The position numbers and the translations under genes were made by a program. A stretch of 45,548 nt of DNA from Candidatus Dojkabacteria bacterium (lineage in GTDB: Bacteria; Patescibacteriota; Dojkabacteria; SC72; JAHDCA01), in assembly GCA_027036675.1 (NCBI GenBank), contig JALWDW010000013.1, positions 1-45,548 on the forward strand, given 5' to 3'. Below, in pieces: positions 1 through 45,548 of the stretch; the first letter of the stretch is position 1, and each line of letters opens with the position of its first letter. The notes under the pieces were generated by a model, which was not told the DNA's origin, searched no databases, and saw nothing but the letters and a program-made list of their open reading frames with translations.

Positions 1-2
1 AT

Positions 3-566
3 GCCAAAAAAGCCGAAGACATCACATTTTACTTCAGGTCACTCGACCGTTTCGAAGAAGTCGAAGGTATTCACCAAAGGGGAGATTGGGATTTGTCGCA
101 ACATCAGAAATTCTCTGGAGAAAAGCTGGACTTTTATGACCAAGCCCGAAATGAACGATTTGTTCCACATATCATCGAGACGGCGTCGGGACTCAACCGT
201 TTGGTCTTGGCGGTGCTGGACCACGGACTACATGAAGAAGTTCTGGAAGACGGCAGTACTCGAACTGTATTGAAACTGAAAAAAGAGCTCGCACCGATGC
301 GAACCGCCGTATTGCCACTCACCAAGGACGAGAAATTGATCAAATTGGCGGAAGATATCCACAAGGATCTATCGCAAGACTATTTCGTAGAGTTCGATAA
401 ATCCGGTTCCATAGGGAAGAGGTATCGCCGACAAGATGAAATAGGTACACCAAGCTGTATCACCGTCGATTTCGACTCACTGGACGACAATACGGTAACC
501 GTCCGCGATCGAGACAGTATGAAACAAAAAAGGGTCAAGATTGACCGATTGCGTGAGGAAATATAA
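3..566 (+). CDS. glyQS: Glycyl-tRNA synthetase (alpha2 type), C-terminal part; 5' end outside window
   Basis: Frame 3 is open from the window edge: ...YFRSLDRFEEVEGIHQRGDWDLSQHQKFSGEKLDFYD...PHIIETASGLNR...KLKKELAPMRTAVLPL...GSIGKRYRRQDEIGTPSCITVDFDSLDDNTVTVRDRDSMKQKRV, matching the class II GlyRS core and anticodon-binding domain. Confidence 0.93.
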   Translation, partial: AKKAEDITFYFRSLDRFEEVEGIHQRGDWDLSQHQKFSGEKLDFYDQARNERFVPHIIETASGLNRLVLAVLDHGLHEEVLEDGSTRTVLKLKKELAPMRTAVLPLTKDEKLIKLAEDIHKDLSQDYFVEFDKSGSIGKRYRRQDEIGTPSCITVDFDSLDDNTVTVRDRDSMKQKRVKIDRLREEI

Positions 567-596
567 ATAGCAGTTTGGGACAACCGAATAAGCTCG

Positions 597-2087
597 TTAA
601 ATCTTCCGGCTCATCCCGGACTTCCTTGACAATTTGATATCCACGCTATAATCCAAAGCCAAACCCGTCCCCAGGTTCACAAGGCCTATGGCGCTCCCCA
701 CGCCCAATACCACCGCCAGGACAGCGAAAGGAGCATAACGAGTCCGCAACTCACTCAGCCCAAAAGCGCTATCCGGTAAATCATTACCGTTGTTCCCACC
801 GGTTCCGTTGCCACCGCTATTACCTCCGCCCGCAGACTCTACAGAACAATACGCGCTACATCCATCTCCACCCACGGTGTTACCATCATCACAAGATTCA
901 CCCGTTTCCACCACACCGTTTCCGCATACGGGCCCCGACGTCGCCTGCGAATTGGATACGGAAACCGTAGCGGTATCGCATAAACCGAATGTATCACATA
1001 CCCTGTATTCAAAAGAGTCCGCTCCGGAGTTCACCGCCGTATACACGACATCACCGGACCCATCATCCGCAGGCACAGCATTTCCCTTCGCCGGCAAAGT
1101 CGCGACAGACACCGAAGAAACGTCCAAATTTCCGTCCGGATCGGTATCGTTTGCGGTCACATGTAAGGTCACACTCTGCCCCACGATCGCGGTACCACTG
1201 TCGTTGTGCGCAACGGGCGGAGAATTTTGTCCGATCGTCACATCAACATCAGCCGTATCACAAGCGTTTAGGTCATCGCAGATCTCGTACGTGAAGGTAT
1301 CAGTACCGGCATATGAAGAATTCGCATCATATGTGATAGTCCCATCGCTGTTGACCGTGGCACTACCCGCCGAACTGTTCGGGGCCGCCGTGATACTCAG
1401 AGTGGAGATATCCAAGTTATCATCTGCATCCGTGTCGTTTGCCAGGACATATATATCAACGGATTCACCACTTGATACGGAAGCGTTGTCGTCATGCGCC
1501 ACCGGCGGGCTATTGGCATTGTTTTGCGCAAAATCGTAGTTTCCCGGCGGGCACGCACTCAGATCCAGGACATTGTTCGCATGTAACACCGGTTCGTAAG
1601 CCACGTTTTCGTATTGTCCGGCCTGTACGTCTTCAAATTTGATCTGCGTACTCCCGGAATCCACCAATGCCTTGAATTTGACGGTAGCAAACTCCCCCAC
1701 CCCTTTGAATCCACCCGCATGAGACAAATCCGACGCCATCGACACCGATACAAAACCGTTTGTGTTATCCAATTTTTCATCGACCTGCAGTCCAAATACG
1801 CTATATCCGTACAAAACATCTACGGCCTCGTATTTCGTATTGTCAAAAGTGATGGTGAATTGTCCGGAACTGATATATTTCCCGTTTGTATCCAGCATTA
1901 CCTTGAGCAAGACACTTTGATCCTTCAGATGAGTACCCGTATCAGGATTGAGATTGAAATGGACCGAACCCGCGCGTACCTGTCCTCGCCCGGTCGTCAA
2001 CATCAATATCAATACGCCCAAAAAGACCACCACTCGTAGTAATGGCAATCGCTTCAATTCGCTTTTATATCGGATCAATTTCACCAT
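597..2087 (-). CDS. Secreted/surface protein: signal peptide, cohesin-like domain, two cadherin-like (Big_9-type) repeats, DUF4215 Cys-rich motif, C-terminal TM anchor
   Basis: N-terminal hydrophobic segment; cohesin-like VHFNLNPDTGTHLKDQSVLLKVMLDTNGKYISSGQFTITFDNTKYEAVDV; two repeats beginning SPPVAH(D/N)D; CGNGVVETGESCDDGNTVGGDGCSAYC; hydrophobic C-terminal segment YAPFAVLAVVLGVGSAIGLV. Confidence 0.8.
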   Translation of the reverse strand: MVKLIRYKSELKRLPLLRVVVFLGVLILMLTTGRGQVRAGSVHFNLNPDTGTHLKDQSVLLKVMLDTNGKYISSGQFTITFDNTKYEAVDVLYGYSVFGLQVDEKLDNTNGFVSVSMASDLSHAGGFKGVGEFATVKFKALVDSGSTQIKFEDVQAGQYENVAYEPVLHANNVLDLSACPPGNYDFAQNNANSPPVAHDDNASVSSGESVDIYVLANDTDADDNLDISTLSITAAPNSSAGSATVNSDGTITYDANSSYAGTDTFTYEICDDLNACDTADVDVTIGQNSPPVAHNDSGTAIVGQSVTLHVTANDTDPDGNLDVSSVSVATLPAKGNAVPADDGSGDVVYTAVNSGADSFEYRVCDTFGLCDTATVSVSNSQATSGPVCGNGVVETGESCDDGNTVGGDGCSAYCSVESAGGGNSGGNGTGGNNGNDLPDSAFGLSELRTRYAPFAVLAVVLGVGSAIGLVNLGTGLALDYSVDIKLSRKSGMSRKI

Positions 2088-2098
2088 TCAGGATAGCA

Positions 2099-2107
2099 TG
2101 CTATAAT
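2099..2107 (+). promoter_or_regulatory. Extended -10 promoter TGCTATAAT, 5 nt upstream of ATG 2113 (leaderless)
   Basis: Exact TGnTATAAT consensus; ATG at 2113. Confidence 0.75.
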
Positions 2108-2112
2108 TTCGC

Positions 2113-3849
2113 ATGCAACTGACGATACTGCAAGGAATCAACTTACGAAGCCCCGTTTCCATGGTTGTCGCCAAGTACGAGTCATGGAAGACGCAACCGA
2201 ACAAGATCAAAGAGATCAGAGACTTGCTTGAGCAAATCAAGTCCTACCACCCTATTTTCGCGCAAGATATCAAGTACCTCGAAGACGGATACGAAGTCCA
2301 ATCCCGTCTCACTTTCTTCTGGCGCGAAGTAGCCAGAGTCATAGACTTGCACTTGGCTGACAAGCCGTTGATGTTCACGACACCACACGGAGAAAAATCC
2401 GGCTTGCAATACGAAACATTGAGTGACGCTTTGCACGCATTGATTCAAGGACAATTTAAATCAATGTCGACAATCCCCATACTGGCCTCCGCCATCGAAC
2501 ACAATTACGAGATATCGCAAGCTATGGTAAATGAAGGTGTCCTGATCTACCAGCGATCCGGCAAGCCATCTTTGGACAATCGCCGTTTCAATATCGGTTG
2601 CGGGGTTGAGGGCGAAGTGACGGCGTCTATCTCCACCACTCGGGATTCATATTACGGTTTCAAAATCCAACGCGACAAGATCAAGACAAACACATTGTGT
2701 GAACAATTGTCCCTGCCAATAGCGCCCTGGGCGGAAATCCTCTCTGCCGAGCATGTGGAAACCATATTTGAGTCATTTAAGAAACCTTTTGTCATCAAAC
2801 CAGTCGGATTGGTCGGCGGAAGCGGGGTAACCACAAATATAAACACCGTGGAGCAAGCAAAACAAGCTTATCAAAACGCCTTGGATGCCATCAATGCCAA
2901 ACCGCGACAGGATTGGCAAACCAAAATCATCGCGCAAGAGCAGGTCTATGGGGACGATTACAGGATCCTTGTTATCAATGGGAAATATGAAATCGCCACC
3001 AAGCGGATTACGGCCTTCGTGATCGGGGACGGCAAACATACTATCGGCGACTTGATCGATATACTGAACCAAGACCCTCGCCGCAATGTCCAAGACCCGA
3101 CCCACACGCTCAAACCGATCGTCAAAGACGATATGTTGACACAGTTTTTGGACGAACAGAACCTGACGATTGACTCCGTCCCGCAAAAAGGTGAACAAGT
3201 TTTCGTCCGCAAAGTAGCCAGTATGAGCCAAGGAGGGACGACCGAGGATGTAACCGACCAAGTGCACCCGCAAATACGCGCGTTGGTGGAATCAATGGCG
3301 GCGTCGGCTCATCTGTATGTGGCCGGAGTGGATATTATCTGCCAAGACATCACCAAACCTCTGACAACCGACAATGGTAGTTTTATCGAGATGAACTCTA
3401 TGCCTGAATCCTACCTCAACGCCTTCCCCACCCAAGGGCGCGCCCACCCCGACATCGGCGATAAGGTCTTGCGCGGGCTGATGAAAGACAAACAGCGCAC
3501 ATTGCGAGTAGTTGTCATAGGCTACCGTGAGAGAAAGTACGAAGATATCATCGCCATGCTCGCCAAAAACCCGGATAATTCCCGTCCCATAGACACCGGG
3601 AATATCGGTTATTTACACGACAACACCATCTATATCAATGGACAGATAATGTCTCAGGATGTCCAGATCCATCAAGCTACTCGTTCGTTGAAACTGAACG
3701 CCACCCTGGGAACATTGATATTCCATTACGGCGATATGGCCGAAGTCGAAACACACGGCACCGGCTTCGATGAGATCGACGTGCTCATCACAGCACCGGA
3801 ATACGGTAATCACCAAATCCCCACCTCGCATCAGATCAAACTTCGTTGA
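2113..3849 (+). CDS. Cyanophycin-synthetase-like ATP-grasp amidoligase with degenerate, truncated Mur-ligase-like C-terminal segment
   Basis: CphA-type ATP-grasp: KPFVIKPVGLVGGSGVTTNI, GDDYRILVINGKYEIATKRITAFVIGDGKHTIGDLIDILNQDPRR, TIDSVPQKGEQVFVRKVASMSQGGTTEDVTDQVHP, VAGVDIICQDITKPLTTDNGSFIEMNSMP. The tail resembles the CphA Mur domain but has no GTNGKTT. Confidence 0.85.
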   Translation: MQLTILQGINLRSPVSMVVAKYESWKTQPNKIKEIRDLLEQIKSYHPIFAQDIKYLEDGYEVQSRLTFFWREVARVIDLHLADKPLMFTTPHGEKSGLQYETLSDALHALIQGQFKSMSTIPILASAIEHNYEISQAMVNEGVLIYQRSGKPSLDNRRFNIGCGVEGEVTASISTTRDSYYGFKIQRDKIKTNTLCEQLSLPIAPWAEILSAEHVETIFESFKKPFVIKPVGLVGGSGVTTNINTVEQAKQAYQNALDAINAKPRQDWQTKIIAQEQVYGDDYRILVINGKYEIATKRITAFVIGDGKHTIGDLIDILNQDPRRNVQDPTHTLKPIVKDDMLTQFLDEQNLTIDSVPQKGEQVFVRKVASMSQGGTTEDVTDQVHPQIRALVESMAASAHLYVAGVDIICQDITKPLTTDNGSFIEMNSMPESYLNAFPTQGRAHPDIGDKVLRGLMKDKQRTLRVVVIGYRERKYEDIIAMLAKNPDNSRPIDTGNIGYLHDNTIYINGQIMSQDVQIHQATRSLKLNATLGTLIFHYGDMAEVETHGTGFDEIDVLITAPEYGNHQIPTSHQIKLR

Positions 3850-3951
3850 TTGAAACCGGGGCGGGATCATATGCTTGATATACTTACGGATGACTTATAT
3901 TTTATTTGAGAATCTATACTGAAACCTTTTACATTAATACATTAAAATTCT

Positions 3952-4950
3952 ATGAAAAGTTATCTTTACATCGAAAAGAGACAACGTATCCCCCTCAAAA
4001 ACGGGAAACTTCCTCGACGCGCAACCCGTATCGCGGAGGAATTTGAATCGTTGCGACAGCGGTCGGCTGAAGACATCAACTACTCGATAGCATACATTTC
4101 TACCGTCACTGTCGGATTTGCCGGAAAGGACGTCAATATCTCTATCACCGATATAGAAGGGGTTACTCACAATATATTTGATTTCACGCATATTATCTTT
4201 GGCGGGCATTTCAATATGAAGGAATACGAGTTGAAACAAATGATCATCAAGGAATGCGGCAAGCGCAAAGACGGGGGTCCTCTCGTCCAAAACGCCAATT
4301 TGATGCGACGCCTCCCCTACTACACCAAATTGGATATGACGTATTTGCTCGCCCGCACCGGATTCCCTTATATAGACACCGACTATTTCGGCGAAAACAC
4401 GATCCGTGAAACCTCGTTCAAAAACCGTTTCCCAATTGTTGTAAAACATTACGCAGGTGCTAATGATTTGGTGCAAGAACAAGGGAAAACGATGATTCGG
4501 AAAAATATTTTCTTTTTATCGTCGTCGGATGATTGGGCGCAGGATAGATTGTGTGAACACAATCCCGCGGATTATATCGTCCAACCGGCCATGCCGATCG
4601 CGGAGGATTTGCGAGTTTTTGTTTCAAGACACAAAGTCATAGGCGGTTGGCGCAGGCGATCATTGTCAGGGTTTTTGACCGTGGGCGGGGAACGGGAGTA
4701 TGTTTTGGAGAATTCCCCCTCCCCCGCCGTGCGCAAACTGAGTGAAGATATATCCAAGGCCTGGGAGGCCGACTTCATCGCCATTGACTTCATGTTTGAC
4801 GAACAAGGGAATCCATACGTACTTGAATTCTCAATGCACCCCGGCTTTTGGGCGTATGAGAACAAGACTGCTCCCCCTGCTGACGACCCGGAGCAAACGC
4901 CGGTCAATGTGGCAAGGTATATTATCGAAAGTTTTTCGCCTGGGGGCTGA
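3952..4950 (+). CDS. RimK-like ATP-grasp domain protein
   Basis: FPIVVKHYAGANDLVQEQGKTMIRKNIFFL...YIVQPAMPIAEDLRVFVSRHKVIGGWRRRS...ADFIAIDFMFDEQGNPYVLEFSMHPGFWAYE (ATP-grasp core and metal-binding strand). Confidence 0.75.
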   Translation: MKSYLYIEKRQRIPLKNGKLPRRATRIAEEFESLRQRSAEDINYSIAYISTVTVGFAGKDVNISITDIEGVTHNIFDFTHIIFGGHFNMKEYELKQMIIKECGKRKDGGPLVQNANLMRRLPYYTKLDMTYLLARTGFPYIDTDYFGENTIRETSFKNRFPIVVKHYAGANDLVQEQGKTMIRKNIFFLSSSDDWAQDRLCEHNPADYIVQPAMPIAEDLRVFVSRHKVIGGWRRRSLSGFLTVGGEREYVLENSPSPAVRKLSEDISKAWEADFIAIDFMFDEQGNPYVLEFSMHPGFWAYENKTAPPADDPEQTPVNVARYIIESFSPGG

Positions 4951-4970
4951 AGTCGGGGTTCAGACCCGGG
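4943..4970 (+). repeat. Intergenic repeat copy (GGGGCTGAAGTCGGGGTTCAGACCCGGG)
   Basis: Shares TGAAGTCGGGGTTC with 38948-38961 and AAGTCGGGGTT-n2-GACCCGG with the reverse complement of 39416-39437. Confidence 0.5.
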
Positions 4971-5354
4971 GTTCGGACCCAAGGTTAAATCACTCTGACG
5001 CGTGAAACCGTGGAACTTTGCGGCATTCGAATGTTTCACGGTCGATGACCGATATGTCATTTGGACACGGTAGGATATCTGTGGGTCATGGGATCGCATT
5101 GGATGCGACACCCCCGCACACAAAACATTTGGTGGACGTTCGATACCCTACACCGGCCGTACCGTCGGGGACGCTCCATGGCTTAGGTGCCTCAGCCAAC
5201 CAGGGCCGACTACCCTCTCCCGGCTTCGATGACTGACAAACCTTTCAGAAACTCCGATAGACCAACCCGTCAAGTCGAAGACAGGCTCCTCACAACCCCA
5301 ACCGCTGGGTCGGAAGAGGACGACCGTCTTCCTCATTCCTACGAAGTGTGCAGA

Positions 5355-6530
5355 CTAAATCCCCAATCGAGTCCACAAGGCACCGGCTTCCCGTATACTC
5401 GGTGGCAAATACTTCGGCATCGGCAACCATCCCTTGTCCACCCATTTGACTTGCTTCCACCCAATCTTGCCGGCATACAATTTCTCGTACAAAGTCGGGT
5501 CATCCACCAAACGCTTGCGAACCCTCCAGAAGCCGGTCATATACACATGATCTTTGGCATAAATGCCGGGCTTACTCGTATCCGACAAACCGCGTTTGAC
5601 ACGGTAAGTGGAATAAAATGCATTCGTCGGCGACTCCACCAATTTCAACACATCAAACAACTGACGGAAGGACATTGTCCGTCCAATGGACACCGCATAA
5701 AGCTGGATCGCTTTCTTCTTCAAATTGGCGAAAGACAACACCCCGTACCTCTCTTCATTGTATGTGGCCAACCCCTCCTCCACCGGCAGATACGAATGTA
5801 AATTGGCCCTACTCAACGCATCGTAACCGGACAAACCGCCGTTGACCGAACGTAATACATGAGTGAAAACCTCATGCACTATCGCCTTACGCAAGTCCAT
5901 CGGAGATTTACGTATATCACGATGTGTGATCACCTTCTTTGTCTTGGTCCCCACTTTCAACATACTTTTTTCCATATTCAAGCCTTCACTCACCTCCCAG
6001 CCATCCAAACCAAGGTATGCGAAAAGGTCATTGAAAATCCGCTTGATATCTTCAAATCCCAAATCTTCCGCCTGCGCCCCCTTACTGAGATCAGAGGCGG
6101 TATTGTCAATCAATGAATATTTTTTGACCTTACCGCGTATGATCATTGACGCATTTTTCTTGGCCACGGAAGTCGGACGTTTGTACAATTTTGCGCTCAA
6201 TTCGCTTACTGTTTCATTATCGCCGACATTTTGCATCATTTCGTTGACGACGGATTTTGCATGGATCAATTTGATATAGAACTTGGATATCTCCTCCGGG
6301 ACATCCACCACATAACGCACTTTTTTCAGTTTTTTCAAAATATTCGCGTTGTTGTTGTCCACCACCTCGTATCTAAATTGCGGGTTGTATGTATCGGATT
6401 CCATAAACCTAGATTTTTCCTCCCGCAAGTTTACCGGCGTGAATACCAACTGCGTCGGTAAACGCAATTGGTACAACAGGTCGGACACTTCCGCCAGCGT
6501 GAGTTCAGTATCATTTTTCAGTAAGGACAT
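5355..6530 (-). CDS. DUF1704/MATCAP-like (QEGLA-type) zinc metallopeptidase
   Basis: KAIVHEVFTHVLRSVNGG...YLPVEEGLATYNEERYG: HExxTH...EEGLA zincin signature of the DUF1704 family. Confidence 0.8.
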   Translation of the reverse strand: MSLLKNDTELTLAEVSDLLYQLRLPTQLVFTPVNLREEKSRFMESDTYNPQFRYEVVDNNNANILKKLKKVRYVVDVPEEISKFYIKLIHAKSVVNEMMQNVGDNETVSELSAKLYKRPTSVAKKNASMIIRGKVKKYSLIDNTASDLSKGAQAEDLGFEDIKRIFNDLFAYLGLDGWEVSEGLNMEKSMLKVGTKTKKVITHRDIRKSPMDLRKAIVHEVFTHVLRSVNGGLSGYDALSRANLHSYLPVEEGLATYNEERYGVLSFANLKKKAIQLYAVSIGRTMSFRQLFDVLKLVESPTNAFYSTYRVKRGLSDTSKPGIYAKDHVYMTGFWRVRKRLVDDPTLYEKLYAGKIGWKQVKWVDKGWLPMPKYLPPSIREAGALWTRLGI

Positions 6531-6547
6531 ACGTTATAGGTTTGAAC

Positions 6548-7570
6548 TTATACTGTACGCGAGGATCGTAAATGACCAAGATTGTACCCCTCCCCCAACA
6601 TTTCCAACGCGGCTCCGGTCCCTTTGGCAACACAATACAGGGGATCCTGAGCCACAAAGGCCGGAACGCCTGTCGCACGAGCGAATAACTTATCAATATT
6701 GGCCAGTTGCGCGGTCCCGCCACTTAATACCATCCCCCGATCGATTATATCCGCCGACAACTCCGGTGGGGTTTTCTCCAAGACGGCTTTGATAGTTTGA
6801 ATAATCTGCGACAAAGGCGGACGCAAAGCGTCGGCCACCTCATTTGAGTCCACCTTCAGCGACCTGGGCAACCCAGTCGCCACGTCCCGTCCCCTGATTT
6901 CCAATGATTTCGGATTGTCTACACGTACGGCCGACCCGACATTGATTTTGATAAGCTCCGCAGTTTGTTCGCCCACGTGCAAACCGTGTTTTTTCCGCAT
7001 ATATGAAGTGATCGCCTCGTTTAGAGAATCACCGGCCACCCGCAAGGATGCGTATTCCACTATGCCGCTCAGAGAGATCACGGCAATCTCGGCGGTTCCC
7101 CCACCCATATTGATGATCATATTGCCGGCTGAAGTATGTACCGGCAAATTGGCACCTATGGATGCGAGCAACGGCTCTGGTACCAGATGCACTTTTTTCG
7201 CGCCTGCAAAGTTCGCTGCCTTGAGGACGGCCCTTTGCTCCACCGATGTGATACCTGCGGGCACACTTATCAACACGTCGGGTTTGAAAAACCGCGACAA
7301 ACCAGACAGCGATTTGGAGAAAAAGTATTTCAAAATCGCTTCTGCGACACGGGAATCCGCTATCACTCCGCTACGCAACGGGCGACGCGCTACAATATTT
7401 TCAGGCGTCTTGCCTATCATTTCCTTGGCCTCATGCCCAACCGCTATGACTTCAAAATTATCCTTGCGCAAAGCCACCACTGTCGGTTCCGTAAGTATGA
7501 CGCCCTCACCTTGTACAAATACGACCGAATTGGCGGTACCCAAATCGATGCCCAATTTCTTGATCAACAT
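6548..7570 (-). CDS. mreB: Rod shape-determining actin homolog MreB
   Basis: LIKKLGIDLGTANSVVFVQGEGVILTEPTVVAL...PEPLLASIGANLPVHTSAGNMIINMGGGTAEIAVISL...RGMVLSGGTAQLANIDKL. The start is moved to ATG 7570 because the longer ORF start overlaps a TATAAT. Confidence 0.93.
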   Translation of the reverse strand: MLIKKLGIDLGTANSVVFVQGEGVILTEPTVVALRKDNFEVIAVGHEAKEMIGKTPENIVARRPLRSGVIADSRVAEAILKYFFSKSLSGLSRFFKPDVLISVPAGITSVEQRAVLKAANFAGAKKVHLVPEPLLASIGANLPVHTSAGNMIINMGGGTAEIAVISLSGIVEYASLRVAGDSLNEAITSYMRKKHGLHVGEQTAELIKINVGSAVRVDNPKSLEIRGRDVATGLPRSLKVDSNEVADALRPPLSQIIQTIKAVLEKTPPELSADIIDRGMVLSGGTAQLANIDKLFARATGVPAFVAQDPLYCVAKGTGAALEMLGEGYNLGHLRSSRTV

Positions 7571-7579
7571 GATACCCCG

Positions 7580-7585
7580 ATTATA
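7580..7585 (-). promoter_or_regulatory. -10 box TATAAT, 9 nt upstream of the mreB ATG
   Basis: Minus strand reads TATAATcggggtatcATG. Confidence 0.6.
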
Positions 7586-7764
7586 TGTCAATCCACATAA
7601 TGCTTCAATCAGTATCGACTAATATAAAAAATTGTTCGTTTTGCTTGTTGCGACAAGCCAGGCTATCGCTTTCAGCAACCGTTTTCGGCCTTTATTCCCA
7701 AATTTATTTCGTCCGTATGTTTTTGACATGTGAAATGCATTGAGTTAAGATTGATCCGAAAGTT

Positions 7765-7773
7765 TGATACAAC
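7765..7773 (+). promoter_or_regulatory. Extended -10 TGATACAAC, 5 nt upstream of ATG 7779
   Basis: TGnTACAAC-aggcc-ATG. The listed TTG start at 7764 overlaps this box. Confidence 0.6.
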
Positions 7774-7778
7774 AGGCC

Positions 7779-9533
7779 ATGAAATTCGGGGATCGTTTGC
7801 AAAGATTAAGAAAATTCCTTCACGGTATCACCGTGTTTGTACTGATGGTATTGATTTCCGCTCTTATCGTCTTGTATGCCAGAGGCTATCGTTTCAATAC
7901 CGATTCCGGCGATATCGAAGTTACCGGAGTGCTTTATGTGGAAACATCCCCTTCCAAAGCGCAAGTGGTACTGGATGGTACCACGTACGGCAAGACTCCC
8001 GAGAAAAGGTCTTCACTGTCCGCAGGTGAACACCAATTGGAACTTTTGAAGGAAGGTATGACACCGATCCGCCTGTCCGTACCAATACACAAAGGGATGT
8101 CCACGAGTCTGCGACTACAGATGTACAGCGACGACCCAAAGCGGGAAAAACTGTTGACATTACCGCAACGGGGTAACGTGCAAGCCTTGATGGATTACGG
8201 TAGTAAACGGTTTTTCTATATGTCCGAAACGGAGATTAAACCAAAGGCGGCACCGCAAGACGGCCAGGAGAAACAAGACGATCCGGGTCGAGATATGCGT
8301 ATCGGTCAAATCGATATCTCTTCATACAATTTGAAGCCCGGTTTTTGGGATACTGAAGATAATCCGAAAAAATTGATTTCCATTTACTATGAAAAAGTCG
8401 ACAATCCGGCAACCCAACTCGATAAGCCTCGATTTGCGGACACCGGGAAACATCATCGCAATTTACTGATCTTGCACATCACTACCACACGTTGGAGCAC
8501 GAAGAAAGACGAATTGGCCGTCCTAAACCCGACCGCAGAGCCCTCTCAACCTCGAGATGAATATATCGCCATCCCCACCGACGGGAAGCATATCACTCCG
8601 GTCCGTTTACCCATCACTCATACCGAGCATCCAATCAAATTGCGTATGACCGCCGACAACAACTATATTTACTATTTCACCGTCAAGGATCAAAACAAAA
8701 CCGATACCACAGATACGGCCGACTCACAGACCGCGGAGAAAACAGACACCGAACAGTTTGTATCGGTGAAATTATTAACTCTTGTCTATATAAATGTCCA
8801 CGATCTGTCCTCGCACACCGAGATCCCCATTACCACCATCAAAGCGGATGATGAAGCGCTAAATCGGGCGCTTGCCGACGGGGAGGAGATCATACCTTCC
8901 GAGCTGATCGCCGGTACCAAATCAACTGTCGTCTTCAGCCTGCCCTACTCACCCGAAGCCAAGATTTTGTCCGTGAATCTGAGCAACGAGGATATTATCG
9001 AATTGGAAACCGGATTGCGGGATAAGCCGACTCAACTGCGATTTTACGACAATGATTTGTTGGTGAACACCGATACCTATCTGTATCGTTATAAGACCGG
9101 GCAAAAAGAATTGGTCATGCTTGATACATCGTGTGATATTTGCCACGGTTTGTCTATCCTTCTGCCTCTGGGCGACGATATTCTTTTGGACAACGAACAG
9201 GGCGTGTTTATTTATCGCACCAAGGTCCCGAGAGGCGAACACCTGCATCGGGAAGGGATAGAAGCATTGCCGTACATTAGCGAGGTATTGCATGGCGTGG
9301 AGTATTTAGATGTTGATAATTTCAGTATCGACGGAGATGACAATATCTTGATGGTTGATGATAATTCAGTTTTTGCCGGAAATCTGGGCTTCCCGGTGTT
9401 TTACCCGGTTTACCACGGCTCACCGGATATCACGATATCGCCGTTGTTGGTGGATATCCATGCCGGCGAGATTTATGTGCTCGCTCAGGATAAATCGGGC
9501 GGGTTGGAGGTGGATCTGATTTCGTTGAGGTAA
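7779..9533 (+). CDS. Membrane-anchored PEGA-domain protein
   Basis: N-terminal TM (GITVFVLMVLISALIVLYARGYRF), then PEGA: GVLYVETSPSKAQVVLDGTTYGKTPEKRSSLSAGEHQLELLKEGMTPIRLSVPI. Confidence 0.8.
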   Translation: MKFGDRLQRLRKFLHGITVFVLMVLISALIVLYARGYRFNTDSGDIEVTGVLYVETSPSKAQVVLDGTTYGKTPEKRSSLSAGEHQLELLKEGMTPIRLSVPIHKGMSTSLRLQMYSDDPKREKLLTLPQRGNVQALMDYGSKRFFYMSETEIKPKAAPQDGQEKQDDPGRDMRIGQIDISSYNLKPGFWDTEDNPKKLISIYYEKVDNPATQLDKPRFADTGKHHRNLLILHITTTRWSTKKDELAVLNPTAEPSQPRDEYIAIPTDGKHITPVRLPITHTEHPIKLRMTADNNYIYYFTVKDQNKTDTTDTADSQTAEKTDTEQFVSVKLLTLVYINVHDLSSHTEIPITTIKADDEALNRALADGEEIIPSELIAGTKSTVVFSLPYSPEAKILSVNLSNEDIIELETGLRDKPTQLRFYDNDLLVNTDTYLYRYKTGQKELVMLDTSCDICHGLSILLPLGDDILLDNEQGVFIYRTKVPRGEHLHREGIEALPYISEVLHGVEYLDVDNFSIDGDDNILMVDDNSVFAGNLGFPVFYPVYHGSPDITISPLLVDIHAGEIYVLAQDKSGGLEVDLISLR

Positions 9534-9546
9534 ACGAACGATATTC

Positions 9547-9618
9547 GCATCCGGCGGGAGTCGAACCCACAACCTACGCGTTAGGAGTGCGTTGCTCTTC
9601 CAGTTGAGCTACGGATGC
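9547..9618 (-). tRNA. tRNA-Arg(CCT)
   Basis: Minus strand: GCATCCG-TA-GCTC..GAGC-A-ACGCA-CTCCTAA-CGCGT-AGGTT-GTGGG-TTCGACT-CCCGC-CGGATGC. Anticodon CCT; no encoded CCA. Confidence 0.92.
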
Positions 9619-9878
9619 ATGGTCGGGGGTATTTTCTCATATTTTTTTGGGGATCGCCACCCTTGACACGCTTTGGATTTCGGGTTAAAGGTCAAGATAG
9701 TCAAGCATTTGAACTTTTTTGGAACGATGGGAAGGAAACACATGGAACGGATACCGTACTTGTCGTCGCTAAGACCGTGACGAGACACCAAGACGCAATT
9801 GAAAAATACATACTTGCTAACCATAGCTTCGGCACGCCATGTATTGAAGTCGTCCCATTGTCCGCTGACCATTGCTAG
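9615..9878 (+). pseudogene. Possible truncated CutA-like protein (C-terminal half only)
   Basis: FELFWNDGKETHGTDTVLVVAKTVTRHQDAIEKYILANHSFGTPCIEVVPLSADHC resembles the CutA1 C-terminal half (YWWKGKI..EEVLLIIKT..EELEEYILENHPYDVPEIIALPI). The N-terminal half is missing; the ORF starts inside the tRNA. Confidence 0.42.
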
Positions 9879-9988
9879 TATATTAGTTGTTGCAATACAG
9901 CCGATACTCTATCGACCAGACGAACTGCCGGTCATGTTGTACGAAGTAAAGTCCGTCCGCAATAAATCCGAACGTAACGGTACTACCC

Positions 9989-10822
9989 TTACAACGTGGC
10001 ATCCCGCCCCATTCCCCACAGTAAATCAAATACCGCTTCTTCTTGTCGGGCTATCACTTTATTCTGCATTTCAACACCGTAGATATCGTTGTCTTGCCAT
10101 TGCAATACCGCGTAAACATCGTCGTAAATAAACGTTTCCGTGATTATATCCAATACATCCGTATCGATCGTGCGGATATGAAACCATGATTGCCCGGACA
10201 ATGGTATCGTGTATTTCTCATCTTCATTCACACTTCTCTTGCTCTCCAGATCCTCGGGATTGATCAACATGTAGTCCTCCCTTCCCCTCCTGATAATTTC
10301 ATCCCACCATTGAGCAAAAAACTTATATCCCACGACTTCCTTCAACGTCCGATAACCAAAGCTTTTGACAACTTTACCTCGTAAGGAGTTCCATAGCAAC
10401 TGCCTGCACTCGGATGCACCGTTATAAAACTTAACATTGCTCGGGCTGGCACTGTGACTACGCAACTTGCGCAGTTTTTCCTTGTTATCCTCAAACAACC
10501 TACGCAACCGATCAGCTTTTTGCAATCTCTCATCCACCAAACGTTCAAGTCCATCCAACGACAACGCCGTGTACACGGTGGTAGTATTTTTGACCCCCTT
10601 GGCAACCAGACCCTTCCTCATCATATCATCCAAAACCCTGTACAGAGTGGTCCTGTTAATTCCTGTATCACGGGCCAACGCCAATACTGTCATTTCACCT
10701 CTTTGCAAAAGGCTATCCAAGACACTTATTTCCGGTTTGTCCAATTCCAGAGCTTGCAATAAATCTGCAACCATTTCTCGATGATAGCACTTGTTCACAA
10801 TCTGAACAACTATTTTACACAT
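9989..10822 (-). CDS. TrmB-like HTH transcriptional regulator
   Basis: ISVLDSLLQRGEMTVLALARDTGINRTTLYRVLDDMMRKGLVAKGVKNTTTVYTALSLDGLERLVDERLQ (winged HTH plus TrmB-like helix). The start could be the internal Met at 10774. Confidence 0.78.
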   Translation of the reverse strand: MCKIVVQIVNKCYHREMVADLLQALELDKPEISVLDSLLQRGEMTVLALARDTGINRTTLYRVLDDMMRKGLVAKGVKNTTTVYTALSLDGLERLVDERLQKADRLRRLFEDNKEKLRKLRSHSASPSNVKFYNGASECRQLLWNSLRGKVVKSFGYRTLKEVVGYKFFAQWWDEIIRRGREDYMLINPEDLESKRSVNEDEKYTIPLSGQSWFHIRTIDTDVLDIITETFIYDDVYAVLQWQDNDIYGVEMQNKVIARQEEAVFDLLWGMGRDATL

Positions 10823-10877
10823 TACGCTGGACGGAATAATATTCGCTATAAGGTAAACCCATTATTGATGGCAAGTC

Positions 10878-11726
10878 ATGAATATTGATAAACAGACACA
10901 ATTTAATGTAGTGAACCTTTTTAATGATGATCCATACCTTCAGATATATTCCAATCGTACCGCATATACTGCGCAGTTCCGCTCTGAACTTATCTCAATG
11001 CATCAGAATTTGCTAAGAAACCACGTCTTCGTGGAAAATAATATCCATATGAAACGGTATCTAAAAAAATATCCCGATTCCATCATCATCGAAATAGGTG
11101 CCGGGAGCGGCCGTGCATTCGGTGAACTTCAAAAACTGGTACTGAAAGAAAGTTTACACTACAAAGCCTATTACGGGATCGAAATCGAATATGCCATATA
11201 TAAGAATCTAAAAAAATTCCTGTCCATACACAATAATGCCTACGCGATTCATGCAGATGCTTCGGATCTAATTTCTCTTGCCGAACAACTTCACATCACC
11301 AAGATTACACGTGATCATCATGTTCTGGTTGTCCTTATGCAAAACACCTTGGGGACGATTAAGGGCAAGGGGGACTTTATGGATATCCTACGGCAAATCC
11401 ATACATTGCAACAGATATTGCCAACAAAGCACACGCATGCATTGCTTTCGTTGTACAATAAATTACCGGATTCCATGACACAACGCCGTGTATTGGCTGT
11501 GCTGGAGATACTATCATCACTTTGTGTGACGGATGTCAATATCGATGATAAGTTCGGCGTCGATTGTGTGCGTATTCTTCGTTACCTATTGCAAAATCAT
11601 ACGCTTTTACCGAGTTACTTCGTGACACAATCATACAATGGGTGGGAACCGGATATAGGTTTGTTGCTTGATGGGTATCTTCTATGTTTCGTCTACGACA
11701 TACAAATCACGTTGGTGGGAAGCTGA
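10878..11726 (+). CDS. Class I SAM-dependent methyltransferase-like protein
   Basis: SIIIEIGAGSGRAFGELQKL (motif I), YYGIEIEYAI, MQNTLGTIKGKGDFMDILRQI. Confidence 0.65.
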   Translation: MNIDKQTQFNVVNLFNDDPYLQIYSNRTAYTAQFRSELISMHQNLLRNHVFVENNIHMKRYLKKYPDSIIIEIGAGSGRAFGELQKLVLKESLHYKAYYGIEIEYAIYKNLKKFLSIHNNAYAIHADASDLISLAEQLHITKITRDHHVLVVLMQNTLGTIKGKGDFMDILRQIHTLQQILPTKHTHALLSLYNKLPDSMTQRRVLAVLEILSSLCVTDVNIDDKFGVDCVRILRYLLQNHTLLPSYFVTQSYNGWEPDIGLLLDGYLLCFVYDIQITLVGS

Positions 11727-11821
11727 GGCGCCGCAGTTTATCTCCACCAGCCTAAACCTACCGATTGAATTGCTAACGAAAAAACCTAGTTTTACTGTGG
11801 CTACGTTTGGGGAGTAGAGAA

Positions 11822-11915
11822 GCCTGTCTTCTTACCCAACCTTCGGGCGCGCCTTTACGTGAAAACCCTCAATAAACCAGACCCAAGCCTATCGTTTCCA
11901 GGTAAGAAGACAGGC
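11822..11915. repeat. 15-bp perfect inverted repeat flanking ~64 bp
   Basis: GCCTGTCTTCTTACC (11822-11836) and GGTAAGAAGACAGGC (11901-11915). Confidence 0.85.
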
Positions 11916-12564
11916 GGGGGCCGGGTGCAACAAAAGGTCGGGGTAATGGCATTTGTGGGTACACCGACAAAACGAACCCCATGACTTCGGCGTTTGTATG
12001 ACAGTGTGTAAACATCACAAAGACAATGAATACCGCAAAGTTCGCAAAACCGGGACAATCTCTTGCTGTCATTGCATTTCTTGAGTACCCTAGATACGCC
12101 TAACCGGATATTCCTATGACGACACTATCCGCGCACCACTACCGTACGCAACGACGTCTGCCCGTACTCGACGGGGGCATTTCCTTACACACATATAACG
12201 CTGAAGTCTATCAAAGCCTTGACACAACTGTTTCCACACAATTTCATAATCTCACTACTGAGGGAACTTTCACCCCCTACCCCACCTTGGCCGATGACTC
12301 CAACGAAATCGCACAACCGCCCTACGTGTTGTAGTTCAAAAAAGCCCGGAACAGAAGGAAAGGCGGTTTCGCCATAACGTACATTGCTGGGCTCACCAGC
12401 TTCGCCGATTCCTGAAATAATTGTGAAATAAAAGCTACAGGCTCTGTAAAAGACCTATCACCTCGCCACCCACCACACAGACTACTAGACCGACACCAAC
12501 CTGTAGTACCTACCCCGCGCCCGAAGGATGCTACCAAAGCCCGGGGTCGCCCCACACCCCCATA

Positions 12565-12573
12565 TGATACAAT
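12565..12573 (+). promoter_or_regulatory. Extended -10 TGATACAAT, 6 nt upstream of the uvrA ATG (leaderless)
   Basis: TGnTACAAT-cacacc-ATG(12580). Confidence 0.72.
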
Positions 12574-12579
12574 CACACC

Positions 12580-15500
12580 ATGCCCTCCACCAAAACAAAA
12601 ACCAAAACCCCGCAGTACATCGAAATCAAAAACGCCAACGTCCACAACCTCCGAAACTTCTCCGTCAAGATCCCCAAAAATAAGCTCGTCGTCATCACCG
12701 GCGTATCCGGATCCGGCAAATCATCCCTCGCCTTCGACACCATCTACGCCGAAGGACAACGCCGATACGTAGAATCCCTCTCCTCTTACGCACGCCAATT
12801 CCTCGGCATCATGACCAAACCCGATGTCGAAAGCATCACCGGTCTCTCCCCCGCCATATCGATCGACCAAAAAACCACCAGCACCAACCCACGCTCTACA
12901 GTCGGTACGATCACTGAAATCAACGATTATCTACGATTGCTATACGCCCATGTCGGCCAAACACATTGCCCCAAATGCCATCGCCCAGTCAAAGCGCAGA
13001 CGATCCACGAAATTGTGGACAATATACAAACAATCATAGACGTCAAAATCTCGGGCCGGCAAGACAAACAAACGGACCGCAAACCTACAAACATCAAAAT
13101 ACAAATACTGGCACCGATCGTACAAGGGAAAAAAGGCACCTATGAAAAATTATTCCAACAATACCTCGCAAAAGGATTCGCCCGCATCCGCATCGATGGA
13201 CAAGATAAGCGACTTGATGATTGGGAAAATTTCAAATTGGAGAAATATAAGAAACATACGATTTCGTTGATAATAGACAGATTTAAACTCACCTTAGCAG
13301 ACACCTTCGACTCTGCTAAGCAGCCGTGGAAATCGCCGGGCGATAACGAAAACGCGTCCACCCAAAACGCAACGCAAGGACGAGCTCGTAATCAAGAGAC
13401 CGACAAAACAGATACCGCGGAAAACCCAAACACCACAAACACAGACAATGACGCTACTGACAACACATCAATATCCGTTCGTACCAAACGCTTCATCGAC
13501 GCCGTTGAATTGGCGACATCATTGACCGACGGCGAAGTGATGATCGATATTGATGGAACCACGCACTTTTTTTCCGAACACAACACTTGTACATATTGCA
13601 ACCTGTCATTTCCCAAGCTCGAACCAGCATCGTTCTCATTTAATTCACCAAAAGGTGCATGCCAGACATGCCACGGATTGGGTTATCTCAAGGAAGTCGA
13701 CATCGCCACCACTTATAATCCGCGGCTGACTATCAGCGAGGGCGGGATATTTTTTTGGAACAACCGCACAACCAAAGATACCTGGACCCGCCGAGTACTG
13801 GAGGCCGTAGGACGTGAACACGGTTTTGACCTGAAAACCCCGATCGGGCAGTATTCACAAACACATTTTGACCTAATATTCCACGGCAAAGGGGCGAAGC
13901 CGAAATACCGGATCGAATACATCAACCGCCAAGGGCTCAAAAGGTCGTACGATGCGCATTTTGAGGGACTGATCCCCGAGATGACCAGACGATATTACGA
14001 GACCACTTCAGAATTTCAGAAAAAAGATCTCGAAAAGTATTTTCGTTCAAGCGAATGTTCCAAATGCCACGGTAAACGTTTGAACCCGTACTCCTTGGCC
14101 GTCACGCTGGAAAACGACACTGGCGACACGGCAAATATCACACAATTGGGAGACCGACCACTCCATCAAGTCATACAATTCCTACAAAACTTACGACTTG
14201 ACAAGACAAAATCCGCGATCGCCCACCCTATCATCAAAGAAATACTCTCCAGACTCTCATTTATACAAGCAGTCGGGCTGGATTACCTCACCCTCAATCG
14301 CAGAGCAAATACTCTATCTGGCGGGGAAGCCCAACGAGTCCGACTAGCCTCGCAGATCGGTACCGGACTGACTGGAGTCCTGTACGTACTCGACGAACCT
14401 TCGATCGGACTGCACGCAAGAGATGTCGACAAATTATTGAGTACATTACGTGAATTACGAGACAATGGCAATACTGTAATCGTAGTGGAGCACGACCTGG
14501 AAACCATGCAAAACGCAGACCACATCATCGACATAGGCCCGTACGCTGGAGTACACGGAGGAAAACTCGTAGCGCAAGGATCTTTTGACGAGGTTAGCAT
14601 GCTGAATACATTGACTGCTAAGTACTTACGAAAAGAGCTACGGGTTGGTGATAGCTTGACAGTGGTAGCGCCTGCGACAATAGCAACAGGTCGACAATTA
14701 AAAATTGATGAAAATTTAACCTCAAGTCCAAACACAAAGCCCTCCAATCAAATAACCAAACAGCTGGATAGTATCAACACCGGTACGACCCAAAAACTCA
14801 CGCTCCACGGGGTCAGCACCCACAACCTCAAGGATATCGATGTTTCCATACCGCTCGGCAAATTCGTCTGTGTGACGGGTGTTTCCGGCTCCGGCAAATC
14901 ATCCCTCATCAACGACACATTGTACCCGATACTGATGAACGAGAAAATGCGTTCACGCAAGCCCACCGGTGAGTACACAAGCATCGACGGACTGGAAAAC
15001 ATCGACAAAGTTATCGGCATAGACCAATCGCCGATCGGACGTACGCCACGCTCCAACCCGGTCACCTATATCGGAGCATTTACCTATATTCGCGAACTTT
15101 TTGCCGGAACGCAAGAGGCCAAAGCCAGAGGATACAAGCCGGGCCGATTTAGCTTCAACGTCAAAGGAGGTAGATGCGAGCATTGTCGAGGCGATGGACA
15201 GATAAAGGTCGAAATGCAGTTTTTGCCAGACGTCTATGTGCAATGCGAACAATGCAAAGGGCGGCGTTACAATGACACCGTATTGGATATCGACTTCAAA
15301 GGTGCGAATATCGCCGACGTATTGGAGATGACCGTCGAGGAAGCTGCCCAATTCTTTCAAGCTCACCCACCGATTGCCAGGAGATTGGAATTATTGCAAA
15401 GTGTCGGGCTGGGATACATCAAATTGGGTCAACCGGCCACCACCCTGTCCGGGGGTGAATCGCAACGCGTGAAGCTCGCCAAAGAACTTAGCAAGACCAT

Positions 15501-15777
15501 GCGCGGTCATACAGTATACATCCTGGATGAGCCGACCACGGGACTGCATTTCTATGACGTGGACAAACTTTTGTTGGTGCTCAAAAGGCTTGTGGCGCGG
15601 AACAATACGGTGATCGTCATCGAACACAATCTGGATATCATACGGCATGCGGATTGGATCATCGACCTCGGGCCGGAGGGTGGCGAAGCGGGCGGGCAGA
15701 TTGTGGCCGAAGGGACCGTACAAGACGTGATGGCTACCAAGGGGAGTTATACGGGTGAATGGCTGGGGCGAGGGTAA
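12580..15777 (+). CDS. uvrA: Excinuclease ABC subunit A
   Basis: [49 protein letters not shown] zinc modules, [81 protein letters not shown]. Confidence 0.98.
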
Positions 15778-15909
15778 GGGGTCTGTGCCAGGGTGTATTA
15801 TTACGGTTTTGTCTTCTTTTGCATAGGTAACAACGCATATGCAATGGAACGCGCCCATATATTCTCTCGCCACCTCACACTGAGTGCAAAATAGCAAACA
15901 ACCACTCAC

Positions 15910-18150
15910 TCAGTTACTACGTTGAGATAACAGATCTGAGAAGTCACTAGTATCTGGTGGGGGTTGTTGCACAACCAGCGGGGTAACGACTTGTACGAGG
16001 GCATTTCTTGCAAGCTGGTAGGCTGCCGTAGTGTGCCACTTCCCTCTTCTAGGGAAAGCATCATCTAGGATACTATCCACTATACCTTCTATATCATCAC
16101 CTCGATCTATCACAACCATCTTTTCAGCATCTTGTAATTCTTCCCATTTATTGATAATCCCGTCGGTCAATTTATCAGGGCTCAATAAAGACATCGATTG
16201 GCCAACAATACTGTTGAGTGCATACAAACGGCTCTTGATTGCCTCGGTATCTTCATAGGCACTTATTATGTCCCAAAAGAATTTGCGGCCTTTTGCACCG
16301 AAAGGATCGGTGCGGTTGTCATTGTTGTAAATTGACGCAAGTTTTGATAATCCACCTTGCAAAGACTCTCCATCCCTCAACACACGTCCAATATCCGCAG
16401 CCACCATATTCACCCATGTCTGTCTTTGCTCAGGCTCCAGACCATCAAAAAGTCGTGGGATATATACTACACGCCTCACTCGGCCATCCTGTCCTATATA
16501 TAACACACTCTTTCCATCGGAGTTAGTGTGGGTAACCCTCTCATATGTATTATCCGCATTCTCGATAAATTTGTCGCCTATTGTGCCCAGCTTATTAATA
16601 GCACCATAAGCCTTAAGCTCTTCAGGATCAGCTCTAGTCAGAGAGGATGTCACTCGATTGACTAAACTTAGAAACATATTTACGTCTACAGGAACGCTTT
16701 TAATCTGTTTACGTATAACCCCACCACTGGTTTCCCACTCATCAAGATAAATGCCCAGCGTACCACCATGCTTCTCGGTAACAAATGTTCGTAACTCCAC
16801 CATAGCATCTCGCAACTTTTGAGACTGCTCGGAATCCTTAAATATATCTACGCCTTGATCGAGCAATTCAGCAAAACCCTCATCCCGAACCAAACTTGCC
16901 ATATCATTAACTTGTCTTTGTAAATGCATAACAGCGTCATCTAAATCGGCAAATCCGTAATCACCCAATAAGTCTTCTGAGAATTCCAAAGCCTTTACCG
17001 AGTCACGCATATCGTCAAGAGTCACGAGCAGCTCTACAACATTCTTAAATCGCTCAACATCGTCCAACAATTTACCTATTGTGGCATTGTCTGAACTCTC
17101 TTCAGCCGTACCTTCATACTCCGCAAGTGTAGATGCAAGTACACCGGACAATTCGTGTCGGTTAAATTTATACCCACTACCAAGCAAATCAACCTCTCGT
17201 GCCGTTTCTTGTAGGGCACGATCCAGAGTAGCCACGTCACGTCTGTAAGAGTTGCCGTGCCATACGACACGATCTGCATTGAATCCATTGAATGAATCAG
17301 CATCTTCGCCACTATATATCAAAACCCCATTATGCTTCGTCACGGGCAGCTGTTCTTTATCGTAAACTCCATACCTCAACAGCTCTTTGTAAAACGAACC
17401 TTCCTCGTCGATTTCTTTTCCATTCACCCCACCTCCTGTCATAGCAAAAGCTATATTATTTGCTTGCAACACGTCCGCCACCGACAACACTTCTTGCTCC
17501 ACTCCGTGTGATGCAAATTCGACCAACTGGCTCATCAAACGCGAATCCTGCGTTTGGTTGTATTGTATGATGAGCCCATCTATCAAAGCCCATATCGCTA
17601 CTGCTCGCCTAGGGCCTGCATCTATGTCATGATCTGTAAGTATGGAATCTAAAAACTGTGAAGTCCTTTGATCCCATGCTTGTAGTACTCCGGGAGGAAT
17701 ATAATCAAACGCACTAGCCAAATCATTTTGTTCGACAAACGGTTCATCAGGTGACACTTCAAATGTAATTCCTTCCTCGAAGTCTACTGATATCTGTCGA
17801 TCAAACGGCGAAGGACGCATCATGGCTGCCACTATACGATACCCCGCAAGCCTTCTTCTCTCTGAATCCACCACTATACGTCTTGTCGCTTCAGTCTCCG
17901 TCGGGTTGTTGACCGATAGCCCTACCCTTCGTATATCGCCATCATATTTGTCTGCTAGCGATTTTGCCAACTCCTGTGGCAACTCGACCCGCATCGGTAA
18001 CGCACCCCCGAAAAAGGTCGCCCCTCGTGACAACACCTCTTCTCGTTGTTGAGCTCGACGCTTCTTGTCGTCCACTCGTTCAAAATAGTCAAACAGCTCG
18101 TCGACCCCCGTTGAGTCACCTTGGTCGGGCGTTTCATTACCAACCCTCAT
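15910..18150 (-). CDS. Large uncharacterised protein, paralog C (corresponds to the C-terminal core of the next two)
   Basis: Long ORF; no known domain seen. Core block RRAVAIWALIDGLI...VLSVADVLQANNIAFAM shared with the two upstream ORFs. Start 18150 chosen because a -10 (CATAAT) lies 6 nt upstream; the ORF extends to 18165. Confidence 0.8.
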   Translation of the reverse strand: MRVGNETPDQGDSTGVDELFDYFERVDDKKRRAQQREEVLSRGATFFGGALPMRVELPQELAKSLADKYDGDIRRVGLSVNNPTETEATRRIVVDSERRRLAGYRIVAAMMRPSPFDRQISVDFEEGITFEVSPDEPFVEQNDLASAFDYIPPGVLQAWDQRTSQFLDSILTDHDIDAGPRRAVAIWALIDGLIIQYNQTQDSRLMSQLVEFASHGVEQEVLSVADVLQANNIAFAMTGGGVNGKEIDEEGSFYKELLRYGVYDKEQLPVTKHNGVLIYSGEDADSFNGFNADRVVWHGNSYRRDVATLDRALQETAREVDLLGSGYKFNRHELSGVLASTLAEYEGTAEESSDNATIGKLLDDVERFKNVVELLVTLDDMRDSVKALEFSEDLLGDYGFADLDDAVMHLQRQVNDMASLVRDEGFAELLDQGVDIFKDSEQSQKLRDAMVELRTFVTEKHGGTLGIYLDEWETSGGVIRKQIKSVPVDVNMFLSLVNRVTSSLTRADPEELKAYGAINKLGTIGDKFIENADNTYERVTHTNSDGKSVLYIGQDGRVRRVVYIPRLFDGLEPEQRQTWVNMVAADIGRVLRDGESLQGGLSKLASIYNNDNRTDPFGAKGRKFFWDIISAYEDTEAIKSRLYALNSIVGQSMSLLSPDKLTDGIINKWEELQDAEKMVVIDRGDDIEGIVDSILDDAFPRRGKWHTTAAYQLARNALVQVVTPLVVQQPPPDTSDFSDLLSQRSN

Positions 18151-18156
18151 GAGTTT

Positions 18157-18162
18157 ATTATG
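18157..18162 (-). promoter_or_regulatory. -10 box CATAAT, 6 nt upstream of ATG 18150
   Basis: Minus strand reads TTGCATAATaaactcATG. Confidence 0.45.
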
Positions 18163-18346
18163 CAATCAACTTAATTAATACGTTACACAACAGATACGGA
18201 CACTATCTACTCGTCATGACCACCGTATTACCATGCAACACTACATTTTGACATATAATCCAACCCAATATCAAGCAATTTCGCAAGTACATCCCCCCCC
18301 GACCTTGTTGCCGAGGAGTTAGGCCAGAGGCATAAAATCAAGAGCA

Positions 18347-21300
18347 TTATTGGCGAGGGCTCCACCGACCTGTGTCAACGCCTGGTCGTCCGTGCGTTAT
18401 ACTATGCCCTCTTCCAGATCTAAACTGCCTGTATGTAGTTTGCCCACTTGATGAGGCAACTTGCAGTGGTACGTCATGTTGCAATACCAAAGAGATATCT
18501 TCTCCCTGATCGATGATCACATCGGTAGGTTCTTCAGGCGTATTGTTAAACTGCCTATCTACTGCACTTGCCAACAAACGGCCCATTACTCGATGAGTCT
18601 TTGCGTCCTCCCACGCATCCGAACCGCCATCAGCCTGCAAAACGTCTTCAACAAACTCGTCGATATCTCCTTCAGCGGCTTTCAATCCTCGCGTTCCCAA
18701 CTCCCCCAAAGCTTTCAAATGACGCTGTCCCCACGCTCGATACATACCTTTCACTATCTCGTGAGGTTCAAGATGTTTAGTTCTCTCACCCAACAACTCC
18801 CCAACCGCCGACAATACATCCCACAGCGACTTGGGATCCCCTTCAGATAATCCCAGTAGAGCATGCGCCTCGGCTGGCAATTGTTGCGAAAACTTCTGCA
18901 ATCTCACCGCAACGGTTTCAGCTCCGGTCAACCCAGACTGCCCCGGCGCCCTACTTTCCTGTACCGTCGTAGCCAAAACGCGGCTAATTTCCCGTAGCTG
19001 TCTGCTTATACTCGCATACCCTCTTTTTATAGCTCCCACATCAGGCATGACACCACCGACAAGCCTCCATGCCTGTTGATCTCCGTTCACTAGCTCGGGC
19101 ATGTACACTTTCGTTTCTTCACCATTTTGATCGTGAAAAGTCACATAGCCACTGTCGTCCACCGAGTACAAATCTCTACGGGGATCAGTTTTGGTCAAAT
19201 GGGACACGACATCATAAATGCCAGCACCCAAACGGTGCAGAGTATTTATATCGTCTCCACGTTCCTGCAAAATCTTGTTGGCCTGTATATATGCCTGAGT
19301 CAGACGTTCGACATACTCAGGAGTCTCCCCATCGTACTCTAGTATGTATATCCAAGGACTGTTTTTATACATCTCAGGATCACCTTCACGCATTAGGGTA
19401 TCAGGATACAATGATGCGCCATCGTTAAATAGATCCGTAGTCTTGAGCGCGGATAGCTCTTCCCACTCTTTTTGTAAATCCAATGCAATATTGTTTACAC
19501 GTTTGGCGAACTCTAACTTCTTCATTTTATTTTCTTTCTTCCTTAATTCGCCCATCACTGTGCCATACTCGGTCAATAACTTACCGATCCGTACATGATG
19601 CGAAAGAACATTCCCCAAATGTCTCACCTCGTTTTCGACTGATTGCATTGTGGATAGGACTCTATACCCTTCGGTGCCGGGCAAACGGACCTCGCCACCC
19701 TCCCCCTCCGAGGCTACACCGATTTTGTTACGCATATTCTCGGCCAATATTGTATCAGATGGTGAAAACTTCGAAGGGACCTCAAAATTGATCGCATCTA
19801 CTCGACTACCGACCCTCTCCGCTTGCTCCCGTACTTCACTATTCGCCTGATGGTAGGTATCAGCTACCCCTACGATCGTTCCCATGCCGTACTGATCTGG
19901 TCGAAAGCTTTGCAAATGGACATCACCTCCGAGCACTACCATGCCGACCGCATGACGGTTTTGGGTTGCCGTATCTCCAATTTCGTCATGGGGATCGTGC
20001 CAGACGACACCAAGTCTACCTGAGTTCTTATCTAGCCAAGTGCGGAGTCGCGATGGTTCTTCGACAACTCTTTCGTATTCGCCTTGCACAGTAAGCGTCG
20101 ATTGTTCCCATTGTCCTATGAAACTCAATGGGTACTCGACCGGGCGCATTTCCGCCGGCGCCATAGCCACACCTATATTGTATGCTTGAAGCACATCTTC
20201 CACCGAAACCCTACCTTTGCGTATGAAGCCCTCTATGTCCTGAATCTCATTTGTCCATGAGTTTCCATTCACCGTTGATTGATCCAGCTTCGCGAATTTA
20301 TGTATCAGGTGCAATATTATCACCGCTCGTTTGACACCTTCTGGAACCTCTTGTACTTCCAATACGTCTCTAAGCTTATCGTCGCTAGGTGTGCCCGGTA
20401 CGACATGAATCGTGGAAGTTATCTTCATTGCAGACAACAAATCAGTACGGGATATGTAAGAGCTACCATTTTCACCATTATTTTCAGCGGTAAAAGCGGT
20501 AAATGGGTTAGGCTCCAAAACCGCTTCAACTACGGCACGTCCCAAATGTCGTTCAGCATCTATTGCCAGCCAACGGTCCGTCAATTGCAACCTCTCAAGC
20601 GGAGCGGTGTATTCCAGTACTGTTTCTACATTTTCGCTTTCAGGGTCCGACCATCTTGCCGAGCCAGCGTACATCTCTTTGGCAAGAGGCTCCGAGACAA
20701 GCATAAACACTTCATCCTGCCATCGTTTCACATTTTCATCATCAGATCGATTATCTAGCAAAATATCGACCACTTGCTTACGACTTTCCTCATTAGCCCA
20801 TATGCTCCTTCCGCCACCAATATGCTCCAACACGCGTTCCCTTTCGTCTACCGGAAGTGCGTGAACAACAGCGCGCATCGATGCCAATATTCGTACGACA
20901 CCCTTATTATCCGTCTTCCCCTGCGCAAAGTCCCACAGATTATCAGTATCCTCCAGTTCGTCCCATATTTTGTCCAATACTGATATAGCCGCGCCCTCTA
21001 TCACCGGCCGCGGGTCAGGCTCAAACACTGGATTTACTTTGGTCGTATCGTAGCGATTGACACGATATATACTCCAATGTTGCCTGAAAAGGTCGTTCAT
21101 TGCGTCAACAAACTGCTCTGGAGAATCAAACTGCAACCCTTCTGCAATACTTGGACGTTGAGCGACCAATAGGCTACCAAATAGGATCCCCTCTCCTGTA
21201 TCCAAAACCCTGACCTTCGCACTATAAGCGACTTCTGGTTGCACGACACCCTCATCTACCATCGTCTGTAGCCACGACTTTGCCGTATCGGCAATACGCA

Positions 21301-22258
21301 AAGGGCTCGTATCTTCAGGCAGATCCACAGCCTGCATGAAGCCTCCGTCAGTCCCCATGTAAAGTACAGGCTTATGAGTGTCTTCCGCTTTTTGCATCAT
21401 ACCTTCGGCGAGATATCCCGTCACCCGCAATTGATATCGCAGATCTGGATTAAAAACCTGGGAAACAACAGACATTTCATCGCGACGTCTGTATCCCGGT
21501 TCAGATATAGCCTCTTTATCAATTATCGTGTGCATTACCCTGGCAACCGGATCAGTGTACCCCCTAAATGCGTCGGGTCCATCCAAAACCCCAGAAATAG
21601 CCTCCTCTACCGCCTCCGCGTTTGCATCCAATATAGCGACCTTCGCCATACTCTTTGCTTGTACCGTCTCCTCCGGATCACCAAAATCGTCTTCATGTTC
21701 TACCCAAGCAAATAAAGCCCCTGCCTTTCTATCATCTCGTAGCATCGCACCCGCTATGTGTGCGTTCGTCTCTAAGACTGAGGGTGGTTGTACCTCTCCT
21801 GTTTGTATGGCTGCAAACTCCTGTGCTATCACCCTCTCAAACGCGCTCACCAGGCTTGTCGCTGATAGGACGGTCTCCTCAACGGTCTCCAGGTCAAGGG
21901 CTTGATCTCCCGTTTCAGGAATATCAGGAGGGTCAGCACCATCATTTGGCAAGGCCCCATCTTCCTTAGCCCCCACACCTGGTACCGTTCCATTAACCAA
22001 TCCAGAATCCTTGGCGCTATCATTATCTGCCTCGGCTGGACTAACCGACGGAGTTTGGGCTTCCCCCAGAGATTGGAAGTAGTCAAAGTCAAAGCCATCG
22101 CCACCCCCTTCTTGTCCTACTGATGGGGCACCATCACGTTGTTTCGCACCTAAATCGACCGACGAAGCAGGCCACGTAGATTGAAAACTGTCAAAGCTAC
22201 TAGAAACATCGGGCTCTTCACCTCTATCACCCCATACTTCACCAGACATAAGTATCAT
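18347..22258 (-). CDS. Giant uncharacterised protein, paralog B (~1300 aa), acidic disordered N-terminal tail
   Basis: Continuous 1303-codon ORF; no TM or signal peptide evident; block KRAVIILHLIHKF...RVSVEDVLQAYNIGVAM shared with neighbours. Confidence 0.85.
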   Translation of the reverse strand: MILMSGEVWGDRGEEPDVSSSFDSFQSTWPASSVDLGAKQRDGAPSVGQEGGGDGFDFDYFQSLGEAQTPSVSPAEADNDSAKDSGLVNGTVPGVGAKEDGALPNDGADPPDIPETGDQALDLETVEETVLSATSLVSAFERVIAQEFAAIQTGEVQPPSVLETNAHIAGAMLRDDRKAGALFAWVEHEDDFGDPEETVQAKSMAKVAILDANAEAVEEAISGVLDGPDAFRGYTDPVARVMHTIIDKEAISEPGYRRRDEMSVVSQVFNPDLRYQLRVTGYLAEGMMQKAEDTHKPVLYMGTDGGFMQAVDLPEDTSPLRIADTAKSWLQTMVDEGVVQPEVAYSAKVRVLDTGEGILFGSLLVAQRPSIAEGLQFDSPEQFVDAMNDLFRQHWSIYRVNRYDTTKVNPVFEPDPRPVIEGAAISVLDKIWDELEDTDNLWDFAQGKTDNKGVVRILASMRAVVHALPVDERERVLEHIGGGRSIWANEESRKQVVDILLDNRSDDENVKRWQDEVFMLVSEPLAKEMYAGSARWSDPESENVETVLEYTAPLERLQLTDRWLAIDAERHLGRAVVEAVLEPNPFTAFTAENNGENGSSYISRTDLLSAMKITSTIHVVPGTPSDDKLRDVLEVQEVPEGVKRAVIILHLIHKFAKLDQSTVNGNSWTNEIQDIEGFIRKGRVSVEDVLQAYNIGVAMAPAEMRPVEYPLSFIGQWEQSTLTVQGEYERVVEEPSRLRTWLDKNSGRLGVVWHDPHDEIGDTATQNRHAVGMVVLGGDVHLQSFRPDQYGMGTIVGVADTYHQANSEVREQAERVGSRVDAINFEVPSKFSPSDTILAENMRNKIGVASEGEGGEVRLPGTEGYRVLSTMQSVENEVRHLGNVLSHHVRIGKLLTEYGTVMGELRKKENKMKKLEFAKRVNNIALDLQKEWEELSALKTTDLFNDGASLYPDTLMREGDPEMYKNSPWIYILEYDGETPEYVERLTQAYIQANKILQERGDDINTLHRLGAGIYDVVSHLTKTDPRRDLYSVDDSGYVTFHDQNGEETKVYMPELVNGDQQAWRLVGGVMPDVGAIKRGYASISRQLREISRVLATTVQESRAPGQSGLTGAETVAVRLQKFSQQLPAEAHALLGLSEGDPKSLWDVLSAVGELLGERTKHLEPHEIVKGMYRAWGQRHLKALGELGTRGLKAAEGDIDEFVEDVLQADGGSDAWEDAKTHRVMGRLLASAVDRQFNNTPEEPTDVIIDQGEDISLVLQHDVPLQVASSSGQTTYRQFRSGRGHSITHGRPGVDTGRWSPRQ

Positions 22259-22764
22259 TTATTTATCTTAAATACGACCAACCGCCGCCGTCTTGACGGC
22301 CAATTTTCGAATTACCTTCAGCGTGTAATCATGTTGTGTCACTCCATCCATACACCAATCTACCATACTGACAGCGCCTACGTCAAACATGACGCCAAAA
22401 AATCAATCCGCACGTAGGATCAGGATATCAAGGATGGTCTATCCTCCACTCATCGCATCAGACACCCCGAATCATACACATTCGACAGGCGCAGTAGCGC
22501 TGTCGTTCAGCTAGATTACCACCATCACCATGTAGTAAGAACAGACATTTCACCCGACCCGAGGTCGGAGCACGCACCCGCCGTCGCTGGTTTTGTGCAC
22601 CAAGTACACAGAATGTGCCAGGGGTTGCCATAGATGGAAGTCTCCGCCACGGTTGACGCGAGAATACAACACGTAGTATGTCGATGATTGCGGGTGCCGT
22701 CAGGCCTTCTTGCTACACACTGTACATTGTGGTTATACCGATGATTGGAGCACAGTTAGTTCGC

Positions 22765-25700
22765 CTATTTCCGTAACTTACTGGCATCCCTCCGTCCGGC
22801 GTACAGTTGGGTCCAATTTATATCATCTCTCATCTGTTGTATTATCCAACCTTCTAACTCAAACCGTACAGGTTGTGGTAAGTCGTCGAGACCAGTCAGT
22901 ACTTGGTTTGATACCCATGCATATGGGTCTATATCTTTATTAGCAAACGGAATATTACGAAATCGATTTAATATCCTAGCAATATCATTTACTCGTCTAG
23001 GTACATATGTACGCTTTTCATAAGGAGTCAGACCTTCCTCACCATTACTATCATTTGTGCTTGCCATCATCTTCTGTAATCGATCGATATCGTCCCACTT
23101 GTCCATAGGCAACAACGAGTATAACCTCACAATATCATCGTGCACTTTTTTACGCATCCTATTCATCAAATGTCGCCTTCGTTTTAATACTTCTGTCAAA
23201 ATTGTTACCATCGATGAGTTTTCTTCATACAAAAAAACAACGGTAGGAAGTTCTATTGTTATTTCCTGCCCATCAGCATCAATCCCTATCACTATACGTA
23301 CAGTATCAACATTCTCATCCACATCTGATCTGTGCACACCTACCAATTCATGATCACATTCTTGCATAGCCTGTTCCCAGAGACAATCTAATACCCATAC
23401 CATTTCTTCACTTTTTTTCAAACGCCCATTCTCAAAAAACGATGGAAGTACAGGACGATTCTCCTCCTTGCGCCGTAATGGATCCACCCACCGTCCAAAG
23501 TCCGTATTCGGATCCAATATGACGTTAACTTCTGCCTCATTCATCCTATGATTGGGCCACTGCACCGAGTCATTCATCTTAATCAGCTCGGCTACTTTGA
23601 CCAAACGGTGCCACGTCCGTAACAGTCGTTCCTCAACCATCCGCAATCCTTCATCAGACAAAAACGTCCGTTCCATATCATCATCTGTATTCAGTGATTC
23701 ATACAATCCAGACAATTCTTCCAATATACAATCTGGTTTGCTATTTTCATCAAATAGCTTTAGCTTCCACCCTTCAAGCAAAAATCTACGTAAATCATCT
23801 AGTCGCTCCTGTACAGCCTCCAGCTGACGCTTTTGCGTATCATATTCTATCAAGCCGGCCTTCGTTATCTCATAAAATTGTCCAATTCGCTTCTCCATCT
23901 CTGCACTATCGCAGTCTTCACTCGATCGACAATAAACGGTGTACTCCGCCTTATCATCACCGCGCTCCACAACGACCGTCTCCTGACTCACTGCATCTCC
24001 GAGACCTTCCGCTAAATCTGACAACCTACTGGCGATGCGAATTTCCTGATACATTCCTTCTTCGGCGCTACTGGAAGCTACAGTCACCATATTGACAGCT
24101 GACACGATATCCTCCAGTCCCTCAGGATAATTATCAGCATACTTTACCAAGGCTTTTTTGGCATCATCATCTTCATCCGGATGCAATAAGTATTTGATAG
24201 TCTGCCATGTAAACATAGCCCGCTTCTGTTCGTCGGACAGTGACTGCATCCATTCCTCTGTAGCATAATAGCTTCCATGCCTGATCGCCCACAGGATGTC
24301 GCGATACGGTATTCCATCATTACCCATCAAACCTACAGCCATTTGCAAGGTATGAAGGGTGTTCAAAATATCACGGGCGGCCTCCATAGTGTCATGTGGG
24401 TAAGATGCGAACCATGTATCGACCATATACGGCAGTTCGCGTGCCCGCACAGCCTCTCTATATACTTGCTCGAGGTACTTAACTATACGAGTCTCATATA
24501 CCAAACTTTGCCCATCCAAGTCAGAAGTCACCATTTCAAGCAATAACTCCGGACTGTAGTCTATCACATCCAGACCTACTTCCTCCATGTTACGTTCTAC
24601 ACCGTCGCCACGCGCTTGTTTACTATCACCAAGCGCCACTTGCATAGCTTGTTCCAAAAGTTTCTGTGTTTTCTTTGATAAACTCAAATACATAGCGCGC
24701 AAGGTTGCCAGGCGCGGAGCAAGGATAGTCGATAAATCATTTTCGTCGTAATGTTCATTCGCATACGTAGACACTTGCTTTGCCAAGGCACTTGCAAACG
24801 CAATTGCAGACATTTGTAAATATTCCTGATCAGTGGACACCATACTTACAATATTTCCGTCATTATCACTTTTTCGCAATACATTTGACAATGGAGACCC
24901 CCTCAAGGCAGTTTCAAAACCATCACTTATAATACGATCATGCAAATCCCGTCCACCCCAATGTCCGTCCAATTGCGCCATTGATGCACCGATAGTCCAC
25001 GCCGTATATAAGTACATCGCCCTACGGTACAAATCTTGCGTCAGGTCTTCTTGCGGAAGTTCCATTCCTCCCTTTGCCCGAGCATCCCACCAGTTCATCA
25101 GAGCTGTTTCGATATATAAATCCATACCTCCCGCGCTATCCGGCAAAGGCTCTGGCAATCGAACGGGACGTACAACCACTTTACCTTCTTTATTCATCCG
25201 TGGTACGAAAATCATCCGACGGGATTCACTTCCATCCTGCTCATCCAGATCATCCGGCACCCATGTATTTTGTTCCAGTGCGGCCAACACCATACTCACC
25301 ATCTCAACCCTTGATGCGATATTCGCTGGTCCCAAAGGTTCATCAAGACCCAAGTCTTTACGCGTTTCCTCCAGATCAGGTTTATTGTAATCACGCCACC
25401 AAGGGTGCAATGTGGTTATCACATCACTTTGAGCGGTGATGAGAGCAAAGGGATCAAACGGTTTACCTTGCTTTACTCTATCCTTTATTCTGTGACTTAG
25501 TTTTTCTATTATATTGGACTCCCTTGCCGACACCCATGCCTCGCGGATGTCACCGAGACTAGGTGGGGGTGTTAGACCCACTCCAGGGAGTGGCATTTGA
25601 CGCGGAGCCGATGCTTTGCGCAATGTATCTGACCATTCTCTTGCAGCATGGGCAGACAACACCCTCATGGCCGAAGATACAGCACCCACTGTTGGGGCTC

Positions 25701-26079
25701 CGTCGCCTTTGTCATCAAAAATGCTGTCGTCCCCCACTCCTTCCTTCTGTGATTGAGCCAATTCGTGCGTAATCTCTCTCATTGGCGAATTCATCTGCGC
25801 GAGAGCGGCGATCAACTGCGTGCCACCAGGACCTGCAGGTTCACTATCGAGCATGGGACTCTGCGACGTAGGTTCGTGGTCTTCTCGTGCTCCTCTGGAC
25901 ACTCTTTGCCGTAATATACTCTCAAGTTCACATAGAGGACAAGTCCTCTCTATTCTTGCCCAAATCCACTGTATAGCGTCAGCTGTTGGACTATGTGGGT
26001 CTTGCTCGTCAACCAATGCCCGACCAAATAATCCATCTTCCGGTCTCCCAAATGTTTTTTTAGGTCCATCATCAGCCAT
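22765..26079 (-). CDS. Giant uncharacterised protein, paralog A (~1100 aa)
   Basis: Continuous 1105-codon ORF; block KRAMFTWQTIKYLL...EGLEDIVSAVNMVTVA shared with neighbours. ATG at 26079, GTG at 26082. Confidence 0.85.
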   Translation of the reverse strand: MADDGPKKTFGRPEDGLFGRALVDEQDPHSPTADAIQWIWARIERTCPLCELESILRQRVSRGAREDHEPTSQSPMLDSEPAGPGGTQLIAALAQMNSPMREITHELAQSQKEGVGDDSIFDDKGDGAPTVGAVSSAMRVLSAHAAREWSDTLRKASAPRQMPLPGVGLTPPPSLGDIREAWVSARESNIIEKLSHRIKDRVKQGKPFDPFALITAQSDVITTLHPWWRDYNKPDLEETRKDLGLDEPLGPANIASRVEMVSMVLAALEQNTWVPDDLDEQDGSESRRMIFVPRMNKEGKVVVRPVRLPEPLPDSAGGMDLYIETALMNWWDARAKGGMELPQEDLTQDLYRRAMYLYTAWTIGASMAQLDGHWGGRDLHDRIISDGFETALRGSPLSNVLRKSDNDGNIVSMVSTDQEYLQMSAIAFASALAKQVSTYANEHYDENDLSTILAPRLATLRAMYLSLSKKTQKLLEQAMQVALGDSKQARGDGVERNMEEVGLDVIDYSPELLLEMVTSDLDGQSLVYETRIVKYLEQVYREAVRARELPYMVDTWFASYPHDTMEAARDILNTLHTLQMAVGLMGNDGIPYRDILWAIRHGSYYATEEWMQSLSDEQKRAMFTWQTIKYLLHPDEDDDAKKALVKYADNYPEGLEDIVSAVNMVTVASSSAEEGMYQEIRIASRLSDLAEGLGDAVSQETVVVERGDDKAEYTVYCRSSEDCDSAEMEKRIGQFYEITKAGLIEYDTQKRQLEAVQERLDDLRRFLLEGWKLKLFDENSKPDCILEELSGLYESLNTDDDMERTFLSDEGLRMVEERLLRTWHRLVKVAELIKMNDSVQWPNHRMNEAEVNVILDPNTDFGRWVDPLRRKEENRPVLPSFFENGRLKKSEEMVWVLDCLWEQAMQECDHELVGVHRSDVDENVDTVRIVIGIDADGQEITIELPTVVFLYEENSSMVTILTEVLKRRRHLMNRMRKKVHDDIVRLYSLLPMDKWDDIDRLQKMMASTNDSNGEEGLTPYEKRTYVPRRVNDIARILNRFRNIPFANKDIDPYAWVSNQVLTGLDDLPQPVRFELEGWIIQQMRDDINWTQLYAGRRDASKLRK

Positions 26080-26085
26080 CACATA

Positions 26086-26094
26086 TTTGTATCA
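26086..26094 (-). promoter_or_regulatory. Extended -10 TGATACAAA, 6 nt upstream of ATG 26079
   Basis: Minus strand reads TGATACAAAtatgtgATG. Confidence 0.6.
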
Positions 26095-26277
26095 CCAACT
26101 TAATGCGGGCAGTATTTCCCGAAGTCTTTTATGCGACTTCGTATCATCGTACATTTCCATGATTATACCAGCACTACACCCCCAAAAACAACCTTATAGG
26201 CTGTAGCTATCTCATCTTCACTTACACTCATCGATATGATATTGTGTAATATGGATTAATATAAATAAAGTATTCTG

Positions 26278-28551
26278 ATGAATAAAAAAACTAAACCAAA
26301 GCGGTCTGGTAAAACTACCATACAATCACATACACCAGAACCTGATAAATCATCCACTCTCACCACTTCTCGTTGGTGGAAACTGGATCAAAATATTATG
26401 AACGGTGTCCGCCTCTTGTACATAGGCTTGGTAGGCTTTACCGCTCTCGCTGTAGTCACGTTATATATCATCTATGAACAGAAAGAAACTCAACACAGTC
26501 GATCCGGGAACTTCGACCGCTTTGCCAGGCTACAAGCCTCCACTTATAAGCCATTCCAAAATGCGGAAGAGTTTCGGCAATACATGGAAGAAGCCGAGCG
26601 ACACAATATGTACGGTATGGCCGATTTGAGCTTCAATGAGCGCGACATACCCATGCCAACCTCTTCCTTGGAAGGTATGGGCGTAGGCAGTGTGCCGTTC
26701 ACCTCAAGCCCAAAATTCGCCGATGACGGTACCGGTGTAGATCGTTCCCATACCAACGTACGCACAGAAGGTATCGATGAAGCGGACATCATCAAGTTGG
26801 ATGAACACGATATCTATTACAATATCGAAAATGGCAGCTTCTTGCCGGATTTTGAAGGCCCCCTACCCCGACCTATGCCGATACAAATGAAAAATGGAAC
26901 TCTGTTGAATTCCGATATCTCCGATCCAGACGTGACGGATTCAACCAAGCCGGTCCATCCACCGATCGATGAAGATATTATAAAACCCGGTATACGTATC
27001 GCGGACATCACTGACCCCCGCGATTTGGATCAATCCGCCACATTGCCACGATCAGGTGAACTTCTGCTTCACGGCAATATTTTATTAGTTGCGGGCAACG
27101 ACGTAGACAACAATCGCAAATACGCCGACAATTACTCGATCGTTGGGTATGACGTAACCTCGGGCGATCAACCGCAACTTTTGTGGCGACACACCTTGGC
27201 CGACAGCCAATATGCGCACCAAGTTTATCGTGTCGACGACAAAGTGTATCTGTTTGCATCATCGTATGTCTCGGCCGGCGATGATTGCGAAATCCCTTTG
27301 TTCACTCATGCAGACGGCAACCAAGACACCGACATACAATGCACAGATATTTACAGACACGATACACGACGTCCTTCCGATACACACCTGCAAACGGCCG
27401 TTGTAATGGATATTCAATCCGGGAAAGTATTACACACCAAAAGCTTCCTGACAGATTCCGACAATCCGATCATATATATGACCGCAAATTCGATCTATAT
27501 GGCTGACCCATCCCCGACTACCGACCAATCTACCTTGGACTTACTTCACGAAGCTACTCAAGATACATCGCTTTTCCCGAGAAAGGTTCGTAAACGTGTG
27601 GAAACCATACTTTCGTACGATATTTCCACCGACTCCAAACTATCCGAAATATCCCATACGATTGACGCATATATGGCAACACTCAGAGATGAGCAACGGG
27701 TCAATATGGAGAACAAGATGGAAGAATTCGGTACTGAGTTTTATCGCAAGCATATACGCGATTATGTACGCACCGGTATCACTGCGTTGTCAACCGATGA
27801 TCTGAGCCTGCGCGCCACCGCGTCCGTGCCCGGTTATTTGGATGATGAGTTCTCCATCGATGAATACGATGGGACCCTGCGAATGGTTACTACCGTCGAT
27901 GGGAGTTGGTGGGCTGAGAATGTGCCGAGTGAAAACGATTTGTATATCCTCGACGCAAACAATCTCAAAAAATTGTCTTCAATCCAAGGATTGGGGTTGG
28001 ATGAACGCATTTACTCCGCTCGTTTTGTCGGAGACCGAGCATATATGGTCACATTCCGACAAACAGATCCATTCTTTGTATTTGATCTGTCAGACAAAGA
28101 GTCTCCAAAGGTTGCCGGTGAATTGAAACTCCCGGGGTTCTCAACATATCTACATCCATTGCGAGATCATCTCGTGCTCGGGATTGGTCGTGATAGTAAA
28201 ACTCGTGTCAAGGCATCGCTTTTTGACACCACCGATCCACACAATCCACAAGAGGTCGCCAAACTTTCAATACCTGATGCGTATTGGTCGGAAGCCATGG
28301 ACAATCATCACGCTTTCATGGTGAACACTGATAAGGAATTTTTCTTCCTACCTACAGATGCAACCAAAGGCACGGGGTATATTGTCTCGTATGCCGGCAA
28401 CGACCTGAAGGTCATCAAGGCGCTGAGTGATTTACAATCAGTTCGGCGTGCAGTATACAGTGGCGATACGTTGTTCGCAGTCAGCGATCACGCTCTGCGA
28501 GCTTACTCGATGGATACTTGGGAAGAAGTCGATTCACTTATGTGGAAATAG
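26278..28551 (+). CDS. Membrane-anchored beta-propeller domain protein (PF09826-like)
   Basis: N-terminal TM (LLYIGLVGFTALAVVTLYIIY); SHTNVRTEGIDEADIIKLDEHDIYY resembles the family signature TNVQVEGVDEADIVKTDG; repeated blade-like segments. Confidence 0.78.
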   Translation: MNKKTKPKRSGKTTIQSHTPEPDKSSTLTTSRWWKLDQNIMNGVRLLYIGLVGFTALAVVTLYIIYEQKETQHSRSGNFDRFARLQASTYKPFQNAEEFRQYMEEAERHNMYGMADLSFNERDIPMPTSSLEGMGVGSVPFTSSPKFADDGTGVDRSHTNVRTEGIDEADIIKLDEHDIYYNIENGSFLPDFEGPLPRPMPIQMKNGTLLNSDISDPDVTDSTKPVHPPIDEDIIKPGIRIADITDPRDLDQSATLPRSGELLLHGNILLVAGNDVDNNRKYADNYSIVGYDVTSGDQPQLLWRHTLADSQYAHQVYRVDDKVYLFASSYVSAGDDCEIPLFTHADGNQDTDIQCTDIYRHDTRRPSDTHLQTAVVMDIQSGKVLHTKSFLTDSDNPIIYMTANSIYMADPSPTTDQSTLDLLHEATQDTSLFPRKVRKRVETILSYDISTDSKLSEISHTIDAYMATLRDEQRVNMENKMEEFGTEFYRKHIRDYVRTGITALSTDDLSLRATASVPGYLDDEFSIDEYDGTLRMVTTVDGSWWAENVPSENDLYILDANNLKKLSSIQGLGLDERIYSARFVGDRAYMVTFRQTDPFFVFDLSDKESPKVAGELKLPGFSTYLHPLRDHLVLGIGRDSKTRVKASLFDTTDPHNPQEVAKLSIPDAYWSEAMDNHHAFMVNTDKEFFFLPTDATKGTGYIVSYAGNDLKVIKALSDLQSVRRAVYSGDTLFAVSDHALRAYSMDTWEEVDSLMWK

Positions 28552-28763
28552 ATCTTGCGCAGCTTTGGCAAATAAGCTCATCTTAGTGACGGTCGAGAAG
28601 CGGCTGATACACTCCCACTCCCGCCACGGGATGGGCAATTATCAAGAAGGGTATCTTCTGATGAAATAGATCTTCCAGAAGTTTCCGAAAGAAAATGTCA
28701 AATATATTGATATTGGCCGACTGTATCAGGAACAGAAAGTGCGTGCGATCCCGTGAAACACCC

Positions 28764-29582
28764 CTACCCCACCTGTGAAACGTTTGTATACCTCCCGCCC
28801 CCAAACCTGCGATTTCGTTTGGTATATTCTATGATTAGCTCCTTCAACCGGTTGGATGTGAAATCCGGAAACAGGTCGTCTATCATAAACAACTCCGCGT
28901 AAGTGGACTGCAATGGCAAAAAACCGCTGGTACGTTGCTCACCCGATGTACGGATGATCATGTCCGGTTTGGGCAATCCTGACGTATCCAGGTAATTCAT
29001 GATCAATTCCTCATTTACTTTGCTGGCCGGGACACCGTCCTTGATGATTTGTTGTATGGCTCGCACCACTTCGTCCGTACCTCCGTAATCCAACGCTATC
29101 GCAAAAGTACTCCGATCGTAGTTTTTCGTTTTTTCTTCCAGGTCAAAAAATATATCCATCAATTTCCTTGGCAATCTGTCTTTCCGACCCAAATGTCGAA
29201 ACCGTACATTCTCACTCAAAAATTCCTTCCTAAACTTCCTCGCGTACCGGATAAAGAGATTGATCAAGAACTTCACTTCGGCTTTGCTTCGAGACCAATT
29301 TTCAGTTGAAAACCCCCACAATGTTATAGCTTCTATGCCCAGTTCCTTGCCGGCCAGGGCCAATTCTCGCACACGTTCGGAACCCGCTCTATGCCCCTCT
29401 GTCGGCTCCAGGCCACGTCGCAACGCCCATCGCCTATTCCCGTCCATGATGATGGCTATATGCCTTGGCAACGCCTCTTGAGGGATTTGGTTGAACTCTT
29501 CGTCGATGGAATCGGCAGTCGCGTCGCCAGATACCATAGTTCCCTCGTTTTTTTGCCCTTTTGCTTTCACTTTTGCTTTCAT
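28764..29582 (-). CDS. uppS: Undecaprenyl diphosphate synthase (cis-prenyltransferase)
   Basis: LPRHIAIIMDGNRRWALRRGLEPTEGHRAGSERVRELA...ITLWGFSTENWSRSKAEVKFLINLF...IIRTSGEQRTSGFLPLQSTYAELFMIDDLFPDF. The ORF extends to a TTG at 29636; ATG 29582 preferred. Confidence 0.93.
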   Translation of the reverse strand: MKAKVKAKGQKNEGTMVSGDATADSIDEEFNQIPQEALPRHIAIIMDGNRRWALRRGLEPTEGHRAGSERVRELALAGKELGIEAITLWGFSTENWSRSKAEVKFLINLFIRYARKFRKEFLSENVRFRHLGRKDRLPRKLMDIFFDLEEKTKNYDRSTFAIALDYGGTDEVVRAIQQIIKDGVPASKVNEELIMNYLDTSGLPKPDMIIRTSGEQRTSGFLPLQSTYAELFMIDDLFPDFTSNRLKELIIEYTKRNRRFGGGRYTNVSQVG

Positions 29583-29685
29583 ATGTTGTAATAAATGATC
29601 TTGATTGGTCCTCCGAGTGTAACATATTTTCAGCAAAGGTGCTTGAAACGATGTACTTCAGATATATATATATCACGCCTCAAAC

Positions 29686-30933
29686 TTACTGAGTTGAGTC
29701 GTCCTGCCAATCTATATGAAAATCTGACCTGTTGCAATGAAACCTCAAAAACGGCTTCCATTTTCGAGCTCCTGCGTCGGCTTCTGTTGCCATCCGAGCC
29801 TCAAAATATTTTCCATTTTCATCGCTATCGGTAGTCGGCATCTCTTCCAATTCCAAACCTGCGGGATTTTGCCCGGGAGCGTCGTATACCAATTTTTTTT
29901 CGCAAAAGATACTATTGTTGTCGTGAAAGACGGTTCCATACCTGTACGCATCGCCAGATGAAGGATTGGCTTCAAAGTCAATTTGTAGTGATTTCACTTG
30001 CAGTTTAGGAATGTATTTACCTCTGAAAAAGGCTCGCGTCTCCGAGAAGTCTATAATTCCGGCATTTTCTTGTCGAGTATCTACCGATTCATCTGTTACC
30101 GGCAAATAGTGAAGTCGTACCGCAAAGAGTCCGTATGTATCCCCTTGCGGTATGACAAATTCATCACTTTCAGCGATTTTTACATACAATGGGAGAGGAT
30201 CAGAGCATCGTGGCGCAATATATAACAAATAATGCCCGTCCGACAAGTAGTAAGATTCTCGTCCTGCACTATTCGTCAAAAACTTAAGTCTGCCACTACC
30301 TACTCCATCAACCAATTCAAAACCACTACTGCCATCCATGTTGCAACCACGCGCATAACGTGACAGGAAAACCTTTCCATCGGCATCACGTAAATAATAG
30401 GTACCCGACAACGGGTGCAACGGATATTTGTACGGTACGTTCATTTTTTCCACCACATCGTAAATAGTTTGTTGCGTGTGAAAATCACCATCATGTACAA
30501 AGTATGATTTACTGCCGTTATTGACCACTATACCTATCGGCTCGTCAGGTTCTATTTTATCGATATACAACGGTTCGATAGTCAGATCCGGTGAATATCG
30601 CTCTGGAAAGAAAAAGAATTTATCGGCGTCCCCGGCGCGAGCCAGAATCTTCTCATCATCGTACACCATTGTAACATATACGGCTCCATCGCGTTTTTCG
30701 TATACTACATGAGTATCCAACGGATTGAATTTGCTTCGAAACCGACGTAAAAGATCTCCCCCGCCTTGTACTTTTGGATTGGTACGTTCCAGAGCCACAT
30801 CTTCTCTTGCTTGCAATGCAAAATACGTCAATTGCAAGTACCCGAAGCTTTGATACACAAGGTACGAGATAATAGCAATCACCGCAAGCGGTATGATTAG
30901 TCGGGACTTTTTGCCGTTTAGTCTACATGCCAT
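29686..30933 (-). CDS. Hypothetical protein with N-terminal transmembrane segment
   Basis: LIIPLAVIAIISYLVYQSFGYLQ hydrophobic anchor, then a large extracytoplasmic-looking region. Start 30933 inferred from an extended -10. Confidence 0.6.
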   Translation of the reverse strand: MACRLNGKKSRLIIPLAVIAIISYLVYQSFGYLQLTYFALQAREDVALERTNPKVQGGGDLLRRFRSKFNPLDTHVVYEKRDGAVYVTMVYDDEKILARAGDADKFFFFPERYSPDLTIEPLYIDKIEPDEPIGIVVNNGSKSYFVHDGDFHTQQTIYDVVEKMNVPYKYPLHPLSGTYYLRDADGKVFLSRYARGCNMDGSSGFELVDGVGSGRLKFLTNSAGRESYYLSDGHYLLYIAPRCSDPLPLYVKIAESDEFVIPQGDTYGLFAVRLHYLPVTDESVDTRQENAGIIDFSETRAFFRGKYIPKLQVKSLQIDFEANPSSGDAYRYGTVFHDNNSIFCEKKLVYDAPGQNPAGLELEEMPTTDSDENGKYFEARMATEADAGARKWKPFLRFHCNRSDFHIDWQDDSTQ

Positions 30934-30942
30934 GATTATTTG

Positions 30943-30951
30943 ATTGTACCA
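30943..30951 (-). promoter_or_regulatory. Extended -10 TGGTACAAT, 9 nt upstream of ATG 30933
   Basis: Minus strand reads TGGTACAATcaaataatcATG; overlaps the start of the longer ORF. Confidence 0.55.
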
Positions 30952-30977
30952 CACGGTTCACAGCTACACTCTCCACC

Positions 30978-31649
30978 CTACTCGGTAACAGTCCTCAAAT
31001 ACTCGGGTAAATCGTCGATACTACACAGTATACACTGTGGCGCCACCCCGACCTTTTCGAAATCCTCTCGAGTATGGAAACCGGTAAGCACTGCTGCAAA
31101 ATCCATCCCTGCTCCGTCGGCCGCTTGATAATCTCGCACGTCATCACCTACATAAATCATATCTCTCTGCCCGATTTCCTGCTCTGCAAAAAACTCGATC
31201 AATGGATCGAAGGTCCGCGGGTCGGGTTTATGTACTTTTGTGATTTCCTCGGTTTGTAGGAAATCAAAAAGATTTTTCGGGATATCTGTGTCTGATAATG
31301 TCTTCGTCAGGCCAGACTGGCTGGCAGATGTTAGTACGGCCATGCGGTAGGTTTTATGTAATTCTTCCAATACATTCTTAGCTTGACCCAAAGCAGAAAA
31401 CTTAATGTCTTTTACAATTCCCTTTATTCGTTTACGAAACAAATCCATATTTTCAGGTTTTTCGCGAAATAATTTGAGCCAAAATTCATGTTGTGGAAGT
31501 CCCCATAACTTACGCATCTCACTTTCCACATCTATATCCAGATCTGGATAATATAGGTCTCGCATACGTGTATGTAAAACCAGTGAAGAAGCAAAAGTAT
31601 CTATGATCGTCATATCTAAGTCCAACACTACCACTTTGTACTTTTGCAT
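30978..31649 (-). CDS. HAD-superfamily hydrolase (phosphoglycolate-phosphatase-like)
   Basis: VVVLDLDMTIIDT (motif I), VLTSASQSG (motif II), KPDPRTFDPLI...MIYVGDDVRDYQAADGAGM (motifs III/IV). Confidence 0.88.
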   Translation of the reverse strand: MQKYKVVVLDLDMTIIDTFASSLVLHTRMRDLYYPDLDIDVESEMRKLWGLPQHEFWLKLFREKPENMDLFRKRIKGIVKDIKFSALGQAKNVLEELHKTYRMAVLTSASQSGLTKTLSDTDIPKNLFDFLQTEEITKVHKPDPRTFDPLIEFFAEQEIGQRDMIYVGDDVRDYQAADGAGMDFAAVLTGFHTREDFEKVGVAPQCILCSIDDLPEYLRTVTE

Positions 31650-31684
31650 ATTTGTGTGAGGGTTTCATTAAATTTCAATATTTC

Positions 31685-31757
31685 GAACCCGGCCGGAATC
31701 GAACCGGCAACCTTCAGTTCCGCAAACTGATGCTCTATCCGATTGAGCTACGGGTTC
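31685..31757 (-). tRNA. tRNA-Arg(GCG)
   Basis: Minus strand: GAACCCG-TA-GCTC..GAGC-A-TCAGT-TTGCGGA-ACTGA-..-GCCGG-TTCGATT-CCGGC-CGGGTTC. Anticodon stem fully paired; anticodon GCG. Confidence 0.93.
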
Positions 31758-31764
31758 ACAAAAC

Positions 31765-31837
31765 ACATCCGGAGGGATTCGAACCCACAACCCCTGGTTC
31801 CGAAGACCAGTGCTCTATCCAGTTGAGCTACGGATGC
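31765..31837 (-). tRNA. tRNA-Arg(TCG)
   Basis: Minus strand: GCATCCG-TA-GCTC..GAGC-A-CTGGT-CTTCGGA-ACCAG-..-GTGGG-TTCGAAT-CCCTC-CGGATGT. Anticodon TCG. Confidence 0.92.
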
Positions 31838-31845
31838 ATATATTC

Positions 31846-31918
<73 letters not shown>

Positions 31919-31992
31919 AGTTTCTTTGTGAACAAACGCAGGAATTATACAGCAAATCGACTGATTTTGCGAATAGGTTCTCTCCCCCCCCC

Positions 31993-32838
31993 CTACAATT
32001 CCACCACCACATCGCCGGTCTGCCAAGTGATCGCATAGGGGATACCTTTTCGCGCAAACAAATCAACAGTCTTCTTACCGGGATGACCGTAATCATTGTT
32101 CTCGCCGACACTGCATACAGCCATATCCGGATGCACCTGATCCAAAAACCGTTCCGTGCTTGAAGTGTTGGAACAATGATGTCCGGCTTTCAAGACGTTG
32201 ACACGAGTAATGTCATCCAAAACACCGCTCGCAAGCAATTCCGACTCCAATTCCTTCTCCGCATCTCCCATAAATAAGTAATTTTCACCATCGTATGTCA
32301 GAAGGACCACCACCGAATCATTGTTGATGTTTTTCTTTGCTGGTAACCACCCTTCTTTGCCCCGTCGATGACAGATTTCATCATCCGGATTACCGACCCG
32401 CGTGAAGCTTATAGGGTATAAGATATACAAAGTTGCATCCTCGTTGATTTCTATTTTGTCCACTGCGATACCCTTACCTGCGGCTGCTTCCACAAATTCG
32501 GTATAACCATCCGTACGGTAACAAACCGGATTGTAAACATACACATCCACCTCATATCTTTCCTGCACATCCACCAACCCCGAGATGTGATCAGCATGCG
32601 GATGGGTCAATATCATCAATTCAATCGTACGGTCGACAAAAGGCATATATTTTCCCAACTTGTAAACCACTTCGTCAGTCGGCCCACCATCTATCAAAAT
32701 ATCGAAATCCCCTATCTGTATCAACGCAGAATCCCCTTGCCCTATGTCAAAGTAGATGATCCGATCGTGGTGTGCCGGGCCGGAAATACGCATCAACACC
32801 GCCACGATCACCGTAAAAGCCATTACGATCCTTTGCAC
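31993..32838 (-). CDS. ComEC-associated metallo-beta-lactamase-fold hydrolase (stand-alone)
   Basis: IIYFDIGQGDSALIQIGDFDILIDGGP...LMILTHPHADHISGL...NDSVVVLLTYDGENYLFMGDAEKELE...KAGHHCSNTSS: ComEC C-terminal MBL motifs. GTG start with AAAGGAGG 8 nt upstream. Confidence 0.88.
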   Translation of the reverse strand: MQRIVMAFTVIVAVLMRISGPAHHDRIIYFDIGQGDSALIQIGDFDILIDGGPTDEVVYKLGKYMPFVDRTIELMILTHPHADHISGLVDVQERYEVDVYVYNPVCYRTDGYTEFVEAAAGKGIAVDKIEINEDATLYILYPISFTRVGNPDDEICHRRGKEGWLPAKKNINNDSVVVLLTYDGENYLFMGDAEKELESELLASGVLDDITRVNVLKAGHHCSNTSSTERFLDQVHPDMAVCSVGENNDYGHPGKKTVDLFARKGIPYAITWQTGDVVVEL

Positions 32839-32842
32839 GACC

Positions 32843-34354
32843 TCAGCCTCCTTTCACGTTGATATAGTTCCACGGGACTTTGTTAGCAAACTCAATCACC
32901 AACTCAAAACTTTTGAGCTGAATATATGCCAACTGAAAAATATATGGGGCGATATGTGTTTGCACAAAATCTACCGGTACGAAACTTGTCGATACGGCCA
33001 CAAGACCTATGAAGATAGTGCTTTCCCCTATCGGCATCACTACGGCGTTGACCGGTACGGCCAGCAGGCTGAACCCACCAAACGTATACACGCTTACCGG
33101 CAACGTCGCGATCGTCGCAGCCAATGATGGGAGTATATTTTCCCTGACAAATCGCCCCACGTACTTACGGAAGCGGTTTTCCATGTATGGCAAAAGATAC
33201 AGTAACCCTGCAGTCGCGGAAGCAGACAATTGGAACCCCACATCATAGATAATCAGCGGCTTATAAAAAAGAAAACATCCTATCGACAGTGAAAAGACTT
33301 GATTGACTTCCACCGCCCTTTTGAAATATTTCCCCATGAGGAAAATTGTACCCATCAAACTTGCCCGCACTATGGACGCTCCCATACCCGCCAATATGGC
33401 AAATGCCCAGACCATCACCACTGTCAACAAGATTCTGACACGAAACGGTAAAAACGGAGCGAAAGTCCCAACCCCCAATATGATCAAAGTCACATTGTAA
33501 CCGCTTGCGGATACGATATGCGAAGTCCCCGTATGACGCAACGCATCCGAAAAGTCCTCACCAAACACCCGCTTGTCGCCGAACAAAATCCCCGCCAAAA
33601 GCGAGGCTTGCGGTTCCGGCAACGCCCGCATGACAATACTCACCACCCTACCTTTGATCTGAAACAATCGCCGATACACTCTCAAACTCCATTGCGTGAT
33701 CTCCCTGTCTTCACAACGCACCGATCGTGAGTTAACTTGATAAAAAATATTCCGGATCGCCAAATATCGAGGGTAATCAAATCCCTCAAATTTTTCGGGC
33801 ACGTCAATCCTCCCACGCAAGATGCAGTATTGCCCCACTTGCGTCGCGGTATGGCGTGGAACATTTGCATTGGTCAATGTTTCACGCACTTCGCCGTCGT
33901 TCACATTGTCCACCCGCAGTACCAGTTGCTGATTTTTGTGACGATGATACGGTTGCCGCACCACCCACCCGCTGACAGTCACCCGCCTCCCGACAAAACC
34001 CTCAAGCGCTGACCTTCCATGCACCAGATCCGTTTGCGCCAGATACACACGACCTCCCGTCAACACGCATACTACGGCCAATATCATATAGAAACCCAAC
34101 CGAATACCATGTTTAGATTCGCCGCGATATACCCATTTCCTCAAAAGATAAAAAGCCACCGAACCCGCACCCCATATAAGTCCCACATGCCAAACGATCT
34201 GCCGGCACCCCACCCCTTGCGCCATATCGGGCAAGGACAAAACCAGGATAGCGAGCACCACCACCGTCAGGATCGACACGCGCAACAAGATACGACCCGC
34301 CAAGTACTCGCCAAGCGACAAGATTTTTGTTCGCAAAGAATTCTCAGCCTGCAT
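32843..34354 (-). CDS. comEC: ComEC/Rec2-type DNA uptake channel (OB-fold plus membrane domain, no MBL)
   Basis: GRRVTVSGWVVRQPYHR...; LLAGILFGDKRVFGEDFSDALRHTGTSHIVSASGYNVTLI; MGASIVRASLMGTIFLMGKYFKR; multiple hydrophobic segments. Confidence 0.92.
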   Translation of the reverse strand: MQAENSLRTKILSLGEYLAGRILLRVSILTVVVLAILVLSLPDMAQGVGCRQIVWHVGLIWGAGSVAFYLLRKWVYRGESKHGIRLGFYMILAVVCVLTGGRVYLAQTDLVHGRSALEGFVGRRVTVSGWVVRQPYHRHKNQQLVLRVDNVNDGEVRETLTNANVPRHTATQVGQYCILRGRIDVPEKFEGFDYPRYLAIRNIFYQVNSRSVRCEDREITQWSLRVYRRLFQIKGRVVSIVMRALPEPQASLLAGILFGDKRVFGEDFSDALRHTGTSHIVSASGYNVTLIILGVGTFAPFLPFRVRILLTVVMVWAFAILAGMGASIVRASLMGTIFLMGKYFKRAVEVNQVFSLSIGCFLFYKPLIIYDVGFQLSASATAGLLYLLPYMENRFRKYVGRFVRENILPSLAATIATLPVSVYTFGGFSLLAVPVNAVVMPIGESTIFIGLVAVSTSFVPVDFVQTHIAPYIFQLAYIQLKSFELVIEFANKVPWNYINVKGG

Positions 34355-35309
34355 CTATCTCACAAAGTGACGGTGTGATCTTATCCAAAGTCGCCTCTCC
34401 TATACCTCGAATATTCAGCAACTCCGCAAATTCGCTGTACGGTCGTCCGTTGATAATCTTTTCGGCGGTCGACGGACCAATCCCCTTGATAGACTCCAAC
34501 TGCTCCGCAGATGCTGTGTTTATATCGATACATTCTGCAGTGTCCGAATCCACTTGGTCTGTTGTATCATTATTATCTTGTTCCTCGCCATCATCATTTG
34601 TTTCCTCTCTTTCTATCACATCCTTCCGTTGCTCATTCTTCTCACTTTGCTTCTTATGCTCCGTATCGTCATTAATTGCTGTGTTGTCCACATCTTCGCA
34701 ACGTCCACCCTTGCCACAATTCGCCATGCCTACCGATATATCGGTCAACAGAGATTCCAACGTTCGACTGCAAACCGCATTGACCAATACAGGCTGACAC
34801 ACCGCTTCGTCTTCATACGGGATATAGTATTTGGCGCCATCGACCACCTGCTGAGCGAGGTTGATGCGTTGCGCCACAAATTTCTGCGCATACCCTCCCA
34901 AGTTGAACCCACCGGCCCGTTGCACCGCTTCACTCAGGGTGTCCCCGGCATGCATGCAATACACGTCCGGCTTCACCACGGCGCCGGCGATATCCACGTT
35001 GACGCATTTGCCTCGGCCACCAGCCTCATCTTCCATACCCCCACCTCCGGGCCGGATATCGCCGGCGCCTCCCGTTTCCCGACCACCTGAGTTTGGGTTT
35101 GCCCCAACCTGATTTCCTGTCTCCTCTGCTTTATTACACACTCCCCCACCCTTTCGCAGGTCTCTCTGCGTATAAACCGCTGTACCATACCCGGCAATGA
35201 AGCAAAGCGCAGCTCCGATACTCAACACCAGCACGATATTCCTGCATATCCGCACCACCAACGCCCGAAACCACCTATGATTTTGTAATTCGGCATGAGA
35301 GACACCCAT
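34344..35309 (-). CDS. comEA: ComEA-like protein: N-terminal TM, SLBB domain, acidic linker, helix-hairpin-helix
   Basis: VNVDIAGAVVKPDVYCMHAGDTLSEAVQRAGGF; CIDINTASAEQLESIKGIGPSTAEKIINGRPYSEFAELLNIRGIGEATLDKI. Confidence 0.88.
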   Translation of the reverse strand: MGVSHAELQNHRWFRALVVRICRNIVLVLSIGAALCFIAGYGTAVYTQRDLRKGGGVCNKAEETGNQVGANPNSGGRETGGAGDIRPGGGGMEDEAGGRGKCVNVDIAGAVVKPDVYCMHAGDTLSEAVQRAGGFNLGGYAQKFVAQRINLAQQVVDGAKYYIPYEDEAVCQPVLVNAVCSRTLESLLTDISVGMANCGKGGRCEDVDNTAINDDTEHKKQSEKNEQRKDVIEREETNDDGEEQDNNDTTDQVDSDTAECIDINTASAEQLESIKGIGPSTAEKIINGRPYSEFAELLNIRGIGEATLDKITPSLCEIDAG

Positions 35310-35315
35310 GCTCCG

Positions 35316-35321
35316 ATATTA
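35316..35321 (-). promoter_or_regulatory. -10 box TAATAT, 6 nt upstream of the comEA ATG
   Basis: Minus strand reads TTGTAATATcggagcATG. Confidence 0.45.
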
Positions 35322-35371
35322 CAAGATCAATATGAAATATCTCTGAAATCTTGATGAAAAAAACGTACCTT

Positions 35372-36064
35372 TTATTTCGCTACTCGCAATATCTCTATAT
35401 TCCTGACCACAATCGGACGTACGGGCATTTCCGGATAGTCAACTCCATCTACCGTCACGCCGGTATCCACCTGTTCTATGGCATCGATCACGTCCTGTCC
35501 TTCTATCACTTCACCCAAAGCTGTATACTTTTGATCCAATTTTCCATCATCTGTGTACTTCCCGGATAAAATGAAAAACTGCGATCCGTTAGCCGATAAG
35601 TCCATACCCATAACATATGGGCCAAATTTTTTGCGCGGGCTCCACTCTTCGGACAATGTAAAACCCGGTCCGCCTGTCCCATCACCTCTCGGATCGCCAC
35701 CCTGCACCAAATATCCCGGCACTACTCTATAGATACTCGTATTGTTGTAAAAAGAATCATTCGCTAGAGCAACAAAGTTTGCTACCGCCCTGGGTGCCGT
35801 CTTTTCATACAGGTCGACGGTAAACGATCCTTTCGTTGTTGCGATCATTGCACGATAGTCCGTGCTCGATTTCAATTTGTACTGCGGGGGGCGATCATAT
35901 TTTGCGTGTTTTCCGTTATCCACTATCGGGCCTGGCTCAGATCCCATATCCCACATCGAGTCCATCCCGCCGTTGAAATATATCCACCCCATCAACAACG
36001 CCAATCCGAGCAATGCAGCCCAAAGCTGCTTGTTGGAGGCGAAAATATCTTTTAAAAATTTCAT
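35372..36064 (-). CDS. Cyclophilin-type peptidyl-prolyl cis-trans isomerase, N-terminal membrane anchor
   Basis: MIATTKGSFTVDLYEKTAPRAVANFVALANDSFYNNTSIYRVVPGYLVQGGDPRGDGTGGPG...MGMDLSANGSQFFIL...ALGEVIEGQDVID. Confidence 0.93.
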   Translation of the reverse strand: MKFLKDIFASNKQLWAALLGLALLMGWIYFNGGMDSMWDMGSEPGPIVDNGKHAKYDRPPQYKLKSSTDYRAMIATTKGSFTVDLYEKTAPRAVANFVALANDSFYNNTSIYRVVPGYLVQGGDPRGDGTGGPGFTLSEEWSPRKKFGPYVMGMDLSANGSQFFILSGKYTDDGKLDQKYTALGEVIEGQDVIDAIEQVDTGVTVDGVDYPEMPVRPIVVRNIEILRVAK

Positions 36065-36094
36065 AACACCTGCGCTCTATATGTTATTGCCATC

Positions 36095-38611
36095 CTACAC
36101 AACGATTGTGACAATCTTACCCGGCACGTAAATGAATTTACGTATTTCGTTTCCTTCCAGATAACGAGCTACATTGGCTTCCGCTTTGGCGAGTTGTTCC
36201 ACAGTCTCCTCATCCGCATCTATGGGGATCTCTATCTTCCCTCTGATTTTGCCGTTTACCTGCACGGGAATTTCCACCGTATCTTCCTGCAGTAGCGATT
36301 CGTCGACCTCCGGCCATTCTTGCAAGTGAACACTGTTTTCGTTTTTCCATTCCGGATAACCTAGACTTTTTTGCCATAATTCTTCTGTCACAAAAGGTAT
36401 GATCGGAGCTGCCATCCTCAATAAAATAGACCAGACCTCCGGATCGATCGTGTCAAACTCGCGCAGATCGCGTACCGCTGTCATGATCTCGGACACGGCA
36501 GTATTCATTTTCATATTCTCATACATATTTGTGATAGCGCGCAGAGCTTTGTGAATAATTCTCTTTTCACGCATCAGATCGTCAGCGTTTTCGATATTCC
36601 CGACCTTCTCGCTCAAATCCAATAAACGAGATACCGTCCGACTGCAGGAGTCGAAGCTATTTTTGTTGTATGGATAAACTCCATCATATGGGCCCAAAAA
36701 TACCAAAGCCATCCGTACAAGATCGGCCCCGTATTCTTCCAAAAGTTTTTGCGGTTCGACGACATTTCCACGACTCTTGGACATCTTCACGCCGTCCGGC
36801 CCCAGCAAAATACCGCCGTTCATGCGCCATTGGTAAGGCTCCGGGGTCGGCACCAAGCCTTGGTCATACAGGAATTTATGCCAAAACCTTGAATACAACA
36901 GGTGCAATGTAGTATGTTCCGCGCCACCAAAGTACTTATCCACCGGCAACCAGTAATTCATTTTTTCCATATCTGCGAATTCTTTGTCATTGTGCGGATC
37001 GATATACCTCAAGTAATACCACGATGAGCCGGCCCAATTTGGCATCGTGTTGGTCTCTCGCTTGGCCGGGTTGCCGTCCGAATCCACGGTCTGTACCCAT
37101 TCTGTGGCCCTTTCCAGAGGCGACGAACCGTCTTCCGAGGGCTTATAATCATCCACTCTCGGTAACACTACGGGTAAGTTTTTCTCCACTTCGTCCACAA
37201 TATCCGTATGCGCGACAGCTTCGACAGTACCGTCTTGCCTATGGATCAATGGGATTGGTTCACCCCAGTATCTTTGTCTGGAAAACAGCCAGTCATGCAG
37301 TTTGTATGTTACTTTGGATTCCCCCATCCCGCTTGCTTCAAGCATCTTCGTAATTTTTTCTTTCGCTTCCTCAGACGACATCCCGTCAAAGTCTTTTGAA
37401 TTGGTCAGGTAACCGTATTCCTCCAGGTCTTCCAGTTTGTTACCATCCTTGTCGACGATCACTATCGGTTTCGTCAAGCCGAATTTATCCGCAAATTCAT
37501 AATCCCTCTCATCGTGTGCGGGGACACCCATCACCATCCCGGTCCCGTAGGTTGCGATCACGTAATCGGCAAGGAATATTGGGATTTGCTGTGTTTCATC
37601 TATAGGACTTGTCGCGTAGACGCCTTCCAATCGGACTCCTGTTTTATCCTTGTTTTGTTGCCTCTCGAGATCTGTTTTTTGACTTACTTTGTCGATGTAT
37701 TCCTGCAACTGTTCGGTATTTTTCGCCAGCCCTTTCAAATTCTCCACGATTTCATGCTCCGGAGCGATCACCAAGAAAGTGACTCCGTACAATGTGTCGA
37801 CACGTGTAGTGAACGTCTCTACCTGTAGGTCGGTCTTTTCACCATCCGCCGTCCATATCGGGAATTTCACGACAGCCCCTTCGCTACGACCGATCCAACT
37901 GGTTTGAGCTTTCTTGATGCTTTCTTGGAAATCTATTTCCTGCAGTCCTTCCAATAATTTATCCGCATACTCGGTGATTTTCAGGACCCACTGCCTCAGT
38001 TTCCTTCTACGCACCGGGCTTCCATCTCGTTCCGCCACCAGATTACCGTCGGCATCTTTGATGACTTCTTCCTCGGCGAGCACAGTTTTCATTTTATCGC
38101 TCCACCAGACGGGTTCTTCCCTCATCTCCGCCAATCCCGCTTCATAAAATCGCAGGAAAATCCACTGTGTCCATTTGTAATAGTCGGGATCGGTACTGTT
38201 GATTTCTCTATCCCAGTCAATTCCATAACCGATGTCCTGCATGGCTTGTTTGTATTGTTTCGACAGCTCGGCTATTTTTTCTTGTGGTGGCGTACCTGTC
38301 TTGATAGCGAAGTTTTCGGCGGGCAAGCCAAATGCATCCCAACCCATGGGGAAAAGTACGTTGTACCCTTTCATACGCAGGTATCGGGAATACATGTCCG
38401 GCATTGTATATCTCATCATATGTCCGACATGCACGGAACGTCCCGACGGATACGGGAATTCCGCCAGGATATATTTTTTCTCCTTTGGCGAGAAATCTAC
38501 CGCTTTGTAGATATTGTTGTCATACCAAAGCTTCTTCCAACGTTCCTCGATCGATTTAAAATCGTACCCTGCGGAATTTTTGCTCGTTGGAGCGGGAATT
38601 TTACCAGACAT
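36095..38611 (-). CDS. leuS: Leucyl-tRNA synthetase
   Basis: LAEFPYPSGRSVHVGHMMRYTMPDMYSRYLRMKGYNVLFPMGWDAFGLPAENFA; KMSKSRGNVVEP; PNWAGSSWYYLRY. Confidence 0.98.
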   Translation of the reverse strand: MSGKIPAPTSKNSAGYDFKSIEERWKKLWYDNNIYKAVDFSPKEKKYILAEFPYPSGRSVHVGHMMRYTMPDMYSRYLRMKGYNVLFPMGWDAFGLPAENFAIKTGTPPQEKIAELSKQYKQAMQDIGYGIDWDREINSTDPDYYKWTQWIFLRFYEAGLAEMREEPVWWSDKMKTVLAEEEVIKDADGNLVAERDGSPVRRRKLRQWVLKITEYADKLLEGLQEIDFQESIKKAQTSWIGRSEGAVVKFPIWTADGEKTDLQVETFTTRVDTLYGVTFLVIAPEHEIVENLKGLAKNTEQLQEYIDKVSQKTDLERQQNKDKTGVRLEGVYATSPIDETQQIPIFLADYVIATYGTGMVMGVPAHDERDYEFADKFGLTKPIVIVDKDGNKLEDLEEYGYLTNSKDFDGMSSEEAKEKITKMLEASGMGESKVTYKLHDWLFSRQRYWGEPIPLIHRQDGTVEAVAHTDIVDEVEKNLPVVLPRVDDYKPSEDGSSPLERATEWVQTVDSDGNPAKRETNTMPNWAGSSWYYLRYIDPHNDKEFADMEKMNYWLPVDKYFGGAEHTTLHLLYSRFWHKFLYDQGLVPTPEPYQWRMNGGILLGPDGVKMSKSRGNVVEPQKLLEEYGADLVRMALVFLGPYDGVYPYNKNSFDSCSRTVSRLLDLSEKVGNIENADDLMREKRIIHKALRAITNMYENMKMNTAVSEIMTAVRDLREFDTIDPEVWSILLRMAAPIIPFVTEELWQKSLGYPEWKNENSVHLQEWPEVDESLLQEDTVEIPVQVNGKIRGKIEIPIDADEETVEQLAKAEANVARYLEGNEIRKFIYVPGKIVTIVV

Positions 38612-38940
38612 TGGTATGTGTTGTTAAATTAAATGTTTCTTATTATACAACAACGGTGGCGGAAACGCGAAGCCGGGCTTCGACCCTTGGGTTGGTACCC
38701 ACCCTTTGGAACAAAAGGTCGTCGCCACGGGGTTGCCGCCCCGAAATCCATGATCTCCCCCACCCGCGGGCAAGCCCGACCGTACGGCATATTCCCCACC
38801 TGCGCCATGACACCGACCTTTGGCCGCAGACCCGACTAATGGCATGTCCGTCCGACTTCGCAACAGTATACCGCTCTCCCAAAGGTCCAATTGTGCAGTT
38901 ACAGAGCTGTGTAATCGCGGGGCGCGACTCGTTTTCATGG

Positions 38941-38990
38941 CTGGGGGTGAAGTCGGGGTTCGACCCCAGACTTAAACCCCAGACTTGACA
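38941..38990 (+). repeat. Intergenic repeat copy with hairpin and internal direct repeat CCCCAGACTT
   Basis: CTGGGGGTGAAGTCGGGGTTC matches 4941-4963 with one indel. CCCCAGACTT at 38964-38973 and 38977-38986; AAGTCGGGGTT can pair with AACCCCAGACTT with a 1-nt bulge. Confidence 0.5.
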
Positions 38991-39411
38991 AGGGAACCTT
39001 ATCACCATGGGAATAACCACCAAGAAAATTTTGCGCTTAATATTATTTTAACCGAAATTTAATAACCAACTTACGTTGTCGTATAGGCATTTACGGATGC
39101 CCGTCGCTCTGGAGCGCGCATTCCGGTGGCTCTGCACGTTCCTTGCAACCATGGTGTTTATCGATACTCTGTAGCTGCAGTAGGTCGTACGATGTACCTA
39201 AACGTACGTACGGAGCGGGTTGACACGTTATCTGCCGTACCTCGAAGAGATGTCCCCAAGTAAGCGCCTTCTCCGTACCTGATGTGTAGTGTGAGCTGTA
39301 GTCACGCTGTATTTGTATATGTCGTATACGCTCTGTTTTGCATATTTGACCAAGCCGAATTCTGGCTCGCTAACTGTGTCACCACAGCGTTCCCACCCAA
39401 TCAGTGGGTTT

Positions 39412-39470
39412 GAAGGCCGGGTCCCAACCCCGACTTTGAACACCCCCGTGCCATGACACCGATCTTCCGT
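39412..39470 (-). repeat. Intergenic repeat copy (reverse orientation) next to GCCATGACACCGA, also found at 38804
   Basis: Reverse complement contains AAGTCGGGGTTGGGACCCGG. GCCATGACACCGA occurs at 39450-39462 and 38804-38816. Confidence 0.45.
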
Positions 39471-39699
39471 CCGCGTCCACGGTTGAGGGCAATACAGTGC
39501 GACTTCACGGCGATATGCCATGCACACGATACACAGTTATGTAGTGGATGGCTGCATACCGGAATTTCGGTCTCGCCCGCCACCCACAGACGTTACAAGA
39601 CCCTATGTACGGCACGTACGACGACGATGGTGCGAGAATCCGTATTCGATCCAGCGGGACACCGGAAGTCCAGGTCAAATACGGAAGCCCAAGCAGCTA

Positions 39700-41847
39700 T
39701 CAATGAATGACACAGACATGCTCCTCACACGATATACTTTTGCCTTCAAACGGCGCGGTATTCGGCAAAGGACCGCAATCTATATCCGCCTCGCATTTGA
39801 CCTTTCTATCCAGACCATCGATCGGTGAATTTACACCAACCCAATCCATACCGCACCAAACATAGTTATCAGTAAGATCATCCGGTGTATTGTCCGGCTT
39901 AAGCGAGCAATGTCGACCTATCTCATGCCCAAATAAATCTACACACGCTTGTCCTCTGCGATCCAGATTCACATGACCTTGCTCATCCAAACATGCTGGA
40001 GCCGTAGACCTACACGTCCCATTGAAACAATCAACTCCAAACGGGATACTGCCATCGCTATCACGACAATCATCAACGTTTGAACACGAGGAAGGTGGGT
40101 CCGGCTGAAACTTCGTACAGTCCGCGGAACAACTGTCACCATCAAAGTTATTACCATCATCGCAAGCTTCCCCTTGCTCAGTCCACCCGTTGCCACATAC
40201 CGGCAAAACATCCGGATCATCAGTATCCAACACCCTTATATAGCCGTTACAAAATAACTCAAAAGATGTATTAGACACTGATTTCATACCACAACCTAAA
40301 CGATCACCATCATTGTTCACACCGACCCCGCCTAATACCTCAATAGTCTTCTTGCCGAAAAACACTGTTGGATAATCATCCACCTCCAACGAATGAGGAA
40401 ACATATTACGGTCTTGCCCAGGTCCGGCGCGAAAATCATTGATGAAACGAATCTCAAGATCGCTCGGTTTGAGTTTATTCGTAAAATAGAAGTCGTACCT
40501 GTCTGGATACCTGGTCAAAATCGGTTGTTTGAAACTCTGTCCGCTCTTCGTATCCACGAGTTCCACCACTGGATACTTGGTTTCATCTTCCGGATTCAAA
40601 GCAGAGGAACCTCCGGCGTACAACGTCACATGTGTCCCGACAGGTTCGGGGCCGGTACCAACCAGGCGTTGACCAAACTCGGACATGTATCCATCCCAAT
40701 TCGCAACCGCCTCCCATACATTGTGCACAGGCTTGTTCTTCGTTCCCATATCATTCTTAAATCCCGGCAGACTATTCATCCACCAATTATAAAACCCAAG
40801 TTCATCACAACTCCAATCATCACACTTGACATTGGTTAATTCTATCTCTCCTTCGTATTTCCACTTGGGACATACTGATTGCACAACCCGGTCGGCATGT
40901 GCCCAGTAATCGTAATCATCGTCTTTACCTACAGACACCGGTGTATAGTGTACATTCCCGCATGCCAGATCATCATTTGTAAAATCAAAATCTGCATATA
41001 CCGGAGGAATCAATGATTTATAAATACCTTCATCCAGAAACTTCATCACGTTCTCCAACTGGTGCCCGTTATTATGAATACCCATAGCTGCAGGCGCTGT
41101 TATATTGTAGTTAAACAGCACATACGTTTTGTTGCATTGAGGCAAGTCATCGGTATGCCCGCTATTACTCACATCACCATATCCAGCCATGTTCCAAAAC
41201 TCTTCACTTTCCCGACCCATCGACATATTCGACTCGACCGGCACCCTGTCGGCATTGTGGTAACCCCACAACCAAATCTGATCCACACCTTGATTGTCTA
41301 CATAATCACAAATATGAAAGCGATTCAGAATTTGCACAAAATCTGGGAAATACGCTCCATTACCAACCGGAGCACCGGCCGGCAGATGCTCGTATATATT
41401 GTAGTATCGCACGATACGGTAATCCAGATACGGAGTTGAATCGCTACTGTACGGCGCTGCCGGGTACCTATGATAAGCGCTACCGTTTTCCAACCCTATT
41501 TCTATATCGGCAACACTTTGTAGCAGACGTTCACTCATTTCCGACCGGGGGATAGCATCCTGATCCGGGGTGAAAAATACGGAACGGTCTACGCAATCGT
41601 CTTCGACATCTTCACACGGAGGGATATATGCCAATACCAACACATTGACGGTCTGTTTGGCTTCGACAGGATCCGGCGCTTCGTAATCCATTTCCACAAC
41701 TGTTTGAAATTCTTCATGCGCGCTTGACTCTTCGTAACGTAAATTCCGCCGGTGATTCATCTGCCACAGTCCCGCGACACTGAGTGCGACCAAGACTGTT
41801 ACCCCCAACAATCCGAATACCACTCTACGGCGCTTGGCGATACGCAT
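39700..41847 (-). CDS. Large membrane-anchored extracytoplasmic protein with DUF4215 Cys-rich motif
   Basis: N-terminal TM VVFGLLGVTVLVALSVAGLW; CGNGWTEQGEACDDGNNFDGDSCSADC; several Cys pairs in the C-terminal part. Confidence 0.75.
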   Translation of the reverse strand: MRIAKRRRVVFGLLGVTVLVALSVAGLWQMNHRRNLRYEESSAHEEFQTVVEMDYEAPDPVEAKQTVNVLVLAYIPPCEDVEDDCVDRSVFFTPDQDAIPRSEMSERLLQSVADIEIGLENGSAYHRYPAAPYSSDSTPYLDYRIVRYYNIYEHLPAGAPVGNGAYFPDFVQILNRFHICDYVDNQGVDQIWLWGYHNADRVPVESNMSMGRESEEFWNMAGYGDVSNSGHTDDLPQCNKTYVLFNYNITAPAAMGIHNNGHQLENVMKFLDEGIYKSLIPPVYADFDFTNDDLACGNVHYTPVSVGKDDDYDYWAHADRVVQSVCPKWKYEGEIELTNVKCDDWSCDELGFYNWWMNSLPGFKNDMGTKNKPVHNVWEAVANWDGYMSEFGQRLVGTGPEPVGTHVTLYAGGSSALNPEDETKYPVVELVDTKSGQSFKQPILTRYPDRYDFYFTNKLKPSDLEIRFINDFRAGPGQDRNMFPHSLEVDDYPTVFFGKKTIEVLGGVGVNNDGDRLGCGMKSVSNTSFELFCNGYIRVLDTDDPDVLPVCGNGWTEQGEACDDGNNFDGDSCSADCTKFQPDPPSSCSNVDDCRDSDGSIPFGVDCFNGTCRSTAPACLDEQGHVNLDRRGQACVDLFGHEIGRHCSLKPDNTPDDLTDNYVWCGMDWVGVNSPIDGLDRKVKCEADIDCGPLPNTAPFEGKSISCEEHVCVIH

Positions 41848-41982
41848 TTTTGTTTGACAATAAGCTTAAATCCAAAACCTACAATTCAGATTACACTAGT
41901 GGGACCGCAGTGTCAATGTCGAAGCAGGGCATCTGACCCAGCTTCACCCCCGACCCGATGTATGCTACAATCCACCCACCAA

Positions 41983-42059
41983 GGGCCCGTAGTTCAGTTG
42001 GCTAGAACGCTTCGCTGGCAGCGAAGAGGTCGTGGGTTCGAGTCCCACCGGGTCCACCA
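41983..42059 (+). tRNA. tRNA-Ala(GGC) with encoded CCA
   Basis: GGGCCCG-TA-GTTC..GAAC-G-CTTCG-CTGGCAG-CGAAG-..-GTGGG-TTCGAGT-CCCAC-CGGGTCC-A-CCA; G3:U70 pair present. Confidence 0.96.
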
Positions 42060-42064
42060 TGATC

Positions 42065-43465
42065 TCACAGATCACGCACATGCCCCACCCCAACCTTTTT
42101 CGCAGATCTCCTGACACCTCCCCTATCGAAAATGGTTTTTGGCATGAAAACCTTCTTGTACCCCAACCTTACAGCTTCTTTGACGATCCGTACGGCACCC
42201 GGGAAGTTCTTTACGACACCGGTCAAACCAACCTCACCGATATACACGTTCTCCGCTGGCACCGGCTTATCCTCCACAGCAGACTTGATAGCCATACAGA
42301 TTGCCAGGTCCATACTCGGATCATCCACCACCAATCCGCCGGCGATATTTACAAAAATATCCTTGTCCCACAACCTCAACCCCCCTCGCTTCGTCAACAC
42401 TGCCGTCAACACCTCCAACCTCGACCTTTTGATACCTTGCGCCACCCTGCGTACATACGCCTCGCCGTCCTGTCGTTCCACCACCAAAGCTTGCACTTCC
42501 ACAAACACAACCCTCGACCCTTGTACTATCCCGCTCAACACAGTCCCGGCTTCATAGGCCCCGTCGCTCAGGAATACTTGCGACGGGTTAGCAACCTCTT
42601 GCAGGCCCTGCTGGCCCATCTCGAAAACCCCTATCTCACCAGTCGGACCGTATCTGTTCTTTGAACTCCGAAGTATTCGATAAAATCGATGTTGGTCACC
42701 TTCCAAATGGATGACGCAATCCACACTATGCTCCAGGATCTTCGGTCCGGCCAATACCCCCTCTTTGTTCACCTGCCCTACGATAAACATGGGGACACCA
42801 AATCTTTTGGCGTATTGCACAAGTTTCCCGCCGGCCGTACGCACCTGCGACAAACTCCCTGCCACACCGCGAGACTGCAAAGACAATGCCGTCTGGATCG
42901 AATCAATTATCACCAAATCCGGTTTCATATCATCGATCAGCTTCCCAACCTTCTCGACAACCTGTTCTGTTGAAATTTTTACACGCGCCGGCTGACTTTT
43001 GCCAAACAGCCTCTTAAACCGCGAAGCCACCTGGGATAGGGATTCCTCTCCCGATACATATAAGACATCTCCATCACGTCCGATATTACTGGCAAGTTGT
43101 GTCAACAATGTGGATTTACCGATCCCGGGCTCACCGCTGATCAATACCGCCTCACCTTGCACGATACCGCCACCTAATACTCGATTGAGTTCACCTATAC
43201 CGCTATCGATACGGTCATACCCGTCGGCAAAATCAGTATCGCGTCCACCGGCATCGGATACCATAAGTTCACTCAAGTTGACCGACTCGGCGGACTCCAC
43301 GACATTTTCACCAAGCAAATTCCCCTTCGTACCCACACCCTTGGACACAGATACCTTCGGATCGGCATCTTTCATCTCTTCGTAGGTCCCCCATTCACCA
43401 CAATTTGGGCAACGTCCGGACCATTGGAGGGCGTGATATTCACAATTGGTACAAATATATTGCAT
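42065..43465 (-). CDS. radA: DNA repair protein RadA (Sms)
   Basis: YICTNCEYHALQWSGRCPNCGEWGTYEE zinc finger; LISGEPGIGKSTLLTQLA; VSGEESLSQVASRFKRL; KNRYGPTGEIGVFEM (KNRFG motif); Lon-like C-terminal domain. Confidence 0.97.
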   Translation of the reverse strand: MQYICTNCEYHALQWSGRCPNCGEWGTYEEMKDADPKVSVSKGVGTKGNLLGENVVESAESVNLSELMVSDAGGRDTDFADGYDRIDSGIGELNRVLGGGIVQGEAVLISGEPGIGKSTLLTQLASNIGRDGDVLYVSGEESLSQVASRFKRLFGKSQPARVKISTEQVVEKVGKLIDDMKPDLVIIDSIQTALSLQSRGVAGSLSQVRTAGGKLVQYAKRFGVPMFIVGQVNKEGVLAGPKILEHSVDCVIHLEGDQHRFYRILRSSKNRYGPTGEIGVFEMGQQGLQEVANPSQVFLSDGAYEAGTVLSGIVQGSRVVFVEVQALVVERQDGEAYVRRVAQGIKRSRLEVLTAVLTKRGGLRLWDKDIFVNIAGGLVVDDPSMDLAICMAIKSAVEDKPVPAENVYIGEVGLTGVVKNFPGAVRIVKEAVRLGYKKVFMPKTIFDRGGVRRSAKKVGVGHVRDL

Positions 43466-43473
43466 AATACTCG

Positions 43474-43479
43474 AGTATA
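43474..43479 (-). promoter_or_regulatory. -10 box TATACT, 8 nt upstream of the radA ATG
   Basis: Minus strand reads TATACTcgagtattATG. Confidence 0.4.
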
Positions 43480-43492
43480 CCGCACAATACGG

Positions 43493-45547
43493 TTATTTGA
43501 TATACAAACCGCGGTCGTTGTCAGCGCTGAATTTGAGCACCAATTTGTCGTTCGCCTTCCTATGTTTCAAGATCTCTTGAGCTACGGCAGTCTCCAAGTT
43601 GTCTTGAAACACTCTGCGCAGAGGTCGCGCACCATACTCTTCACTGAAACCTTCCCGGACTATGTACTTGACGGCGTCCTTGTCCAGTTCGACCGATACG
43701 TCAAGATCGGCAATACGCTCATTGAATTCTTGCAACAAAACCGACACAATCTTTTTCGCATCCGTACTTGTCAACGCTTTGAATATCACGGTCGCATCGA
43801 TCCTGTTCAACAACTCCGGTCTCAACGTATCTTTCAGTTTATCCAGCAACTCCGTTTTCATCGTTTTGTAGGCATTTAAGATTTCGCGGTCCGATCTCTC
43901 TTGTCGTGGCGCACGTCCGCTAAATCCGAGGACTTTGTCCTGGCGGATCTCCTCAGCACCGATATTTGAAGTCAATATAACTACAGTATTTTTGAAGCTT
44001 ACCTTGCGTCCCCGACCGTCTGTCAGATGCCCGTCCTCCATGATTTGCAACAAAATATTCAATACATCCGGATGGGCTTTTTCGATTTCGTCAAAAAGTA
44101 TGATACTGTGCGGATTTCTGCGGACTTGTTCCGTCAGTTTCCCACCTTCTCGATATCCGACATACCCCGGTGGGGAGCCTATCAACTTCGATACACTGTG
44201 CGTCTCCATCAGCTCGCTCATATCGATCTGTATCAACCGTTCGTCCGAACCGAACAATGTGCGCGTCAGCACCTTTGCGAGTTCCGTCTTCCCCACTCCC
44301 GTCGGTCCCAAAAACAGCATTGAGGCCCACGGGCGGTTTGGCGACGAGATACCCGTACGCGCTCGGCGGATGGCGTTGGCCACCGTTTCCAGAGCTTCGT
44401 CCTGTCCTATCACATATTTCCCGAGTGTTTTCTCCAGATTCAAAAGCATCTTGTTTTCCGCTACATTCAATGTGGAGACGGGAATTCCGGTCCATTTGGA
44501 TACCACTTCTTCCAAGACCGATTTGCCCACTTTGTATTTGTTGCGGTTTTTGGCAAGACTACGATTCACTTGTATTTTATCAATCTCCAGCATCAATTCT
44601 TGCTCTCGCATCCTCCATCTGTGCGCGGTGTCAAAATCACCTTCCTTCAACGCCTCCTCTTTAGCCTGCACCGCCTTTTTCAACTCCTGGAGGATCGGCA
44701 TCACATCCTCAAAGGCCTCTTCCATCTCAATCCTCTTCGCAGCGGACGCCTCATCCAAAAGATCGATCGCTTTGTCGGGCAAATATCTGTTGCTTACATA
44801 TCGATCCGCAAGTTTCACCGCCACTTCGACCGTTTCCGCAGGTATATTGACGTTGTGGTGCTCCTCCAAGATAGGTTCTATCCGCTTGAGAATTTCGATC
44901 GATTCGTCGATCGACGGTTCACCCACCTGCACTGTCTGAAATCTGCGCGCCATCGCCTCGTCGTTTTCAAAATATGCGGTGTATTCAGATGTCGTAGTCG
45001 CTCCTATGACACGGAAATCGTCCCGCATCAACACTGGTTTCAAGATCGATGCTATATCCCCTCCGGCACCGGGCATTTGCGTGCCCATCACCAGGTGAAT
45101 CTCATCAATAAACAAGATCACATCGTCGGAACGTATAACCTCCGCGATTATCGCCATCACCTTCTCTTCTATATCTCCTCTCAACTTGCTACCCGCCGTG
45201 ATTGCGGGCAAGTCCAGAGACACTATGCGTGTTGCCAGAAGTGAAGCGGGTATGCTGTCCGTAGCAATCATTTGGGCCAGACCCTCGACCAAAGCGGTTT
45301 TACCGACCCCGGGTGGGCCGATGATTATGGGATTGTTTTTACGGCGCCGGGAGAGTATATTGATCAGTTGTTTCAATTCTTCAGTGCGTCCAACCAAAGG
45401 ATCCAATTTCCCTTCTTTCGCAAATTCCACCAAATCTTGCCCAAAAGTTTCCAAAGCGCTATCCGCACTGGACTCGGCCGCGATGTCTCCCGTCGGCGGT
45501 TTCGCCAACGTTCCCAACGGATATTTCGCCACTTCCGCCAACGCCTT
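43493..45547 (-). CDS. clpC: ClpC/ClpA-type AAA+ ATPase, N-terminus outside window
   Basis: LDPLVGRTEELKQLINILSRRRKNNPIIIGPPGVGKTALVEGLA...short UVR-like middle segment...LFLGPTGVGKTELAKVL...GSPPGYVGYREGGKLTEQVRRNPHSIILFDEIEKAHPDV. The listed first codon is TTG and the frame remains open to the window edge. Confidence 0.94.
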   Translation of the reverse strand, partial: KALAEVAKYPLGTLAKPPTGDIAAESSADSALETFGQDLVEFAKEGKLDPLVGRTEELKQLINILSRRRKNNPIIIGPPGVGKTALVEGLAQMIATDSIPASLLATRIVSLDLPAITAGSKLRGDIEEKVMAIIAEVIRSDDVILFIDEIHLVMGTQMPGAGGDIASILKPVLMRDDFRVIGATTTSEYTAYFENDEAMARRFQTVQVGEPSIDESIEILKRIEPILEEHHNVNIPAETVEVAVKLADRYVSNRYLPDKAIDLLDEASAAKRIEMEEAFEDVMPILQELKKAVQAKEEALKEGDFDTAHRWRMREQELMLEIDKIQVNRSLAKNRNKYKVGKSVLEEVVSKWTGIPVSTLNVAENKMLLNLEKTLGKYVIGQDEALETVANAIRRARTGISSPNRPWASMLFLGPTGVGKTELAKVLTRTLFGSDERLIQIDMSELMETHSVSKLIGSPPGYVGYREGGKLTEQVRRNPHSIILFDEIEKAHPDVLNILLQIMEDGHLTDGRGRKVSFKNTVVILTSNIGAEEIRQDKVLGFSGRAPRQERSDREILNAYKTMKTELLDKLKDTLRPELLNRIDATVIFKALTSTDAKKIVSVLLQEFNERIADLDVSVELDKDAVKYIVREGFSEEYGARPLRRVFQDNLETAVAQEILKHRKANDKLVLKFSADNDRGLYIK

Positions 45548-45548
45548 G

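Follow-up and report, generated by a model that had tools for sequence, protein, structure and literature searches.

For lineage-specific (orphan) genes, failure of homology detection serves as the null model and is the default explanation that has to be excluded (PMC7660931). The three proteins described here, which we call P1, P2 and P3, likewise have no detectable homologs beyond a narrow lineage, but they are unusually long for such genes (751–1303 aa) and include a tandem duplicate pair. Large alpha-helical scaffolds, such as HEAT-repeat proteins and the SMC-accessory protein MukF, offer a second comparison, as P1 is predicted to be mostly helical and has no recognised catalytic motif. 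This likeness does not amount to membership, because the low-confidence model of P1 gave Foldseek E values of at least 0.19 and TM scores of about 0.1.

Three consecutive orphan genes in a small genome

The window, that is, the whole 45,548-nucleotide stretch analysed, is contig C13 of a Candidatus Dojkabacteria assembly of 881 kb in 49 contigs with an estimated completeness of 83%. As originally predicted, three consecutive long ORFs occupy the minus strand and fill positions 15910–26082, so that about 10 kb of the assembly is spent on them. P1 (15910–18165) encodes 751 aa with a pI of 4.65, P2 (18347–22258) encodes 1303 aa with a pI of 4.70, and P3 (22765–26082) encodes 1105 aa with a pI of 4.81. 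On one side, P1 converges with uvrA (12580–15777, plus strand; named from its sequence), and on the other, P3 diverges from a PF09826 beta-propeller gene of 757 aa (26278–28551, plus strand). Neither neighbour points to a system in which the three proteins might take part. P2 and P1 are separated by 181 nt, and P3 and P2 by 506 nt (22259–22764) that contain only short ORFs and no Rfam match. The longer gap makes a single tight operon less likely, and the two gaps together provide no argument for a single transcript.

The only Rfam matches in the window are tRNAs, among which three tRNA-Arg genes with the anticodons gcg, tcg and tct form a tight cluster at 31683–31919. Several other genes of the window could be named from their sequences. 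Two ATP-grasp ligase-like genes (2113–3849 and 3952–4950) precede a MATCAP-family (PF08014) gene on the other strand (5355–6530), and the three together may form a peptide-modification neighbourhood. ComEC appears to be split into a membrane part (32843–34354) and a separate metallo-beta-lactamase-like ORF (31993–32838), adjoined by a ComEA-like ORF at 34344–35309. Two Cys-rich proteins (597–2087 and 39700–41847), probably surface proteins, match DUF4215, the second below the Pfam cut-off; one of them carries Big_9 and cohesin domains and the other a CBM60 match.

P1 and P2 are diverged tandem paralogs

The three proteins had been proposed to be diverged tandem paralogs sharing three aligned blocks. 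This proposal held for P1 and P2. BLASTP matched a core of P1 95–242 with P2 562–699 at E=1e-5, and a collinear local alignment with a score of 108 paired P1 95–727 with P2 562–1233 (18560–20575, minus strand). None of 200 shuffled controls reached this score (mean 48, maximum 73), and the semi-global comparison gave a z of about 8. The two proteins are 22.8% identical across 593 aligned positions, with conservation peaking near P1 80–140 and 482–596 and falling to its minimum around 422–500 and 597–640. Blocks 1 and 2 of the original prediction lie in register in this pair and block 3 roughly so. The homology spans all of P1 except its first 95 residues, whereas P2 is longer by about 470 residues before the shared region. 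P2 is composed of an acidic N terminus, an extra N-terminal region and the P1-homologous C-terminal region; its N-terminal 540 residues resemble P1 only weakly (local p 0.02–0.05). These comparisons establish P1 and P2 as true paralogs.

P3 shares composition but no sequence signal with the pair

The proposed kinship of P3 was not supported. BLASTP of P3 against P1 and P2 gave E values of 0.15 and 0.68, and shuffle tests of its C-terminal half remained at chance level, both semi-global (z 0.37 and 0.55) and local (p 0.29–0.62). The original prediction had named the lack of a significant profile–profile score among the three as grounds for refutation, and hhalign of the P1+P2 profile against P3 returned a probability of 0.1. 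An HMM built from the hairpin segments of P1 and P2 also missed P3 among 203 sequences. The block alignments that included P3 are accordingly unsupported by any of these four approaches, and we rejected P3 as a third paralog at the sequence level. Judged by these comparisons, the trio is two paralogs and a neighbour of unproven kinship.

What P3 has in common with P1 and P2 is limited to composition, strand and neighbourhood. In amino-acid frequencies, P1, P2 and P3 are mutual nearest neighbours among 24 window proteins; all contain about 17% Asp+Glu and favour Arg over Lys (Lys/Arg ratio 0.56–0.60). Such likeness could stem from strand bias and weak selection instead of a common role. It is also what would be expected if the three formed one family in which P3 had diverged past sequence recognition, its C-terminal half retaining an order of helical block, hairpin, coiled coil, hairpin and helices. 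The predicted order of secondary structure is indeed alike in P1 and P3 521–1105, a hairpin segment is repeated across all three proteins, and a few pairs of such segments scored above most shuffles (P1B–P3n, p=0.004; P2B–P3B, p=0.01; 28 tests). However, the segments were picked after inspection, the structure models are of low confidence, and neither a full-length nor a profile signal nor the P1/P2 module HMM recovers P3. We therefore consider a single family a doubtful reading, though one with some claim to attention. A 'DG...LP' regular expression for the hairpin matched four times compared with 0.24 in shuffles, and twice in the 9047 aa of other window proteins; it was built post hoc and, as the segment HMM misses P3, we discarded it.

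Domain-less, soluble-looking proteins with predicted helical folds

The original prediction that the trio has no known domain was borne out, as no profile of Pfam, NCBIfam, PHROGs or PADLOC matched above threshold and no PDB sequence matched beyond noise. No protein of the trio contains a Walker A motif or an HExxH motif. Transmembrane segments are likewise lacking, with the peak Kyte-Doolittle mean over 19 residues not exceeding 1.15 in any of them. These data support large, soluble-looking, domain-less proteins, which are probably cytoplasmic.

The AlphaFold2 models were poor, with a mean pLDDT of 42.8 for P1 (two-sequence input) and 39.0 for P3 (one-sequence input). The P1 model consists mostly of helix with a three-stranded sheet, and its helical region 140–240 reached a pLDDT of about 60–78; the P3 model is mostly helix with three hairpins. 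The models suggest that P1 and P3 could be mostly alpha-helical with a few short beta-hairpins. A Foldseek search of the PDB with the poor P1 model gave no match at E≤0.001. Its matches among PDB entries and viral models had TM scores of about 0.1 and are not credible, including a viral match with a nominal E of 8e-4, which had an rmsd of 36 and was treated as meaningless.

A cytoplasmic location would not apply if a type IV secretion-like machinery, of the kind that many Patescibacteria possess, exported the three proteins to a host cell or injected them, in which case a contest with the host would drive rapid evolution and lineage restriction. The same genome encodes a VirB4/TraG-type ATPase of 802 aa (PF19044, 92 bits; contig C45, locus L029 514–2922), likely part of such a system, and type IV secretion systems are described as widespread in Patescibacteria in the passages of PMC12102498 drawn on here, although these name no effectors. 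P1 and P2 contain no Cys in 2054 aa (p of about 4e-4 against ten cytoplasmic window proteins), P2 ends in an Arg-rich tail, and relatives outside the source genome were not detected. On the other hand, the ClpC and MATCAP proteins of the window also lack Cys, P3 contains seven, the three genes lie away from the secretion locus, and none of the three proteins carries a demonstrated secretion signal. We regard export as unlikely.

Relatives were detected only in the source genome

The original prediction had suggested mapping the family across CPR genomes, but a spread of that kind found no support in the class or in the wider samples searched. Apart from noise, tblastn found P1 (115 genomes), P2 (335 genomes) and P3 (115 genomes, then 86 of the class) only in the source genome, as did the P1+P2 profile in 288 genomes. 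Within the source genome, the profile recovered only P1 and P2, and P3 and the P2 N terminus matched only themselves, so that no further copy was found. Among the matches set aside, one of P3 in genome G032 (E=8.6e-4) lies inside an ORF that by eye looks like DNA polymerase I and is spurious. The others, of P2 in five genomes (E 0.0035–0.017), of P3 in two (E 0.05–0.1) and of the P1+P2 profile in G166 (E 0.03), are for the most part short and no better than noise. Scans of GTDB species genomes with back-translated patterns (P2 and the P1+P2 alignment) also yielded no credible relative. Pattern scans with a single protein pick up only close relatives, and the one sister genome in the same family is 73% complete, so this absence may reflect a failure of detection. 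We also listed the ORFs surrounding the beta-propeller and uvrA genes in 14 stretches from related genomes. No giant orphan of this kind was seen by eye beside these genes in 13 stretches inspected in full (L012–L017 and L019–L025) and one inspected in part (L018). Several of the contigs are short, and in G001 the contig stops just upstream of the beta-propeller gene, which leaves that side out of view.

Orphan status would also fit leftovers of a mobile element or virus, and the codon usage and GC3 of P1–P3 (0.41–0.46) differ from those of conserved genes (0.54–0.58). The codon bias is unconvincing as a sign of foreign origin, because other non-conserved minus-strand genes resemble them in this respect; the non-conserved window genes at 29686 and 39700 have similar GC3. 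PHROG matches did not rise beyond noise, and pattern scans of viral contigs with P1, with P3 and with the P1+P2 alignment found no credible relative. The best that tblastn gave, with P2 and P3 against phages and with P2 against plasmids, was a local match of 32% (E=0.04). Neither a recognised integrase nor long repeats flank the three genes, and the viral Foldseek matches are those already dismissed. A mobile or viral origin is in our view highly improbable.

A duplicated orphan pair beside a third orphan

Our preferred, still tentative, reading is that the paralogs P1 and P2 are soluble helical binding or scaffold proteins. An old tandem duplication would have given rise to P1 and P2, which later diverged to about 23% identity. 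Both would be soluble and acidic, largely alpha-helical with inserted beta-hairpins, and devoid of a recognisable catalytic site, most likely serving as binding or scaffold subunits, perhaps in one hetero-complex. P3 is an adjoining orphan of similar make-up that may or may not share their ancestry. All three may be limited to the species or genus, or may evolve so rapidly that their relatives escape recognition. The data show the ORFs, the kinship of P1 with P2 and the lack of detectable relatives in the collections searched; from these we infer a cytoplasmic location, the helical fold, the scaffold role and complex formation, the scaffold role because catalytic motifs are absent and from the low-confidence models. 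A more ambitious proposal, that all three are subunits of an undescribed, lineage-unique assembly made up of divergent versions of a single helical-plus-hairpin module, seems to us very unlikely. The locus is a lineage-restricted orphan pair beside another orphan, and not yet a system.

The case cautions against merging weak motif matches found by eye into one family. If the preferred reading is true, a small genome devotes some 10 kb to long orphan genes that include a duplicate pair, and this retention suggests a function worth its cost.
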